Part shown: positions 1-64,000 of the stretch, piece after piece
Numbering within the stretch: position 1 is the stretch's first letter
Layout of the letters: each line of letters starts with the position of its first letter
Source: an uncultured Croceitalea sp.
Lineage (GTDB): Bacteria > Bacteroidota > Bacteroidia > Flavobacteriales > Flavobacteriaceae
Direction of reading: 5' to 3'
Assembly: GCA_947495075.1 (NCBI GenBank)
Contig: CANLXH010000002.1
Location: 992,001 to 1,056,000, forward strand
DNA: 64,000 nucleotides
Made by a program: the position numbers and the translations under genes
Notes under the pieces: model-generated
What the model saw: only the letters and a program-made list of their open reading frames with translations
The model's database searches: none
Told to the model about the DNA's origin: nothing

Positions 1-121
1 TCACAGTATCATTAGATGTACCTTCTTGATTAATATTGATAACGATTTCTGATGTGGTATCACGCTCACAAGAAGTAAATAGTGCTATAACTATACTTAA
101 TATTAAAATTTTGTTTCTCAT
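1..121 (-). CDS. Partial lipoprotein, N-terminal 40 residues only
   Basis: An open frame starts with ATG at 121 on the minus strand and runs off the left edge of the window. The visible N-terminus has a short basic start (MRNK), a hydrophobic stretch and a lipobox ending in Cys at about residue 18 (LFTSC), so the product should be an outer- or inner-membrane lipoprotein. After the Cys it has a polar Thr/Glu/Asn-rich linker. It lies 34 bases downstream of the TonB-dependent receptor in the same direction, so the two are probably co-transcribed and may work together at the outer membrane. Too little is visible to name a family. Confidence 0.6.
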   Translation of the reverse strand, partial: MRNKILILSIVIALFTSCERDTTSEIVININQEGTSNDTV

Positions 122-155
122 TGATTTTAAGTTTAACATGTAATTAGCTTATTTT

Positions 156-2978
156 TTAAAATTTATATTTCAGAGTAATTCCTGCATTAATCCCTAGGTT
201 ATATCGTCTAATGACAACATCTCCCTGTCCTGTATTTTCTCTAAGTAGTGTAACATCAGGATTTAAGAGATTGCTTGCACTTAGGTTAGCTTCAAAATGT
301 TCTCCAATAGGGTTTTTCCAAATAAAATTTAATGTTGGGACTGCTTTCTCTACGATATTGCCTAAAGAACCTGCACCCAAGGCCGCTATTCTATCAGAAA
401 AATAGGAGAATACTAGTGTAGCTTTTGGCTTGTAGTTTTCAAAAGAAGGACTATAATTAAGATCTGCATTTATAATGAATGGAGATGCTCCTTGTAAATC
501 GTCAGAAGTTCTATCGAACGTTGTTCCGAAAGTATTTTCTTCCCCTGCTTCTATATTTTTTAAATCTTGATTTGTAGCAGTATAGGCAGCATTTAAACCA
601 ACTGATAATTCTGCATTTTCATCCTGATCAGTAATAAGGTTCTTTCTCGCTTCAACTTCCAATCCAATTACTTCTGCCTGGTTTCCAGTACGAAAAAGAC
701 GTTGTGTTCCTGTTGCATCGGCTGCAATTACACGGTTTACAGGGTCTTTGATAAGTTTCCCAAAAGCTGCGATAGAAAGAATTTCTCCACGCTCCATAAA
801 CCACTCATACTTTAAGTCAAAATTATAGATGTTAGAAAAATTATCTCCTTCTCCATTTTTACCTCCAAATAAATCCGGGTTTCCACCAAAACGTTGTGTA
901 ACTCCTTCATATACAAAAGGGGCAACTTCTTTAAACTCTGGGAAAGAAACGGTATTACTATATGCAAATCTAAGATTGGAATCTTCGTTTAGTGTATATC
1001 GCATATTTAAACTTGGAAGAAAGATATTTTCATATACATTTCTAAAACCAGGATCGGAAGGAGGAAGGTTAATAACATCGTATGTGATGTTTTGGCTTAT
1101 AGATTCCACTCTAATTCCTGGAACAACTAATAGTTTTTCATTTAGCTTTAATTCTGCTGTAAGAAAACCTGCGTGTATGTCTAAATTACCTTGGTATGTG
1201 TTATCAGGTAAACCAGGCCTATTTACGGCACCAATTTGGTTATTTATTGGATTTAGGTTTCTAATCTCAAAAAGGGCGCCTTCAGAACCTGTAAGACTGC
1301 TATTTTCAATAGTAAAAAAAGAATCGAAATTAGTTACATCTGTAACTGGAGTGGTACGATCAAAAATTCTATACCCATAGCGTATACTATTAAATCTACG
1401 TTCTTTAGTTCTACCATTATAACCAAATTTTAGGGTTATATTTTCTGATATAGTATTACTTAGATTAAGAAAACTGTTTAATTCCTCATCTTCAATGCTT
1501 TGAAAGAAACGTTGATTTTCAAAAGCGGTATTTGTAAAGAAAACAGGATTAGTGCTAGGGTCATTATCCAGTGCAAATTGATAATTTTCTAAAGTAATTC
1601 GCTTTCTGTCTGGTTCGTCAGAAAACACTTTGTTGTATCCAGCTCCCCAATCAAACTTCCATTTATCATTAAAACGATGTTGTCCTGTTAGTTGATTTAC
1701 AAAAATCATATCCTGATTAAACTGAATATTAGCAATAAAAAAACCATTATCAGAGGTAATGCCATCTCTATTAAAACCTTCGCCATTAACTCCAAAAAAG
1801 CTGACAGCATCTTTTGCACTATTTATAAATAATGAGCTGTATTTAATCTTATTTTCATTGTTTATTTTGTAAACTACATTACCAAGAGCTGTCGTTGTAG
1901 TCTTATATGTATACTCTTCAGTATTAGGGAAGTCAAATTTTAATACACGAGTAAAATCTCTAGCAGGACCCTGCAAAAACTCATATCCGTTGCTAAAACT
2001 TGCAGTTCCAAAAAAGCTTAATCTAGACTCGTCATTTAGGTTAATAGAGTATCCCCCTTCAATAGCTCCGTTTATGTTTACTGGAGTAGACATTTCTTCT
2101 GGATCTATACCATGAGATAAGATTACAGCAAAAGGGTCGTTGTTATATCGGTTGTAGAAACCAAAGAAGCTGGTTCCTTCGCTCTGTAAAAAATCTTCCC
2201 CTACAGCATTAGAATTTATTCCACTTCCTAATGCAATCTCTAAATAACCATCTCCAGTATATTCTTTGGAATCTATATTTACATTACCAGCTGCAAAGTC
2301 GCCATAGTAACCCGAACTGTAAGCTTTGCTCACAGATACATTCTCAATAATACTAGAGGAGAATAAATTTAAATCAATGTTCTTTTTGTTTACATCGTTA
2401 GACGGTAAAGACAAACCATTCATTGTTGTATTTTGGTAACGATCACCAAGGCCTCTTACGTAAACATTACTTGAACCTTGTTGTTTTGATATCCCCGAAA
2501 TTTGAGCTACTGCGCCAGCAGCATCATCAATGCCCTTTAATGTTAAGGCCTCTGCACTAATTGCTTCTTGTAGAACTACAGCATTTTTTTGTTCTAAAAG
2601 CAAAGCTATTTCAGAGTCTTTCCTAGCCGAAGTAGTAATTACAACTTCATCCAAAGCAAAGCCTTGAGAGGCACTCATTGGAACGTTTATAGTGGTTACC
2701 TTATTTGCAACAACTTCCACATTTGGGATTTCAACAGTTTCATACCCTAAATAGCTATATTGGACGGTATAAATTCCAGGCTCTAAATTTGCTATCTCAT
2801 ATAAACCGTCAAAGTCTGAAGTTGTTCCAGTTGTTGTACCCTTTATTAGAACATTTGCAAAAGGTAATGGTTCATCATTTAATTCCTTATCAGTTAACTT
2901 TCCTACAATACTACCAGTCTCTTGAGAGAATATAGTTGTAACATAAAATAATGCTAGTAAAACGAAGACGTTTCTCAT
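156..2978 (-). CDS. TonB-dependent outer-membrane receptor with carboxypeptidase-like N-terminal domain
   Basis: This 940-residue protein has a signal peptide (about residues 1-18), then a carboxypeptidase-D regulatory-like beta-sandwich domain (about 20-105, with the typical FDGLYEI...Y.YLGYE pattern), a plug domain (about 115-240) and a long C-terminal beta-barrel ending in an aromatic residue (LKYKF). Such receptors carry ligands across the outer membrane using TonB-ExbBD energy. It is of the non-SusC type; no SusD partner is adjacent. The gene is divergent from the response-regulator gene across a 182-base gap and is followed by a small lipoprotein gene. In other Bacteroidota, receptors placed next to PhoB/PhoR-like pairs have been linked to phosphate stress; that role is inference from position here. 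The ligand cannot be read from sequence. Confidence 0.9.
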   Translation of the reverse strand: MRNVFVLLALFYVTTIFSQETGSIVGKLTDKELNDEPLPFANVLIKGTTTGTTSDFDGLYEIANLEPGIYTVQYSYLGYETVEIPNVEVVANKVTTINVPMSASQGFALDEVVITTSARKDSEIALLLEQKNAVVLQEAISAEALTLKGIDDAAGAVAQISGISKQQGSSNVYVRGLGDRYQNTTMNGLSLPSNDVNKKNIDLNLFSSSIIENVSVSKAYSSGYYGDFAAGNVNIDSKEYTGDGYLEIALGSGINSNAVGEDFLQSEGTSFFGFYNRYNNDPFAVILSHGIDPEEMSTPVNINGAIEGGYSINLNDESRLSFFGTASFSNGYEFLQGPARDFTRVLKFDFPNTEEYTYKTTTTALGNVVYKINNENKIKYSSLFINSAKDAVSFFGVNGEGFNRDGITSDNGFFIANIQFNQDMIFVNQLTGQHRFNDKWKFDWGAGYNKVFSDEPDRKRITLENYQFALDNDPSTNPVFFTNTAFENQRFFQSIEDEELNSFLNLSNTISENITLKFGYNGRTKERRFNSIRYGYRIFDRTTPVTDVTNFDSFFTIENSSLTGSEGALFEIRNLNPINNQIGAVNRPGLPDNTYQGNLDIHAGFLTAELKLNEKLLVVPGIRVESISQNITYDVINLPPSDPGFRNVYENIFLPSLNMRYTLNEDSNLRFAYSNTVSFPEFKEVAPFVYEGVTQRFGGNPDLFGGKNGEGDNFSNIYNFDLKYEWFMERGEILSIAAFGKLIKDPVNRVIAADATGTQRLFRTGNQAEVIGLEVEARKNLITDQDENAELSVGLNAAYTATNQDLKNIEAGEENTFGTTFDRTSDDLQGASPFIINADLNYSPSFENYKPKATLVFSYFSDRIAALGAGSLGNIVEKAVPTLNFIWKNPIGEHFEANLSASNLLNPDVTLLRENTGQGDVVIRRYNLGINAGITLKYKF

Positions 2979-3160
2979 TGTATAATTTGTGGTTTAACGC
3001 AGCGCAAAGAAAAACATGGGTTGTAAAAGCAGTGTAAGCCGTAGGTTAAGAGTTTATTTAAAAAGCATTACCATAACGTTACCACATTAAATCAATGTTA
3101 AGTCCTAAAAATGTAATTGTATTATCTTTACATTTGAAATACAACTAAATAAAACACCCT

Positions 3161-3847
3161 ATGAAAACTAATGATATTAAGATACTTTTGGTAGATGACG
3201 AGCCGGATATTCTTGAAATCGTTAGCTATAATCTCTCTTCTGAAGGTTATGAAGTTTTTACTGCAAAAAATGGGGTCGAGGGAGTTGCAAAAGCTAAAAA
3301 AAAGCATCCTCATCTTATTATTTTAGATGTAATGATGCCAGAGATGGATGGTATTGAAGCATGCGAAATAATGCGAAACACACCTGGTCTCGAGAATACT
3401 ATTATTACCTTTTTAACGGCACGTGGCGAAGACTATTCTCAAGTTGCTGGTTTTGACGCTGGTGCAGACGATTACATAACAAAACCAATAAAGCCAAAAT
3501 TATTGGTTAGCAAGGTTAAAGCACTCTTAAGAAGATTAAAAGAAGGTAAAGAAGAAGTGGAAGATATTGTTAAAGTCGGCAATATTATAATTAACCGTGA
3601 AGAATATAAAATCGTGAATGATGGTCAAGAGATTATTTTACCACGTAAAGAATTTGAACTTTTGGCATTATTAACATCCAAACCAAGTAAGGTATTTAAA
3701 AGGGAGGTTATTCTAGATAAAGTCTGGGGAAATGAAGTTGTTGTTGGTGGAAGAACTATTGACGTTCATATTCGTAAACTAAGAGAAAAGATAGGAGACC
3801 ATCACTTTAAAACTGTAAAAGGAGTAGGGTATAAGTTTGTATTATAA
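3161..3847 (+). CDS. OmpR/PhoB-family response regulator
   Basis: This 228-residue DNA-binding response regulator has a receiver domain (about residues 5-120) with the acidic pair Asp12/Asp13, phospho-acceptor Asp56 in LIILDVMMPEMDG and the conserved Lys in ITKPIKP. A C-terminal OmpR-type winged helix follows (about 130-228; GGRTIDVHIRKLREK and VKGVGYKF). It should bind DNA once phosphorylated by the kinase encoded directly downstream. The kinase start codon overlaps the stop codon of this gene by one base (TAATG), so the two are translationally coupled. Order and sequence resemble PhoB/PhoR of flavobacteria, but a phosphate role is inferred, not shown. Confidence 0.93.
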   Translation: MKTNDIKILLVDDEPDILEIVSYNLSSEGYEVFTAKNGVEGVAKAKKKHPHLIILDVMMPEMDGIEACEIMRNTPGLENTIITFLTARGEDYSQVAGFDAGADDYITKPIKPKLLVSKVKALLRRLKEGKEEVEDIVKVGNIIINREEYKIVNDGQEIILPRKEFELLALLTSKPSKVFKREVILDKVWGNEVVVGGRTIDVHIRKLREKIGDHHFKTVKGVGYKFVL

Positions 3848-4899
3848 TGGCTATTAAGCTTAAAAAGACGTATAGATTTGCCCTGCGTTCTTCCCTATAT
3901 ATTTCTATATTACTCACGGCTGTATTAGCCGCTATTTTTTGGTTAACCCAAAGTTTTAATTGGGAACAATTACTCTTATTCTTACCTTTTTCTTTCCTCA
4001 TCTCTTTTTTAATGCTCCAAGCAAGAGTAGAGCGTTTTATCTATAGAAGGGTAAAAAAAATATATGATGATGTTTCTTTATTAGAATCTTCATCTTTTTC
4101 TTCAAAACCAATAACTACAGATATGAAAACCTTGACTGAGGAGATAGGAAAATTTGCTCAGGATAAAAAGTTTGAAATAGATGCACTTAAAATTAGAGAA
4201 GAGTATAGAAAAGATTTTTTAGGAAATGTTTCACATGAACTAAAAACACCATTATTTACAGTGCAAGGGTATATTCTAACCTTGCTTGATGGTGCTTTAA
4301 AAGATGATGCGGTTAGTGAAAAATATTTAAAACGAGCCAGTAAAGGTGTCGACCGTTTAATTTACATTGTCAAGGATTTAGATTTAATTACAAAGCTAGA
4401 AGTTGGAGACTTAAACCTTGAAAAAGAAGAGTTTGATATTATTGAATTGATTAGAAATGTCTTTGATCTTCTAGAGATGAAAGCAGCTAAAAAGCATATT
4501 AAGTTGACTTTTGATATGGAGTATGTTAATCCAATATATGTGATTGGAGATGCTGAAAAAATCCAACAAGTACTTACAAATTTATTAGTTAATTCGATTA
4601 AGTATGGCCATGAAAATGGTACAACAGAAGTTAGTGTAGAGAACTTAATCCGTAATAAAGTTATTGTTCGTGTAACCGATAATGGGGAAGGAATTTCAAG
4701 GGAGCATATTCCTAGACTTTTTGAACGTTTTTATCGCGTAGATAAAACCGGAAATAGAAATGTAGGTGGATCTGGACTTGGTCTGGCTATAGTAAAACAC
4801 ATTATTGAAGCTCATGGCGAAAAAATCTATGTTGAGAGTGAGGAAGATATAGGCTCAGAATTCTCTTTTACACTAGAGAAATACAATAATAAAGATTAA
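3847..4899 (+). CDS. PhoR-like sensor histidine kinase
   Basis: This 350-residue kinase has two closely spaced transmembrane segments (about residues 15-33 and 41-57) with almost no periplasmic loop. A cytoplasmic linker follows, then a HisKA domain with phospho-acceptor His130 (GNVSHELKTPL) and an HATPase_c domain with N box (TNLLVNSIKYG), G1 (DNGEGI) and G2 (GGSGLGLAIVKHI) motifs. The lack of an extracellular sensor domain suggests that it senses membrane or partner-protein signals, as PhoR does. It is coupled to the preceding response regulator by a one-base overlap. The direct target pair is therefore clear, while the stimulus is not. Confidence 0.93.
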   Translation: MAIKLKKTYRFALRSSLYISILLTAVLAAIFWLTQSFNWEQLLLFLPFSFLISFLMLQARVERFIYRRVKKIYDDVSLLESSSFSSKPITTDMKTLTEEIGKFAQDKKFEIDALKIREEYRKDFLGNVSHELKTPLFTVQGYILTLLDGALKDDAVSEKYLKRASKGVDRLIYIVKDLDLITKLEVGDLNLEKEEFDIIELIRNVFDLLEMKAAKKHIKLTFDMEYVNPIYVIGDAEKIQQVLTNLLVNSIKYGHENGTTEVSVENLIRNKVIVRVTDNGEGISREHIPRLFERFYRVDKTGNRNVGGSGLGLAIVKHIIEAHGEKIYVESEEDIGSEFSFTLEKYNNKD

Positions 4900-4932
4900 A
4901 CTACCTTAATTCTTTCTGAAAAATTTAAACTG

Positions 4933-4960
4933 TTGCACGATATAGATTTCCTTAGTTTTG
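4933..4960 (+). promoter_or_regulatory. Putative Bacteroidota-type promoter for trmB
   Basis: A TAGTTTTG hexamer-like -7 element (4953-4960) matches the TAnnTTTG consensus of Bacteroidota sigma factor RpoD, with a TTG -33 element at 4933-4935 and 17 bases between them. It lies 18 bases before the TTG start codon of trmB. No transcription data support it. Confidence 0.5.
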
Positions 4961-4978
4961 TACAATTAAAATTTTATT

Positions 4979-5650
4979 TTGGGAAGTAAGAATAAACTAA
5001 AACGCTTTGCAGAAAACGAAACTTTTTCTAATGTAATTCAACCGACTAGGGAAGAAGTTGTAGCTGATTTTGAATTTAAAGGAAAGTGGAGTTCATTTTT
5101 TAAGAATAACAATCCAATAGTTTTGGAATTGGGATGTGGAAAAGGAGAATATACAGTTGGCTTAGCAAAACTAAATCCAAACAAAAACTATATTGGTATA
5201 GATATTAAAGGTGCTCGCTTTTGGCGTGGTGCTAAAACTGCACTAGAAGGGGGTTTGAGTAATGTTGCTTTCATAAGAACCCAGATAGAATTGGTTGATG
5301 AATTATTCGCAGAAGGAGAAGTTTCAGAAATATGGATAACTTTTCCTGATCCGCAGATTAAGTACAAGCGAACCAAGCATAGGATGACAAACGAGGTTTT
5401 CCTTAAGAAGTATAAAAAAGTTTTAAAACCTAATGGGTTAATGCATCTAAAAACAGATAGTGAATTTATGCATGGGTATACACTTGGCTTACTTCATGGA
5501 CTTAAACATGAAATAGTATATGCTAATCACGATGTTTATAAAAATGAAGGAAGTCCGGGAGAAGTTTTAAAAATTCAGACATTCTACGAAAATCAGTATC
5601 TTGAGAAAGGAAAACCAATCACTTACATTCAGTTTAGAATGACCGACTAA
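4979..5650 (+). CDS. trmB: tRNA (guanine-N7-)-methyltransferase TrmB
   Basis: This 223-residue enzyme should methylate N7 of G46 in the tRNA variable loop using S-adenosylmethionine. The SAM-binding glycine motif is at residues 48-57 (VLELGCGKGE), and the TrmB-type catalytic/tRNA-contact loop TFPDPQIKYKRTKHRM is at 121-136. The start chosen is a TTG at 4979, because the N-terminus MGSKNKLKRF is the usual one for flavobacterial TrmB and no ATG lies nearby upstream. The gene appears to begin an operon with the downstream LysE-type exporter (2-base gap) and the alkyltransferase-like gene (1-base overlap). Confidence 0.93.
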   Translation: MGSKNKLKRFAENETFSNVIQPTREEVVADFEFKGKWSSFFKNNNPIVLELGCGKGEYTVGLAKLNPNKNYIGIDIKGARFWRGAKTALEGGLSNVAFIRTQIELVDELFAEGEVSEIWITFPDPQIKYKRTKHRMTNEVFLKKYKKVLKPNGLMHLKTDSEFMHGYTLGLLHGLKHEIVYANHDVYKNEGSPGEVLKIQTFYENQYLEKGKPITYIQFRMTD

Positions 5651-5652
5651 CT

Positions 5653-6279
5653 ATGCAACTATTACTACTGTTCTTAGCTACTTTTTTGGCAGCCTTTTTA
5701 GCTTCAGCCCCTCCAGGCTTGCTAAATGTAAATGCCGCTAAGATGAGTGTCGAAAAAGGGAAAGCTAATGGTATAATATTTGGTTTAGGAGTTGCTGTAA
5801 TGGTAATGTTACAAACTTACTTAGCAGTTAGGATAGCGAAGTACCTTTCTAGAAACTCTGAAGTTATTGGTTGGTTGATGCAAGTTGCTATCGTAGTGTT
5901 TGGGGTTTTAGCTGTATTTTTCTTTTTAAAAGCCAGAAGAGCTAATGTAGAACAAATTCAATTTCAACCCGGAAAGAGAAGAAGTAGTTTTTCAAAAGGT
6001 CTTTTTTTAGCTGCAATTAACTTATTGACTGTTCCATATTACAGTGGTTTAAACTCACTATTTCATAGGCAAGGTTTCATGAATTATAAAGTAATGGATG
6101 AAGTTGTTTTTATTTTGGCAGCTGGCTTAGGAACCTTTTTAGTAATGTACTTGTACGCATTCTATTTTAATAAAATGGAACGTAAGACAAATCGTTTTTC
6201 AAAGAACTCCAACTATATTTTAAGTGGGCTAATGTTAGTATTGTTAACCATAACTTTAGTCCGCATTTATTATCACTAA
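5653..6279 (+). CDS. LysE-family membrane exporter
   Basis: This 208-residue integral membrane protein has about six hydrophobic segments and the N-terminal signature PPGLLNVNAAKMSVEKGK, typical of the LysE/RhtB translocator superfamily, which exports amino acids and related compounds. Its length fits the family (about 200-210). The gene starts 2 bases after trmB ends, and its stop overlaps the start of the next gene by one base, so it is part of the same transcript. The substrate is unknown. Linkage to trmB and an alkyltransferase-like gene is positional and gives no hint of substrate. Confidence 0.85.
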   Translation: MQLLLLFLATFLAAFLASAPPGLLNVNAAKMSVEKGKANGIIFGLGVAVMVMLQTYLAVRIAKYLSRNSEVIGWLMQVAIVVFGVLAVFFFLKARRANVEQIQFQPGKRRSSFSKGLFLAAINLLTVPYYSGLNSLFHRQGFMNYKVMDEVVFILAAGLGTFLVMYLYAFYFNKMERKTNRFSKNSNYILSGLMLVLLTITLVRIYYH

Positions 6280-6614
6280 TGGAAGAAAAGAATTTTTTTG
6301 ATAAAGTCTATGAAGTTGCCCAAAAGATTCCTTACGGTCGTGTTACCTCTTATGGAGCAATTGCTAAATATTTAGGAGCTGCGAGAAGTGCCAGAATGGT
6401 TGGCTGGGCAATGAATAATTCATTAGCAAAAGATGTACCCGCTCATAGAGTGGTAAATAGAGTGGGATTGCTAACTGGAAAACAGCATTTTGATGGCACA
6501 AACCTAATGCAACAATTATTGGAAAATGAAGGTATTGAAGTTATTGATAACCAAATAGTTGATTTTGAAAAGCACTTTTGGGACCCTGGGAAAGAATTGG
6601 GACCTTATTATTGA
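6279..6614 (+). CDS. Alkyltransferase-like DNA repair protein (ATL), MGMT family without active-site Cys
   Basis: This 111-residue protein matches the DNA-binding domain of O6-alkylguanine-DNA alkyltransferase: the PYGRVTSYGAIA helix-turn-helix entry (18-29), the arginine-finger region around SARMVGWAMNN (37-47) and the active-site loop. In the loop the canonical PCHRV is PAHRV (54-58), so the alkyl-accepting Cys is replaced by Ala55. Alkyltransferase-like proteins bind O6-alkylguanine lesions without repairing them and hand them to nucleotide excision repair; that role is known for the family and inferred here. Known ATLs often have Trp at the same site, so Ala is a less usual substitution. 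The start overlaps the LysE-type gene by one base. Confidence 0.88.
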   Translation: MEEKNFFDKVYEVAQKIPYGRVTSYGAIAKYLGAARSARMVGWAMNNSLAKDVPAHRVVNRVGLLTGKQHFDGTNLMQQLLENEGIEVIDNQIVDFEKHFWDPGKELGPYY

Positions 6615-6680
6615 TAAGTCTTGCCTATTTTATCATCTTCATTTTCAATCTATCAACTTCAGAATCTAAAGGCTACGCCG

Positions 6681-6688
6681 TATCTTTG
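6681..6688 (+). promoter_or_regulatory. -7 promoter element upstream of mrp/apbC
   Basis: TATCTTTG matches the TAnnTTTG consensus and lies 64 bases before the ATG of the Mrp gene, in the only sizeable gap in this stretch. No clear -33 TTG is visible at the usual spacing, so the call is tentative. Confidence 0.4.
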
Positions 6689-6752
6689 TAATTTAGAATC
6701 AGTTTAAACGACTGTGCTTTTCAAAGTGTTGTCAGACAAGTAAATTGGATTA

Positions 6753-7889
6753 ATGAAGTTAGATAAAAAAGAAATCTTAAAAGCATTAGAGAACATTACT
6801 GTACCTGGTGAAGGTCAGAATATGGTTGAAAGCGGTGCGGTAACAAATGTTCAAGTTTTTGGAGATGAGGTAGAAGTGGATTTAACTATAAAAAATCCTA
6901 GCCTACAAGCACGAAAGAAAACGGAAGTAGAGATTTTAAAAATTATTCACGAGAAGGTATATCAAAAAGCTAAAATTAAGGTTAACCTTAAAGTTGAAGC
7001 AGCTACAAAGCCTAAGGTTAATGAGATAAAAGGAAAACCAATTCCAGGCATCCAAAGTATTATAGCTGTAGCCTCTGGTAAAGGAGGGGTTGGTAAATCA
7101 ACTGTTACCGCAAATTTAGCGGTTACTTTAGCTAAAATGGGTTTTAATGTAGGTTTGTTGGATACAGATATTTATGGTCCATCAATGCCTATTATGTTTG
7201 ATGTCGCTTTAGAAAAACCACTTTCCATAAATGTTGATGGAAAGAATAAAATGAAACCAGTAGAAAACTATGGTGTAAAACTATTATCCATAGGCTTTTT
7301 TACACAACCTAACCAAGCAGTGATATGGCGAGGTCCTATGGCATCAAAAGCTTTAAATCAGATGATTTTTGATGCGCACTGGGGAGAATTAGACTTTTTA
7401 TTACTCGATTTACCTCCAGGAACAGGTGATATTCACTTAAGCATTATGCAATCGTTACCAGTAACTGGAGCAGTAGTTGTGAGTACTCCGCAAGAGATAG
7501 CTTTGGCAGATGCGCGTAAAGGAGTTGCAATGTTTCAACAAGAATCGATTAATGTTCCAGTGTTAGGTATAGTGGAAAATATGGCATATTTTACACCAGA
7601 AGAATTACCTGAGAACAAATATCATATCTTTGGGAAGGATGGTGCAAAGCACTTAGCTGAGGATTTAAAAGTTCCTTTTTTAGGAGAAATTCCTTTAGTA
7701 CAAAGTATTAGAGAAGCGGGAGACGTTGGTAGACCAGCAGCTTTACAAACGGCAACTCCAACAGAAGAAGCTTTTGAGGAACTAACAAAAAATGTGGTTC
7801 AAGAGCTAGTGAATAGAAATACAGCTTTACCACCTACAGAAGCAATTAAAATTACAACAATGGCAGGTTGTTCTGCTGTTAAAAAATAA
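6753..7889 (+). CDS. apbC: Mrp/ApbC/NBP35-family P-loop ATPase, iron-sulfur cluster carrier
   Basis: This 378-residue protein has an N-terminal MIP18-like (DUF59) domain (about 5-85) and a deviant Walker A P-loop ATPase domain (SGKGGVGKST, 109-118; DTDIYGPS; LLLDLPPGTGD). The family binds an Fe-S cluster and passes it to apo-enzymes. Many homologues carry a CxxC after the ENM motif; here the segment reads ENMAYFTPEELPENKYHIFG and has no Cys, and the only late Cys is the single one in the C-terminal MAGCSAVKK. The NifU-type scaffold follows after 6 bases, which supports a shared role in Fe-S assembly. Substrate proteins are unknown. Confidence 0.92.
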   Translation: MKLDKKEILKALENITVPGEGQNMVESGAVTNVQVFGDEVEVDLTIKNPSLQARKKTEVEILKIIHEKVYQKAKIKVNLKVEAATKPKVNEIKGKPIPGIQSIIAVASGKGGVGKSTVTANLAVTLAKMGFNVGLLDTDIYGPSMPIMFDVALEKPLSINVDGKNKMKPVENYGVKLLSIGFFTQPNQAVIWRGPMASKALNQMIFDAHWGELDFLLLDLPPGTGDIHLSIMQSLPVTGAVVVSTPQEIALADARKGVAMFQQESINVPVLGIVENMAYFTPEELPENKYHIFGKDGAKHLAEDLKVPFLGEIPLVQSIREAGDVGRPAALQTATPTEEAFEELTKNVVQELVNRNTALPPTEAIKITTMAGCSAVKK

Positions 7890-7895
7890 ATTCTC

Positions 7896-8135
7896 ATGAC
7901 ATCAGAAGAAGTTAGAAAAAATGTTGAGAAAGCTTTAGATGAGATTCGTCCTTTTTTACAGAGCGATGGAGGTGATATTTCATTAATATCAATAGATGAT
8001 GATATCTCAGTAAAAGTGAAATTAGAAGGAAACTGCATTGGTTGTAGTGTAAACCAGATGACTTTAAAGAGTGGCGTAGAGATGACAATTAAAAAATATG
8101 TCCCACAGATTGAAGAAGTCGTTAATCTAAGTTAA
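7896..8135 (+). CDS. NifU C-terminal-type (Nfu) iron-sulfur scaffold
   Basis: This small protein of 79 residues corresponds to the NifU C-terminal domain, with the cluster-binding CxxC at Cys47 and Cys50 (GNCIGCSV) and the family motif LQSDGGDISL (21-30). Two such monomers normally hold one [4Fe-4S] cluster at their interface for delivery to target enzymes. It is 6 bases downstream of the Mrp-type ATPase and almost certainly in the same operon, and is followed 65 bases later by a ferredoxin reductase, so the stretch forms an Fe-S assembly and electron-transfer group. Confidence 0.93.
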   Translation: MTSEEVRKNVEKALDEIRPFLQSDGGDISLISIDDDISVKVKLEGNCIGCSVNQMTLKSGVEMTIKKYVPQIEEVVNLS

Positions 8136-8200
8136 CCTGATAAAAATCATAGATTTATTTCTCTTACAAAACTTAGTTTTATTCTACCGAAAATAGTTTC

Positions 8201-9259
8201 ATGATAAAAACCGATATACTTATTATTGGTGCAGGGCCTACGGGACTTTTTGCTGTTTTTGAGGCAGGTCTCTTAAAATTAAAATGTCATTTAATAGACG
8301 CTTTACCGCAGGCTGGTGGACAATGTTCAGAGATTTATCCTAAAAAACCAATTTATGATATTCCAGGATTTCCCGAAATACTTGCAGGAGATTTAGTAGC
8401 TAATTTAATGGAACAAATAAAACCTTTTCAACCAGGTTTTACTTTAGGTGAACGCGCAGAAACTATTGAAAAATTAGAGGATGAAACCTTTGTTGTTACT
8501 ACCAACAATGGAACTAAACACAACGCTCCAATTGTTGCTATCGCTGGTGGATTAGGAAGTTTTGAACCTAGAAAACCAAAGTTAGATAATCTTGAAAAAT
8601 TTGAAGATAATGGTCTAGCTTATATTATTAAAGACCCTGAAGTGTATCGAAATAAAAAAGTACTGATTGCTGGTGGTGGAGATTCTGCTTTGGATTGGGC
8701 TATTTTTTTAGCTGATGTGGCTTCTGAAGTTACTTTGGTACATCGCAGAAACGAATTTAGAGGAGCCCTAGATTCTGTTGAGAAGGTTCAAGAACTTAAA
8801 AATTTGGGTAAGATTAACCTAATAACACCAGCAGAAGTTGTTGAATTAAAAGGAGATGTTAATTTAAAATCAGTAGTAGTCCAAAATACTGCTACTAAAG
8901 AAAATACGAGAGTTGAGGTTGATAATTTTATACCACTATTTGGTCTTTCCCCTAAGTTAGGACCTATTGGAGATTGGGGGTTAGAGATTGAAAAAAATGC
9001 TATTAAAGTTGATAACACTTTAGATTATCAAACTAATATTCCTGGTATTTATGCCATTGGTGATGTAAACACGTATCCAGGGAAGCTAAAGTTAATTCTT
9101 TGTGGCTTTCACGAAGCAACCTTAATGTGCCAAAGCGCTTATCAGCGTATTTTTCCAGATAAGAAATATGTAATGAAATACACTACAGTGGGTGGCGTAA
9201 CAGGTTTTGATGGCAGTAAAAAAGAAGCGCCAAAGGCCGTTGTTAAATCAATAGATTGA
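8201..9259 (+). CDS. Ferredoxin--NADP(+) reductase, thioredoxin-reductase-like type
   Basis: This 352-residue flavoprotein has two nucleotide-binding folds: an N-terminal FAD site (GAGPTGLF, starting at residue 10) and an NAD(P) site (AGGGDSALDWA, about 158-168), plus the late FAD motif GIYAIGDVNTYPGK. It lacks the redox CxxC of thioredoxin reductase, which is the mark of TrxR-like ferredoxin/flavodoxin reductases. It probably passes electrons between NADPH and the [2Fe-2S] ferredoxin encoded 57 bases downstream. In its family this activity is established; the pairing with that ferredoxin is inferred from position. Confidence 0.88.
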   Translation: MIKTDILIIGAGPTGLFAVFEAGLLKLKCHLIDALPQAGGQCSEIYPKKPIYDIPGFPEILAGDLVANLMEQIKPFQPGFTLGERAETIEKLEDETFVVTTNNGTKHNAPIVAIAGGLGSFEPRKPKLDNLEKFEDNGLAYIIKDPEVYRNKKVLIAGGGDSALDWAIFLADVASEVTLVHRRNEFRGALDSVEKVQELKNLGKINLITPAEVVELKGDVNLKSVVVQNTATKENTRVEVDNFIPLFGLSPKLGPIGDWGLEIEKNAIKVDNTLDYQTNIPGIYAIGDVNTYPGKLKLILCGFHEATLMCQSAYQRIFPDKKYVMKYTTVGGVTGFDGSKKEAPKAVVKSID

Positions 9260-9270
9260 TAAAATTGAAC

Positions 9271-9305
9271 AATGTCATCCTGAGCTTGTCGAGGGATCAA
9301 GAACC
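9271..9305. repeat. Intergenic dispersed repeat fragment (TCATCCTGAGCTTGTCGA type)
   Basis: The gap between the reductase and ferredoxin genes contains TGTCATCCTGAGCTTGTCGA followed by gggatcaagaacc. This string closely matches a short interspersed element that I know from many bacterial intergenic regions, usually as an inverted-repeat unit. Only one half-unit is seen here, inside a likely operon. Copy number in this genome cannot be judged from the window. Confidence 0.5.
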
Positions 9306-9316
9306 GATTATTTAAT

Positions 9317-9649
9317 ATGAATGACATAAAAATTAGGATTACAGACAGGGAAGGAGTTTCTCATGAAATTGATGCACCTACAGATATGAATATGAACCTG
9401 ATGGAGGTGGTTCGTTCTTATGAACTAGCCCCAGAAGGTACAATAGGTATTTGTGGCGGAATGGCTATGTGTGCTTCATGCCAATGCTATATAAAATCCG
9501 AACACGAATTACCTGAAATGTCCGATGATGAAGACGCAATGCTTGCCGAAGCTTTTAACGTAGAAGACAATTCTCGTTTAGGTTGCCAAATACATATGAC
9601 ACCCGAATTGGATGGACTCGAAGTAGAACTTGCACCAGAAGAGGTTTAA
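9317..9649 (+). CDS. [2Fe-2S] ferredoxin, adrenodoxin/putidaredoxin-like
   Basis: This 110-residue acidic ferredoxin has the cluster ligands Cys46, Cys52, Cys55 and Cys90, arranged C-x5-C-x2-C-x34-C (ICGGMAMCASC ... RLGC), as in adrenodoxin-type ferredoxins. An extra Cys57 follows the third ligand. It is a soluble single-electron carrier, probably reduced by the ferredoxin reductase encoded just upstream on the same strand. Its last four bases overlap the end of the convergent ABC transporter gene. Confidence 0.92.
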   Translation: MNDIKIRITDREGVSHEIDAPTDMNMNLMEVVRSYELAPEGTIGICGGMAMCASCQCYIKSEHELPEMSDDEDAMLAEAFNVEDNSRLGCQIHMTPELDGLEVELAPEEV

Positions 9650-11385
9650 ATTCTAGCTTGATATGTAAACAAGTTATAATACCTGCCTTCAGTTGCAATA
9701 AGTTCTTCATGCGTTCCTTGTTCGGCAATTCTACCATTTTCAATTACTAGAATCTGATTTGCTTTACGGATGGTACTTAAACGATGGGCAATTACAAAAG
9801 TGGTTCTACCTTTTGTTAATTCCGCTAGACTTTTTTGAATCAAAGCTTCACTCTCTGTATCTAAATTAGAGGTTGCTTCATCTAAAATTAAAATTTTTGG
9901 ATTGGCTAAAACCGCTCTTGCTATGGCAATACGCTGCCGTTGACCTCCAGATAATTTTACGCCTCGCTCGCCAATCAACGTGTCTAAACCATCATCAAAA
10001 CGGTCAGTGAACTCGTCTACGTAGGCGGCTTCCACAGCAGCTTTAAGCTCATCTTCTGAAGCATTAGGTCTAGGGAATAAAATATTAGCTCTAATAGTGC
10101 CTTCAAATAAAAAATCGTCTTGTAAAACAACACCTAAAAATTGGCGAAAGCTTGTTAAATCAACCTTGGCCAAATCATTTTCATCAATAGTAATTTGCCC
10201 AGAATCGGGATTTAAAAAACTTGCAGCCAAACCGGCGATAGTAGATTTTCCGGAGCCTGAACTGCCTACTAAAGCAATCACATCTCCTGATTTAGCTTCA
10301 AAACTAATGTTATGTAAAACATCTTTATCTTCTTCATAGGAGAAAGAAACATTTTTAAAAGAAACATCGCCATGAATTTTAGATAATTGAATAGTACGAT
10401 CTTTTTCATCAGATTCAGAAGTTTCATTCATTAACTCTTCAGTTCTGTCCAAGCCTGCTAATGCCTCAGTTAACTGACTCCCAATATTACTCATCTGCAC
10501 AATAGGGGCGACCATTAATGCCAATAAGAAAGTAAACTCAAAATATTGTCCAGTAGTAAGTTCGCCTTCCATCATTTTATAACCTCCATATCCCATCATA
10601 ATCCCTGTCGTGGCTAGTCCCAAAAGAAAGGTAGAAGAACTTGTCATTACCGCAGTAGCTGTTAAACTCTTTTTTACATTCTTATATAGACGCTCTACTC
10701 CATTTTCAAAAACCTTTCCTTCTTGTTCTTCGGCGTTAAACCCTTTTATAACTCTAATTCCCCCTAGAGTTTCAGTTAATCTGCCTTTAACTTCTGCATT
10801 TATTTTACCACGTTCTCTAAAAACTGGACGTATAATTTTAAAGGCTTTTAATGCTATGAAGGCAAAAAGTATGAGTGGTACAAAAGTTAGTAATGTCATT
10901 GTAGGACTTATACGCAATAAGAGAATTAAAGAGACTACAGCAGTTATGGTTCCACCAACCAATTGTACAAGACCTGTTCCTATAAGATTGCGAACTCCTT
11001 CCACATCGCTCATAATTCGAGAAACTAGTGCACCAGATTTAGTGTTGTCAAAAAAGCGAATAGGTAATGAAAGCACTTGCTTTTGTACTTGAGCACGTAA
11101 CTCAGAAATCATATATTGTGCTTGGATACTGAGTACTTTAGTTAATAGAAAAGACATTACTGCTTGTATCAAAAAAGAAGCAATTACTACTATTACTAAA
11201 ATTTTTAGAAGGTCATAGTTTTTATTAGGAACAATGTCATCTAAAAAATAACGTAAGGAGACAGGTGCTACAAAACTAGCTGCTTTACTAATAACTATTA
11301 AGAATAAACCAATAAATACCAATTTTCTTCTTGGCCATATAATAGTTTTAAACGCTTTGAGAATACTAACTTTTTTATCTGCCAT
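9646..11385 (-). CDS. ABC transporter, fused permease and ATPase (exporter type)
   Basis: This 579-residue half-transporter has an N-terminal six-helix membrane domain (about 20-310) and a C-terminal nucleotide-binding domain with Walker A (GSSGSGKST), signature (LSGGQRQR), Walker B (ILILDEATS) and switch His (IAHR). The layout is that of MsbA/LmrA-type exporters, which act as dimers in the inner membrane. It stands alone, converging on the ferredoxin gene with a 4-base overlap. The substrate could be a lipid, a drug or a peptide; sequence alone does not decide. Confidence 0.9.
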   Translation of the reverse strand: MADKKVSILKAFKTIIWPRRKLVFIGLFLIVISKAASFVAPVSLRYFLDDIVPNKNYDLLKILVIVVIASFLIQAVMSFLLTKVLSIQAQYMISELRAQVQKQVLSLPIRFFDNTKSGALVSRIMSDVEGVRNLIGTGLVQLVGGTITAVVSLILLLRISPTMTLLTFVPLILFAFIALKAFKIIRPVFRERGKINAEVKGRLTETLGGIRVIKGFNAEEQEGKVFENGVERLYKNVKKSLTATAVMTSSSTFLLGLATTGIMMGYGGYKMMEGELTTGQYFEFTFLLALMVAPIVQMSNIGSQLTEALAGLDRTEELMNETSESDEKDRTIQLSKIHGDVSFKNVSFSYEEDKDVLHNISFEAKSGDVIALVGSSGSGKSTIAGLAASFLNPDSGQITIDENDLAKVDLTSFRQFLGVVLQDDFLFEGTIRANILFPRPNASEDELKAAVEAAYVDEFTDRFDDGLDTLIGERGVKLSGGQRQRIAIARAVLANPKILILDEATSNLDTESEALIQKSLAELTKGRTTFVIAHRLSTIRKANQILVIENGRIAEQGTHEELIATEGRYYNLFTYQARI

Positions 11386-11487
11386 AAGTTATTTGAAAAA
11401 AGAACTGCAAGTTACTAGAAATTGAAGAGAAAATTAGGTTGAAAGTGTTATGTAAAAAACGATAATCTCGTTTTTAAGAGACTAATG

Positions 11488-11495
11488 TATCTTTG
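11488..11495 (+). promoter_or_regulatory. -7 promoter element upstream of the TPM-domain gene
   Basis: TATCTTTG, matching TAnnTTTG, is placed 23 bases before the ATG of the TPM-domain gene in the divergent gap with the ABC transporter gene. A good -33 TTG is not evident. Confidence 0.45.
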
Positions 11496-11518
11496 AGGAA
11501 TAAGTCTTTATTAGGATA

Positions 11519-12559
11519 ATGCTCAAGAAAGCACTTTTAATTTTTCTTTTATCAGTTTCATTCTCGATTTTTTCGCAGAATTCATATCTGGAATTGCGAG
11601 AAATAGTAACAGATAGTGCTCGGATTTTTACCTCAAACCAGCTAGAAGAACTTAAATCGAAGTTGACCAACTTTGAAAATGAAACTACCAACCAGCTAGT
11701 AATTTTAACCATAAGAGAACTAGGTTACGAAAGCATAGAAACTTATGCAAATGGCACTTTTAATGAAAACGGATTAGGTCAGAAAGACAAAGACAATGGG
11801 ATTTTAATACTCTTTTCTAGTAACGATAGAAAAGTTAGAATTGAGGTAGGTTATGGTTTGGAGCCCTATATTACAGATGCAATTGCCTCTCGTATTATTA
11901 GGAACACAATGATTCCTAGATTTAAAGAGGAACTTTATTTTGAAGGAATAAGCACTGCAACAGATGAAATTATCTTATATCTAAAAAACCCAGAAACCCT
12001 TGAGGAGTTTAAAGCTGAGATGGCAGCAAGTGAAAAAAAGAACAAAAACATAGGAATCATATTTATGATTGGATTTTTATCCCTTTTTGTAGGTGTTGGA
12101 GGGTTCTTTTTTGTAAAATCATATCGAAATTTAATCGAAGTTTTTAGGGGAATGTTTACAGGAAAACTTGGATTTTTTCATGGGCTTTTTATTATTCCTT
12201 TTGCAGGACTTAGCAGTTCTTTTGGTTTGATGTTTATTTTGATTCCTGTAATTGTAAGTTCTGCTATTTATGGAGTTGATTTTAAAAAATATGAGTACTT
12301 ACTGGATAAGCCTGAGCAATTTTTATGGCTTTTGGCACCTTTTTTTGGAGTTGCTTTGTTAATTGCATTAATAAAGATACGCCTAAAAGGGAAAGAAGAT
12401 TTGGATATTTCGTGGTTTAAAACTAATAAGAGATATATGAGGAAAACTTTTTCTTCTTCTGGATCTCATTCGTTTGGTGGAAGTTCTGGGGGCAGTTCTG
12501 GAGGGTTTTCTGGCGGAGGAGGAAGTTCTGGAGGTGGTGGATCTAGTGGCAGCTGGTAA
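11519..12559 (+). CDS. TPM-domain membrane protein with Gly/Ser-rich tail
   Basis: This 346-residue protein has a cleaved-type signal peptide (ending near FSQ, residue 20), a TPM domain (about 25-160; VTDSARIF, DNGILILFS, RKVRIEVGYGLE), then several hydrophobic segments (about 175-200, 215-285) and a C-terminal low-complexity tail made almost only of Gly and Ser (about 316-346). TPM proteins (YgcG family) are exported, with the TPM domain outside the inner membrane; links to photosystem II repair are known in plants, while bacterial roles are largely unclear. The Gly/Ser tail is common in this family. It is followed 52 bases later by the acylase gene. Confidence 0.85.
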   Translation: MLKKALLIFLLSVSFSIFSQNSYLELREIVTDSARIFTSNQLEELKSKLTNFENETTNQLVILTIRELGYESIETYANGTFNENGLGQKDKDNGILILFSSNDRKVRIEVGYGLEPYITDAIASRIIRNTMIPRFKEELYFEGISTATDEIILYLKNPETLEEFKAEMAASEKKNKNIGIIFMIGFLSLFVGVGGFFFVKSYRNLIEVFRGMFTGKLGFFHGLFIIPFAGLSSSFGLMFILIPVIVSSAIYGVDFKKYEYLLDKPEQFLWLLAPFFGVALLIALIKIRLKGKEDLDISWFKTNKRYMRKTFSSSGSHSFGGSSGGSSGGFSGGGGSSGGGGSSGSW

Positions 12560-12611
12560 TTAGCAAATACCCTGTAATTCTCGTATTTTCATAATATTAA
12601 ATAATATTTAT

Positions 12612-14786
12612 ATGCGCGTTATTAATTTCATTTTTATAATTCTTCTAGTATTCGCCTGTAAGACGGATAATAAGTTAAAAACAGAGCAAGAAGAATGGCA
12701 AGAACAAGCCGAAAACATTGAAATTATTCGTGATGATTTTGGCGTGCCCCATATTTATGGAAAGACAGATGCTGATGCAGTTTTTGGACTTCTTTACGCG
12801 CAGTGTGAAGATGACTTTAATCGTGTAGAGCAAAACTATATTTGGGCTACAGGCAGGTTAGCAGAAGTGGAAGGCGAAGATGCAATTTACAGCGATTTAA
12901 GAGCTAAACTTTTTATGACAGAGGAAGAAGCTAAGGCTAACTATGAAAAAAGCCCTGATTGGTTAAAAGAACTGTGTGATGCTTTTGCTGATGGAATAAA
13001 TTATTATCTATACACCCACCCAGAGGTAAAACCAAAATTATTGACTCGTTTTGAACCCTGGATGCCTATGTATTTTAGTGAGGGAAGTATTGGTGGCGAT
13101 ATAGAACGTATTTCTACCCGAAAGATAGAAGCATTTTATGAAAGCGAAATGGAGATTCCCCAAGCGGAATTAATAGCCATTGAAAAGGAAGAAGAAATGG
13201 CGGAGCCACAAGGCTCTAATGGAATTGCTATCTCTGGAGATTTAACACAATCTGGAAATGCTATGTTATTGATTAATCCGCATACTTCATTTTATTTTAG
13301 AGGGGAGGTCCATATAGCTTCAGAAGAAGGACTAAATGCATATGGAGCAGTAACATGGGGTCAGTTTTTTGTTTATCAAGGCTTTAATGAAAAAACAGGG
13401 TGGATGCATACCTCTACCTACACAGATGTAACGGATGAGTTCAAAGAAAATATTACTTCGTTGGACGGAAATATTATGTATCAATATGGGGAAGAATTAA
13501 GACCAGTTGAAGTTTCAGAGATAAGTTTAAAATATAAAGATGGCAATAACCTAAAAACAAAGACTTTTCCCACTTATAGAACGCATCATGGTCCGGTAAC
13601 CCATATGGTAGATAATATGTGGACAGCTTCTGCTATGATGTGGGAACCTATAAAAGCTTTAGAACAATCTTTTATTAGAACAAAGCAAGATGGGTACGAA
13701 GGATTTCGTGAGATGATGGATATTAGAACCAACTCTAGCAACAACACGGTTTATGCAGATGCTGAAGGAAACATTGCTTATTTCCATGGTAATTTTGTGC
13801 CAAAACGCGATGTAAGCTTTGACTATTCAAAACCAGTGGATGGTTTTAATCCAAAAACAGATTGGCAAGGCTTACATGCGGTAAACGAAAATATATTAGT
13901 TCTAAACCCAGAAAACGGTTGGATTCAGAATTGTAATTCTACTCCATTTACTTCAGCTGTAGAGTTCAGCCCAAAAAAAGAAAATTACCCTTATTATATG
14001 TCTCGTGACCAAGAAAATTTTAGAGGTGTACATGCTATTGAACTACTAAAGGGTAGAAAGGGCTATACTTTAGACAGCTTAATTAAAGTGGCACACGACC
14101 CATATTTACCAGCTTTTAAAGCTTTAATCCCCGGTTTAATTAATATCTATAATAATTATGATGATAAAAACCCAAAATTAAGAGAGGCTATTCAAGTATT
14201 AGAAAATTGGGATTATAAAACCTCTAAAGAGTCTATTGCTATGACTTTGGCACACTTTTATGGAACACGTTATTATAGAGAAGGTAAGTATCCAAAGGGA
14301 TTATCTAGTATGGAACGATTAGAATTTTGGGGAAAAGAAAAAGGAGAACAACTTAAAATATTCGAAAAAACTATAGACCAATTAACCGAGGATTTTGGTA
14401 CTTGGAAAATGCCATGGGGAGAGGTAAATCGTTACCAAAGATTGAACGGAGATATACGTCAAGAATTTGATGACAACAAACCAAGTATTCCTATTGGGTT
14501 TGCATCAGGCAGATGGGGTGCTTTAGCAGCTTACGGAGCAAGATACACAACTGAAGGAGCAAAGAAAATATATGGTACACGAGGGAATAGTTTTGTGGCT
14601 GCAGTTGAATTTGGAGAAAAAGTGAAAGCTAAAACTATTTTAGCAGGTGGACAAAGTGGAAATCCAAAGTCCCCTCATTTTAATGACCAGATTCAGAAAT
14701 ATGCTGACGTCGATTGGAAAGATGTACCTTTTTATAAAACAGATGTTTTAAAGAGAGCTAAGAAAACTTATAAGCCTGGAGAATAA
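12612..14786 (+). CDS. Penicillin acylase-family N-terminal-nucleophile hydrolase, lipoprotein
   Basis: This 724-residue enzyme of the Ntn-hydrolase superfamily should be made as a precursor that cuts itself before Ser202 (EPQGSNGIAIS), freeing the nucleophile at the start of the beta chain. The N-terminal alpha part shows the family pattern DDFGVPHIYGKTDADAVFGLLYAQCEDDF (written here only as a position range, about 41-69). A lipobox Cys16 (LVFAC) marks it as a lipoprotein in the envelope. Relatives cleave amides such as beta-lactam side chains, acyl-homoserine lactones or N-acyl amino acids, so the substrate is open. The gene ends 2 bases from a convergent gene. Confidence 0.88.
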   Translation: MRVINFIFIILLVFACKTDNKLKTEQEEWQEQAENIEIIRDDFGVPHIYGKTDADAVFGLLYAQCEDDFNRVEQNYIWATGRLAEVEGEDAIYSDLRAKLFMTEEEAKANYEKSPDWLKELCDAFADGINYYLYTHPEVKPKLLTRFEPWMPMYFSEGSIGGDIERISTRKIEAFYESEMEIPQAELIAIEKEEEMAEPQGSNGIAISGDLTQSGNAMLLINPHTSFYFRGEVHIASEEGLNAYGAVTWGQFFVYQGFNEKTGWMHTSTYTDVTDEFKENITSLDGNIMYQYGEELRPVEVSEISLKYKDGNNLKTKTFPTYRTHHGPVTHMVDNMWTASAMMWEPIKALEQSFIRTKQDGYEGFREMMDIRTNSSNNTVYADAEGNIAYFHGNFVPKRDVSFDYSKPVDGFNPKTDWQGLHAVNENILVLNPENGWIQNCNSTPFTSAVEFSPKKENYPYYMSRDQENFRGVHAIELLKGRKGYTLDSLIKVAHDPYLPAFKALIPGLINIYNNYDDKNPKLREAIQVLENWDYKTSKESIAMTLAHFYGTRYYREGKYPKGLSSMERLEFWGKEKGEQLKIFEKTIDQLTEDFGTWKMPWGEVNRYQRLNGDIRQEFDDNKPSIPIGFASGRWGALAAYGARYTTEGAKKIYGTRGNSFVAAVEFGEKVKAKTILAGGQSGNPKSPHFNDQIQKYADVDWKDVPFYKTDVLKRAKKTYKPGE

Positions 14787-14788
14787 TT

Positions 14789-15424
14789 CTATTCTTCTTT
14801 AATAACAATCATACTAGCCTTAGAACCTGTAGAAAGATTCCATTTGTTGTTATGAATAATTTTACCTAAATCATCAGTAATGATAACTTGCGCAGTATTT
14901 GGTCCTGAGGAACCTTGGTTTAAAGCTTCAAAATCTATTCTATTAAACCCTTTGGTTAAATCTATGTTTATCCCTTTATATGAACCAGATAATAAAATAT
15001 TAGGTTCTACTACTTCTCCATTCAGGTAGATTTTAACGCGATCACCATCTACAAATTCATGATCTCTACAAACTATACCAATAAATTTAGCACCTGTTTT
15101 AACATCGCCTAAATACTGGTCTCCAAAATGTTCTTTGGAACCTTTTTTCTCACGAGCACCAACTTTAGGGTCAATCACCATGTCATGCCCTGCACTAACT
15201 AATTCTCGTGTGGGCAACATTTGGATTGTTGGTTTATTATTTTTTGAGGTAAGACTTTTATCTAATACAGAGGGCATTCTTAATGCCGTACCTTTATTAC
15301 TTGCTTTTACATCTAGATTATTTTTAGCTCCTATTTTTAAAGGCTTAGTAGTAGGAATATCCCCTTGTGCAACCAAAAGATGACCACAAAAAAGAAAAGC
15401 TAAAATGAATAAAGTATGTTTCAT
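14789..15424 (-). CDS. Secreted protein of unknown function
   Basis: This 211-residue protein starts with a signal peptide (cleavage probably after LLVAQ, residue 19). The mature part is rich in Lys, Asn and Asp. Its C-terminal half (about 110-205; VKIYLNGEVV..., GFNRIDFEALNQG, AQVIITDD) reads like a beta-sandwich, but I do not recognise a named family. No lipobox or membrane anchor is visible, so it is probably periplasmic or released. It is a single-gene unit between the convergent acylase gene and the metallophosphoesterase gene, which lies 95 bases upstream on the same strand. It is real by length and signal sequence. Confidence 0.65.
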   Translation of the reverse strand: MKHTLFILAFLFCGHLLVAQGDIPTTKPLKIGAKNNLDVKASNKGTALRMPSVLDKSLTSKNNKPTIQMLPTRELVSAGHDMVIDPKVGAREKKGSKEHFGDQYLGDVKTGAKFIGIVCRDHEFVDGDRVKIYLNGEVVEPNILLSGSYKGINIDLTKGFNRIDFEALNQGSSGPNTAQVIITDDLGKIIHNNKWNLSTGSKASMIVIKEE

Positions 15425-15519
15425 CTAAAATTAAGTCGGTAAAATCAATCAAAATTAACAAATACCTTGCCACAAGGCTGATAATGAGTTGTTAAATCCT
15501 TGTTTTTTTCGATGAAGGA

Positions 15520-16416
15520 CTAATTTTCAATATAATCTGCTAACTTTTCTGGTCCTTCTAAAACCAAACGTACAATTTGTAAAGTTCCATCGGGTTTGGT
15601 GGCTATTTGCCACTTTATTAAGGTAATTTGCCCATTTTCAATTTCAATTCCAGTGATACTTCTTGGATGAACGCAACTACCATCATTAAAAAAAGGAATC
15701 TGACCAGGTTCTGGAAAACGAGGTCTATGGGTATGGCCTGCGATAATAATTTTTAGATTATTCTTTAAAATCCAACGTTTAATCCTTTTTTCAATACGAA
15801 TAAGCTCTTTATAATTTTTAGCAGGACTTGTTGGGTCTGCTATACCTACAACCTGTAAAGGTTTCCATAAAATCCTAACTAAAAAACGCCCAATACGCCA
15901 ACAACGGTAGTTCCACCAATCTGCTTGGTGACCATGTGTGCAAAATATTTCTTGACCTGTTTTTTCATGTGTTAGTACCAATGCTTCATTGTATGTTAGA
16001 CCTTCAAAAAGTTCTTTATCAACTCCATCAATAGGTTCAAAATAACTAGATAGGTTTTTATCTACATAAGATTGATCCCTATATACCATATCATGATTAC
16101 CCCAAACCATGTGTAATCTGTTTTCTAAATGATATTTACGTAGTAATTGGTAGACATTTTTGTGGGCCTCAAAAATAGATTCGAAATTTAAGTTCTCCCA
16201 TAACTCATCACCGTCTCCAAGCTCACAATACTGAAATCCTTGCTGATAATAATGGTTTAATGCATGAAAATAAATATTTCTATTATTAGCAAAATCATCT
16301 GCAAAACTATTATCTCCTCTATGACAATCACTAAAAAAGATAAACTTAGAAGCATCATTAAAAACAATGTGTTTCGCAGTTTTATAAGCCTTATCTAATC
16401 TTGAAAATGAGGACAT
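15520..16416 (-). CDS. Calcineurin-like metallophosphoesterase
   Basis: This 298-residue cytosolic-looking phosphoesterase has the dinuclear-metal motifs in order: SDCHRGD (29-35; Asp30, His32), GDGDE (about 68), GNHD (about 106), a late GHQ (THGHQADWW) and GHTH (AGHTHRPRFPE). The pattern is near LpxH-type UDP-2,3-diacylglucosamine hydrolases and related phosphoesterases, but the protein is longer than LpxH (about 240 residues) and the substrate is not certain. It has no signal peptide or membrane helix. The gene is divergent from the GAF-domain gene (108-base gap). Confidence 0.82.
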   Translation of the reverse strand: MSSFSRLDKAYKTAKHIVFNDASKFIFFSDCHRGDNSFADDFANNRNIYFHALNHYYQQGFQYCELGDGDELWENLNFESIFEAHKNVYQLLRKYHLENRLHMVWGNHDMVYRDQSYVDKNLSSYFEPIDGVDKELFEGLTYNEALVLTHEKTGQEIFCTHGHQADWWNYRCWRIGRFLVRILWKPLQVVGIADPTSPAKNYKELIRIEKRIKRWILKNNLKIIIAGHTHRPRFPEPGQIPFFNDGSCVHPRSITGIEIENGQITLIKWQIATKPDGTLQIVRLVLEGPEKLADYIEN

Positions 16417-16524
16417 TTTTAAATTTCTTTAAAGATCATAAAAAAGTTGTCAAAACCATAATGATTACATTAACAATACTGTATTTCTACTTTTTGTAAT
16501 TTTATACTAGAAAACCAGACTAAT

Positions 16525-18906
16525 ATGGGTATGATAAAGGAGAATAATGGAGAATCGCCAATGTTGCAGTTAGTTAGCTTTAATAAGTTGCTTAATCATT
16601 ATGATGAGCAATTAAAGAGTACAGATGAATCTCTTGCTGCAAGGGCAAAATATGTTCTTGATGCTCAAGCTCCCTACCCAGAACTTCGTGAAGGTTTCGA
16701 CGACCTTTCTATTCTTGAGGAGCGAAAAGACGTTATAAGCATTATTTTGGCAGATACTTTTTCGCAGGTTTTGACTAATAATGAAATAAAAACCGCTTCT
16801 ATACCCTATGCTAATTTGGTTTTTAATTCATCTAAACGTTTTCAAAAAGTTATTGAAGATGCTGGTGAAGGATATGAATTAGAAATGAGAAATATGCCGG
16901 ACGACATGCATTATATGATACAGTGTACGGTTATTCTAAGTTTCTATTATGGTTTTAATTTAGATTTTAAGAGACCTCTTTTTTATGATATTCCAGATAA
17001 AAATGGAGTAATAAGGCATTATCGTATTTTATATAATGCTGATTTTATGGAAATTACTCCAACAGAGAAAGCCAAAGATTTAAAGCAAAGTGATGTTGAT
17101 GAATTATTAGAGAACTTTGAAGATTTAGAGCTTTGGAAAGAGAAAATACCACCGAATAGTTTTATCACAAAAGGATTTGTTATTTCTAATCTATTTGATG
17201 TTACAGCGGAACATTCTATTTCTCAAATAAAATCGAGCTTAATAGGTAGTAACAAACGCGGTAGCGAAAATTTTATGGAAGATTTTCAAAGTACGTTTAG
17301 TTCCCTTTTTAGTTTAAACGGTATTAATGTAGGATTTGCAGGATATGACCCTAATACAAATAGATTTTTAAAGATTCATGGAAAAGGGATAGAAAGTTAT
17401 CTTCTTAAAGGTCAAGAAATGGAATCTTGTGACACCATGTTGTGTGATTACTCATACGGTAAATTATTAAAAGAAAGCACTTACTACGCCATTTCTAATG
17501 TTGAGAAATACTATAAAAAATCTGAAGGAAAAGTTCAACCTTACAAAAATTTGTATGAGCAGGGTATTAAAAGTGCAATTTTAGCTCCAATAGCTGATGA
17601 AGGTAATCTTTTAGGTGTTTTGGAATTGGTATCTACTAAGGTTAACGAGCTAAATAGCATAAATGCTAACAAGCTTGTAGATGTAATGCCGTTTATTGTT
17701 TCTGCAGTTCTTAGATCTATTGAGGAGGAACAAAATTTGATTGATGCTATTATTCAACATGAGTGTACAACTGTTCATTCTTCTGTGTATTGGAAATTTC
17801 AAGAAGAAGCAAAGCGGTTTATGACAGATCAACTTAGTGGAAATCAACCAGCTTTTAAAGAGATTGTTTTTAAAGATGTTTATCCATTATATGGCCAAAT
17901 AGATATTAAAGATTCTTCAAGAGAAAGAAATCTAGCTATACAACGAGATTTAATGATTCAGCTTTCAGAAATTTATTCTGTAGTAAATGAAGCCTGGAAA
18001 AAATTTAAACTTCCAATTTATGACGAATTAATGTTTCGTGTAAATGACTATTTAGAAGAGATTAGAGAAACCTTACATACAAATAGTGAACAAGCAATTT
18101 TTGATTTTGTTCAAGAAGAAATTAATCCAGTTTTTCATCATTTAAAGAGAGAAGACAAAAAACTTAAAGAGTTAATTCTTTCTTATGAGAGCAAGATAGA
18201 TGCAGAAACGGAGTCATATTACGATCATCGTCGTAATTATGATGAAAGTGTAATGGAAATAAATAAAAAGCTAGCGGCCATGCTAGATAAAAAACAGCTA
18301 GCGGCTCAAGAGATGTTTCCTCATTATTTTGAGAGGTATAAGACAGATGGAGTTGAACATAATATGTATATAGGGAGCCAGATTGCTAACGATAGAAATT
18401 TTGATTCCCTTTACCTTAATAATCTTAGGCTTTGGCAATTACAGATAATGGTAGAGATGGAAAATAAGCACTATGCATTAAAACCTAATCTCCCCATACA
18501 ATTAGACGTTGCTTCACTAATGTTGGTTTATAGTACTCCTTTAGCGATTCGGTTTAGAATGGATGAAAAACGATTTGATGTAGATGGAACTTATAATGCC
18601 CGGTATGAGATTATCAAAAAACGAATTGATAAATCTTATGTAAAAGGTACAAACGAACGTCTAACTCAAAAAGGAAAACTTGCAATTGTGTATTCTCAAA
18701 AAAAGGATGAAAAAGAATACTTACGTTATGTAAAATTCTTAAAATCTAAAGGGTATTTTACTAATAATATAGAGATTGTAGAATTAGAAGGTTTGCAAGG
18801 AGTAACGGGGCTTAAAGCAATTAGAGCAGAAATTCTTTACAAGACAGATGAAAAATCTACAAAAACATACACTTATGATGATTTAATGGAAGAACTTAAG
18901 TTGTAA
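16525..18906 (+). CDS. Large GAF-domain protein of unknown function
   Basis: This 793-residue soluble protein has no signal peptide. A GAF domain can be read at about residues 235-415 (GINVGFAGYD..., YEQGIKSAILAPI, LLGVLELVSTK), which in other proteins binds small ligands such as cyclic nucleotides or haem. The N-terminal 230 residues and the C-terminal 370 residues (helical, charged, partly coiled-coil-like around 530-600) match no family that I know, and no output domain (kinase, cyclase, GGDEF) is seen. It is a single-gene unit, ending next to the convergent HD/Pycsar-effector-like gene with no gap. A possible start two codons later (MIKEN) is equally good. Confidence 0.75.
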   Translation: MGMIKENNGESPMLQLVSFNKLLNHYDEQLKSTDESLAARAKYVLDAQAPYPELREGFDDLSILEERKDVISIILADTFSQVLTNNEIKTASIPYANLVFNSSKRFQKVIEDAGEGYELEMRNMPDDMHYMIQCTVILSFYYGFNLDFKRPLFYDIPDKNGVIRHYRILYNADFMEITPTEKAKDLKQSDVDELLENFEDLELWKEKIPPNSFITKGFVISNLFDVTAEHSISQIKSSLIGSNKRGSENFMEDFQSTFSSLFSLNGINVGFAGYDPNTNRFLKIHGKGIESYLLKGQEMESCDTMLCDYSYGKLLKESTYYAISNVEKYYKKSEGKVQPYKNLYEQGIKSAILAPIADEGNLLGVLELVSTKVNELNSINANKLVDVMPFIVSAVLRSIEEEQNLIDAIIQHECTTVHSSVYWKFQEEAKRFMTDQLSGNQPAFKEIVFKDVYPLYGQIDIKDSSRERNLAIQRDLMIQLSEIYSVVNEAWKKFKLPIYDELMFRVNDYLEEIRETLHTNSEQAIFDFVQEEINPVFHHLKREDKKLKELILSYESKIDAETESYYDHRRNYDESVMEINKKLAAMLDKKQLAAQEMFPHYFERYKTDGVEHNMYIGSQIANDRNFDSLYLNNLRLWQLQIMVEMENKHYALKPNLPIQLDVASLMLVYSTPLAIRFRMDEKRFDVDGTYNARYEIIKKRIDKSYVKGTNERLTQKGKLAIVYSQKKDEKEYLRYVKFLKSKGYFTNNIEIVELEGLQGVTGLKAIRAEILYKTDEKSTKTYTYDDLMEELKL

Positions 18907-20100
18907 TTACATTACCATTCTGTCTGGACCAAAAAAGCGAAATGCTATTCCAAATGCCAACACAGAAATTACAATTCCGATAATAAAGATAGCATAGGTA
19001 AGCCTCAATATTTTATATTTCCTGTTTAGTACTAAACCTAGAAAATACAAATCCTTAGTTAAAGAAGAGTAGATAAATTTGTTGTCTTTAACTAGTTCTT
19101 GAATAGCCCATTCGTATTCAGGCAAACTCATTTTATGAAAGTTTCCAAAGAATAAAAGGTTTACTTTTTTCTTTTCTACATCCTCTTTAGTAAACTTACC
19201 ACCGGTAACATTTGGTCTTGTTGCCAAAACTGCTAAAACCATAGAAATAACACTAAAAGTGATGAAAATTAGTGTTGGATAAATCAAATAACCATTTGAA
19301 GGGTTATCTAATTTTGGGATAAGGTTAGACAGTGCAACAGAAATTATTATTGCATTAACAGACAATAAGATATTGGCTTTAGTATCTGCAATATCACTTA
19401 AAGTCAAATGATTTTTTAATGTAACTCTAAATAAGGTTTGAATGCCTCTGTCTGGGCTTTCACTTTTATATTTAGCCTTAAGTTGTTCTTTTTTAGCTAT
19501 TTGTTTTTCAGTTTTTTTATCCTTTAATAACTGTGTTAGATTTTTTTGTTTGGCGCTTTCCCAGTTTTCCTTTGCATAAGAGGTATAAAATTGATGTTCA
19601 TTTCGAAACATTTTTATATTCTCATTCCGCCATTGCTTATCACTATGATTAGCAATGCCTAACTTTTTTAGCTCTTCTTTTAAAAAATCTGTTGTTTCCC
19701 AATAGCTTTTTTGCGCAAAATGAGAAGAATCTGCATCTCTAATAATTTTTTCTTGCAGATTTTGAGGTATATAGTGGCGTTTGGTCGCCATTATCAAACT
19801 TCCTATTTTTTTTATATCATCCTCTGCATAAGCTTCCTTTTTTAAAAATTCAGAAGCAATTTTACAACTTGCTTCTTCATGATTTTCGACTCCAGCAGTA
19901 TAGCCGGTGTCATGAAACCAGGCTGCCACTAGCGAATTTTCATAATCCTTACCATTCAAGTTATGGTTTTCAAGCAACTCTTTAGTGCTTTTAACAACAC
20001 GTTGCGTGTGTTTTAAATTATGATACAGAAATTTTTTATCAAGTTTATCTTTAAGAATTTTAGTAACAAATTCTTCAGCTTTTTGAACAATCTCTGACAT
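18907..20100 (-). CDS. HD-domain phosphohydrolase fused to Pycsar-effector-like (PycTM, DUF5706) membrane domain
   Basis: This 397-residue protein has two parts. Residues 1-200 form an HD-superfamily domain with putative metal ligands His31, His63-Asp64 (AAWFHDTGY) and Asp122 (IIRDADSSH), expected to hydrolyse phosphate esters or nucleotides. Residues about 215-397 match the Pycsar transmembrane effector family: the marker segment SDIADTKANILLSVNAIII (about 235-253) leads into the first membrane helix, a second follows at about 270-292, and a third near the C-terminus (about 372-392). In Pycsar defence, PycTM effectors damage the inner membrane when they bind cyclic CMP or UMP. No pyrimidine cyclase gene lies in this window. 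It may be a housekeeping relative rather than a defence gene. Confidence 0.82.
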   Translation of the reverse strand: MSEIVQKAEEFVTKILKDKLDKKFLYHNLKHTQRVVKSTKELLENHNLNGKDYENSLVAAWFHDTGYTAGVENHEEASCKIASEFLKKEAYAEDDIKKIGSLIMATKRHYIPQNLQEKIIRDADSSHFAQKSYWETTDFLKEELKKLGIANHSDKQWRNENIKMFRNEHQFYTSYAKENWESAKQKNLTQLLKDKKTEKQIAKKEQLKAKYKSESPDRGIQTLFRVTLKNHLTLSDIADTKANILLSVNAIIISVALSNLIPKLDNPSNGYLIYPTLIFITFSVISMVLAVLATRPNVTGGKFTKEDVEKKKVNLLFFGNFHKMSLPEYEWAIQELVKDNKFIYSSLTKDLYFLGLVLNRKYKILRLTYAIFIIGIVISVLAFGIAFRFFGPDRMVM

Positions 20101-20153
20101 AGTTGTATATTGAATAATCCAAAATACAAAATTTTGGAACTAAGCCCTGTGAT

Positions 20154-23100
20154 ATGAAAAAAATTTACTTAACTACCTTGGTATTACTAATAGTTAGTTG
20201 TGCTACATACAAGCCAAAGTATGCTGAAGAATTTACAAGACAATTCGTCGATAGTAATAAAGAAACGACACATACTTTTTATTTGATTGGTGATGCGGGT
20301 TTATCACCAATTGGAGGTATGAATCCGGTTCTTAAATCTTTTAAATCTAGACTAGAAAGCGCTCCAAATAATAGCACTGCTATTTTTTTAGGGGACAATA
20401 TTTATCCTGCAGGTATGCTAGATAAAAAAGATTCAACAAAGGCTTATATAGAAGCTAAAAGCCATTTAGATGCACAATTAAACACATTATCAAATTTTAA
20501 AGGGCAACCAGTTTTTATCCCAGGGAATCATGATTGGTACAATGAAGATTTAAAAGGACTAAAAAGACAAGAAAAATATGTTGAAGAATACTTAGATGAT
20601 AAGAAGGCTTTTTCTCCAGATAATGGATGTCCAATTGAGGAAATTGAAGTAAATGATGAGGTAACAGTCATTGTTATAGATACAGAATGGTATCTAACTA
20701 ATTGGGATAATAAACCAGATATTAATGATGATTGCGAAATAAAAGATAGAGAACGTTTTTTTCTTGCTATGGAAGACGCTATAAAAGATAATAGTCAAAA
20801 GACAACTATTATAGCCATGCATCATCCAATGTTTTCTTATGGTTCTCATGGAGGTCAATATTCTTTTAAACAAAACATATATCCAAGCAATGGAAAAGTA
20901 CCATTACCCATTATTGGAACTTTTGTTAACCTTCTTAGAAGAACATCTGGAGCATCGATAGCAGATATACAGAACAAGCGCTACAACCAATTAAAAAAAC
21001 GTTTGGTTACTCTAGCACAATATTCAGACAAAGTTATTTTTGCTTCAGGACATGAACATACACTACAATATATAGTTGAAGAGAACACACCGCAAATCGT
21101 AAGTGGTTCAGGTGCAAAAAAAGGAGCAACTAGATTGTTGAATGGCAGTAAATTTTCTACTGGTAAGACTGGCTATGCTGTCTTGGAAGTTTATAAAGAT
21201 GGTTCTTCTAAAGTAGACTTTTACGGAATTGAAAATAATGTAGAAAGTCTTTTGTATAGCACTCAGGTATTACCTCCAAATAGGGAAAAACAAAAGTTTA
21301 ATGTAGAGTCAAAATTTCCTGCATTTGTAGAAGCTTCAGTTTATACAGATGAAGAAGTTGATAAAACAGGTTTCTTTAAAACAATATGGGGAGAACGTTA
21401 TAGAAAATATTACGCTACAAAAGTAAAAGCTCCAACTGTGGATTTGGATACGTTATTAGGTGGATTAAGACCTGTACGAAAAGGAGGTGGACATCAATCA
21501 AAATCATTACGACTAGAACACAAAGATGGTAGACAATTTGTAATGAGAGCACTTAAAAAAAGTGCAGAACTATATTTACAGGCACTAGCTTTTCAAGAAG
21601 AATATATAGTAGGAGATTTTGAGGGAACAATTACAGAAGCTATTTTACGAGATTTTTATACCGGAGCACACCCTTATGCGCCTTTTACTATAGGGGAATT
21701 ATCAGACGCGGTTGGGGTGTATCATACAAACCCTAAACTATATTACATACCTAAACAATCGGCTTTGGAAGATTTTAATAAGGATTTTGGTGATGAGTTG
21801 TATATGATTGAAGAACACGTTTCTGATGGTCATGACTTACAAAGTTTTGGTAATACTAAGAAGATTGAAAGTACAGATGACCTAATGAAGAAGCTTCGAA
21901 AAGATGAAGATTATAAGGTAGATGTTAAAGCGTATGCACGTGCTAGACTTTTTGATATGATGGTTGGTGATTGGGATAGACATGTTGATCAGTGGAGATG
22001 GGCACAAATTGAAGATGATACAGGAAATAGAATTTTTAAGCCAATACCTAGAGACAGAGATCAAGCATTTTCAATATTGGGAGATGGGGCGTTAATGGGT
22101 TTCGCATCTAAAGCGATACCTTCTCTTAAATTATTTGAAGGTTTTAACGAAGAAATACGTAGTGTTAAAGGTTACAATTCTTCCCCAATGACTTTTGCAT
22201 TGGATATGGCTTTGCTAGCTGAAACTGATTTGAAGACTTGGGAAAATGAAGCAAAATATATTCAAGAAAACCTTACATCGTCACATATAGATAAAGCTTT
22301 TGAACAGTTTCCAGAAGAAGTTAGAGATGAAACTATCGCAAAAATTAAGAAAACACTTTTATCAAGAAAGGTGAATTTAGTTGAAACTGCACAAGAATAT
22401 TTTAAAGTTATAAATAAATATAGTGTAGTGACAGGTACGGATAAAGATGACTATTTTGTGATTAATTCAACTAATAACGGAGATTTAATTGTAAAGGCAT
22501 TCCGAATCAAAAACAAAAAAATGTCTGACCTCTTTTTCGATAAAACGTATAATGCAGCTACTACAAAAGAAGTTTGGATTTATGGTTTAGATGATGATGA
22601 TGTTTTTGAAGTAAATAAAACCAAGAGTAAAATAAAGTTACGATTAATAGGAGGTCATAATAATGATGTTTATAAAATTAGTGAGAACACCAAAGGAGTT
22701 CATGTTTATGATTTTAAAGACAAGAAAAATACCTTTGACGAAGCTTATGGAGGTAAAATTCATAAGGTTAGAGACTATGATACTAACACGTACCAGTTCT
22801 TAAAGATAAAAGCTAGTAATAATCAATTGTTACCAGCCCTTGGTTTTAATCCAGATGATGGTTTTCGTTTAGGAATTACAAATACATATACATTTAATGG
22901 ATTTAGGCAAAACCCTTTTACCCAACAACATACTTTTAATGCAGCGTATTATTTTGCTACGAGTGGATTTGATTTTGGATACAATGGTGAGTTTGCCAAT
23001 GTATTTGAGAATGTGAACTTGGAATTAAATGCCAAGTTTACAAGTCCCAATTTTGCAATTAACTTTTTTGGATTTGGTAACGATACTGAAAATAATGATG

Positions 23101-23861
23101 ATGAGGAGGAATTGGGACTAGATTTTAATCGTGTTAAAATTAGAACTATCAAATTTGCTCCTTCATTAGTTTGGAGAGGTCAACAAGGTTCTAAAGTGCG
23201 TGTAGGAGCTTCTTATGAAAATTATAATGTTGAAGAGACTGAAGATCGTTTTATTGAGGGATTTTTCTCAAATCTTAATAGAGATACACAACAAGATTTT
23301 TTTGGAGTAGATGCTGAGTATAACTATTCTAATTCTGATAATGAAGCTTTTCCAACTATGGGGATGGATTTTACCTTGCATGGAGGATACAAGACCAATT
23401 TAAGCGAATCTGGCAGAGCTTATGGCTTTATAATTCCGAGTTTGTCTTTTGATTATAAGTTGGTAGCTAATGGTAGATTGGTTTTAGCAACAAAATTTAA
23501 AGGGCATTTTAATTTAGGTGATGACTTTGAGTTTTACCAAGGAGCAACTATTGGAGCAAACAATGGGCTTCGAGGATTTCGTTTTCAACGCTTTAATGGA
23601 AAAACAGCTTATTTTCAGAATACAGATTTAAGACTTAGTTTCCGTAAAAGACAGACAGGACTTTTACCTGTTACACCTGGTATATTTGGCGGTTTTGACT
23701 ATGGGCGAGTTTGGTTACCAGACGAAGACTCAAATACATGGCATAATTCATATGGCGGCGGATTTTTTATCAATGGCTCAAATGTACTATCAGCTAATTT
23801 TGGATTATTTAATAGTACGGATGGACTGCGCTTCGCCTTTGGTGTAGGTTTTGGATTCTAG
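20154..23861 (+). CDS. Metallophosphoesterase fused to a kinase-like middle region and an outer-membrane beta-barrel
   Basis: This 1235-residue envelope protein begins with a signal sequence ending at a lipobox-like Cys16 (LLIVSC). Residues about 40-350 form a calcineurin-type phosphatase (IGDAGL, GDNIYPAG, GNHDWYNED, MHHPMF, SGHEH). Residues about 430-740 are a separate domain with a Lys-containing strand (FVMRALKK, about 463), a loop GDWDRHVDQWRW (about 604) and DRDQAF (about 633) that recall the catalytic loops of Fam20/CotH/PI3K-like kinases. The last 400 or so residues form a BamA/surface-antigen-type beta-barrel ending in FGVGFGF. The first two domains would sit on one side of the outer membrane. 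The phosphatase and barrel calls are firm; the kinase-like reading is inference. Confidence 0.82.
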   Translation: MKKIYLTTLVLLIVSCATYKPKYAEEFTRQFVDSNKETTHTFYLIGDAGLSPIGGMNPVLKSFKSRLESAPNNSTAIFLGDNIYPAGMLDKKDSTKAYIEAKSHLDAQLNTLSNFKGQPVFIPGNHDWYNEDLKGLKRQEKYVEEYLDDKKAFSPDNGCPIEEIEVNDEVTVIVIDTEWYLTNWDNKPDINDDCEIKDRERFFLAMEDAIKDNSQKTTIIAMHHPMFSYGSHGGQYSFKQNIYPSNGKVPLPIIGTFVNLLRRTSGASIADIQNKRYNQLKKRLVTLAQYSDKVIFASGHEHTLQYIVEENTPQIVSGSGAKKGATRLLNGSKFSTGKTGYAVLEVYKDGSSKVDFYGIENNVESLLYSTQVLPPNREKQKFNVESKFPAFVEASVYTDEEVDKTGFFKTIWGERYRKYYATKVKAPTVDLDTLLGGLRPVRKGGGHQSKSLRLEHKDGRQFVMRALKKSAELYLQALAFQEEYIVGDFEGTITEAILRDFYTGAHPYAPFTIGELSDAVGVYHTNPKLYYIPKQSALEDFNKDFGDELYMIEEHVSDGHDLQSFGNTKKIESTDDLMKKLRKDEDYKVDVKAYARARLFDMMVGDWDRHVDQWRWAQIEDDTGNRIFKPIPRDRDQAFSILGDGALMGFASKAIPSLKLFEGFNEEIRSVKGYNSSPMTFALDMALLAETDLKTWENEAKYIQENLTSSHIDKAFEQFPEEVRDETIAKIKKTLLSRKVNLVETAQEYFKVINKYSVVTGTDKDDYFVINSTNNGDLIVKAFRIKNKKMSDLFFDKTYNAATTKEVWIYGLDDDDVFEVNKTKSKIKLRLIGGHNNDVYKISENTKGVHVYDFKDKKNTFDEAYGGKIHKVRDYDTNTYQFLKIKASNNQLLPALGFNPDDGFRLGITNTYTFNGFRQNPFTQQHTFNAAYYFATSGFDFGYNGEFANVFENVNLELNAKFTSPNFAINFFGFGNDTENNDDEEELGLDFNRVKIRTIKFAPSLVWRGQQGSKVRVGASYENYNVEETEDRFIEGFFSNLNRDTQQDFFGVDAEYNYSNSDNEAFPTMGMDFTLHGGYKTNLSESGRAYGFIIPSLSFDYKLVANGRLVLATKFKGHFNLGDDFEFYQGATIGANNGLRGFRFQRFNGKTAYFQNTDLRLSFRKRQTGLLPVTPGIFGGFDYGRVWLPDEDSNTWHNSYGGGFFINGSNVLSANFGLFNSTDGLRFAFGVGFGF

Positions 23862-24730
23862 AGCTTACTTAGATTTAAGCTGTATAGATTTCCACCTTGT
23901 GTATGAGACTTTTCGTCAGATAGCAATAGCGTAGAATCGTTTTTAAAAGAAACTGCTTCCAATTGTGTTCGGACTCCCAAATCTATTTGCTGTTTTTTTC
24001 CTTTAGAAAAATCATCAAAATTAAAATCAGTTAATATAGTAAGATAGCCATAAGACAATAAGGCTATTTTTTTACCATCTGAAGATATATCAGCAGAAGT
24101 AATAGAACAAGTATTTTGATTGGAACAAATTATAAATTCGCCTACTAATTTAGCCTTATATTTTCCTTTTGTATCAGGGACTTTATAAATTAGAGCCTTC
24201 CCATCGTATGGTCTAGTACGGTTTTTAGTTATAAGATAAAGTGAGTTTTTCCAGTGAAAAAAAGCTTCTGTATCGTAATATAATTTGGTTTCTTTAGGAG
24301 GATAGTGTTTCTGTTCAGGATAGAAAAATTCTATTTTTTCAGCATCTATTTTGTCTCCTTTTTCTTTTTGTGGATTAGGTAATTTGTAAATACGTAGTTT
24401 TTTTTTGTCATTACCATTGTTTCCAAAATCTCCAATATACAGATTGCCATGGATATCCTTAGCTAAATCTTCCCAATCATCATTTTTGGCATTTTTGACT
24501 TTAAGCTCTTTTGTTATGTTACCAGTCTGGTCCAATTGATAGATTTTATCTTTATTTCCATTATCCTCTATAACCCAAATCGAGTTTTCTGAGTAAAATT
24601 GGATACCCGAATTCTCTTCTAGACTAGAAGGGATGTCTGCGACCAAAGTAAGTTTTCCATGACTTTGACAACTAGCTTGGGTAAAGCATAAAAAAAATAG
24701 GTAGCCAAGTTTATTAAGTTGAAAACTCAT
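23858..24730 (-). CDS. Beta-propeller-like lipoprotein of unknown function
   Basis: This 290-residue protein has an N-terminal hydrophobic signal with a lipobox-like Cys21 (FTQASC). The mature part has repeated short beta-strand blades (IWVIEDNGNKDKIYQLD, NLYIGDFGNNGNDKKKLRIYKL, SADISSDGKKIALLSYG), resembling SdiA-regulated or NHL-type propellers. It is the last gene of the long minus-strand run, one base after the SRPBCC/GyrI-like gene, and overlaps the convergent phosphatase-barrel gene by 4 bases. I do not recognise a catalytic site, and binding of a ligand or partner is only a guess. Confidence 0.68.
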   Translation of the reverse strand: MSFQLNKLGYLFFLCFTQASCQSHGKLTLVADIPSSLEENSGIQFYSENSIWVIEDNGNKDKIYQLDQTGNITKELKVKNAKNDDWEDLAKDIHGNLYIGDFGNNGNDKKKLRIYKLPNPQKEKGDKIDAEKIEFFYPEQKHYPPKETKLYYDTEAFFHWKNSLYLITKNRTRPYDGKALIYKVPDTKGKYKAKLVGEFIICSNQNTCSITSADISSDGKKIALLSYGYLTILTDFNFDDFSKGKKQQIDLGVRTQLEAVSFKNDSTLLLSDEKSHTQGGNLYSLNLSKL

Positions 24731-24731
24731 A

Positions 24732-25631
24732 TTATTTATTATCAGATTTTATGGGTAAGTATATTTCTGCCTTCCAATTTAATTCGTCCCCACCTTGATT
24801 AGGATTATTGTAAAAGAACTCAATTGGTTCATGGATTACATTAATATTTTTGCGTTCGGCATAGTCTAACAATTTATACCATGCTCTATCTGAAGTGATG
24901 TAATTACCATTGTAAATAGCTTTTATTGCTTTTTGTCTTTTAAATTCCTTGTATTTAATCTCTTTATGGCGGGGTAGGCTGTCATGATAGATAATTGGGT
25001 AGCAAAAATTATAGATAATGCTATCGTTGTCTCTATTCCAATTAGTTATCTCAACAAATGGGATGCCATTTTCTTTAATTTCGTTATCTAATATAAAACC
25101 AGTTAAATAAGGATAATTAATCATCATTCCCATAGCTTTTTTTTGCTGTTCGCCTTCTATGGAAAGGCAAGCACAATATTTGGATTGCAGTTCATCTTCA
25201 CCGATAATCTTTACTTTAAAGTTTTTAATGTGATTATTGAGTATTTCCACAAAACCTAAAAGGTTTGTTTTAGAACGTTTTTCCAAAACCGTTTCTGTAA
25301 ATGGAATTGTAATTTTGTTCATGAGACTATTATCCAAGTCCTTTATTCTGACCTTTACTTTAGAAGTTGAATCGGTCAAGGGAACAATTTTCCAATCATA
25401 GATTAGTGTAGAGTCCCCAAATTTCAAGTGTTGGGAAACCGATAATAAATCTTTTTGAACGATAGGCATGTTAGACCCTATTTTCTTGTGCCATGTTTTT
25501 ATAGTTTGATTTATTGCCCCAGGAAAAGTATTACTACGAAAAGAGACTATGTAATCGTATGGTTTAAAAAAAAGATACCATAAAAGCAATAAGATTAGAA
25601 CTACAAGAGTACCAGAATAGACTTTTTTCAT
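24732..25631 (-). CDS. Membrane-anchored SRPBCC plus GyrI-like small-molecule-binding protein
   Basis: This 299-residue protein has one N-terminal membrane helix (about 5-25) and then two predicted ligand-binding regions: an SRPBCC/START-like fold (about 30-140; TFPGAINQTIKTWHKKIG, STLIYDWKIVPL) and a C-terminal AraC-effector/GyrI-like fold (about 145-295; the pattern AIKAIYNGNYITSDRAWYKL and PIEFFYNNPN...AEIYLPI). Such folds bind small hydrophobic or cationic molecules. The anchor suggests that it faces the periplasm. It is 7 bases downstream of the haloperoxidase-like gene and 1 base before the next lipoprotein gene, so the three are surely co-transcribed. The fold calls are from pattern only. 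Confidence 0.68.
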   Translation of the reverse strand: MKKVYSGTLVVLILLLLWYLFFKPYDYIVSFRSNTFPGAINQTIKTWHKKIGSNMPIVQKDLLSVSQHLKFGDSTLIYDWKIVPLTDSTSKVKVRIKDLDNSLMNKITIPFTETVLEKRSKTNLLGFVEILNNHIKNFKVKIIGEDELQSKYCACLSIEGEQQKKAMGMMINYPYLTGFILDNEIKENGIPFVEITNWNRDNDSIIYNFCYPIIYHDSLPRHKEIKYKEFKRQKAIKAIYNGNYITSDRAWYKLLDYAERKNINVIHEPIEFFYNNPNQGGDELNWKAEIYLPIKSDNK

Positions 25632-25638
25632 GTGTTAT

Positions 25639-27015
25639 CTATTGTTTTGCGTTTAAACCTATATCGTTTGTCATTTTTAGATTAGCAACTACGAATTCAC
25701 CTAGATTAATACCCTGTTTAAGACCGATATCTACCGCTGCGCGATAATGTATTCCACCATACATTCTACTGATAGCTGCTTCTTGAGCGGCTTGATTAAA
25801 TGAAGTAAATGATCTTACTGGTAATCCATAAGGAACCTCAGTAGTATCATCAAACGCAAAATCACTTCCAAATATGTTAGTCAAAACAGTAGAAGCTGCT
25901 CCAGAAACCACGCTATGCCCACTAGTATATTCAGGAAATGGAGGTGTTTGTAGTACAGGAACCCAGTTTTCGTCAATATGTTCATTAATTAAAGTTTCAG
26001 GGCGAATTAAATTACTTCTATACTTTTCATCCCAGCAACTAATAAATGCATCCGCAATAGCAATAGATGTTTTGGTATAGGCGTATATAGTTTTTGCGAA
26101 ATTGGCATTAGTTTTAGTACTTGCTATTTTGACTATGCCTATCCAATGTGCTCCTGGGGTTATTTTTTTTGTAGCAAACATTAAATGGCCTCTAGTAACT
26201 GAAACATAAGGATTACAGTCCCAAAATTGAGCTATGGCAACTTCTTCTGAAGTATCTCCCTTTGAAGTTATTTCATTACTAATATTGTATACTTCTTGTA
26301 ATTCTTTATAAAAATCGGAACCTTTTTCCATTGAAAATGGAGGAGGAGGAATTGGTTTAAATTGATTTGAAGAATCAATTATAAAAGGGCGAATTTTACT
26401 CCAATGTGGTTCTATACCAGCCATATAAGCAGGAGGAGTAGGTTGCCATCTTGATGGATTATCAGAATTTATAGTAAATTTTGGCATTGTCCTTGTTTGC
26501 TTATAGTTGTCTTCGTCCATCCATTTTACGATATGTTCTGCTACTTTTAAGCCATAATTTTTCGAAACAGAAAATTCTTTAGCATTCTTAGCTTCCCAAA
26601 TATTATATAAGCTGTCACGATATTGTTCTACCCTATCTTCAGAAAAGATTAGTTGTTTACTGAGCTCCATATGTGCTATTAGAGCAGAAAGCTCATAATT
26701 AACAGTTTCCTCCTCTTCAGGGTTTGGAATCTCTTTAAGATTAGTTAATTGATTTGTTAAAGATTTATATTGATTATTCTTTTTAGCGATGATTTCATAT
26801 GCAGCGATATTAGGATATACATAAATTCTGCTAGCAACCGGAGGTGAAAAAATATCATGAATCATCACTTCTGTTACTTTATCTATTATATTGTGAATTT
26901 CTATAGAAGATATTTTAATAGACTCGTTTTCTTTATTACATGAACAAAGAAATAAAGTTATAATTGCTAAGAGAGTTAAACTTTCTTTTAGAATCTTTTT
27001 ATTTAATAATTTCAT
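25639..27015 (-). CDS. Vanadium-dependent haloperoxidase-like PAP2-superfamily lipoprotein
   Basis: This protein of about 458 residues belongs to the PAP2/haloperoxidase superfamily. The C-terminal active-site set is seen: K-x6-RP (KYRSNLIRP), SGH (PEYTSGHSVVSGAAS) and SR-x5-H-x3-D (SRMYGGIHYRAAVD). These residues bind vanadate in haloperoxidases or phosphate in acid phosphatases. An N-terminal signal ends with Cys in LFLCSC, so it is a lipoprotein. I chose ATG 27015 over two earlier starts (27021, 27048) because it gives a compact lipoprotein signal; it overlaps the upstream FG-GAP gene by 17 bases. Whether it oxidises halides or removes phosphate is open. Confidence 0.82.
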   Translation of the reverse strand: MKLLNKKILKESLTLLAIITLFLCSCNKENESIKISSIEIHNIIDKVTEVMIHDIFSPPVASRIYVYPNIAAYEIIAKKNNQYKSLTNQLTNLKEIPNPEEEETVNYELSALIAHMELSKQLIFSEDRVEQYRDSLYNIWEAKNAKEFSVSKNYGLKVAEHIVKWMDEDNYKQTRTMPKFTINSDNPSRWQPTPPAYMAGIEPHWSKIRPFIIDSSNQFKPIPPPPFSMEKGSDFYKELQEVYNISNEITSKGDTSEEVAIAQFWDCNPYVSVTRGHLMFATKKITPGAHWIGIVKIASTKTNANFAKTIYAYTKTSIAIADAFISCWDEKYRSNLIRPETLINEHIDENWVPVLQTPPFPEYTSGHSVVSGAASTVLTNIFGSDFAFDDTTEVPYGLPVRSFTSFNQAAQEAAISRMYGGIHYRAAVDIGLKQGINLGEFVVANLKMTNDIGLNAKQ

Positions 27016-30000
27016 AAACATGGCATGTGTCGTTATTAAAAGTAACAAGTAAATATTTTTGACCCTTAAGGGTAATTATGTTTAGGTGTCTTGTAGATTT
27101 TTGTTCTAAATTGAGCCCCAGATTATTAGCCAAAGTAATCCTATTTTCATTTTTAATTAGTGCACCTGGGAAAGAATCAAATCGGCCTTGATAAGGCTTA
27201 ACTCCAAAGTAATTACCAGCACTAAGTACTTCTTCTTTACCATCATTATCAAAATCGTACTTTAGGAAAGATGTTATAGGTGCAATTTGTAACTCTGGTT
27301 TAAACGCTTCAAATTCAAAAATTCCATTATTATTCTTTAGATAGCCAGATCTTAATTCAGTTACTTCAAGAAGTTTTGCTTGTTTTAAAGCTTTAGCATC
27401 GAAAATTTGTGTCATAGATTTGCCTGCGAAATCTTTATATGTTGTAAATTTTTTGCGTAAAAAAACCATTTGACTTGCTAACTCATCAAGACCTAATAAG
27501 GGGTAGTAGTTTCCTTTCTTTTTAGTTGAAATAATAGTCTCAATTGCTCCATTGTTATCAAAATCAGAAATATGAATCCTCATTGGATTTTCTGAGGAGG
27601 CCTTAAATTTTGAATTTACCCCCCAGTTTCCTAATAAATAATCTATATCGCCGTCATTATCTATATCAAAAGGGATAATACTTTGCCAAAGACCATTAAT
27701 CTTTTTAGCCAAGGGTTCTACCTCAATAAATTTTCCACTGGAATTTTTGAAAAATCTAGGACTCATCCATTCACCAATAACTATTAAATCTTTAATAGAA
27801 TCATTATCAAAATCATGCCAAATGGCATCGGTAATCATCCCTAATTGGGAATACTCAAAATCTTTATATATAGATAACTTACCATTGTTATTTTGTAAAA
27901 TAGCACTATTAGGAGACTCTCCAAATCCTTTAGATACTACATTGGCACCTATAAAAATGTCTAAATCACCATCTCCATCAAAATCAGAAGGTTTTACAAC
28001 AGATGCATTTTCAAAATAATTAGGGAGTGTATTTTCAATAAATGATGTGTCTTTTTGTATATAATAGCTATCTAAAAGTGGTTTTGCTTTTCCATAAAAA
28101 TCAGCACCGCCAGAACCTAAAAAAATGTCATTAACCGCATCTCCATTAATATCAAAAATTGCTGCGGCAACCTCCTCTTTAACTTTATCTTTTTGGAGGT
28201 TTAAAAATTTATTTTCAGCGTAAGTTGTATCCCGTTGTAGATATACTTTAGAAACGTCAAATTTTGAACTACCAAAATAAATATCTTCTTTACCATCGTT
28301 ATTTAAATCGCCTACAGCAATTGCAGGTCCACGATCAGACGTTCTGTAGGGGACCAGCTTTTCACGAATAAAATCTATATAATTATCCTCTTTATGAGTA
28401 AAATTAATCCCTAGGTTAGATTTAGTTTTCTGGAATACTTTTTTATTTTTTTTAGAAAGTTGCTCGTAATTAAAAGGCTTCGAGTTTTTTTGCTTTATTG
28501 TTAAACTTTGATTGACCTCTACATTCTTTAATACTTGATAAGTTCTATCTGGCCAGATAATTTGTAAAGAGTCAATTATTTCTTTATTGCCATACCCAAA
28601 GTGGATAAAAGGTTCTGAAGAGGCTTGAAAACCTCTTGTGACATATAGTTCTTTGTATTGTAATTTGCCCTCGTGGTAAGAAAACACCTTGGTGCCAATA
28701 CCAAATCTATTTTCATTGGTGTAATCAAATTTTATTTTTAAATAGTTAGAACTTTTATTGGTTTTATTTATATATAAAGTTGGATAATTATCTATATTAT
28801 TGGTAACTAAATCTACATCTCCATCATTGTCAAAATCTGCAAGAGCAGTAGCTCCAGAAACTAAAGTGTCATTATTAATCCAATCAGAAGACTTGTCTTT
28901 AAATTCCAAATTTCCATTGCCTTTAAAAATATAGTTTTGAACAGCTCCAGAAGGCATTAAATCGATAGCATTTTGGTCTACTAATTTGGTATTATTAATT
29001 TTCTTTTTTATTTGTTCATTAGAAACATATTTTACAAAATCAAGGTCATTAGGTCTTTTGCTAATTCCGTTAGAAATAAAAAGATCTTGTTCACCATCTT
29101 GATTATAGTCTGCAAATAATGCGCTCCAACTCCAATCTGTTGCTGCGACACCGCTTAATAACGCAGTTTCTAAATATTGCCCTGAAGGTTGGTTTACGTA
29201 AAGCATATTTCGTGTAAACTGGTAGTGATATCCATAACTTTCAATTCTTAGTTTTTGGATTTGGATGTTATCATCACCTTCAGAGGATTTTAAAGGAATT
29301 TCTTTTTCTGGCAACATATCTAAAGAAATTAAATCTGGATAGCCATCATGATTAATATCTGAAACATCATTTCCCATAGAAAACCTACTCGTATGACCAA
29401 AATACTTTCTAAGACTCTCTGTAAAGGTACCATCCCCATTATTTAAATAATAGTAGTCATCTTCATGAAAATCATTACCAATATATATATCAGGGTAACC
29501 ATCTTGATTAAAGTCTGCAATAGATAAACCTAATCCATATCCATTAATTCCACCATAAATACCAGCTTCTTCACTTACTTCAACAAATTTTCCATTATCA
29601 TTACGCATTAATTTATCGCCAGTTTGATAATTTCTGTCATATCTTAAATCTACTCTTCCAAAAGACTTTTGAGTATGAACAGCATGGTTTAATATGTACA
29701 AATCTAAATCACCATCTAGGTCATAATCTAAGAAAGCCGCATTGCTGCTGTAAGAATCAAAATCTAGTCCATATAATTTTGCTTTTTCTTCAAAAGTATT
29801 ATCGCCATTATTAATGTAAAGTTCATTGTAACCGTTAAAGCCATTTATTCCTACAACAGCACAAACATATATGTCAAGAAACCCATCGCCATTTACATCT
29901 CCCATGATAGCACCAGTATTCCATGTGCTATTACCTTGAATACCAGAAGAAGTTGAGATGTCTTCAAACTTTAAATTTCCTTTATTTAAATACAATGCAT

Positions 30001-30244
30001 TTTTTACTTGATTCCCAGAAAAGAAAATATCTTGTAGACCATCATTATTAATATCGCCTACAGCAACGCCACCGCCATTATAGTAATAAAGATAATCTAG
30101 TATATTAACGTTATCGTTACTTTGAAGTTTATTTTGAAAAAGGATTCCAGTTTTATTAGGCGAAGCATTTAAAAAAAGGTCACCTTCCTTGTTTTTGCAA
30201 CTTACTATGAGTAGTATTAATAGAATATAAATACTGTTTTTCAT
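26999..30244 (-). CDS. CRTAC1-like FG-GAP/VCBS-repeat lipoprotein with ASPIC/UnbV domain (copy 1)
   Basis: This is a protein of about 1081 residues. A lipoprotein signal (LLIVSC) is followed by many FG-GAP/VCBS-type beta-propeller repeats, each with a Ca2+-binding D-x-D/N-x-DG-x-x-D loop (for example GDINNDGLQD, DYDLDGDLD, DFDNDGDVD). An ASPIC/UnbV segment (about residues 515-585; GIGTKVFSYHEG..., RGFQASSEPFIHFG, DSLQIIWPD) comes between the first and second propellers. Such proteins are thought to sit on the outer membrane and bind ligands or partners; no enzymatic activity is established. I chose ATG 30244; a GTG at 30259 would overlap the upstream stop by 4 bases. It is 61-base-scale similar in layout to two paralogues in this window. 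Confidence 0.85.
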   Translation of the reverse strand: MKNSIYILLILLIVSCKNKEGDLFLNASPNKTGILFQNKLQSNDNVNILDYLYYYNGGGVAVGDINNDGLQDIFFSGNQVKNALYLNKGNLKFEDISTSSGIQGNSTWNTGAIMGDVNGDGFLDIYVCAVVGINGFNGYNELYINNGDNTFEEKAKLYGLDFDSYSSNAAFLDYDLDGDLDLYILNHAVHTQKSFGRVDLRYDRNYQTGDKLMRNDNGKFVEVSEEAGIYGGINGYGLGLSIADFNQDGYPDIYIGNDFHEDDYYYLNNGDGTFTESLRKYFGHTSRFSMGNDVSDINHDGYPDLISLDMLPEKEIPLKSSEGDDNIQIQKLRIESYGYHYQFTRNMLYVNQPSGQYLETALLSGVAATDWSWSALFADYNQDGEQDLFISNGISKRPNDLDFVKYVSNEQIKKKINNTKLVDQNAIDLMPSGAVQNYIFKGNGNLEFKDKSSDWINNDTLVSGATALADFDNDGDVDLVTNNIDNYPTLYINKTNKSSNYLKIKFDYTNENRFGIGTKVFSYHEGKLQYKELYVTRGFQASSEPFIHFGYGNKEIIDSLQIIWPDRTYQVLKNVEVNQSLTIKQKNSKPFNYEQLSKKNKKVFQKTKSNLGINFTHKEDNYIDFIREKLVPYRTSDRGPAIAVGDLNNDGKEDIYFGSSKFDVSKVYLQRDTTYAENKFLNLQKDKVKEEVAAAIFDINGDAVNDIFLGSGGADFYGKAKPLLDSYYIQKDTSFIENTLPNYFENASVVKPSDFDGDGDLDIFIGANVVSKGFGESPNSAILQNNNGKLSIYKDFEYSQLGMITDAIWHDFDNDSIKDLIVIGEWMSPRFFKNSSGKFIEVEPLAKKINGLWQSIIPFDIDNDGDIDYLLGNWGVNSKFKASSENPMRIHISDFDNNGAIETIISTKKKGNYYPLLGLDELASQMVFLRKKFTTYKDFAGKSMTQIFDAKALKQAKLLEVTELRSGYLKNNNGIFEFEAFKPELQIAPITSFLKYDFDNDGKEEVLSAGNYFGVKPYQGRFDSFPGALIKNENRITLANNLGLNLEQKSTRHLNIITLKGQKYLLVTFNNDTCHVYEIIK

Positions 30245-30255
30245 ATAGTAATCTT

Positions 30256-33200
30256 TCACTTTTCTTTAATTGTATATAATATTGGCGCCATATTGTTGAT
30301 ACCTACTAAAATTTTTTCTTTTTCATCAATCTCAATTTCTTTTATAGTTCTTGCAGGTCCAGGAATATTTATTTGCCAATCCTTAGCATATTCAAAACCA
30401 TTTTTAGAATCAAATTTCAAAAATATACCATGTGAGGCATCCATCCTACCTAATTGTGTGCTTATTTCATAGGTGTTACCAACAACTAAAACATCTTTAA
30501 AACCATCATGATTAAAATCTTTAATTAGCATGTCTTTTACACTTGAAATTTGAGCCATTTTTGGAAGCTGCTTTTTTATGAAATTACCATTCCCATCATT
30601 CTCAAAAAAACAGCTTGCCAACTCATATACTTTTTCTTTTTTTGCTTTTTCAAGTTTTTTAGTGCCAAATAATTGTTCTAGGGAAGCCGATGCAAAATCT
30701 TTATAAGACAAAAATTTCTTATTTAAAAAAGGCATTTGTTTCACTAACTCATCTTTAGATGTAAAGGGAGTCTCTTTTTCTTTATAAAAATAAGTTACCA
30801 AAGATTCTATTGAACCATTACTATCAAAATCATTGCTGTAGAGCGTGATTGGATTTTCTGTTGAAGCAGAGAATTTACTATTATGCCCCCAATTACCTGC
30901 GATTAAATCAATATCACCATCATTATCGAAATCTTCAGCTTTTATGGTATTCCACCATCCGTGAGTATTTATAAATTCACTTGCTTCTTTTTTCTCAAAA
31001 ACTTTTCCGTTATTTAGAAATATAGAAATAGGCATCCAGTAGCCTACAACAATGATATCTTGAAATCCATTATTATCTATATCTGCCCAAACAATATCTT
31101 TAACTGAGCCTACAGTTTCAAAATCATATGCTTTTGCTTTGGTAATGTTATTAAAATTACCATTTCCATCATTTTTAAAAATATATTGCTTAGCTCTTTC
31201 TCCAAATTGTGCCGGAGTCTGATCGGAAGTTATTACAACATCATTGTCATTATCATTATCAAAATCACAGACGCTTACTTTAGATGCGTTTAGCTCGACA
31301 CCTTTAAATTGTATCGTATCTTTTATAAAAGTACCATTTTGATTTATATAAAGTCTTGGTTGAATTCTTTTAGAATTTTTAAACTCATTACCACCACTAA
31401 CAACTAATAAATCTTTAAATCCATTATTGTTAGCGTCAAAAAAGACATGCGAAACATCTTCATTTAAGACATCTAGAGAAAACAACTCTTTTTGGACTTG
31501 TAGAAATTCATTAGTAGTTGTTTGAATATACAATGCTGAAGATTGCCCTTTTGCGCCGCTAATAAAAAAATCGTCTAAACCATCATTATTTATATCATCT
31601 ACGGAGATTGAAGGTCCTTCATTAGAATTAGCAAAAGGAATTAAAGGATTGCGATCAAATTCAATGGTCGTATTGTCTTTATGGATAAACTCAGTTATAG
31701 ACTCCACTTGCGCAACTATTTTATTTTTTGTAGCGTCTTTTTGAATAAATGTTTCTGAAGAATTGGTGTAATTTAAAACGAGTGTTTTCTTTGTATTTAC
31801 GGTTAATAAGGTTTCTTGCCTTTTGTTAGGCCAGGTTATTTTTAATGAGTCAATGATACTGTCATTGCCTATTCCAATAAGTAGCTCATTGGGTACAGCG
31901 GATAAATATGACCTAGATGGATAATTCTCTACTACTCTTTGAGTTCCTTTAGTGTAAGCAATAATTTTAGAGCCTACACCAAAAATATTTTTTTTACTAC
32001 CTTTTAATCTAATTTTTAAAGCTTTATTCTTGTTTTTCAAGGTGTTTTCCAAAAGATAAGCCTCAGTATCGATGTTATTTACAATTATATCTAAATCTCC
32101 ATCATTGTCTAAATCTGCATAGCTACACCCATTACTGAAAGAAGGTTCACTCTTAAACCAAGTGTCTGTTACATTTTTGAATGTTAGGCCATCTGTATTC
32201 TTAAAAAAATAATTGGATACTTTTTTCTCAGGCATTTCCTTAATGAAGCTCATTTCTTTTTCTGTCATACCTTGATTTATTCTTTTCTGAATATTATCAT
32301 TAGCGATAAAGTTTATGAAATCCATATCATTTGTAGCTCCTTTAATTCCGTTTGAAATAAAGATGTCTTTAAGTCCATCATTATCAAAATCTGCTAACAA
32401 AGCACCCCAGGACCATTCTGTAGCCGCAATACCGCTAAGATTCGCTACTTCACTAAAATTAGAATCACCTAGATTTAGGTGTAGAGTATTCTGCATATAC
32501 TGTGGAGCATAACCATTTTTTAAATAGTTTTGGTAGGTTGAAAATGGAAATTCTAGACCAGATGTTTTGTAGGTTTTCAAATCTTCTGGTAACATATCTA
32601 ACGAAACAATATCGGTCTTGCCATCATTGTTTAAATCTGCAATGTCATTTCCCATAGAAAAATGGGTGGTATGCCCTAAATTTGTGTTGTTAGAACTGAT
32701 GATTTCCTTAAAAGTTCCATCTTTTTGATTGATATATAGGTAATCGTTTTCAAAAAAATCATTTCCGACATAGATATCAGGATACCCATCATTATTTAAA
32801 TCACTAATCCCTAACCCCAATCCATATCCAATATTTCCTTGAAAAATCTGTGCTTCAACTGAAACATCTACAAAGTAATTATCGTCATTTCTAAAAAGTT
32901 TATCGCCTGACTTACTGTCTATGTTTTTTCGTTTGTTTCCTCTACCGTATGTGCGATTAGGAAATGTAGAATGATTGAGTAAAAATAAATCCAAATCGCC
33001 ATCTAAATCGTAATCAAAAAATGCAGCTTTAGTCGAAAAGCCTGAAAAATCTAAACCATAGTTAGCAGCCTCTTCTTTAAAACTAGGAATACCATTTTCA
33101 TTTACACCTTTATTAATGTAAAGTAAATTGTGACTCTTAAAGTTTTTAAAGCTCCCAACCTTACAAATGTAAATGTCAAGTAATCCATCGTTATTAATAT

Positions 33201-33555
33201 CTACATGGGTTACACCAGTAGTCCAATCATCATCATTCGATAATTTAGCCTGCTGCGTAATATCTTCAAACCTAAAACCACCTTTATTTAGATAGAGTTT
33301 ATCCTCTGCTTGGTTAGCGGTAAAATAAAGATCTATTAATTTATCATTATTAAAGTCGCCAGCTGCAACTCCGGCGCCATTATAAAAATAGAGGTAGTTA
33401 AGAATATTTAATTCTGGTGAACTATCTAAGGAATTGGTAAATGTTATTCCAGAGTATGAGGCAGGTATTTTTTTGAAAAGACTCGTGTCCTGTTTTTTAA
33501 CACAACCGTAGATAAAAATTAGGAAGCCAAAAGCAATAAGGCGATAGATTTTCAT
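30256..33555 (-). CDS. CRTAC1-like FG-GAP/VCBS-repeat lipoprotein with ASPIC/UnbV domain (copy 2)
   Basis: This 1099-residue paralogue of the neighbouring gene has lipobox Cys18 (IFIYGC), an N-terminal block NYLYFYNGAGVAAGDFNND shared by all three copies, repeated Ca2+-type loops (DINNDGLLD, DYDLDGDLD, DLDNDGDLD) and an ASPIC/UnbV segment in the middle (GVGSKIIAYTKG, SRSYLSAVPNELLIGIG, DSLKITWPN). The ASPIC part lacks the RGFQSS wording of copies 1 and 3. It lies 74 bases downstream of the sodium/solute symporter and is translationally close to copy 1, so the symporter, both FG-GAP proteins and the PAP2 protein look like one transcript. Surface ligand binding is inferred. Confidence 0.85.
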   Translation of the reverse strand: MKIYRLIAFGFLIFIYGCVKKQDTSLFKKIPASYSGITFTNSLDSSPELNILNYLYFYNGAGVAAGDFNNDKLIDLYFTANQAEDKLYLNKGGFRFEDITQQAKLSNDDDWTTGVTHVDINNDGLLDIYICKVGSFKNFKSHNLLYINKGVNENGIPSFKEEAANYGLDFSGFSTKAAFFDYDLDGDLDLFLLNHSTFPNRTYGRGNKRKNIDSKSGDKLFRNDDNYFVDVSVEAQIFQGNIGYGLGLGISDLNNDGYPDIYVGNDFFENDYLYINQKDGTFKEIISSNNTNLGHTTHFSMGNDIADLNNDGKTDIVSLDMLPEDLKTYKTSGLEFPFSTYQNYLKNGYAPQYMQNTLHLNLGDSNFSEVANLSGIAATEWSWGALLADFDNDGLKDIFISNGIKGATNDMDFINFIANDNIQKRINQGMTEKEMSFIKEMPEKKVSNYFFKNTDGLTFKNVTDTWFKSEPSFSNGCSYADLDNDGDLDIIVNNIDTEAYLLENTLKNKNKALKIRLKGSKKNIFGVGSKIIAYTKGTQRVVENYPSRSYLSAVPNELLIGIGNDSIIDSLKITWPNKRQETLLTVNTKKTLVLNYTNSSETFIQKDATKNKIVAQVESITEFIHKDNTTIEFDRNPLIPFANSNEGPSISVDDINNDGLDDFFISGAKGQSSALYIQTTTNEFLQVQKELFSLDVLNEDVSHVFFDANNNGFKDLLVVSGGNEFKNSKRIQPRLYINQNGTFIKDTIQFKGVELNASKVSVCDFDNDNDNDVVITSDQTPAQFGERAKQYIFKNDGNGNFNNITKAKAYDFETVGSVKDIVWADIDNNGFQDIIVVGYWMPISIFLNNGKVFEKKEASEFINTHGWWNTIKAEDFDNDGDIDLIAGNWGHNSKFSASTENPITLYSNDFDSNGSIESLVTYFYKEKETPFTSKDELVKQMPFLNKKFLSYKDFASASLEQLFGTKKLEKAKKEKVYELASCFFENDGNGNFIKKQLPKMAQISSVKDMLIKDFNHDGFKDVLVVGNTYEISTQLGRMDASHGIFLKFDSKNGFEYAKDWQINIPGPARTIKEIEIDEKEKILVGINNMAPILYTIKEK

Positions 33556-33629
33556 TTAATTGCAAAGGCGAAATATAAGCATTAACTACTATATTCCAGA
33601 AATGCTTTTAGTTAATTTTTTTTGTCTTT

Positions 33630-35174
33630 CTAATGAAAAATGATATGTAACGCTATTAAGGATAAAGCCATTCCAACACCAACTTTTCCTAATAGTGGAG
33701 AGGCAGGTTCAGGTTTTAACTTATCCTTGATAAACCCACTTTTTGAACCTAACCAAATAATTACAAAACCTAGAATAATTACCCACATGGCACGAACTAA
33801 GTAATTCATGTCAGGGAATGTGTAGATAAACAAAAATTGAAGAGGTATTGTTGCTATAAATCCAATTAGAGCTACACGATGTTTTGGAGCCATTAAAAAA
33901 GCAGCAGCACATATTAACACCACAATACCGCAGTTAATAAAATATCTTAGCTCATTCAAGGTATGAGTAAAAGCAGCACCGGAATCCTTAAATTTTATAT
34001 ATAGCAAGACAATTCCTATAATTACCCCAGATATGAAAGCTAGTAAAATTGCTCTTTTACCCGACTTTACAATTTGTTGGTCTGTAGCATCCTTTTTAAT
34101 GTAAACCTTATAAATATCTATAGACCAAAGTGTTGCCAAAGAATTAAATGTAGAATCAACAGTACTCATTAGAGATGCAAATAGAGCGCATAAAATAAGG
34201 CCTTTAAGACCAACTGGTAGATAGGTATTTACTAAGTAAGGAAAAGCTGAATCTGGATCTGCTAAGCCATTATCTCCTAAAATGCCTACTAACGCTATTC
34301 CAGGAAGTATGATAATAGCAGCCATAAAATATTTCATAACACCACCAACCATAAGACCTATTTGAATATCTTTTAGACTTCTAGCGGCTAAGGACCGTTG
34401 TACAACAGATTGGTTGGCGCACCAATAATTAATATTTAGTAAGAAGGCACCAAAAACATGAATCCATGGTAGTTTTGGGTGATCCGCGGGAAGGTGCAAA
34501 TGCATTAAATCCCCAGTCTTGGTATACAATTGGGACCAACCACCTAAATGATGTATCGCAATAAGCATAACAACTATACCGCCAGAAAGTAAAATTGCAA
34601 ATTGGATTACGTCTGTTCTAACTACGGCAGCTAAGCCGCCAAAATAGGTATAGGTAGCTGAAAATAGACCTAGAAAAACAATTAAAATGGCAATGCGTGT
34701 TAACCTATCCTGATGTATGAATGATAAATAATCACCAAAAACCAAATCGACTGAATAGGCCCCCCAGAATAATGCTGCTCCGAGTGTGATTGTCGAAAAA
34801 AGAAGAATATTGGATGCAGAGTATAATAGTGCAATTGTACTGCCCAATCTTGTTTTAATAAACTGTGTTATTGTGATAATCTTCTCACGAAAGTACATAG
34901 GTACAAATATGAAAGCAGCAAGTAGCAAACCTTGAATGGCATTTATTTCAAAGTTTGCCTGTGCTAAACCATACAAATAAGCAGAACCCATGAACCCTAA
35001 AAATTGATAGCCTTGCACATTAGTTGCTATAGTTGAAAATGCAATTGATGGCCAACGAAGATTTCTGGAACTCAGAAAATATTCTTCAGTAGTGGCATTT
35101 TTTGAGGTTTTACCCGTAATTGCAGTTACAAAAACGATAACGAAATAAGCGCAGACAATTAATAAGTCAATCAT
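33630..35174 (-). CDS. Sodium/solute symporter (SSS family, SGLT-like)
   Basis: This 514-residue inner-membrane protein has about 13-14 hydrophobic segments, the SSS N-terminal pattern EEYFLSSRNLRWP and the sodium-site region FASLMSTVDSTFNS. SGLT-like members carry sugars, myo-inositol, sialic acid or organic acids with Na+. Since it sits 74 bases downstream of the sulfonate monooxygenase gene and under a LacI-type regulatory region, it is the best candidate for importing the substrate of that enzyme, possibly sulfoquinovose or its glycoside. That assignment is by context only. It could instead import hexose for the GH65 pathway. Confidence 0.88.
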   Translation of the reverse strand: MIDLLIVCAYFVIVFVTAITGKTSKNATTEEYFLSSRNLRWPSIAFSTIATNVQGYQFLGFMGSAYLYGLAQANFEINAIQGLLLAAFIFVPMYFREKIITITQFIKTRLGSTIALLYSASNILLFSTITLGAALFWGAYSVDLVFGDYLSFIHQDRLTRIAILIVFLGLFSATYTYFGGLAAVVRTDVIQFAILLSGGIVVMLIAIHHLGGWSQLYTKTGDLMHLHLPADHPKLPWIHVFGAFLLNINYWCANQSVVQRSLAARSLKDIQIGLMVGGVMKYFMAAIIILPGIALVGILGDNGLADPDSAFPYLVNTYLPVGLKGLILCALFASLMSTVDSTFNSLATLWSIDIYKVYIKKDATDQQIVKSGKRAILLAFISGVIIGIVLLYIKFKDSGAAFTHTLNELRYFINCGIVVLICAAAFLMAPKHRVALIGFIATIPLQFLFIYTFPDMNYLVRAMWVIILGFVIIWLGSKSGFIKDKLKPEPASPLLGKVGVGMALSLIALHIIFH

Positions 35175-35248
35175 AGTTGGCTATTGTTTGGTTGGTAAAA
35201 CACTGTAATATAAGATTTTGTTATTAAAAACAAGTTTGATGTTATTTT

Positions 35249-36406
35249 CTAGATACGGATTCCACCAGCTAGTGGTGATAAAGGTTCTTCCGTTGTTACT
35301 TTTCCTTGTGCTATTGGCATAGAAAAAGTTTTAAGTTTTGGCATAACTAATTTTGCAAATCTTTCGCATTCTTCTTTGTGCGGATAACCCGAAAAGATAA
35401 AAGATTTGATACCCATATCCATATAGCGATTAAGTTTTGCTACAATCTGGTCAGGAGTTCCAACTAATGCAGCTCCACACCCAGAACGCCCTTTTCCAAT
35501 ACCAGTCCATAAGTTGTCTTCTACATAGCCATCATCTTCTGAAATTTCTCTCATTTTGGCTTGCCTACTCACACCGTAAGATTTTGCATCTAGCGCGCGT
35601 TCTCTCATTTCTATTCCCTGTTCTACACCTAGTTTTGATATTATACTATCCGCATATGCTCTAGCCTCTTCTTCTGTCTCCCTCACTACCACATGGACTC
35701 TTAATCCAAAATCTACTTTTCTATTGTAACTTGCGGCTTTAGCACTCATATTTTCCATAAGGGTTCTTAAATTACTCATGGTTTCTGGCCACATAAGATA
35801 TACATCACAATGTTCTGCGCATAGATCTACAGCCGCAGGGGAGTATCCACCAAAATATAATAATGGACCATTTTTTTGATAAGACTTTCCTGGACTGGAA
35901 GGTAATTTCATTTTATAAAAAGAGCCTTCAAAATTAACTTCATCTTTAGTCCATATTTGTTTTAATATTTCGATTACCTCACGAGATCTTTGATATCTAT
36001 CTTCAGAAGATAGGTCTTCGCCTGGCAAGTTAGATGATATAATATTTATAGTAAATCTTCCTTTTAAGATATGGTCTATTGTAGCCAAGGTTCTGGCTAA
36101 CATTGGAGGGTGAATTTCACCACACCTAACAGCTGCTAGAATATTTATCTGTTCGGTCATTGGAGCAACTGCGGCTACAAATGGCAAAGTGTCTTGGCCA
36201 ACTTGATAAGATGAAGGGCATAGAATATTCCTATACCCGTTCTTATCTGCGGTCAAAAGAATTTCTGAAGCATTTTTAAAAGTACTTTTGTACGCCATAT
36301 TCCGTTCACCTAAATACCTGTCATCACCATTACAAATAGGAGCGAACCAAGAAACTTCTGCTCCTTCTAAATGAGGGGATCTAATTTGTATTTTATTTGT
36401 ACTCAT
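35249..36406 (-). CDS. FMNH2-dependent sulfonate monooxygenase, SsuD/SmoC-like (LLM class)
   Basis: This 385-residue enzyme is of the luciferase-like monooxygenase class and aligns along its length with alkanesulfonate monooxygenase SsuD. Key residues are kept: Trp206 (DVYLMWPE), Arg236 and His238 (LRVHVVVRET), Arg307 in the active-site loop (GIGKGRSGCG), and Tyr341/His343 (SGYPHKEE). SsuD Cys54 is replaced (the segment reads CPSSYQ). These enzymes cleave the C-S bond with O2 and reduced FMN, giving an aldehyde and sulfite. The aldo/keto reductase encoded 15 bases upstream and the divergent FMN reductase supply the other two activities of the Agrobacterium sulfo-SMO route, so sulfoquinovose is the favoured substrate. 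Other alkanesulfonates cannot be excluded. Confidence 0.87.
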   Translation of the reverse strand: MSTNKIQIRSPHLEGAEVSWFAPICNGDDRYLGERNMAYKSTFKNASEILLTADKNGYRNILCPSSYQVGQDTLPFVAAVAPMTEQINILAAVRCGEIHPPMLARTLATIDHILKGRFTINIISSNLPGEDLSSEDRYQRSREVIEILKQIWTKDEVNFEGSFYKMKLPSSPGKSYQKNGPLLYFGGYSPAAVDLCAEHCDVYLMWPETMSNLRTLMENMSAKAASYNRKVDFGLRVHVVVRETEEEARAYADSIISKLGVEQGIEMRERALDAKSYGVSRQAKMREISEDDGYVEDNLWTGIGKGRSGCGAALVGTPDQIVAKLNRYMDMGIKSFIFSGYPHKEECERFAKLVMPKLKTFSMPIAQGKVTTEEPLSPLAGGIRI

Positions 36407-36421
36407 ATAATTAGTTTATTG

Positions 36422-37309
36422 TTAATCAATTTCCCTTCCTAAAGCAGCCTCCCATAGCATATACCATTCTTCATGGGTAAGACTAAAATCTAATGCTTTT
36501 TTAGCGGAGATAATCCGTTCTATTTTAGAAGTTCCTAGAACAGGAATTATAGTTGCTGGATGTTTTTTTAACCATAAGTATAGAATTTGGTCTGGTTCTA
36601 AATTGTATTTTTCAGATAATTTTTTCAATACCTTCTGTATCCTCAATATTACTGTATCCTTAGTTTCTTTAAATAGGGAACCGCCACCTAAAGGTGACCA
36701 TGCACATGGTATAGTATCCAATTTTTGACATTGATCTAAAGTACCATCCTCAAAAGCGTTTCTACGTAATAATGATATTTCTATTTGATTGGTTACTAAT
36801 GGAGTGTAGGTATTTAAAAGATCAAATTGTGATGGGCTAAAATTTGAAACACCAAAAGAAAGCACTTTGCCTTCTTTTTTTAATTCTGAGAACACGGCTG
36901 CAATTTCCTTTGGATTAAATAGATAATCTGGTCTATGAAGCAATAGTACATCTAGGTAGTCTGTTCCTAACTCTCGCAATGAAATTTCTACAGATTCTCT
37001 GATGTGCTTTTGAGTTAAATTATAAGATTTTATATTGTGCTTTGGTCTGTTATCGGAAATAAGTTTAATACCACATTTTGTAGTTATTCTCATTTTCTTA
37101 CGAAGTTCTGGTCTTTTTTTAACAACATTTCCAAACTCAGTTTCTGTGGTATAATGTCCATAAATATCTGCATGATCAAAATCTATCAGATTTAAATCCA
37201 AACAGCCTTCTATAAATTGCTCATATTCTTTAGAGGATAATTTACTGCCCCAATCTCCTAATCTCATAGTGCCAATGATGAAAGGAGATACATTTTGTTT
37301 TGAAAACAT
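36422..37309 (-). CDS. Aldo/keto reductase, YdhF/SmoB-like
   Basis: This NADPH-dependent oxidoreductase has about 295 residues in a TIM-barrel fold. Tetrad residues are Asp45 and Tyr50 (FDHADIYG), Lys78 (TTKCGI) and His125 (LLLHRPD), with the C-terminal cofactor segment IPVLGTSKIERI. It is nearest in wording to the E. coli YdhF group (FGVSNFSPSQF..., NQIEISLLRR). In the sulfo-SMO pathway SmoB of this superfamily reduces 6-oxo-glucose to glucose after desulfonation; the same role is proposed here. I prefer ATG 37309; the longest frame begins at a TTG at 37339. The gene leads the minus-strand run and has an operator 40 bases upstream. Confidence 0.85.
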   Translation of the reverse strand: MFSKQNVSPFIIGTMRLGDWGSKLSSKEYEQFIEGCLDLNLIDFDHADIYGHYTTETEFGNVVKKRPELRKKMRITTKCGIKLISDNRPKHNIKSYNLTQKHIRESVEISLRELGTDYLDVLLLHRPDYLFNPKEIAAVFSELKKEGKVLSFGVSNFSPSQFDLLNTYTPLVTNQIEISLLRRNAFEDGTLDQCQKLDTIPCAWSPLGGGSLFKETKDTVILRIQKVLKKLSEKYNLEPDQILYLWLKKHPATIIPVLGTSKIERIISAKKALDFSLTHEEWYMLWEAALGREID

Positions 37310-37348
37310 TAATGATGGTGTTTTTTCAAATTTAACCAAATATTACAA

Positions 37349-37366
37349 AATGTAAACGTTTACATT
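37349..37366. promoter_or_regulatory. LacI-type operator, perfect 18-bp palindrome (site 1)
   Basis: AATGTAAACGTTTACATT is a perfect inverted repeat with the central CG typical of LacI/PurR/CcpA-family operators. It lies in the divergent gap between the aldo/keto reductase gene and the FMN reductase gene, so one bound regulator could control both directions. An identical copy is at 39956-39973, and a LacI-family gene lies between the two sites. Confidence 0.85.
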
Positions 37367-37417
37367 GAAAAATATGCTAATTTTACCAAGTGTATCTTAA
37401 AATTAATCATTAAGTAA

Positions 37418-37960
37418 ATGATAACCATTATTTCAGGGTCCAATAGGGACAGTAATAAAACATTTTATTTTGCTAAGGCTGCGTTAAAAGAGCTACAAAA
37501 ACAAACCAATGAAGAAGTCAGGTTTTTAGACCTATCAAGTTTAAAAGGTAGTTTGGTTAACAGTGTTATGTATAAAGATTCTGACCAGCCATTGATTATC
37601 AAAGATATACAAGACGACTATTTTCTGCCAGCATCTAAATTCTGGTTTTTTATTCCAGAATATAATGGTAGCTATCCAGGTGTAGTTAAATTACTTTTAG
37701 ATGTTATGTCCGTTCGGGAAATCAAGAATACTTTTAACGAAAAAAAAGCATGTATAACTGGAATAGCATCAGGTAGAGCAGGTAATCTTAGGGGTATGGA
37801 CCATCTTGCAGATGTATTAAACCATTTGGGAATTCTGGTGCATCCAAATAAGAACCCTATTTCCTCAATTTATAAATTAATCGACTCGGAATCTAAAGAT
37901 GTGTCTAAAGATGCTACTGAGGTTTTACAGAAGCAATTAGTAGAACTATTAAAGTTTTAG
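37418..37960 (+). CDS. NADPH-dependent FMN reductase
   Basis: This 180-residue flavodoxin-fold reductase has the FMN-phosphate loop GSNRDSN (7-13), the family motif PEYNGSYPG (80-88) and GIASGRAGNLRGMDHL (about 106-121). It should reduce FMN with NAD(P)H and release it for a two-component monooxygenase. It is divergent from the aldo/keto reductase and SsuD-like monooxygenase genes across a shared operator, which makes it the natural partner of that monooxygenase (as SsuE to SsuD or SmoA to SmoC). It ends directly against the convergent LacI gene with no gap. Confidence 0.87.
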   Translation: MITIISGSNRDSNKTFYFAKAALKELQKQTNEEVRFLDLSSLKGSLVNSVMYKDSDQPLIIKDIQDDYFLPASKFWFFIPEYNGSYPGVVKLLLDVMSVREIKNTFNEKKACITGIASGRAGNLRGMDHLADVLNHLGILVHPNKNPISSIYKLIDSESKDVSKDATEVLQKQLVELLKF

Positions 37961-38974
37961 CTACTGAGACAGGGATGATTCTCTGATGATTAATTTAGGG
38001 GATAAAATTTCCGTTTTAGGGGAAATTAATTTTTCTGAATTAAGGATTTCCAATAACATGCATGCGGACAATTTTCCCATTTCAGAATTTCTTTGATCTA
38101 TAGTGCTTAGTTTTGGCTGAACAAGTGAACTGAAATTTGTATTGCCAAAACCAATTAACTTAACATCTTTAGGTACATCAATCTGTATTTTTTTAAGAAT
38201 ATTTAGAATATACAAAGCACTTTCATCGCCATGAGCAAAAATACCATCGGTAGGATTTTCACTATCATTGCATAGATTTTGGATGGTCTTACTATCTGCT
38301 AACTCATTCATATTTAGATGTACTATAGATGTTTCCTCGTTGTAGAACGACCCATAATCCTGTAAAGCTGAAACATATCCTTTTTTCCTTTCTTTGTGTA
38401 TTTCCATTTTAAGATTTCCGACAATATGTATTATGTTTTTACATCCTTGATTAATTAAATGTTCTGTAGCTAAGAAAGCGCCTTTATAGTTGTCGAAGCC
38501 AATTTGATTGGTATTTTTTAATTGATGAGTCCTATCAAAAAATACAACAGGAATATTGTAGCTATTTAATCTTTTTATAATATTTAATGCTATGGTTTGC
38601 TCTGTGAAAGACAACAATACGCCATCAACTTTTGATTGAATAAAAGACTGAATTGCTTTTATTTCTTTTTCTTTAGATTCATGCGATTGTGCTATAATAA
38701 TAGAATAATTTGCTTCGTTGGCTTTTTGCTCAATACCATTAATAATACTGCTAAAAAATGGATTGCTAAGTTCAGGTATGATAATACCAATAATTTTACT
38801 TTTACCGCTTCTTAAGGCTGAAGCCATTAAATTAGGTTGATAATCAAGTTTTTTAGAAGCTTTTAATACTATTTCTCTTGTTTTTTTGGATACAAGAGGG
38901 CTTTCATTAAAGACTCGAGAGATTGTCGCTAAGGAAAGACCAGTAATTTTTGCGATATCTTTTATTCCAGCCAT
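37961..38974 (-). CDS. LacI-family transcriptional regulator of the sulfonate/sulfosugar locus
   Basis: This regulator of about 337 residues has an N-terminal helix-turn-helix (IKDIAKITGLSLATISRVFN, about 4-23) and a periplasmic-binding-protein-like sensor domain (IIGIIIPELSNPFF..., DGIFAHGD, LIGFGNTNF). I chose ATG 38974 (MAGIKDIAK), since the longer frame from 39046 adds 24 residues that fit no LacI protein and overlap the exporter gene. It follows the YeiH-type exporter gene by 20 bases and is therefore under the operator at 39956-39973, giving autoregulation. LacI proteins mostly sense sugars or sugar phosphates, which supports a sugar-derived inducer. Confidence 0.9.
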   Translation of the reverse strand: MAGIKDIAKITGLSLATISRVFNESPLVSKKTREIVLKASKKLDYQPNLMASALRSGKSKIIGIIIPELSNPFFSSIINGIEQKANEANYSIIIAQSHESKEKEIKAIQSFIQSKVDGVLLSFTEQTIALNIIKRLNSYNIPVVFFDRTHQLKNTNQIGFDNYKGAFLATEHLINQGCKNIIHIVGNLKMEIHKERKKGYVSALQDYGSFYNEETSIVHLNMNELADSKTIQNLCNDSENPTDGIFAHGDESALYILNILKKIQIDVPKDVKLIGFGNTNFSSLVQPKLSTIDQRNSEMGKLSACMLLEILNSEKLISPKTEILSPKLIIRESSLSQ

Positions 38975-38994
38975 AAGTTTAATAACTACTGTAT

Positions 38995-39927
38995 TTACAT
39001 ATAAGTAAGAATATATATTAAAGATATAATTGCTAAAATAAGCCAAGTAATCATACCAACTAATAGAATATTAAAACCCAGTTTCTTTAATTGTTTGATA
39101 TTAATTTGAAGCCCAATCAGAAACAAGGTGAAAATTAATAATTTTCGCGCTCCCCAAACTATATACTCATTTATAGATTGTATTTGAGGTAGATAAGAAG
39201 CCAGAATCATTGCACCTAAAAACCCAAGTATAAACCAAGGAAACTTAAATTTCTCTTTAGTATCTGATCCAAAAGATATTATTAAAACTAGTGGAATAAT
39301 CCACAATGTTCTTACTAATTTAGTTGTAGTAGCAATATTCAATGCTTTTTCCCCAAAAATTTCGGCAGCCCCTACAACAGAACTAGTATCATGTATTGCT
39401 ATAGCCGACCATAAGCCAAATTGACTTTGATTTAAATTAAAATATTGACCTATTAATGGGAAAATAAAAAGCGCTACTGCATTTAATAAGAATACGATGG
39501 CTAAAGAAATTGAAGTCTGGTTAGAATTTGCTTTAATACTAGGGCTGACTGCTGCAATTGCGCTACCTCCACATATTGCGGTGCCTGATGCAATTAAAAT
39601 AGTTGTGACTCTATCAGATTTAAGCAATTTACCTAATACAAAGGCTATTATGAAAACAAATACAATAGTGATTAACGTAGTAAAAAAACTATTGGAACCA
39701 ACAGCAATCGCTTGTTTAATATGTATTCCAAACCCCAACCCTATCACTGAAGCTTGTAAAAGGTATTTTTGAATTGGTTTAACTTTTACAACAAGATTTT
39801 CGTTTGCTAGTTTAAAAACCCCAATTAACATTCCCGATGCTAGTGCTAATGAAGGAGGAACTAAACCAAATAACACTCCTGTAAGTACAAGACCCCCAAT
39901 ACAATATGTGAAAACTTTGCCTAACAT
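38995..39927 (-). CDS. YeiH-family putative sulfate/sulfite exporter
   Basis: This 310-residue membrane protein has about nine to ten hydrophobic helices and the family signatures ASGTAICGGSAIAAVSP (about 113-129) and WSAIAIHDTSSVVGAAEIFG. The family (YeiH, PF03601) is commonly annotated as a putative sulfate exporter; biochemical proof is thin. Next to a C-S-bond-cleaving monooxygenase that releases sulfite, export of sulfite or sulfate is a sensible role. It shares a transcript with the LacI gene and has an operator 29 bases before its start codon. Confidence 0.85.
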   Translation of the reverse strand: MLGKVFTYCIGGLVLTGVLFGLVPPSLALASGMLIGVFKLANENLVVKVKPIQKYLLQASVIGLGFGIHIKQAIAVGSNSFFTTLITIVFVFIIAFVLGKLLKSDRVTTILIASGTAICGGSAIAAVSPSIKANSNQTSISLAIVFLLNAVALFIFPLIGQYFNLNQSQFGLWSAIAIHDTSSVVGAAEIFGEKALNIATTTKLVRTLWIIPLVLIISFGSDTKEKFKFPWFILGFLGAMILASYLPQIQSINEYIVWGARKLLIFTLFLIGLQINIKQLKKLGFNILLVGMITWLILAIISLIYILTYM

Positions 39928-39955
39928 TGTAAATTTTCATAAACATACAAAGAAT

Positions 39956-39973
39956 AATGTAAACGTTTACATT
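39956..39973. promoter_or_regulatory. LacI-type operator, perfect 18-bp palindrome (site 2)
   Basis: This site is identical over all 18 bases to the one at 37349-37366 and sits 29 bases upstream of the YeiH-type exporter start codon, between it and the end of the third FG-GAP gene. Two exact copies around one LacI gene make the regulon assignment strong. Confidence 0.85.
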
Positions 39974-40008
39974 GTTCAAAAGATATTAAAATAGTGAGAT
40001 TTAAGAAA

Positions 40009-43000
40009 TCACTTTATTTTATAGGTTATTGGCGATTCACTATTTCTTGCGATAAACAAAAAATTATTATTGTTAGAATCTTTAAAGGATTTGATATGCT
40101 TTATTTCTCCTTTCTGAAAGAAACCAGAATCTTCACTGGGCATTAGTTTGTAAGTTGCATTGCCTGTACCTAAGAGAATATCGCCATTACTGGAATCTTG
40201 TCTAGAATATTGTGGTTTAAAACCATAATTGTTGCCACCTAAAACTATATCAAGAACGGCATCATTATTAAAATCTGTAATGTGTATAGCTGAAACACTA
40301 GAAAACTGGACCTGTTGTGGGAGTTTTTTAATTTTAAAATTACCTTTTCCATCGTTTACTGCTATGACACTTTCCATTGTATTTACAGTTTTTACGATAG
40401 TATTGTTAAGCACCTCTTTTGAAAATAACTTATCAATACTTTTTTTAGCGTAGTCTGAGAATTTTATATTCTCCTTTTTTAGAGAAACAATTTGATTAGT
40501 AAGCTCCCTTTTTAATATTATTGGATAATCCTTACCACCTATGCTTTGAGTCGTAATTTGTTCAATTGTACCATTATTGTCAAAATCGTTAATGAACATT
40601 TTAATAGGTTTTTTTTGAGAAGCTTTATAAATAATATTACTTCCACTATTTCCTAAGATTAAATCTATATCTCCATCATTGTCTATATCTTTGGTTTTAA
40701 CCACATTCCACCAACCATTTAGGCTATCTAAATTTGTTTGTAGAAGACTTAAACGGCGTCCATTATTTTTGAAAATTTTAGGGGCTCCCCAATCACTACT
40801 TATAACTAAATCTTTTTTTGAATCATTATTTATATCTGCCCATTCAGCCGATGTAATCATTCCAACATCTTTTAGACCAAACGCTCTATTTTCAGTTACA
40901 TCAGAAAAAATACCTTCTCCTATATTTTCTAAAAAAAGGTGTTGTGGATTTATTCCATAAATACCTGGGACGCTCCTACTGGTTATTAAAATATCTATAT
41001 CGCCATCTTTGTCAAAATCGTAAGGGAGAATACAAGAAGTATTATGGTTGGTATTAGGTAATTGATGTGGACTCTTACTAAAATTACCTTTTCCATCATT
41101 TAAGTATAACCGATTAGAATAACGATTAGCATCATAAGGGTTATTACCTCCAGAACCAACAATTAAATCATTATCACCATCATTATCTGCATCAAAAAAT
41201 GAAGCGGCTACATCTTCAAAAAAACTATCTGCACGGAATATATCTAATGTCTTTTTTAGGATTAGTTTGCCATTACCTTTATGGGTATAAATTTTTGCTA
41301 CTCTTCCTTTTGAAGCCCCTAAAAAGATATCTTCATTTCCGTCATTATTAATATCTCCTACTGCAATTGCCGGTCCCTCTTTTGATAACATTTGGGATAT
41401 TAAGCCTTCATAGTCAAAATCAATATGGCTATCTTCTTTGTGCGCAGAAAAATCGTTATCAATTTTTTCTAGAAGGATTTCTTTTTTTGATGCTACTGCG
41501 GTATAATCCATTTTAGCATCTTCTTGTTTAAGGGTGATGGTTGTATTTAGGTTAGGTTTATTAATCTGTTCAATTTTATTATTAGGCCATATTATTCTCA
41601 AAGAATCTATAATATGTTTTTTACCTAAACCTAATGTGACTGTATAATCTACAGAAGATTGAAAACCACGAGATGGTATAAGCTCTTGTCTTATTACTAT
41701 ATTTTTGCCATATAGTTCTACGACACTCCCTATTGCAAATGTATTTTTATCTTCACCTTGTAATTTGAGCCTAATATAGTTGTTGCCTAATTTTTCACTA
41801 TTGTTTTTATAAATAAATACTTCCTGGTTTACATTATTAATAACCAAATCAAGATCTCCATCATTGTCTAAATCTCCATATGCAGCGCCATTAGAAAAGC
41901 TAGGAGTATCTAGGCCCCAAGCATTTGCCATGTTAGAGAAGGTTAAATTCGTATTATTTTTAAAAGCATAGTTAGGAATTGGAACAGACGGCATTGCATC
42001 TATCACTTTTTGTTTCTCATTTTTACTACCACTTATTGCAGTTTGTTGTCTTGTTATATCTTCGAAAAAATCAATAAAATCTTGGTTGGTTAAATCGTGA
42101 TAAATACCATTACTAACAAATATATCTCTATAACCATCATTATCCATATCAAAAAGAAGTGCACCCCAACTCCAATCGGTATTGGAAACACCACTATAAT
42201 TTGATATTTCAGAAAAAGTATTCCCTTGGTTTAGCTGCAAACTATTCTGCATGTATTGATGATAATAGTCGTTTCTTAGCTTAAGCCGATACGTGTCATA
42301 AGACTCAAAATTAGTTGTATTTTTAAGTCTCTCATCTTTTTCAGGTAGCATATCTGTAACGAAAATATCTGATTTACCGTCATTGTTTATATCAGCCATA
42401 TCTGCTCCCATCGAGAACATACTTAAGTGATTAGCCCAATTTTTTATGTCTTCGGTAAAAGTTCCATCTTGGTTATTTATGTATAAATAGTCATGCTCAA
42501 AAAAATCATTTGAAACATAGATGTCTGGATATAAATCGTTGTTTATATCGCCGACGGTAACTCCTAAACCAAAACCAATAAGACTTCCGTAAATATTTGC
42601 CTCTTCACTTACATCTTTAAAAATACCGTTATCGTTTCTGAGTAACTTATCGCCTCCACCTTTTATTTTTTCTGGAACATTCCAGTCCTTTGATCTAACA
42701 TCTCGTTTATTATCATAGCCTAAACTGGCAACAGGAATAAAACTATTATTTAACATATATACATCTAAGTCGCCATCTTTATCATAATCAAAAAATGCAC
42801 TGTGAGTAGTTAAACCACTTTCAGCAAGATTATATTCCTCAGCTCGTTCGGTAAATGTTAAATCACCATTGTTTATAAAGAGTTCATTTTTTTGATCATC
42901 ATTTTTGATATTACCTGCGTTACAAACATAAATATCCAAAAGGTTATCAGCATTAATATCCACAAACACCACGCCGGTAGACCATGCTTTGGTTCCATTA

Positions 43001-43347
43001 ACCTTGGCTTTATCTGTGATATCCTCAAATATAAAGTCACCTTTGTTTAAGTAAAGTTTATTTTTGTTTCTATTTGCAGTGAAATAAATATCTGGTAACC
43101 CATCATTATTGATGTCACCAATAGCAACTCCACCACCATTATAAAAATTACGATATAGAAAAATATTAAAATCTTCTTCGTTTTCTATTTCATTTATAAA
43201 ATCAATTCCTGTAGTTTTTGTCTCTAGTTTTGTAAATAAAGTTTTCTGGTTAATTTCTGATGTACTATTCTTAACCTCATTAGTACAACTAATTAAGAGA
43301 TAGGATAGAGACAGACTTAGATATAATATTTTACTGAAATCTAACAT
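40009..43347 (-). CDS. CRTAC1-like FG-GAP/VCBS-repeat lipoprotein with ASPIC/UnbV domain (copy 3)
   Basis: This is a third paralogue, of about 1112 residues. It has lipobox Cys at about residue 21 (YLLISC), the shared opening block FYNGGGVAIGDINNDG, many Ca2+-type D-x-D/N-x-DG loops and a central ASPIC/UnbV segment (AIGSVVELYGKN, SRGFQSSVDYTVTLGLG, DSLRIIWPN). I chose ATG 43347; an ATG at 43368 adds seven residues (MLFKKCH). It lies between the SusC/SusD pair (separated by a hairpin terminator) and the exporter/LacI unit, in the same direction, and seems to be its own transcript. Like copies 1 and 2, it probably acts on the outer membrane surface. Confidence 0.85.
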   Translation of the reverse strand: MLDFSKILYLSLSLSYLLISCTNEVKNSTSEINQKTLFTKLETKTTGIDFINEIENEEDFNIFLYRNFYNGGGVAIGDINNDGLPDIYFTANRNKNKLYLNKGDFIFEDITDKAKVNGTKAWSTGVVFVDINADNLLDIYVCNAGNIKNDDQKNELFINNGDLTFTERAEEYNLAESGLTTHSAFFDYDKDGDLDVYMLNNSFIPVASLGYDNKRDVRSKDWNVPEKIKGGGDKLLRNDNGIFKDVSEEANIYGSLIGFGLGVTVGDINNDLYPDIYVSNDFFEHDYLYINNQDGTFTEDIKNWANHLSMFSMGADMADINNDGKSDIFVTDMLPEKDERLKNTTNFESYDTYRLKLRNDYYHQYMQNSLQLNQGNTFSEISNYSGVSNTDWSWGALLFDMDNDGYRDIFVSNGIYHDLTNQDFIDFFEDITRQQTAISGSKNEKQKVIDAMPSVPIPNYAFKNNTNLTFSNMANAWGLDTPSFSNGAAYGDLDNDGDLDLVINNVNQEVFIYKNNSEKLGNNYIRLKLQGEDKNTFAIGSVVELYGKNIVIRQELIPSRGFQSSVDYTVTLGLGKKHIIDSLRIIWPNNKIEQINKPNLNTTITLKQEDAKMDYTAVASKKEILLEKIDNDFSAHKEDSHIDFDYEGLISQMLSKEGPAIAVGDINNDGNEDIFLGASKGRVAKIYTHKGNGKLILKKTLDIFRADSFFEDVAASFFDADNDGDNDLIVGSGGNNPYDANRYSNRLYLNDGKGNFSKSPHQLPNTNHNTSCILPYDFDKDGDIDILITSRSVPGIYGINPQHLFLENIGEGIFSDVTENRAFGLKDVGMITSAEWADINNDSKKDLVISSDWGAPKIFKNNGRRLSLLQTNLDSLNGWWNVVKTKDIDNDGDIDLILGNSGSNIIYKASQKKPIKMFINDFDNNGTIEQITTQSIGGKDYPIILKRELTNQIVSLKKENIKFSDYAKKSIDKLFSKEVLNNTIVKTVNTMESVIAVNDGKGNFKIKKLPQQVQFSSVSAIHITDFNNDAVLDIVLGGNNYGFKPQYSRQDSSNGDILLGTGNATYKLMPSEDSGFFQKGEIKHIKSFKDSNNNNFLFIARNSESPITYKIK

Positions 43348-43471
43348 GTGACATTTCTTAAACAACATAGAAAATTTAATCTAACTATTAGTATGCAAAT
43401 TTCATAATGATTTTAATATTATTCAAATAAGAATAGAATAATAGTAATTAAAAATGAATAGGATAAAAATA

Positions 43472-43500
43472 AAAGAGGACCTACTAATTAGGTCCTCTTT
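43472..43500 (-). terminator. Intrinsic terminator downstream of susD
   Basis: A perfect 12-bp stem (43472-43483 with 43489-43500, AAAGAGGACCTA/TAGGTCCTCTTT) and 5-base loop is followed, reading on the minus strand, by a T-rich run (TTTTATTTTT). It ends the SusC/SusD transcript 23 bases after the SusD stop codon and separates it from the third FG-GAP gene. Confidence 0.85.
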
Positions 43501-43522
43501 AAAATAAATAGAATTACTAAAC

Positions 43523-45058
43523 TTAGTATCCTTCGTTCTGCGTTAAATTTGGATTTGTTGCCAAAGCATCAGCAGGAATCGGGAATTTTTTTCTAAAATC
43601 TTCAGTTACATTTTTAAGAGACCAAGTCTCAGCGAAAGTACCAAAGCGAATTTGATCTTGTCTTCTCCAGTTCTCTGCATTTAATTCACGCATTCTAATA
43701 TCTAGCATATCGCCTAAAGCAACTGAACCAAGTGGGGCAGCATTTGCTCTAGTTCTAATAGCGTTAATGTCAGCAAGAGCATCTGGACCGCCAGTACCAC
43801 CTCTAAGTGTTGCTTCTGCACGCATTAATACAGCATCACCATACCTAAAGAACACAGCAGCATTTGATGGAGCAGGAAAACCGTCCGCATTTCTTTGAGG
43901 ATATTTTATGACTCTTACACCAGTTCTTTCATTATTAACTTCTAAACTTTGTAGTGGAGCAACCTCATAAACTAAAGGATTATTTTGTCGGTCAGTTAAT
44001 GAACTTCCATCAGAGTCTAATTGCTGACCTCTCAGATAACCAACTGTAACACCGTTAACTTGGTCACTTGGCACACCGACACGAGCATCTTCAGCAGGAT
44101 CGTCAGTACCAAATAATTGGAAGTTTTCTGTTAAAGTTACAAAACCATTCCATCCTGTTTGATTTGGGTGTAACATATTAAATACTCTATTGCCAGTAAA
44201 AGTGTCTAATCCAAATATAACTTCTGTATTACCAGCATCAAGATCCCAGATATCAAAATATCCATTTGGTCCAGTACCTGGGTCTAAAGAATAACCTAAT
44301 GCTTCAATGGCATTTACATCCGCAATTACAGAATTCATATCTCCTGCTGTACCGGTAAAAGCTTCAGCATTTAATTGAAGTTTAGCTCTTAACATCAGAG
44401 CCATTGCTTCACCTGCATTGAAAATATCCCCATCTGGCCCATGACCTGATAAATTACCACTAGAAATCGCTGTATTCAAGTCATTTAAAATAAAATCAAA
44501 CGCAGCTTGAGCTTCTAAAACTTCAGGATTTACATCAACACCATCATTTACACCCCTAAAAGGTACTTTTCCGTACCAATCTAAAATCCAGAACATATTA
44601 AATGCTCTTAACACTTGAGCTTGTGCAACCGTAGCTGGTGGTGCACTAGAAGCTGGATCTATTAATTGCGTAGCCGCCAATACCTGAGAATTACGATTGT
44701 TCCATGCGCCGCGGACATAACCATGTTGTGCATCCCAAGTATGAGCATGCAGGGTCCGCCAAATACCGTTATCACTCCAATCAACACCACGGGTTAAAAC
44801 GGCAATACCATCCGCACTTACTTCCATAAGCGCATATTCATTGGCTTGATCACCCATATTTTCGATATTGTCGTATAGAGCACCTAGAGCATTAGCAGTA
44901 TTACCAACCCCTCCAAAAGCGCCATCACCACCTGATTGAATTTCAGTGGAATCACCAAATTCTGGTTCCAAATCTGTACATGCTTGCCCTAGTACTAAAG
45001 CACTAGCTATGCCTAAATACTGAACAATTTTCTTACTAATCATTTTTTTTCTTATCAT
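43523..45058 (-). CDS. SusD/RagB-family outer-membrane nutrient-binding lipoprotein
   Basis: This 511-residue lipoprotein has Cys27 in the lipobox LGQAC and the SusD pattern of TPR-like helices with the late motif ADINAIRTRANAAPLG and the region NWRRQDQIRFGTF. It should cap the SusC-type channel encoded 17 bases upstream and hold the glycan or oligosaccharide. No SusE/SusF-like gene follows; a terminator comes directly after. The pair is divergent from a LacI-bPGM-GH65-GH13 operon, so an alpha-glucan ligand is likely. The nearby sulfosugar-type locus is an alternative source of ligand. A second start (MISKK, residue 6) is possible. Confidence 0.92.
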   Translation of the reverse strand: MIRKKMISKKIVQYLGIASALVLGQACTDLEPEFGDSTEIQSGGDGAFGGVGNTANALGALYDNIENMGDQANEYALMEVSADGIAVLTRGVDWSDNGIWRTLHAHTWDAQHGYVRGAWNNRNSQVLAATQLIDPASSAPPATVAQAQVLRAFNMFWILDWYGKVPFRGVNDGVDVNPEVLEAQAAFDFILNDLNTAISSGNLSGHGPDGDIFNAGEAMALMLRAKLQLNAEAFTGTAGDMNSVIADVNAIEALGYSLDPGTGPNGYFDIWDLDAGNTEVIFGLDTFTGNRVFNMLHPNQTGWNGFVTLTENFQLFGTDDPAEDARVGVPSDQVNGVTVGYLRGQQLDSDGSSLTDRQNNPLVYEVAPLQSLEVNNERTGVRVIKYPQRNADGFPAPSNAAVFFRYGDAVLMRAEATLRGGTGGPDALADINAIRTRANAAPLGSVALGDMLDIRMRELNAENWRRQDQIRFGTFAETWSLKNVTEDFRKKFPIPADALATNPNLTQNEGY

Positions 45059-45075
45059 TTTCTATTTTTTTTAAA

Positions 45076-48048
45076 TTAAAAACTAGCATTAAAACCTAAA
45101 GAAATAGTTGTTGGTCTAGGGAATGCTGTTAAATCTATACCTAATGAAGGTACATTACCAATAGCTCTATTTACTGAAACCTCAGGATCTTGACCGCTGT
45201 AATCAGTTATCACAAATAGATTTTGTGCATTGGCGAATACTCTGAAATTACTAAAAATACTATTCTCTGAAAGTGGGAAATTATGTCCAATAGTCACGTT
45301 TTGCAACCTCAAGAATGATCCATCTTCCAAAAATCTAGTCGAAACCTCAGCAGGGTTAAAAGGATTTTCTACTCCTACAAATGGCAATACATCAGTAGTA
45401 ACATTTCTACCTTGTGACAAGTTACCAATAGTAAAGAATGCATTACGGTTATTATTATAAACAGATTGTCCAAACAAACCGTTAAAGAAAATACTCATAT
45501 CCCAGTTTTTATATCTGAAATTCTGGGTAATACCCAAAGTTACATCTGGTAGTGCACTTTCACCAACAAATACTTGTGAACCTTCATTACCAAATATGTT
45601 TCCGCCAGTAGCAGGGTCTATGCCTTGCCAATCCCTAACAAAGAAGCTAAACAAAGGTTGATTGTTTGCTATTCTTTGCGCGAAAGCTCCAGTAAGACCA
45701 GGACCATTAATTTGTCCAGTATCTAATGCAGGACCATCATAATTCTCAACTACATTGTCATTATAACCAAAGTTGACATTAAAATCCCATGTGAAATCTT
45801 CTGTTTCAACTGGAACAACATTTAAGCTTAATTCCACCCCAGTGTTTTTAATATCTCCGTCTATATTCTGGAAGAAGAAAGGTTGTACTGCTGGTTGTGC
45901 ACTTTGTATTTGTAAAATGAAATCAGAGGTGGTCTTATTGTAATATTCTAATGAACCACTAATTCTATTATCCAAGATTGCAAAATCTACACCAATATTA
46001 AATTGTTCGTTCTCTTCCCATTTAAGGTCTGGATTTGCAAAAGCAACAATACCTGAACTTCCTGGGTTAAACGTACCTCCATTATCAATACCTCCAGTGT
46101 TAAATCTTGTTCTTTGGGTAAATTGATTAGAACCTAAACCTTCTTGATTACCAGTTACACCATACGCAACTCTAAGTTTAAATCTATCAAAAGCTTCAGG
46201 AAACCAATCTTCTTGAGATATTTCCCATGATGCACCTACAGCACCAAAAGTACCATACTTGTTATTTCCACCAAAACGTGAAGATCCATCAATTCTTATA
46301 GTGCCGGAAAAATTAAACTTACCATCCATTGAGTAATTCCCTCTTGCAAAAAAGGATTGTAATTCATCACGGGTTAAACTACTATTTGCAGCAAAAACTT
46401 CAGCAGAAGCGATATTATTAATCATCTGAAAGAGGTCGGGTGTTCTAAAGCTAGAAGCTTCCATAAAAATGGTTTCAGTTACAAACTCTTGATATGAATG
46501 ACCTATTGTTCCATCAAATACATCATCACCAAAAGATTTATTGTAATTAAAATATGATTCCCAAGTAGTATTGGTTAAATCAAACTCATTTAAAGTAGCT
46601 CTACCTGTCCCTAATGTTGGAGCAGAGTTAAATAAAGATGATATTGCTGAATTTGCAGATGAGGATGATTTATCTAAACCAATGGTTGTTTTAAAGCTTA
46701 AGTTCTCGTTAAACTGATATTTAGCTCCAAAACTTATCAAAGCTCTTAAAGTACTGGAAACATTTCGTGATAATCCAAGCACAGCTACAGGGTTTCTAGT
46801 TTCAAAAGTTGGTTGATTAAAACTACCATTATCAAGAAAAATAGGTCTAGTTGGATTAAATGACCAAGCAGTAGCTAATAAATCTCCACGTGCATTTGGA
46901 TCATCAGAGATTGGAGGTCTATTACTTTCAATATTCGAAATTGTTGTTTGGGTCTCAAGAGTAAGTTTATCATCAAAAAATCGTTGTGATGCATTTATAC
47001 GAGCTGTTAAACGATCAAATGTACTATTTTCTACTTCACCTTCTTGATCTTGATATCCAAATGATAATCTATAGTTTCCATTTTCTCCTCTAGCTCCATA
47101 TGAAAGATTGTAATTTTGAGTAAAGCCAGTTTTGAAAATTTCATCTTGATAATCATTGTTGGCACCAAAATCTGCACCAGTTGCGCCTAAATCGGATTGA
47201 GCTTGTAAAAACTGATCGACAGATAACACATCAATTTGATTTGGAATATATCCAACGGATAAAGTCGATGAGAATTCAAGAACACCTTTTTGAGAACGAC
47301 CCTTTTTTGTGGTTATTAATACAACACCATTTGCACCTCTAGACCCATAAATGGCTGTTGCAGAAGCATCTTTCAGTATGTCAATACTTGCAATATCTGC
47401 TGGGTTTAAGAAACTTAGAGGATCTAAAGACGCTGCACTACCTATATCGGTAGTACCACCACCAGTTCCAGCTGAAGTATTCGCTCCACTTAGTGGAATT
47501 CCATCCACAACATACAATGGATTGTTATTTGCTCTAACAGATGCAGTACCTCTAATCCTAACATTAACTGCAGCGCCAGGTTCACCAGTTGATGCAGAAA
47601 TCTGAACACCTGCGGTTTTACCTTGAATTAATTGCTGTGGGTTTACAATAACACCTTTGTTAAATTCTTCTGCTTTAACACTTTCAACAGCTCCAACAGA
47701 ATTTCTTCGACTCTGAGTACCATAACCAACAACAACGACTTCATCAAGCTCACTTGCATTTTCTGTTAGGGTCACATTAATTGTGGCTTGACCATTAACG
47801 GGAATTTCTTGAGAAGAAAAACCAATATAACTAAATACTAAAATAGCATCTGAAGCTACATCGTTCAATGTATAGTTACCATCAAAATCTGTCTGTGTAC
47901 CGTTGGTAGTGCCTTTTACCACAACACTTGCACCCGGCAATGGGCCTGTAGCATCAGAGACTGTTCCCGATACTGTCTGTGCTTGTGCAGTAGTAAAGCA
48001 AATAAATGCGCCTAGCAACAACAAGCTTTTTAGTAGCGTAATCTTCAT
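45076..48048 (-). CDS. SusC/RagA-family TonB-linked outer-membrane channel
   Basis: This 990-residue receptor has a signal peptide (about 1-23, ending AQA), a carboxypeptidase-like beta-sandwich (about 25-105; GTVSDATGPLPGASVVVKGT), the SusC marker LDEVVVVGYGTQ before the plug (about 110-230; VRIRGTAS, DILKDASATAIYGSRGANGVVLITTK) and a 22-strand-type barrel ending in FNASF. With the SusD protein it imports oligosaccharides across the outer membrane, powered by TonB. The gene is divergent from the LacI gene of the maltose operon across 350 bases that hold a LacI-like palindrome, so co-regulation with that operon is probable. Confidence 0.95.
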   Translation of the reverse strand: MKITLLKSLLLLGAFICFTTAQAQTVSGTVSDATGPLPGASVVVKGTTNGTQTDFDGNYTLNDVASDAILVFSYIGFSSQEIPVNGQATINVTLTENASELDEVVVVGYGTQSRRNSVGAVESVKAEEFNKGVIVNPQQLIQGKTAGVQISASTGEPGAAVNVRIRGTASVRANNNPLYVVDGIPLSGANTSAGTGGGTTDIGSAASLDPLSFLNPADIASIDILKDASATAIYGSRGANGVVLITTKKGRSQKGVLEFSSTLSVGYIPNQIDVLSVDQFLQAQSDLGATGADFGANNDYQDEIFKTGFTQNYNLSYGARGENGNYRLSFGYQDQEGEVENSTFDRLTARINASQRFFDDKLTLETQTTISNIESNRPPISDDPNARGDLLATAWSFNPTRPIFLDNGSFNQPTFETRNPVAVLGLSRNVSSTLRALISFGAKYQFNENLSFKTTIGLDKSSSSANSAISSLFNSAPTLGTGRATLNEFDLTNTTWESYFNYNKSFGDDVFDGTIGHSYQEFVTETIFMEASSFRTPDLFQMINNIASAEVFAANSSLTRDELQSFFARGNYSMDGKFNFSGTIRIDGSSRFGGNNKYGTFGAVGASWEISQEDWFPEAFDRFKLRVAYGVTGNQEGLGSNQFTQRTRFNTGGIDNGGTFNPGSSGIVAFANPDLKWEENEQFNIGVDFAILDNRISGSLEYYNKTTSDFILQIQSAQPAVQPFFFQNIDGDIKNTGVELSLNVVPVETEDFTWDFNVNFGYNDNVVENYDGPALDTGQINGPGLTGAFAQRIANNQPLFSFFVRDWQGIDPATGGNIFGNEGSQVFVGESALPDVTLGITQNFRYKNWDMSIFFNGLFGQSVYNNNRNAFFTIGNLSQGRNVTTDVLPFVGVENPFNPAEVSTRFLEDGSFLRLQNVTIGHNFPLSENSIFSNFRVFANAQNLFVITDYSGQDPEVSVNRAIGNVPSLGIDLTAFPRPTTISLGFNASF

Positions 48049-48398
48049 AAATAATTAATTTTAAGTTTAGTTAATTTAAATTCAAGAGTTAAACATATAT
48101 AAAATTTATGTTAAATCCCTGTTATTTAAGAACTACAGCTTCCGAAAACGATTTCGTGTTAATAACTTCTTACTATTGTGAGCTAGATAATTCTTGAGGC
48201 AGGAAAATGCATAATTCATAAATATCGTGTGAAAGATATGGAAAATCATAGGAAATACCTTAAAATGTAGTTTTTTTTGTTTTTAAAGTGTTTACTTTAT
48301 TGAGTAATTTAAATGTTTTTAGATTTTTAAGTTTATGTTAACTATTCTCAATTTTTTTAAAGAATTACTCTTAAAATCTAGAATATATAAAAGTTAAA
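48049..48398. other. 350-base divergent intergenic region between susC and the maltose-type LacI gene
   Basis: This is the only gap over 300 bases in the window. It is very AT-rich and holds no open frame of note. One imperfect palindrome (48143-48156) looks like a LacI operator; promoters for both directions must lie here, but no full -33/-7 pair could be assigned. No riboswitch-like or tRNA-like fold was recognised. Confidence 0.6.
48143..48156. promoter_or_regulatory. Putative LacI-family operator upstream of susC
   Basis: CGAAAACGATTTCG pairs CGAAA with TTTCG around a central segment; 12 of 14 positions fit an inverted repeat. It differs clearly from the 18-bp sites at 37349 and 39956, in line with a second LacI protein (gene at 48399) of different specificity. 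It is 95 bases before the susC start on the minus strand. Confidence 0.5.
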
Positions 48399-49421
48399 AT
48401 GCTCAAAAAAAAAATAACATTAAAGCATATTGCTCGAGAACTTGAAGTTTCTATATCAACTGTTTCGAAAGCTCTAAAAAATAGTGAAGAAATAAGTAGA
48501 GAGACTAAAGAAAAGATACAGGCTTTTGCTAAACTCTATAATTACAAGCCTAATAACATTGCTATAAGTTTAAAAAATAAACGAACAAAGAATATAGGTG
48601 TTGTAATACCGAATATTGTGCATCATTTCTTTACGACAGTCATTAGAGGTGTTGAAAAGTATGCAAATACCAAAGGTTATAATGTGATTGTTTGTCTCTC
48701 CGATGAATCTTTTGATAAAGAAGTTATAAATGTTGAGTTACTGGCTAATGGAAGTATTGATGGTTTTATCATGTCTTTATCATCAGGTACACAAAAAGAA
48801 AACGATTATAATCATTTAAAAGAGATTACGGAACAAGGTATTCCACTCGTACTTTTTGATAGAATTACAAGCGAGGTGGAGTGCGATAAAGTAATTATAG
48901 ACGATGCCTTAGGTGCTTATTTGGCAACAAAAAAGCTTATTGAACAAGGTAGAAAGCGAATAGGTATAATAACAACAGCTGATTATCTCAGTGTTAGTAA
49001 ATCCAGAACAAAAGGGTACCTAAAAGCATTAAAAGAATATGGGGTTAATGAAGATAAAGAACTAATATTAAAAATGCCATCAATGGATGTGGATGGTCAA
49101 TTAATCCAAGACTTTATCAAAAACTCTAAAGTTGATGCCATTTTAACAGTTAATGAAATTTTTTCAATATATGGAATGCAAGTTGCTCAGGATTTAGGGT
49201 TTAAAATTCCTGAGGACATTTCTTTTATTGGATTTACTGATGGGTTATTATCAAAATACGCTAATCCAAGTCTAACCTCTATAGCGCAACACGGCGAGCG
49301 CATGGGAGAGATATCTGCAGAAATGCTTATTCAGAAAATAGAGAGTGAAGATGAAGAAGAAACCTACCAGACTAAAATTTTAGAACCTACTTTGATAGAG
49401 CGTAATTCTACAATTAACTAA
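48399..49421 (+). CDS. LacI-family regulator of the alpha-glucan/maltose operon
   Basis: This 340-residue regulator has a helix-turn-helix at about 7-26 (TLKHIARELEVSISTVSKAL) and a sugar-binding-protein-like effector domain (NIGVVIPNIVHHFF, DGFIMSLSSGT, FIGFTDGLLSKY). It is the first gene of a tight plus-strand operon with beta-phosphoglucomutase, GH65 phosphorylase and GH13 amylase (20-base, 0-base and 4-base-overlap junctions) and is divergent from susC. Maltose or a phosphorylated glucose is the likely signal. It shares only the family-level pattern with the LacI protein encoded at 37961-38974. Confidence 0.92.
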   Translation: MLKKKITLKHIARELEVSISTVSKALKNSEEISRETKEKIQAFAKLYNYKPNNIAISLKNKRTKNIGVVIPNIVHHFFTTVIRGVEKYANTKGYNVIVCLSDESFDKEVINVELLANGSIDGFIMSLSSGTQKENDYNHLKEITEQGIPLVLFDRITSEVECDKVIIDDALGAYLATKKLIEQGRKRIGIITTADYLSVSKSRTKGYLKALKEYGVNEDKELILKMPSMDVDGQLIQDFIKNSKVDAILTVNEIFSIYGMQVAQDLGFKIPEDISFIGFTDGLLSKYANPSLTSIAQHGERMGEISAEMLIQKIESEDEEETYQTKILEPTLIERNSTIN

Positions 49422-49441
49422 TTTTACCCAAATTTTATAGA

Positions 49442-50098
49442 ATGAGTGAAGTCGGATTTATTTTTGACCTAGATGGTGTAATTGTAGATACTGCAAAATA
49501 CCATTATTTGGCGTGGAAAAACTTAGCCAATGAGTTGGGTTTTGAGTTCACTAAAGAGCAAAATGAACTTTTTAAAGGTGTTAGTAGAAAAAGAAGTTTA
49601 GAATTACTGCTTGAAATGGGTAATGTGAAAGCTACGAAAGAGCAATTTGATGCTTGGATGGCAGAAAAAAACCAAGACTATCTAGCTTATATTGAAAAAA
49701 TGGACGCTTCCGAAATTTTGCCAGATGTTCCTAAGGTTTTGGAATTTTTAAAATCTAATGTCATACCTATCTCTTTGGGCTCTGCTAGTAAAAATGCAAA
49801 GCCAATTCTTGAAAAAGTAGATTTACTGTCTTATTTTGATACTATTGTGGATGGTAATTCTGTTTCTAAAGCAAAACCAGACCCTGAAGTATTTTTAATT
49901 GCTGCTGAAAAACTTAGAGTTTTACCAGAAAATTGTATCGTTTTTGAAGATGCTGTAGCTGGTGTAAAAGCGGCGAATGCTGCAAATATGATAAGTATAG
50001 GAATTGGAGATAAAGAAGTACTTCGGGAGGCAAATTTTGTATTTGAGGATTTCACTGAAATAAGTTTAGATTTTTTAAAAAAGTTAGCTAAGATTTAA
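49442..50098 (+). CDS. pgmB: Beta-phosphoglucomutase
   Basis: This 218-residue HAD-superfamily enzyme has nucleophile Asp9 and acid/base Asp11 (FDLDGVIVDT), cap-domain residues of the beta-PGM type (YHYLAWKNLA, FKGVSRKRSLELLL), the SAS segment (LGSASKNAKPIL) and the metal-binding VFEDAVAGVKAA. It converts beta-glucose 1-phosphate to glucose 6-phosphate. The GH65 phosphorylase that makes beta-glucose 1-phosphate is encoded immediately after it with no gap, so the two form a consecutive pathway in the cytoplasm. Confidence 0.94.
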   Translation: MSEVGFIFDLDGVIVDTAKYHYLAWKNLANELGFEFTKEQNELFKGVSRKRSLELLLEMGNVKATKEQFDAWMAEKNQDYLAYIEKMDASEILPDVPKVLEFLKSNVIPISLGSASKNAKPILEKVDLLSYFDTIVDGNSVSKAKPDPEVFLIAAEKLRVLPENCIVFEDAVAGVKAANAANMISIGIGDKEVLREANFVFEDFTEISLDFLKKLAKI

Positions 50099-52402
50099 AT
50101 GAATCAAGATTATATAAAACCCAATGAATGGTCTATTATCGAAGAAGGTTTTGACCAAAGTCGTGTAAAATCATCAGAAAGTCTTTTTAGTATTGGTAAT
50201 GGAGCCATGGGGCAACGTGCCAATTTTGAAGAGGACTATTCTGGTGAAACTTTTCAAGGAAGTTATATTGCTGGAGTTTATTATCCAGATAAGACCAGAG
50301 TGGGTTGGTGGAAAAACGGTTATCCAGAATATTTTGCAAAAGTCCTAAATGCTCCAAATTGGATTGGGATTAGAGTTTTTATTAATAGAGAGGTTCTTGA
50401 CCTTGCTGCCTGTAAAAGAGTTGAAGACTTTCGTCGAGAACTTAATATGGAACAAGGGTGGTATAAACGAAGTTTTATAGCATTGCTTCCTAATGGAATT
50501 GAAGTTTCTGTTTCTACAACTCGTTTTTTAAGTCTTAATATAGATGAGCTTGGGGCAATAAAATATGATATTGAGGTACTAAATTCTGATACAGAAGTAC
50601 TATTGGAACCTTATTTGGATTCAGGAATTACAAATGAGGATAGCAATTGGGATGATAAATTTTGGAATACAACCAATGTTTCTTTAAACGATAATCGTGC
50701 TTTTATAGAAGCACATACAATGAAAACAAACTTCGCTACATGCACTTTTATGCAGTCAGAAGTTTTTTTAGATGGAGAGAGAGTTAAAGAATCTAAAACC
50801 GAAAGGGCGACTAATTATATAGCTATAAAACACTCATTTTCAGTTAAGAAAAATCAAAAGATAAGTTTAGTCAAATTTGGAGGATATACAGTTTCTACAA
50901 ATCATAAGAAGGAAGGGTTAGTAAAAGCAGCAAATATAGTTTTGGACAAAGCTTCTAAGCTAGGTTTTGATGAACTATTTAAAAAACAAATAAAAGCTTG
51001 GGCTTCAATTTGGGAGATGAGCGATATTACCATTTCTGGAGACGTAAAAGCACAACAAGGCATACGCTTTAATATTTTTCAATTAAACCAAACATATTTG
51101 GGCAAGGATTCCAGGCTCAATATAGGTCCAAAAGGCTTTACAGGAGAAAAATATGGAGGAAGTACTTATTGGGATACAGAAGCCTACTGCCTTCCTTTTT
51201 ACATGGCAACCAAAGATCAAAAGGTTGCTTGGAACTTATTAGAATACCGTTACAATCATCTAGAAAAAGCTATTGAGAATGCTCAAAAACTTGGATTCTC
51301 CAAAGGGGCAGCATTATATCCAATGGTTACAATGAATGGTGAGGAATGCCATAATGAGTGGGAGATTACTTTTGAAGAAATTCATAGAAATGGTGCTATA
51401 GCATTTGCTATATACAATTACTATCGTTTTACGGGCGATTATAGTTATATCCCTGAAATGGGACTAGAGGTTTTAATAGGTATAGCTAGATTTTGGCATC
51501 AACGTGCAAACTATTCAAAAAAGAAAAAGAAGTATGTAGTTTTAGGAGTCACAGGCCCTAATGAATACGAAAATAACGTCAATAACAATTGGTATACCAA
51601 CTATTTGGCAAAATGGTGTATCCAATACACGATAGAACAAATAGAGAAAGTTAAAGATGGATATGCTATAGATTATGATAGGATACTAGCTCAAACTAAA
51701 CTTACAAAAACTGAAACTGATTCATGGAAAGAGGTTGCCGAAAATATGTTCTTTCCATATTCTAAAAAACACAGAGTTTATCTACAACAAGATGGTTTTC
51801 TAGATAAAGATTTAGTGAAAGTAGATGACTTAGATAAGTCAGAAAGACCTATAAATCAGAAATGGAGCTGGGACCGTATTTTGCGTTCACCATACATTAA
51901 ACAGGCGGATATTTTACAAGGTTTTTATCTTTTTGAAGACCATTTTTCTAATGAAGACTTAGAAAAGCATTTCGATTTTTATGAACCTTTCACAGTACAT
52001 GAATCATCTTTATCACCTTGTGTACATAGTATACAAGCAGCTAAACTGGGTAGAATGGAACAGGCATACAAATTTTATCTAAGAACATCTAGGTTAGACT
52101 TAGATGATTATAATAAAGAAGTTGAAGAGGGACTTCATATTACGTCTATGGCAGGAACTTGGATGAGTGTTGTAGAGGGGTTTGGAGGAATGCGTGTACT
52201 AGATGATAAATTAAACTTTACACCTCAAATACCCAAAGGCTGGGATTCATATTCTTTTAAAATTAACTTTAGAAATAGAATTATTCAAGTGACAGTTTCA
52301 GCAAAAGAATCAAGTTATGAGCTTACGGGAAATGAGGAAATGTCTATTAGAGTTAATGGAAATAGAGTTGTTTTGATTCCTGGAAAAAGAACCAAAGTGT
52401 GA
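50099..52402 (+). CDS. GH65 glycoside phosphorylase, probably maltose phosphorylase
   Basis: This 767-residue cytoplasmic inverting phosphorylase of family GH65 splits an alpha-glucoside with phosphate to give beta-glucose 1-phosphate. The general acid is Glu489 in VTGPNEYENNVNNNWYTN; the core region GGSTYWDTEAYCLPFY (about 356-371) and the phosphate-site motif HITSMAGTW (about 680-688) are present. Family members act on maltose, trehalose, kojibiose or nigerose; the amylase gene next door favours maltose, though kojibiose or trehalose cannot be ruled out. Its stop overlaps the GTG start of the amylase gene (GTGA). Confidence 0.92.
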   Translation: MNQDYIKPNEWSIIEEGFDQSRVKSSESLFSIGNGAMGQRANFEEDYSGETFQGSYIAGVYYPDKTRVGWWKNGYPEYFAKVLNAPNWIGIRVFINREVLDLAACKRVEDFRRELNMEQGWYKRSFIALLPNGIEVSVSTTRFLSLNIDELGAIKYDIEVLNSDTEVLLEPYLDSGITNEDSNWDDKFWNTTNVSLNDNRAFIEAHTMKTNFATCTFMQSEVFLDGERVKESKTERATNYIAIKHSFSVKKNQKISLVKFGGYTVSTNHKKEGLVKAANIVLDKASKLGFDELFKKQIKAWASIWEMSDITISGDVKAQQGIRFNIFQLNQTYLGKDSRLNIGPKGFTGEKYGGSTYWDTEAYCLPFYMATKDQKVAWNLLEYRYNHLEKAIENAQKLGFSKGAALYPMVTMNGEECHNEWEITFEEIHRNGAIAFAIYNYYRFTGDYSYIPEMGLEVLIGIARFWHQRANYSKKKKKYVVLGVTGPNEYENNVNNNWYTNYLAKWCIQYTIEQIEKVKDGYAIDYDRILAQTKLTKTETDSWKEVAENMFFPYSKKHRVYLQQDGFLDKDLVKVDDLDKSERPINQKWSWDRILRSPYIKQADILQGFYLFEDHFSNEDLEKHFDFYEPFTVHESSLSPCVHSIQAAKLGRMEQAYKFYLRTSRLDLDDYNKEVEEGLHITSMAGTWMSVVEGFGGMRVLDDKLNFTPQIPKGWDSYSFKINFRNRIIQVTVSAKESSYELTGNEEMSIRVNGNRVVLIPGKRTKV

Positions 52403-54270
52403 AAAAGGCTATTTGGTTTTTGTTAATAATTATGAGTAGCGTGCTATTTAGTTGTAATGAGAAAAGCGCAAGTAATAAAAACCCTATACCCATGAAAAAG
52501 AAAAAAGCAATTGTATATCAGGTTTTTGCCAGACTTTTTGGAAATACAAACACTACGAACAAACCCTGGGGTACTATAGAACAAAATGGAGTTGGAAAGT
52601 TTGCTGATTTTAATGATAAAGCACTTTCAGAAATTAAGAACCTTGGTATTACACATATTTGGTATACAGGCGTACCACACCATGCTGTAATTAATGATTA
52701 CACTGCATATGGAATTTCTAATGACGACCCAGATGTTGTTAAAGGTAGAGCGGGGTCTCCTTATGCGGTTAAAGATTATTACAACGTAAATCCAGATTTA
52801 GCAACTAATCCAGCAGAAAGACTTGAAGAATTTAAAGCATTAATTAATAGAACCCATAAGCATCAAATGAAAGTGCTGATTGATATTGTCCCTAATCATG
52901 TAGCGAGAAAGTATGAAGGACTTACTAATCCTGAGGGAGTCTCAGATTTTGGAGCTAATGATAATAAATCTGTAGAATATGCACGTGATAATAATTTTTA
53001 TTATATACCAAATACTGAATTTGAAGTCCCTAAATGGGAAAACAATTATTCACCACTAGGAGTTGACTCAAATTCACTTGAGGATAATAAGTTTAAGGAA
53101 ATACCTGCAAAATGGACTGGTAATGGTTCACGTTTACCACAACCCAATTTTAATGATTGGTATGAGACGGTAAAGATTAATTATGGAGTTCGTCCAGATG
53201 GTAGTAAGGACTTTGAAATATTACCTGACACATATTTTCAAATGGGTTATCAAGCCCATTTTGAGTTTTGGAAAACAAAAGACATACCGGATTCTTGGAT
53301 AAAATTTAAGGATATTGCTCTATACTGGTTAGACTTAGGAGTAGATGGTTTTCGTTTTGATATGGCAGAGATGGTACCCGTAGAATTTTGGAGTTTTATG
53401 AATTCTTCAATTAAAATGAAGAATCCAGATGCTTTTTTATTAGCAGAAGTATATAACCCTCAATTATATAGAGATTATATTCATAAGGGTAAAATGGACT
53501 ATTTGTATGATAAAGTAGAGTTATACGATAGCATAAAGCATATTATGCAGGGACATGGTTGGACAGATCACATTCCTGTTGTTCAAAAAGGAATGCAAGA
53601 CATTGAACACCATATGCTTCACTTTTTGGAAAATCATGATGAACAGCGTATAGCAAGTCTAGATTTTGTTGGTAAAGCGGAAATTGCAAAGCCTGCAATG
53701 GTTGTTTCTGCAACTTTAAGTGCCTCCCCAACCATGGTCTACTTTGGACAAGAAGTTGGTGAACCAGGGAATGAAGAAGCTGGTTTTGGCAGTCCTACGA
53801 GAACATCAATATTTGATTATATAGGTGTGCCAAATCACCAAAGATGGGTTAATGATAAGAAGTTTGATGGAGGACAGCTTTCCGAAAGTGAAAAAAGTCT
53901 TCGAGATTTTTACAAGCGACTTTTAAATTTTACTATTAAGAGTGATGCTTTAATGGGGGATTATCAAGAGATTCATTTTTATAACAAAGAGCATACAGAA
54001 AATTATGACCATAGAGTGTTATCCTATGTTCGCTGGTCTGAAAATGAAAAATTAGTTGTTGTATGTAATTTTGATTCAAACAAAAACTATGATTTTGAGT
54101 TGAAAATCCCGAGTGATATTATTTCTAAATGGCAATTAAGTGGGGAGATACATCAATTAGAAGAAGAATTATATGGAACTAAAGAATATCAACTTTATAT
54201 TAACGAAGGAGTTGGTAAAATACAAGTTTCACTGCAACCTTTAGAATCTGTTATTTTAAACATACAATAA
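52399..54270 (+). CDS. GH13 alpha-amylase-family lipoprotein
   Basis: This 623-residue enzyme has lipobox Cys19 (VLFSC), so it should act in the periplasm or at the cell surface. GH13 conserved regions are complete: DIVPNHV (region I), GFRFDMAEM with nucleophile Asp321 (II), LLAEVY with acid/base Glu350 (III) and FLENHDEQ with Asp414 (IV). A C-terminal beta domain follows (about 530-623). It should cut alpha-1,4-glucans or maltodextrins to small sugars for the GH65 step. The start is GTG at 52399, overlapping the GH65 stop by 4 bases, so it is translationally coupled although the two enzymes act in different compartments. Confidence 0.92.
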   Translation: MKKAIWFLLIIMSSVLFSCNEKSASNKNPIPMKKKKAIVYQVFARLFGNTNTTNKPWGTIEQNGVGKFADFNDKALSEIKNLGITHIWYTGVPHHAVINDYTAYGISNDDPDVVKGRAGSPYAVKDYYNVNPDLATNPAERLEEFKALINRTHKHQMKVLIDIVPNHVARKYEGLTNPEGVSDFGANDNKSVEYARDNNFYYIPNTEFEVPKWENNYSPLGVDSNSLEDNKFKEIPAKWTGNGSRLPQPNFNDWYETVKINYGVRPDGSKDFEILPDTYFQMGYQAHFEFWKTKDIPDSWIKFKDIALYWLDLGVDGFRFDMAEMVPVEFWSFMNSSIKMKNPDAFLLAEVYNPQLYRDYIHKGKMDYLYDKVELYDSIKHIMQGHGWTDHIPVVQKGMQDIEHHMLHFLENHDEQRIASLDFVGKAEIAKPAMVVSATLSASPTMVYFGQEVGEPGNEEAGFGSPTRTSIFDYIGVPNHQRWVNDKKFDGGQLSESEKSLRDFYKRLLNFTIKSDALMGDYQEIHFYNKEHTENYDHRVLSYVRWSENEKLVVVCNFDSNKNYDFELKIPSDIISKWQLSGEIHQLEEELYGTKEYQLYINEGVGKIQVSLQPLESVILNIQ

Positions 54271-54306
54271 AAAGATTCCATATTTTTAAAAATAAAATTG
54301 AAATAT

Positions 54307-55059
54307 ATGAACAAGCTTTCTTTACTAGGATTTGTCTTTATATTTTTTCTAAGTAGCTGCAAGATGGATAAGGATAATTTTTTAGTCATTGGACATAGAG
54401 GAGCTATGGGTTATGAAACAGAAAACACCCTAGCTTCAATCCAAAAAGCAATGGACTTAGGGGTAGATATGATTGAAATAGATGTCTTTAAAATTGAAAG
54501 TGGAGAAATAGTAGTTTTTCACGATGAAAAACTAGATAGGCTCTCCAATGCAGGTGGTAATATAGAAGAGTACAATATATTCGATTTAAAAAAAGTAATT
54601 CTTGATGGAAATCATCAAATTCCTATGCTGCAAGATGCTTTAAAGTTAATTGATAATAAAGTTGCTTTAAATATTGAGCTAAAAGGTGCTAATACTGCTG
54701 ATAGAGTTGATTTTATAACTGATTATTACATAGAAAAAAGAGGTTGGACTTTGGATAACTTTGTTATATCTAGCTTTAATTGGGATGAACTACGTGCGAT
54801 GCGTGAAATTAATCCAGACATAGCAATTGCTGTATTGACAGAAGAAAATCCATTAGCTGCTATTTCAGCAGCTAAGGAATTAAATGCAATTGCAATTAAT
54901 CCTTGGTTTAAAACACTTACTGCAGAGAACACAGAACAGATACAAAAAGAAGGTTTTAAAGTTTATACGTTTACTGTGAATGAAACCGAAGAGATTAATA
55001 AGATGAGGGAGTTTGGAGTAGATGGTATTTTTACGAATTACCCAGACCGCGCCAATTAA
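54307..55059 (+). CDS. Glycerophosphodiester phosphodiesterase, lipoprotein
   Basis: This protein of about 250 residues is of the GDPD family (UgpQ/GlpQ type), with the catalytic set GHRGAMGYETENT, EIDVF and FHDEKLDRLS, and a TIM-barrel C-terminus (VDGIFTNYPD). It cleaves glycerophosphodiesters to glycerol 3-phosphate and an alcohol, using a divalent metal. Lipobox Cys17 (FLSSC) places it in the envelope. I chose ATG 54307 because it gives a tight lipoprotein signal; a TTG at 54298 would add three residues. It lies 36 bases after the amylase gene and its stop overlaps the next start by one base. Confidence 0.9.
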   Translation: MNKLSLLGFVFIFFLSSCKMDKDNFLVIGHRGAMGYETENTLASIQKAMDLGVDMIEIDVFKIESGEIVVFHDEKLDRLSNAGGNIEEYNIFDLKKVILDGNHQIPMLQDALKLIDNKVALNIELKGANTADRVDFITDYYIEKRGWTLDNFVISSFNWDELRAMREINPDIAIAVLTEENPLAAISAAKELNAIAINPWFKTLTAENTEQIQKEGFKVYTFTVNETEEINKMREFGVDGIFTNYPDRAN

Positions 55060-56330
55060 TGTATGACCTTATAATTATTGGAGGAGGAGCTGCAGGATTT
55101 TATGCTGCAATACAGACCGCAACCAAAAACCCAGATTTAAAAATTGCAATTTTTGAGCGAGGGAAAACTGTTTTAGGAAAAGTTAAGGTTTCCGGTGGCG
55201 GGAGGTGCAATGTTACTCATGCAGAATTTAATCCATCAGATTTAGCAACTAATTATCCTCGAGGAAAAAAAGAACTTTTGGGTCCTTTTCATACCCATTG
55301 TACAGGAGATGTTATGGCTTTTTTTGAAGAAAGAGGAGTTCCTTTAAAGATTGAAGAAGATGGCCGTATTTTTCCAAAAAGTAATTCATCTCAAAGCATA
55401 ATAGATTGCTTTTTAGATGAGGTAGAACAACTTAATATTACTATTCTAAAAAACAGTTCAGTTAAATCTTTTATACCATTGGAAGATAATAATGGATGGC
55501 AAGTAACAACAATGAATACCCATTATCAATGCAAAAATCTTTTAGTTGCTACTGGGAGTAATCCCAAAATATGGAATCAATTAGAAGATATGGGTCACAA
55601 CATAATTGCTCCAGTACCTTCATTGTTCACTTTTAATATAAAGGATAAAAGAATTAAAGGAATACAAGGCGTAAGTACAAATGTTCAAGTAGAAGTTCCG
55701 CCAAAAAAATACTATAACCCCAAAATAGTAGTCCAATTACGCAGTAAGGTGAACGAACAACCGGTTTTAGTGAGTGATGGCCCTTTGTTGATAACGCATT
55801 GGGGTATGAGCGGACCAGCCATTTTAAAACTTTCTGCATGGGGAGCTAATATTTTAAATGAATTCAACTATAATTTTCGGATTAATATAAACTGGGTTCC
55901 AGAGTACACGACAGAAATGTTAGAAGAAGTCTTCTTTCAAATTAAAAATGTTGAAGCTAAAAAAACTATTGTAAGAACTAATGCAGTGGATATACCTAAA
56001 CGTTTATGGATAAACTTAACAGAAGCCGCTGGAATAGATAAGGCATTAAAATGGGCAGATGTAACCAAGGAAAAACTAAAAGAATTAGCACTTCAACTAA
56101 CAAAATGTTCTTTTAAGGTAGAAGGGAAAAGTACTTTTAAAGAAGAATTTGTAACTGCGGGAGGGGTAGATTTAAAAGAAATAAATTTTAAAACCTTTGC
56201 AAGCAAAAAGCTGCCAAACCTTTATTTTGCCGGAGAGATAATTAATGTAGACGCAATCACAGGAGGATTTAATTTTCAAAATGCATGGACAGGAGCTTAT
56301 ATTGCTGCAAACGCAATTGCTTCAGCTTAA
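55059..56330 (+). CDS. HI0933/BaiN-family FAD-dependent flavoprotein
   Basis: This 423-residue FAD protein has an N-terminal dinucleotide-binding motif (IIGGGAAGFYAA, 6-17), the family signature GKVKVSGGGRCNVTHAEF (about 40-57) and the C-terminal FAD motif FAGEIINVDAITGGFNFQNAW. The family (HI0933-like, sometimes annotated aminoacetone oxidase or BaiN) includes NAD(P)H-dependent reductases of unclear natural substrates. Its ATG overlaps the GDPD stop by one base (TAATG). It converges on the aquaporin gene with no gap. Its link to the sugar operon may be no more than position. Confidence 0.88.
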   Translation: MYDLIIIGGGAAGFYAAIQTATKNPDLKIAIFERGKTVLGKVKVSGGGRCNVTHAEFNPSDLATNYPRGKKELLGPFHTHCTGDVMAFFEERGVPLKIEEDGRIFPKSNSSQSIIDCFLDEVEQLNITILKNSSVKSFIPLEDNNGWQVTTMNTHYQCKNLLVATGSNPKIWNQLEDMGHNIIAPVPSLFTFNIKDKRIKGIQGVSTNVQVEVPPKKYYNPKIVVQLRSKVNEQPVLVSDGPLLITHWGMSGPAILKLSAWGANILNEFNYNFRININWVPEYTTEMLEEVFFQIKNVEAKKTIVRTNAVDIPKRLWINLTEAAGIDKALKWADVTKEKLKELALQLTKCSFKVEGKSTFKEEFVTAGGVDLKEINFKTFASKKLPNLYFAGEIINVDAITGGFNFQNAWTGAYIAANAIASA

Positions 56331-57059
56331 TTATTGTAAAACATGAAATAAACCTGCAGCTACTATTCCCCCAATCAATGGTCCAATAACAGGAACCCAT
56401 GCATACCTCCAACCATTAGATCCTTTTTCTTTAATTGGAACCAATGCATGTACAATACGAGGACCTAAATCTCTTGCAGGGTTTATAGCATAACCAGTGG
56501 TACCTCCTAATGATAAGCCTATACTCCAAACCAATATAGCTACTGGTAAAGCTCCTAAAGAGCCTAAACCAATTATTGTATCAGTACCTGTTATGATAGC
56601 ATCAGAGAAATAAAGTACTGTAAATACTAAAACAAAAGTCCCTAGAATTTCATTTAAAAGATTTATAGGCGTATTTGGTATAGCAGGAGTATTGCAAAAC
56701 ACGCCTCTTTTGGTATCTCCATTACTTGTCGCATTAAAATGATCTTTGTTTAGTAACCAAACAAAAAACGCACCTAACATAGCTCCAATAAACTGAGCTA
56801 AAATATACATAGGTACTTCGCCCCAAGAAAATTTTCCTGCGGCTGCGAGTCCAGTGGTAACTGCAGGGTTCAAATGTGCTCCACTGTATGGACCAGCTAC
56901 TACAACTGCAACATAAACTGCAAATGCCCAACCTGTGGTTATAACAATCCATCCAGAGCCATTGCCATATGTTTTAGCCAAAGAAACATTAGCGTTTACG
57001 CCACAACCTAATAACATTAAAAGAAAAGTGCCTATAATTTCTGCAATAAAAGGAGTCAT
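56331..57059 (-). CDS. glpF: Glycerol facilitator, aquaglyceroporin
   Basis: This 242-residue MIP-family channel has six hydrophobic helices and both pore motifs: NPA in SGAHLNPAVT (about 63-72) and NPARDLGPR in the second half; the Asp after the second NPAR is typical of glycerol-conducting members. It brings glycerol into the cell passively. The glycerol kinase gene lies 14 bases upstream on the same strand, making a glpKF unit in the order kinase then channel. Confidence 0.93.
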   Translation of the reverse strand: MTPFIAEIIGTFLLMLLGCGVNANVSLAKTYGNGSGWIVITTGWAFAVYVAVVVAGPYSGAHLNPAVTTGLAAAGKFSWGEVPMYILAQFIGAMLGAFFVWLLNKDHFNATSNGDTKRGVFCNTPAIPNTPINLLNEILGTFVLVFTVLYFSDAIITGTDTIIGLGSLGALPVAILVWSIGLSLGGTTGYAINPARDLGPRIVHALVPIKEKGSNGWRYAWVPVIGPLIGGIVAAGLFHVLQ

Positions 57060-57073
57060 GGTATTATACCAAT

Positions 57074-58567
57074 TTAGTTTTTAGTCCAATACTCTAAAGC
57101 ATCAATTGCTCTATACCAACCTTTAATACCATCATTAATAGCATCGCGCTTTTCAGTAGGTTTAAAATGAACATCTGTTTGCCAAATATCCTGAATTTCT
57201 TCAGGGCTTTTCCAAAAACCAACGGCTAAACCAGCTAAATAAGCGGCGCCCATTACTGTAGTTTCTATAATTTTAGGACGCACTGTAATTGTATCTATGA
57301 CATCAGCTTGAAATTGCATTAACATATTGTTTACCGTTGCTCCACCATCGACTCGAAGTTCTTTTATGGAAATTCCTGAATCTGCTTCCATTGCCTTTAA
57401 AACATCCATAGTTTGGTATGCAATGGCTTCCAACGATGCTCTAGCAATATGAGCATCTGTACTACCTCTGGTTAATCCAAAAATGGTGCCTTGTGCTTTT
57501 TGATTCCAGTGTGGAGCTCCTAAACCAGCAAAAGAGGGTACAAAATAGACGCCTTCGGAGCTTTCTACAGAATTAGCCAGCTGCTCTACATCCGAAGATT
57601 TTTTTATGATTTTTAAACTGTCACGAAGCCATTGCACTACTGCACCAGCAATAAAAATACTGCCTTCTAGAGCATAAGTTGTTTTCCCATTTATCTTCCA
57701 AGCTACTGTTGATAGTAGGTTGTTTTTAGATGGAATAGGTTTTTCTCCCACATTCATAAGCATGAAACACCCTGTGCCATAAGTATTTTTTACCATTCCT
57801 TTTTGAGTACACATTTGTCCGAAAAGAGCAGCTTGTTGGTCACCTGCAATACCAGCGATAGGAATTTTACTTGCGAAGAAGTTTGGGGTAGTATGTCCAT
57901 AAACCTCACTAGATTGCTTTACTTCTGGAAGCATACTTTTTGGAATAGTAAATAATTCCAAAAGTTCATCATCCCATGCCATGGTATTAATATTAAATAT
58001 TAAGGAACGGCAAGCGTTTGTTACATCAGTTACATGGAGATTACCCTGCGTCATTTTCCAGATTAACCAAGAATCTATAGTGCCCCATGCTAATTCTCCA
58101 GCTTCCGCTCTTTTGCGAGCTCCTTCAACATTATCTAAAATCCATTTTACCTTAGTAGCGGAAAAATAAGAGTCAATTACCAATCCTGTTTTTTCTCTAA
58201 TCAAAGAAGATTTTCCTGCTTGCTTGAGTTCATCACAAAAATCTGCAGTTCTTTTATCTTGCCATACTATGGCGTTATAGATAGGCTCTCCGGTTTTTCT
58301 ATCCCAAACAACTGCAGTTTCACGCTGATTTGTAATCCCAATTGCCACTATTTGGGAACCCTCTATACCTTTTTTTGCAGCTGCTTCTGCAGCCATTCCA
58401 GCTTGTGTAGACCATATTTCTGTAGCATCATGCTCAACCCATCCTGGTTTAGGAAAAATTTGAGTGAACTCTTTTTGGGCAACAGAAACTATACTTCCTT
58501 TTTTATCAAAAACTACGGCTCTGGAACTGGTAGTTCCTTGATCTAAGGCTAAAATATATTTACTCAT
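57074..58567 (-). CDS. glpK: Glycerol kinase
   Basis: This 497-residue FGGY-family kinase has the family signatures [13 protein letters not shown] (9-21), [43 protein letters not shown] and the C-terminal [17 protein letters not shown]. It phosphorylates glycerol to glycerol 3-phosphate in the cytoplasm after uptake by the adjacent facilitator. The glycerol 3-phosphate dehydrogenase gene is not in the window. It starts a two-gene operon with glpF and is divergent from the DUF1697 gene (80-base gap). Confidence 0.96.
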
Positions 58568-58647
58568 TCTATGGATTTAATGGTAGGAAATTACTAAAAA
58601 TAATTATAGTAGATTTAAGTAGTATTAAGTAAATATGTTAGTTTAAG

Positions 58648-59178
58648 ATGAAAACTTTTGTAGTGTTTTTAAGGGGAATCAATGTTGGCGGGCAGAAAAA
58701 AATAAAAATGGCTGATTTAAAAACCAGTTTGCAAAATTCAAACTTTAAAAATGTGAGCACCTATATACAAAGTGGAAACCTTATTTTGAACAGTGACGGA
58801 GAGACTATGACAATTATAGAAAAGCAAATTGAAAGTCTAATTTTAAAAGACTTTGGTTTTGAGGTGCCAGTGTTGCTAACTACTAAAGAAAAACTAAAAC
58901 TAATACTTGAAGCTTATCCTTTTAACGATGCAGAAGACAAGAATAAATACTTCACGTTACTGCACACTGCTGCAAATGAATCTTTAGTAACGGAGTTTAA
59001 TAAACTAAAATTTTCTTCCGAAGATTTTTTAGTCACTAAAGATTGTGTCTATTTAAACTGCAAGCAAGGTGCAGGAAAGGCAAAATTGAATAATAATTTA
59101 ATTGAAAGAAAACTTGATGTGGTTGCAACTACGCGAAACTTAAGGACCATGCAAAAAATGATAGAATTAGTAAGTTAA
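58648..59178 (+). CDS. DUF1697-family protein
   Basis: This 176-residue protein has the DUF1697 opening pattern FLRGINVGGQKKIKMADLK and the middle motif VSTYIQSGNLIL, which are highly typical of that family, and a C-terminal LDVVATTRNLRTMQKM. The function is unknown; it has no signal peptide or membrane segment. It converges on the TspO gene with a 4-base overlap. Confidence 0.88.
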   Translation: MKTFVVFLRGINVGGQKKIKMADLKTSLQNSNFKNVSTYIQSGNLILNSDGETMTIIEKQIESLILKDFGFEVPVLLTTKEKLKLILEAYPFNDAEDKNKYFTLLHTAANESLVTEFNKLKFSSEDFLVTKDCVYLNCKQGAGKAKLNNNLIERKLDVVATTRNLRTMQKMIELVS

Positions 59179-59648
59179 TTAAGCTCCCAAATTTTGTAAT
59201 TAAGCAAAGTAGCAAAACATACCCAAAGCAGGTAAGGAACCATTAGAAGTGCTGCTTTTTTGCTCACAACATTAAACCATTTTATGGTAAATATAATTGC
59301 AATTAGTAATGCTATTATTACAAAGAGAGCGGCAAGAATATTTTTTAGGCCAAAAAATATCATGCTCCATAACGCATTTAAGAGTAATTGAAAACCAAAG
59401 TGGTACAATGCTGTTTTAACCCAAATATGATGGAATCCTTTTCCCCAAACTACACCAGCAGCTACTCCCATCATCAAATAAAGCACGCTCCAGACAGGGG
59501 CAAAAAGCCAATTAGGAGGATTAAAATTTGGTTTATTTAATGTTGGATACCAATCATTAACCGAGCTTTGGGTTATAAAACTAGAAAGAAACCCAATTAT
59601 TAGGCAGACAAGAACTGTTATTACTATTTTGAGAATTTTTCTTTTCAT
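59175..59648 (-). CDS. tspO: TspO/MBR-family tryptophan-rich membrane protein
   Basis: This 157-residue inner-membrane protein has five hydrophobic helices and the TspO wording WYPTLNKPNFNPPNWLFAPVW (about 33-53; Trp/Pro-rich) and ALWSMIFFG. Members bind porphyrins, haem or other hydrophobic ligands and affect stress and tetrapyrrole handling. Length fits the family. It is a single gene, convergent with DUF1697 and divergent from mvaD. Confidence 0.92.
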   Translation of the reverse strand: MKRKILKIVITVLVCLIIGFLSSFITQSSVNDWYPTLNKPNFNPPNWLFAPVWSVLYLMMGVAAGVVWGKGFHHIWVKTALYHFGFQLLLNALWSMIFFGLKNILAALFVIIALLIAIIFTIKWFNVVSKKAALLMVPYLLWVCFATLLNYKIWELN

Positions 59649-59715
59649 GGGTAATGCGCCTAGCTCTAAAATAACAATTTATTTTTATCAAATGAAACAG
59701 TCAAAAACGCATTCT

Positions 59716-59723
59716 TATCTTTG
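59716..59723 (+). promoter_or_regulatory. -7 promoter element upstream of mvaD
   Basis: TATCTTTG matches TAnnTTTG and ends 16 bases before the ATG of mvaD, a short but common leader length in flavobacteria. The -33 element is weak. Confidence 0.45.
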
Positions 59724-59739
59724 CCAAAAAATTGTTTGA

Positions 59740-60828
59740 ATGACAGAAAGTGATTTTGTTCTAAAAGGTAGTTTTGAATATCCTTTGGAAGGCAATATTG
59801 TATGGAAAGCTCCAAGCAATATAGCGTTGGTAAAATATTGGGGTAAAAAACCAAATCAGATCCCAGCTAACCCTTCTATTAGCTTCACCTTAGACGCTTG
59901 CGCTACAACTACCTCTTTAAGTTTTAAAAAGCTAGAACAAAAATCTAATTTTTTCTCTTTTGACCTTCTTTTTGAAGGAAAAGCTAAAGAAGATTTTAAA
60001 CCAAAGATTACCACTTTTTTGGAACGAATAGAAAAGTATGTTCCCTTTCTTAAAGAATATCATTTTAATATCGAAACCTCAAATTCTTTTCCACATAGCA
60101 GTGGTATTGCTTCTTCAGCGAGTGGAATGGCAGCTCTGTCATTATGCTTAGTATCTATTGAAAAAATGATAAACCCTTCTTTAGAAGAAGCTTTTTTAAA
60201 GCAAAAAGCTTCATTTTTGGCAAGATTAGGCTCTGGGAGTGCTTGTAGAAGTATTGAAGGAGATTTAATTCAATGGGGAGAATACAAGAATATTACTGAA
60301 AGCTCTAACCTTTATGGAGTTAAATATCCATTTGATGTTCACTCAGTTTTTAAGAATTACCATGATACTATTTTACTGGTTCATAAAGGTCAAAAAACTG
60401 TTAGTAGCACAGTTGGCCACGATTTAATGCACAATCACCCTTTCGCCGAGGAGCGTTTTAAACAAGCACATATTAATTTAGACAAGCTTAATGCTACTTT
60501 TAAAGAAGGCAATCTAGACAACTTTATAGCCATTGTGGAAAGTGAAGCGTTGACACTCCATGCTATGATGATGACAAGTTTGCCATATTTTATTCTTATG
60601 AAACCTAATACTATGGAAATTATAAATAGAATTTGGGAATTTCGTAAAAGGTCAAAAACGCATGTTTGTTTTACATTAGATGCGGGTGCAAATGTTCATG
60701 TCTTATATCCTGAATCTGAAAAGAAAGAAGTATTCCAATTTATTAAAGATGAATTGGTTGCGTTCTGTGAAAATGGGCATTATATTTGCGACCGAATTGG
60801 ATATGGTGCTAAAGAATTGAAGGTGTAG
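59740..60828 (+). CDS. mvaD: Diphosphomevalonate decarboxylase
   Basis: This 362-residue GHMP-superfamily enzyme has the decarboxylase-specific N-terminal block APSNIALVKYWGKKPNQIP (about 24-42), the ATP-binding loop SFPHSSGIASSASGMAALS and the late region HVCFTLDAGANVHVLYP. It makes isopentenyl diphosphate from diphosphomevalonate with ATP, releasing CO2. It heads the isoprenoid group and is followed by mevalonate kinase (121-base gap) and a UbiA-type prenyltransferase, so this organism uses the mevalonate route, as flavobacteria do. Confidence 0.94.
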   Translation: MTESDFVLKGSFEYPLEGNIVWKAPSNIALVKYWGKKPNQIPANPSISFTLDACATTTSLSFKKLEQKSNFFSFDLLFEGKAKEDFKPKITTFLERIEKYVPFLKEYHFNIETSNSFPHSSGIASSASGMAALSLCLVSIEKMINPSLEEAFLKQKASFLARLGSGSACRSIEGDLIQWGEYKNITESSNLYGVKYPFDVHSVFKNYHDTILLVHKGQKTVSSTVGHDLMHNHPFAEERFKQAHINLDKLNATFKEGNLDNFIAIVESEALTLHAMMMTSLPYFILMKPNTMEIINRIWEFRKRSKTHVCFTLDAGANVHVLYPESEKKEVFQFIKDELVAFCENGHYICDRIGYGAKELKV

Positions 60829-60949
60829 TTGCCAGAATCTATTGCAAGGGAATTGGTTGTTTGATAGTGTAAATAATACTTAGAACGATGTAATTTGATA
60901 TCCCTATCAATAATGTTTATCTTTAACTTGTAAAGTCTAGACAATTGTT

Positions 60950-61882
60950 ATGAAAGGACCGTTATTTTATTCAAAAATTCTTTTGTTTGGTGAGTACGGA
61001 ATCATTAAAGATTCTAAAGGCCTTTCTATACCATATAATTTTTTTAAAGGAGCTCTAAAAACAAATACTAATCTTTCCGAAGAGGCAAGTGAATCTAATA
61101 GAAGTCTTGGAAAATTTTGTACTTATTTAGCAGAAATCCAAAGTAAAGATTTAGTGCAATTTGATATTGCTGCCTTTGAGAAAGATGTGGAACAAGGAAT
61201 GTATTTTGATAGTTCTATCCCTCAAGGTTATGGAGTAGGTAGCAGCGGTGCCCTTGTAGCTGCTATTTATGATAAATATGCATCTAATAAAATCACAGTT
61301 CTAGAAAACCTAACCAGAGAAAAGCTCTTAAAGCTTAAAACTATTTTTGGAGAAATGGAATCTTTTTTCCATGGTAAAAGTTCTGGTTTAGACCCTTTAA
61401 ATAGTTATTTGAGTTTGCCTATTCTTATCAATTCTAAGAATAATATAGAATCTACAAGCCTACCAACGCAGCACAAAGAAGGTAAAGGAGCTGTTTTCTT
61501 GTTGGATAGCGGGATTATAGGTGAGACTGCGCCTATGGTGCAAATCTTTATGGAACAAATGAAGCAGGAAGGTTTTCGTAATATGTTAAAAGACAAGTTC
61601 ATTAAACATACAGATGCATGTGTAGAACATTTTTTAAATGGAGATATTAAATCTTTGTTTGGTCATGTTAAGCAGTTATCAAATGTAGTGTTGGATAACT
61701 TTAAACCTATGATTCCAAAAGAATTTCATAACCTTTGGGAAAAAGGTATAGAGACTAACGATTACTACTTAAAACTTTGTGGTTCTGGTGGTGGAGGTTA
61801 TATTTTAGGTTTCACTGAAGATATTGATAAGGCTAAGAAATCCCTTCAAGGGCACAAATTAGAAGTGGTTTACAATTTCTAG
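60950..61882 (+). CDS. Mevalonate kinase-type GHMP kinase
   Basis: This 310-residue kinase has the GHMP N-terminal motif KILLFGEYGIIKDSKGLSIP (9-28), ATP-binding PQGYGVGSSGAL (91-102) and C-terminal LCGSGGGGYILGF. Placement directly between diphosphomevalonate decarboxylase and a prenyltransferase supports phosphorylation of mevalonate. Its sequence is rather divergent from the eukaryotic enzyme, so phosphomevalonate kinase activity is a less likely alternative. The next gene follows after 10 bases. Confidence 0.88.
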   Translation: MKGPLFYSKILLFGEYGIIKDSKGLSIPYNFFKGALKTNTNLSEEASESNRSLGKFCTYLAEIQSKDLVQFDIAAFEKDVEQGMYFDSSIPQGYGVGSSGALVAAIYDKYASNKITVLENLTREKLLKLKTIFGEMESFFHGKSSGLDPLNSYLSLPILINSKNNIESTSLPTQHKEGKGAVFLLDSGIIGETAPMVQIFMEQMKQEGFRNMLKDKFIKHTDACVEHFLNGDIKSLFGHVKQLSNVVLDNFKPMIPKEFHNLWEKGIETNDYYLKLCGSGGGGYILGFTEDIDKAKKSLQGHKLEVVYNF

Positions 61883-61892
61883 ATAAATCCTA

Positions 61893-62798
61893 ATGCTTAA
61901 TAGAAAAAATAAACTCTTACTTTACAAGTTGTTGAGTTTATTTTCAGTGGTTAGAGGCTATAATATCTTAATGATAACCCTGGCACAATATTTAGCATCT
62001 ATTTATATTCTCTCTCCAAATCTTCCTCTTAGAGAAGTAATTTTCGATTTAAATCTTTTTATAATAGTTACTGCTTCTGCATTAGTAATTGCAAGCGGCT
62101 ATATCATTAATAATTTTTACGATGCGGAGAAAGACTTAATTAATAAGCCAACCAAAAGTATGCTAGACCGCTTAGTTAGTCAAAGATTTAAACTAACTAC
62201 GTACTTCATACTAAATTTAGTTGCTGTTTTTTTGGCGAGCTATATTTCATTTAGAGCAGTATTGTTTTTTTCAGCATATGTTTTTGGAATATGGCTGTAT
62301 TCACACAAGCTAAAACGTATTCCTCTTTTAGGGAATATTGTTTCCGCAACATTGGCAATAGCCCCATTTTTTGTCGTATTTGTATATTATAGAAATTTTG
62401 AAACTGTAATTTTTGTACATGCTTTATTCTTGTTTTTACTGATTTTGGCTCGTGAACTTATTAAAGATTTAGAAAGTATGGCTGGAGATTTAGCCCAGAA
62501 TTATAAAACCTTGCCTATTCTTTACGGACTAAAGACTTCTAAAATATTTATAGGTTTACTAGCCTTATTTACTCTTGTGCCTGCATGGCTACTAATAAGT
62601 GAGTTTGATGTTGGTTATATGTACTTTTATTTTGGCTTTAGTATTTTATTACTTGTGATTTTTATCTTTTTATTATGGAAAGCAAAAAATAAAAAAGACT
62701 ATGTTTGGCTCCATAACATTCTTAAACTTATAATCATATCAGGAGTGTTTAGTATTCTTTTGATTGATGTTGATTTGGTTCTAAATCGAATTTTATAA
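61893..62798 (+). CDS. UbiA-family prenyltransferase, geranylgeranylglycerol-phosphate geranylgeranyltransferase-like
   Basis: This 301-residue membrane enzyme has about eight to nine hydrophobic helices and two Asp-rich sites of the UbiA superfamily: NNFYDAEKDLINKPTK (about 71-86) and RELIKDLESMAGD (about 190-202). Members transfer a prenyl chain from a diphosphate to an acceptor; flavobacterial relatives placed beside mevalonate genes are usually annotated as GGGP-synthase type. The acceptor is not certain. The ATG of the nitrilase gene overlaps its stop by one base. Confidence 0.86.
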   Translation: MLNRKNKLLLYKLLSLFSVVRGYNILMITLAQYLASIYILSPNLPLREVIFDLNLFIIVTASALVIASGYIINNFYDAEKDLINKPTKSMLDRLVSQRFKLTTYFILNLVAVFLASYISFRAVLFFSAYVFGIWLYSHKLKRIPLLGNIVSATLAIAPFFVVFVYYRNFETVIFVHALFLFLLILARELIKDLESMAGDLAQNYKTLPILYGLKTSKIFIGLLALFTLVPAWLLISEFDVGYMYFYFGFSILLLVIFIFLLWKAKNKKDYVWLHNILKLIIISGVFSILLIDVDLVLNRIL

Positions 62799-63748
62799 TG
62801 GAAAACTTACTTAATGTTGCATTGGCTCAAATAGCTCCAGTTTGGTTGGATAAAAAGGCAACAACAAAAAAGATAGAATATACAATTGTAGAGGCTTCAA
62901 AAAATGGAAGCGAACTAGTTGTATTTGGCGAAGCGTTACTACCAGGATATCCATTTTGGTTGGCTTATACAGAAGGTGCCGCCTGGGACTTAAAAGTGAA
63001 TAAAGAATTACATGCTCATTATGTTCGTAATTCAATTCAAATTGAAGCAGGGGAGTTAGCATCAATTTGTAAACTCGCAAAAGAGAATTCAATTGCTGTG
63101 TATTTAGGAATAATGGAACGTGCCAAGGATCGTGGCGGACACAGCCTATATTGTTCTTTAGTATATATAAATCAACAGGGTGAAATTAAATCTGTACATC
63201 GTAAGTTGCAACCTACCTATGACGAACGCTTAACATGGGCACCAGGAGATGGGAATGGACTTAAAGTTCATCCACTAAAGCAGTTTACTGTTGGGGGCTT
63301 AAACTGTTGGGAGAATTGGATGCCATTACCTAGAACAGCATTATACGGTCAAGGAGAGAATTTACATATTGCCGTTTGGCCAGGGAATCTAAATAATACG
63401 AAAGATATTACCCGTTTTATAGCGCGGGAATCACGTAGCTATGTAATTTCTGTGTCTTCTATGATGAATAAGAGTGATTTTCCTAAAACTACACCTCATC
63501 TAGATAAAATACTGGAAAAAGCTCCAGAGGTTTTGGCAAATGGGGGTTCCTGTATTGCTGGTCCCGATGGCGAATGGCTTTTAGAGCCAGTGATAAGTAA
63601 AGAAGGATTAATTTATCATACGCTAGATTTTAATCGTGTATATGAGGAGCGACAAAATTTTGATGCTGTAGGCCATTATTCCAGACCAGATGTTACTAAA
63701 CTTACCGTAAATAGGGAAAGACAAAGTACCGTTGCGTTTGAAGATTAA
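62798..63748 (+). CDS. Nitrilase (carbon-nitrogen hydrolase superfamily)
   Basis: This 316-residue enzyme has the catalytic triad Glu45 (FGEALLPGYPFW), Lys136 (HRKLQPTYDERLTW) and Cys170 (GGLNCWENWMPL). The wording around Lys and Cys (RLTW.PGDGNGL, CWEN.MPL) is that of true nitrilases rather than amidases, so it should turn an organic nitrile into a carboxylate and ammonia. Its one-base overlap with the prenyltransferase gene points to co-transcription with the isoprenoid genes. A direct metabolic link is not obvious. Confidence 0.88.
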   Translation: MENLLNVALAQIAPVWLDKKATTKKIEYTIVEASKNGSELVVFGEALLPGYPFWLAYTEGAAWDLKVNKELHAHYVRNSIQIEAGELASICKLAKENSIAVYLGIMERAKDRGGHSLYCSLVYINQQGEIKSVHRKLQPTYDERLTWAPGDGNGLKVHPLKQFTVGGLNCWENWMPLPRTALYGQGENLHIAVWPGNLNNTKDITRFIARESRSYVISVSSMMNKSDFPKTTPHLDKILEKAPEVLANGGSCIAGPDGEWLLEPVISKEGLIYHTLDFNRVYEERQNFDAVGHYSRPDVTKLTVNRERQSTVAFED

Positions 63749-63770
63749 GTGTTTCCAAGAGATTTATAAT

Positions 63771-63809
63771 TGATAAATCTAGATTTCTCACATGCGTTCG
63801 AAATGACAT
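63771..63809. repeat. Intergenic dispersed repeat fragment (TTCTCACATGCGTTCGAAATGACA type)
   Basis: After the nitrilase gene the sequence TTCTCACATGCGTTCGAAAT followed by gaca occurs (63785-63808). It resembles the other arm of the short intergenic repeat family seen at 9271-9305 (both include the end TGTCA/TGACA). A 7-bp hairpin (AGATTTA 63760-63766 with TAAATCT 63774-63780) overlaps its start and could help end transcription. Confidence 0.45.
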
Positions 63810-63825
63810 AGGATTATAAAAGCAC

Positions 63826-63833
63826 TACCTTTG
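63826..63833 (+). promoter_or_regulatory. -7 promoter element upstream of the partial pseudouridine synthase gene
   Basis: TACCTTTG fits TAnnTTTG and ends 18 bases before the ATG at 63852. Confidence 0.45.
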
Positions 63834-63851
63834 CAGAAAAATAAATGACTG

Positions 63852-64000
63852 ATGGCGAAATCAGACTATAAGGGTAATCGTAAACCCAATCCCGATAGCA
63901 ATAAAAACCGACCAGCTAGTGGCGGATTTAGAAAGAAAAAATTCTCTAAAAGCTTACCTCCAAACAAAAGAAAAGCACCTCCAAAGACTAATACAAATCC
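63852..64000 (+). CDS. Partial gene: basic N-terminal extension of a probable RluB-type pseudouridine synthase
   Basis: An open frame begins with ATG at 63852 and runs off the right edge (49 codons seen). The encoded segment is very basic and low in complexity (MAKSDYKGNRKPNPDSNKN..., GGFRKKKFSKSLPPNKRK). Flavobacterial large-subunit rRNA pseudouridine synthases commonly have such an N-terminal tail and often follow the mevalonate-kinase/UbiA gene pair. The family call is therefore inferred from position and composition; the catalytic domain is outside the window. Confidence 0.5.
   Translation, partial: MAKSDYKGNRKPNPDSNKNRPASGGFRKKKFSKSLPPNKRKAPPKTNTN

Follow-up and report, generated by a model that had tools for sequence, protein, structure and literature searches.

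Known systems for oxidative sulfoquinovose desulfonation

Sulfoquinovose (SQ) is a sulfosugar of plants and algae. The sulfo-SMO (sulfo-ASMO) pathway of Agrobacterium and Novosphingobium (SmoABC or SquD-SsuE-SquF) combines a SmoC-type monooxygenase, a YdhF/SmoB-type reductase and a flavin reductase, releases sulfite oxidatively and is served in Agrobacterium by an ABC-type importer. The SmoC clusters of Ruegeria TM1040 and Rhizobium SL42 likewise combine SmoC with aldo/keto and flavin reductases and also encode a putative sulfate exporter, accompanied by a TRAP transporter, GntR and a Gfo/Idh protein, the latter presumed to be a GH188 enzyme after PMC10755693. SQ output is given as about 10 billion tons a year (PMC12890257, PMC10755693). 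The oxidative monooxygenase route is described mainly from alpha- and beta-proteobacteria (PMC12890257), with Actinomycetota and Spirochaetota added as carriers (PMC13372026); the main text of these two papers, as far as it bears on carriers, does not name Bacteroidota.

A SmoC-type cassette in a flavobacterium

The locus analyzed here lies in a 64,000-nucleotide stretch of DNA (the window) from an uncultured Croceitalea sp. An original prediction, made from the sequence alone, placed genes for a monooxygenase, an aldo/keto reductase, an FMN reductase, a symporter, an exporter and a LacI regulator together. All six were recovered as open reading frames belonging to the expected Pfam families (ORF list, Pfam search), confirming their co-location (Table 1). 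Like the Agrobacterium and Novosphingobium systems, the locus encodes a SmoC-type monooxygenase, a YdhF/SmoB-type reductase and a flavin reductase, and presumably releases sulfite oxidatively. Unlike them, it resides in a Bacteroidota host, encodes a Na+ symporter, a PF03358 FMN reductase and a LacI regulator with a 16-bp palindrome, and no GH31-type sulfoquinovosidase was found in its genome. Where the Ruegeria and Rhizobium clusters encode a TRAP transporter, GntR and Gfo/Idh, a symporter, LacI and no such Gfo/Idh match are found here. The earlier account did not include the two operator-like palindromes, the FG-GAP/ASPIC lipoprotein genes on the flanks or a distant SorAB-like pair.

Table 1 Features of the SmoC-type locus and its surroundings (window positions)
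Feature	Position	Strand	Remarks
FG-GAP/ASPIC lipoprotein 1	26999-30259	-	BLAST-clusters with the other two FG-GAP proteins
FG-GAP/ASPIC lipoprotein 2	30256-33555	-	PF13517 and PF07593; next on strand after symporter
SSF Na+/solute symporter	33630-35174	-	Na+/glucose-cotransporter type, presumed SQ importer
Bac_luciferase, SmoC-type FMNH2-dependent SQ monooxygenase, LLM family	35249-36406	-	phmmer, Foldseek, tree
Aldo_ket_red PF00248, SmoB/YdhF-like	36422-37339	-	Presumed 6-dehydroglucose reductase
Operator-like palindrome ATGTAAACGTTTACAT	37350-37365	.	Between the two reductase genes
FMN_red PF03358, NAD(P)H:FMN reductase	37418-37960	+	Presumed FMNH2 supply, divergent from SmoC operon
LacI-family regulator	37961-39046	-	PF00356 and Peripla_BP
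YeiH/PF03601 putative sulfite/sulfate exporter	38995-39927	-	PF03601, 206 bits
Operator-like palindrome ATGTAAACGTTTACAT	39957-39972	.	29 bases upstream of exporter gene
FG-GAP/ASPIC lipoprotein 3, CRTAC1-like propeller model	40009-43368	-	Pfam and predicted model
SusD-like lipoprotein, membership uncertain	43523-45058	-	Pfam; position kept in close relatives
SusC/RagA TonB-dependent transporter, membership uncertain	45076-48048	-	TIGR04056, 705 bits

The monooxygenase is of the SmoC type

The protein encoded at 35249-36406 is SmoC-type and not SsuD. Its phmmer scores to the SQ monooxygenases 7oh2 and 7olf are 474 and 471 bits, compared with 246 for MsuD and 201 for SsuD, and the top four Foldseek matches are all 7oh2/7olf chains. 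Sequence identity is about 55% to 7olf and 7oh2 and 34-39% to SsuD/MsuD, and the score against the SsuD equivalog TIGR03565 (272 bits) falls below the curated cut-off of 518. In an alignment of 112 rows, duplicates included, 59 columns set SmoC-type rows apart from SsuD and MsuD, 55 of them common to 7olf and 7oh2. The tree check proposed earlier agrees, with no clustering away from SmoC by sequence, fold or tree. phmmer, alignment, tree and Foldseek thus all identify a SmoC-type SQ monooxygenase as found in the sulfo-SMO pathway, and of the previous label "SsuD/SmoC-like" the SmoC part stands while phmmer bits and Foldseek speak against SsuD. The fold, six sulfonate/flavin-site residues and presumably FMNH2 dependence are shared with SsuD/MsuD. 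These residues (Trp206, Arg236, His238, Arg307, Tyr341 and His343) are present at the predicted numbers, however, as all six are kept in SsuD and MsuD as well, they cannot tell SmoC from either and lose their value as a pointer to SmoC.

The SmoC family tree (110 rows; 106 after dropping four duplicates at ≥98% identity, five of the 106 being plasmid records) contains a His343Leu clade (8 rows) and three more rows with Asn343. Some genes of the His343Leu clade adjoin amino-acid permeases or amidohydrolases. Given these variants, SmoC family membership alone leaves the substrate unfixed.

Associated enzymes, transporters and sulfite handling

Neighborhoods were counted over 101 SmoC loci, window included and plasmid records excluded, with close kin remaining. 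As the species-genome scan took the best 80 of 577 relatives, this set leans to window-like sequences; 69 of the 101 loci have at least three genes on both sides and many end at contig ends. In this set, including the best 80 of 577, the gene immediately downstream of SmoC encodes the symporter in 64 of the 94 loci that could be evaluated, and the gene immediately upstream encodes a reductase of the same cluster as the window's in 37 of 97, both on the SmoC strand; a PF03358 FMN reductase is found in 12 of 101.

The symporter's best PDB matches are vSGLT (176 bits) and SGLT1 (144 bits). At the vSGLT sugar site, which we take to consist of Q69, E88, S91, N260, Y263, W264, K294 and Q428, the window symporter keeps Q69, E88, N260, Y263, W264 and K294 and carries the changes S91A and Q428N. 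Among 67 symporters adjacent to SmoC, a count that includes a few duplicate loci, each of these six residues is conserved in 66-67. The proposal that a symporter replaces the ABC importer fits with this sugar-type transporter.

The aldo/keto reductase shares 38% identity with its counterpart in the Ruegeria SmoC cluster and is equally near YdhF and SmoB, so that "YdhF/SmoB-like" holds as far as the PF00248 family goes but implies no closer affinity to SmoB than to YdhF. In PMC13372026, SmoB and SmoC are taken as sufficient for sulfo-SMO, with a SmoB-like reductase expected within 10 genes of SmoC; judged by this distance rather than by the BLAST thresholds of that study, such a reductase is encoded here by the adjacent gene. 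In the nearest relative (L053), no reductase was called between the FMN reductase and SmoC. The FMN reductase gave no significant match to the PF01613 flavin reductase of the Ruegeria cluster and as a PF03358 protein represents another family; judged by this comparison it is not a SmoA-type flavin reductase, and the parallel drawn with SmoA finds no support in it.

The exporter (PF03601, Table 1) scores 131 bits against NCBIfam YeiH, below the cut-off of 233. The SmoC clusters of both Ruegeria and Rhizobium hold a gene of its Pfam family or product name. A SorAB-like pair is encoded about 640 kb from the locus. Of the 101 loci (set including the best 80 of 577), 8 have SorA no more than 3 genes from SmoC, six of these being close kin, and genome-level enrichment of SorA with SmoC was not found (6/18 versus 75/281 genomes, p = 0.59).

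A LacI regulator and a shared palindrome

The predicted LacI regulator is borne out by PF00356 and Peripla_BP matches. Its helix-turn-helix match begins at residue 28 of the open reading frame, which makes Met25 at 38974 the probable true start. The lacI gene follows the exporter gene, which has a palindrome upstream. The genome (3.73 Mb) contains this perfect 16-bp palindrome, ATGTAAACGTTTACAT, exactly twice, each time within the locus, and has no copy with one mismatch. With up to two mismatches, 7 genome sites match and a backward control pattern also matches 7; the palindrome is therefore distinctive only in its perfect copies. Across the 101 loci (1.63 Mb; set including the best 80 of 577), 31 copies with at most two mismatches occur in 16 loci and none in the other 85; 30 of the 31 precede cassette genes, among them the sulfite dehydrogenase gene for SorA in L059 (Flavobacterium sp. 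ASW18X), and exact matches to 60 permuted palindromes were absent. Close relatives carry the palindrome at the same promoters. Its uniqueness to the locus and its recurrence at these promoters suggest that symporter, SmoC, aldo/keto reductase, FMN reductase and exporter form one LacI regulon, in which the LacI protein would read the palindrome and respond to a sugar inducer.

Search for a sulfoquinovosidase

The window holds no GH31 gene, as originally noted. The genome search suggested at that time returned a sole GH31 match (C1:1906416), by appearance an ordinary alpha-glucosidase, so that no GH31-type sulfoquinovosidase was found genome-wide. For the presumed GH188 enzyme, the Ruegeria Gfo/Idh query gave no match in this genome at E 1e-5 and matched two control plasmids at 100% and 66%. 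Neither type of sulfoquinovosidase was thus detected in this genome. The hunt covered 24 SmoC-bearing genomes. GH31 matches were found in 10 of the 24, none on the stretches around SmoC. The Ruegeria query gave only local matches of 20-31% in 19 of these Bacteroidota genomes; the remaining 5, this one included, gave none. Weak GH31 matches occur in L146, L147 and L149, where the longest-frame reading of L146 and L149 returned partial or unrelated frames.

In 6 of the 101 loci (set including the best 80 of 577), a GH13 enzyme is encoded at most 3 genes away from SmoC. Aligned by eye with the oligo-1,6-glucosidase 1uok, the GH13 protein of L059 keeps catalytic-looking motifs, some neighboring residues differ and no sign of sulfonate binding is seen; its best match in the present genome has 49% identity and lies on another contig. 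It is a speculative and rather unlikely extension that a Bacteroidota SQ regulon of LacI operator, glucose-type symporter, SmoC, PF03601 exporter, SorAB and, in some lineages, SusCD lives on intact sulfoquinovosides through a non-GH31, non-GH188 sulfoquinovosidase, with GH13 as first candidate.

Proposed pathway and alternative explanations

We consider it probable that the locus is a LacI-controlled oxidative desulfonation unit acting on SQ or a closely similar 6-sulfo-hexose and represents a Bacteroidota form of sulfo-SMO. At the sequence level, this is indicated by the family placement of the enzymes, the cassette conserved in close relatives, the shared palindrome and the hexose-type transporter site, and the gene set most likely takes up SQ and releases its sulfur as sulfite under regulation. 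The sulfo-SMO-like reading of the original prediction is retained in its monooxygenase, reductase, symporter, exporter and LacI parts and has lost its residue argument, its SmoB affinity and its flavin reductase family. With SQ as substrate, we infer the following steps. The symporter would import the sulfosugar into the cytoplasm with Na+, and the FMN reductase would supply FMNH2 to the SmoC-type monooxygenase, which with FMNH2 and O2 would oxidize C6 to yield sulfite and 6-dehydroglucose. The aldo/keto reductase would reduce the 6-dehydroglucose aldehyde to glucose. Sulfite would be exported by the PF03601 protein and oxidized to sulfate by periplasmic SorAB, whose genes are distant here and lie beside SmoC in several relatives. 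The LacI protein would repress both units via the two ATGTAAACGTTTACAT copies until a sugar inducer binds. If this is true, Flavobacteriaceae and Saprospiraceae would also convert the sulfur of SQ back to sulfite and sulfate, and these groups would offer a testable regulon and reason to search for the missing glycosidase.

A point against SQ is that in an SQ incubation Flavobacteriaceae went down from >50% of the particle-attached community and Comamonadaceae and Rhizobiaceae went up (PMC13372026). Another sulfonate such as dihydroxypropanesulfonate or sulfolactate, with the reductase turning a C3 aldehyde into glycerol or glycerate, appears a distinctly unlikely substrate. The His343Leu clade with its different neighbors would fit such a substrate, as would a glycerol-3-phosphate dehydrogenase-type gene (8/101 loci) and a glycerate kinase-type gene accompanied by one for a GntP permease (5/101) within 3 genes of SmoC, counted on one member of each cluster scanned in the set including the best 80 of 577. 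However, the glycerol genes are equally compatible with sulfoquinovosyl glycerol, the nearest solved relatives are SQ monooxygenases, LacI-type control suits a sugar and the Na+/glucose-like symporter keeps most sugar-site residues.

The superfamily and the six active-site residues common to SsuD and MsuD would also suit an SsuD-like enzyme that recovers sulfur from a mixture of alkanesulfonates when cells are starved of it, yet the score below the SsuD cut-off, the accompanying sugar-type regulator and symporter, and the palindrome-marked putative sulfite/sulfate exporter, which suggests excess sulfite, make this very improbable. That the genes are chance neighbors and no single unit is hardly credible: the FMN reductase lies on the opposite strand and the SusCD and FG-GAP genes may go with neighboring maltose-type genes, but gene order is conserved in close relatives and, outside the locus, the genome has no copy of the shared palindrome with 0 or 1 mismatch.

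Neighboring genes and distribution

FG-GAP lipoproteins 1 and 2 have counterparts in close relatives, those of lipoprotein 2 beside the cassette. The model of lipoprotein 3 (mean pLDDT 78) has CRTAC1 as best fold match (TM 0.72 on target), and this fold comparison gave no enzyme hint. No palindrome copy lies near the SusD-like or SusC/RagA genes in this genome, and SusCD was for this reason dropped as a sure member of the unit; the SusD-like lipoprotein may belong to the neighboring maltose-type genes (window 48399-54270).

SmoC genes occur across Bacteroidota in the relatives scan and are patchy in Flavobacteriaceae (18 of 299 genomes). Neighborhood comparison showed that the gene order of the cassette is conserved in close relatives, and Flagellimonas meridianipacifica DSM 25027 (L061) carries it as well. 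Xylose isomerase-like genes (by eye, no Pfam match) and FGGY kinase genes are located near SmoC in L022/L054 and L057.

A SmoC-type monooxygenase in Bacteroidota

The original prediction of a putative sulfo-SMO-like locus named six genes, encoding a symporter, an SsuD/SmoC-like monooxygenase (SmoC below), an aldo/keto reductase, an FMN reductase, a LacI regulator and a YeiH-type putative sulfite/sulfate exporter (PF03601), and a gene and Pfam check of the window found all of them where predicted. The locus is genuinely of the SmoC type and shows signs of being regulated as one unit; its pathway is most likely sulfoquinovose (SQ) desulfonation by a variant of the known oxidative route. SmoC is the sole match to its own Pfam family (LLM enzymes) in the entire source genome (3.73 Mb, 15 contigs, 99.99% complete).

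Against PDB sequences, SmoC scored 474 bits with 7oh2 and 471 with 7olf, whose PDB titles name them as monooxygenases in the oxidative desulfurization of sulfoquinovose, vs 246 with MsuD and 201 with SsuD, the alkanesulfonate monooxygenases. Sequence identity is 55% to 7oh2 and to 7olf and 34-39% to SsuD and MsuD, and the SsuD NCBIfam model gave 272 bits on SmoC, below its cut-off of 518. With the AlphaFold model (mean pLDDT 85) as query, the top four Foldseek matches were 7oh2 and 7olf chains. A 110-row tree, built by a quick method with two outgroup rows only and one long-branch join flagged, split the SsuD/MsuD outgroup from all 108 SmoC-type rows with a support of 100. The rows nearest to the window's SmoC are from Flavobacteriaceae, e.g. 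uncultured Croceitalea, and the proteobacterial SmoC proteins form a long branch nested within Bacteroidota diversity. Tree, PDB sequence scores and Foldseek agree that the monooxygenase clusters with SmoC, as proposed. The six active-site residues quoted in the original prediction are indeed kept, but SsuD and MsuD keep all six too, so they are of no use in telling SmoC apart. A further 59 alignment columns, conserved in 93% or more of the 112 SmoC-type rows, set these apart from SsuD and MsuD alike; the window's SmoC carries the SmoC letter at 57 of these (exceptions: 157 and 355), 7olf and 7oh2 at 55 (exceptions: window positions 99, 122, 127 and 145).

Distribution and gene order

Scanning species genomes with the window's SmoC yielded at least 577 relatives among at least 592 candidate stretches. 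The best 80 of these relatives, which were kept, are mostly labelled Flavobacteriaceae, Saprospiraceae or other Bacteroidota, with two Chloroflexota and two without a group name. Counting the window's own genome, SmoC is found in 18 of 299 Flavobacteriaceae genomes (E 1e-30) and 7 of 395 genomes of the phylum (E 1e-100); a whole-genome search of the one same-genus genome sampled found none. Given low genome counts and Bacteroidota-wide matches, the gene is therefore patchy yet spread across the phylum. The portions of the literature consulted tabulate the oxidative monooxygenase route for alpha- and beta-proteobacteria (PMC12890257) and report frequent clusters in Actinomycetota and Spirochaetota, as well as one SQ incubation in which Flavobacteriaceae lost dominance (PMC13372026). 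In those portions of text, figures and supplements aside, Bacteroidota appear solely in a reference title of PMC13372026 and nowhere in PMC12890257. No open-licence title on sulfoquinovose with SmoC, monooxygenase, sulfoquinovosidase, symporter or these taxa was found to describe such a Bacteroidota locus.

Across 101 SmoC loci (L-numbers below; window included), 64 of the 94 evaluable ones have the symporter as the next gene downstream of SmoC, in the same orientation. The aldo/keto reductase lies immediately upstream of SmoC at 37 of the 97 loci evaluable on that side; it is present at 42 loci, the FMN reductase at 12 and the exporter at 11. The order SusC-SusD-FG-GAP-exporter-LacI-FMN reductase (opposite strand)-reductase-SmoC-symporter recurs in close relatives with minor variations, and SorA and SorB come next in several of them. 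No aldo/keto reductase was called in the cassette of the nearest relative, L053.

Coordinates of features at the locus and in related loci
Feature	Position	Remark
Six-gene cassette	33630-39927	window
SmoC	35249-36406 (-)	window
Aldo/keto reductase	36422-37339 (-)	window
FMN reductase	37418-37960 (+)	window
Perfect palindrome, copy 1	37350-37365	between the two reductase genes; intergenic search
Perfect palindrome, copy 2	39957-39972	29 bases before exporter gene; intergenic search
SusC + SusD	43523-48048	window; adjoin cassette in close relatives
Two FG-GAP/ASPIC lipoprotein genes + PAP2-family gene	25639-33555	window; after symporter, same direction
Maltose-type genes (LacI, HAD/bPGM-like, GH65, GH13)	48399-54270	window, near locus
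MIP channel + FGGY kinase	56331-58567	window, near locus; glycerol facilitator and kinase by look
FGGY kinase + xylose isomerase-like (by eye)	L022/L054:14264-17459 region; L057:13099-15910	adjoin cassette, two lineages
GH13 oligo-1,6-glucosidase-like	L059:6763-8412; L066:6768-8417; L087:6195-7838	near SmoC; two of six members scanned

An operator-like palindrome

The palindrome ATGTAAACGTTTACAT has exactly two perfect copies in the whole genome, both at this locus, no one-mismatch copies and five sites with two mismatches. The reversed pattern, used as a control, likewise had 7 sites when two mismatches were allowed; it is therefore only by its perfect copies that the palindrome stands out. 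Within the window, four matches occur at up to three mismatches vs 0.94 expected. The 101 loci hold 31 copies when two mismatches are tolerated, 21 of them perfect; all are confined to 16 loci, with none in the other 85. By comparison, 60 permuted palindromes had no exact copy there. Cassette genes are preceded by 30 of the 31 copies, one of which, in L053, falls inside an over-long FMN reductase call. Also among the 30, one copy in L059 precedes SorA, L059 and L097 each have a two-mismatch copy between SusC and LacI, and in L114 a copy lies between SusC and an FG-GAP gene. The sole exception, in L054, sits between xylose isomerase-like and symporter genes. We infer that LacI is the protein reading the palindrome.

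The window's SusCD pair has no operator copy nearby and is followed by a divergent LacI with HAD-, GH65- and GH13-type genes; distant relatives have different SusCD pairs (SusC 37% identical) with operator-like sites. In the window, SusCD may belong to the cassette or to the neighbouring maltose-type genes. The FG-GAP proteins are modeled as CRTAC1-like propellers. The PAP2-family gene listed above is also present in L053.

Transport and predicted fate of sulfite

Among solved structures, the symporter scores best with the Na+/sugar transporter of Vibrio, at 176 bits, and with human SGLT1, at 144; the sialic-acid transporter 5nv9 is behind at 78. In a set of 67 symporters that immediately follow SmoC, some of them from duplicate loci, the vSGLT residues Q69, E88, N260, Y263, W264 and K294 are conserved in 66-67, but S91 is replaced by Ala in 66 and Q428 by Asn in 65. 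As these eight positions presumably form the sugar site and most are kept, the sequences argue for a hexose-like substrate and a modified site.

The PF03601 exporter scores 131 bits, under the NCBIfam YeiH cut-off of 233. The Ruegeria SmoC cluster contains a PF03601 protein, 25% identical to the window's over 240 columns, and the Rhizobium cluster a protein named putative sulfate exporter. SorA-like proteins (PF00174 + PF03404; sulfite oxidase match of 180 bits) and CxxCH proteins lie within three genes of SmoC at 8 of 101 loci, six being close kin; in the window's own genome the pair is ~640 kb distant, its SorA 76% identical. Of the 299 family genomes, 81 have SorA, with no excess among those bearing SmoC (6/18 vs 75/281, p = 0.59), so its link to SmoC is one of position only.

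Glycosides and alternative substrates

The original prediction allowed for a GH31 sulfoquinovosidase elsewhere in the genome. A single GH31 is present, but it resembles an ordinary alpha-glucosidase (441 bits to alpha-glucosidase II vs 103 to YihQ); the adjoining gene looks glycogen branching enzyme-like by eye. The Ruegeria Gfo/Idh protein, presumed to be GH188 because PMC10755693 reports GH188 in Roseobacter sulfo-SMO clusters, found no match in the source genome at 1e-5. No GH31 match whatsoever was found in 14 of 24 SmoC-bearing genomes. The organism either uses free SQ or employs an unrelated glycosidase. Six of the 101 loci (L059, L066, L087, L051, L096, L131), the window not among them, have a GH13 oligo-1,6-glucosidase-like gene no more than three genes away from SmoC; its product is a candidate for an unrecognised sulfoquinovosidase.

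A different substrate is probable for a clade of eight SmoC-like rows (L048-L052, L136-L138) in which His343 is replaced by Leu; in the records read, its neighbours are amidohydrolase, amino-acid permeases or GH95. L049 and L137 also have Phe for Arg307 and Tyr341, with amidohydrolase and amino-acid permease genes alongside. Three further rows (L034, L063, L064) carry Asn at 343; the window's SmoC retains His343.

With one member per cluster scanned, a glycerol-3-phosphate dehydrogenase-type gene was called within three genes of SmoC at 8 of 101 loci (L078, L080, L100, L116, L120, L126, L129, L033) and a glycerate kinase-type gene close to SmoC at five (L035, L037, L109, L127, L128). Such neighbours fit sulfoquinovosyl glycerol, and a C3 sulfonate less well; at the dehydrogenase-type loci, sulfoquinovosyl glycerol would make sense as the natural substrate. 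An FGGY kinase stands beside the dehydrogenase-type gene in L080, L116 and L120. At the five glycerate kinase-type loci, three of them from Arcticimaribacter MAGs, this gene and a GntP permease-type gene lie directly upstream of SmoC and symporter on one strand.
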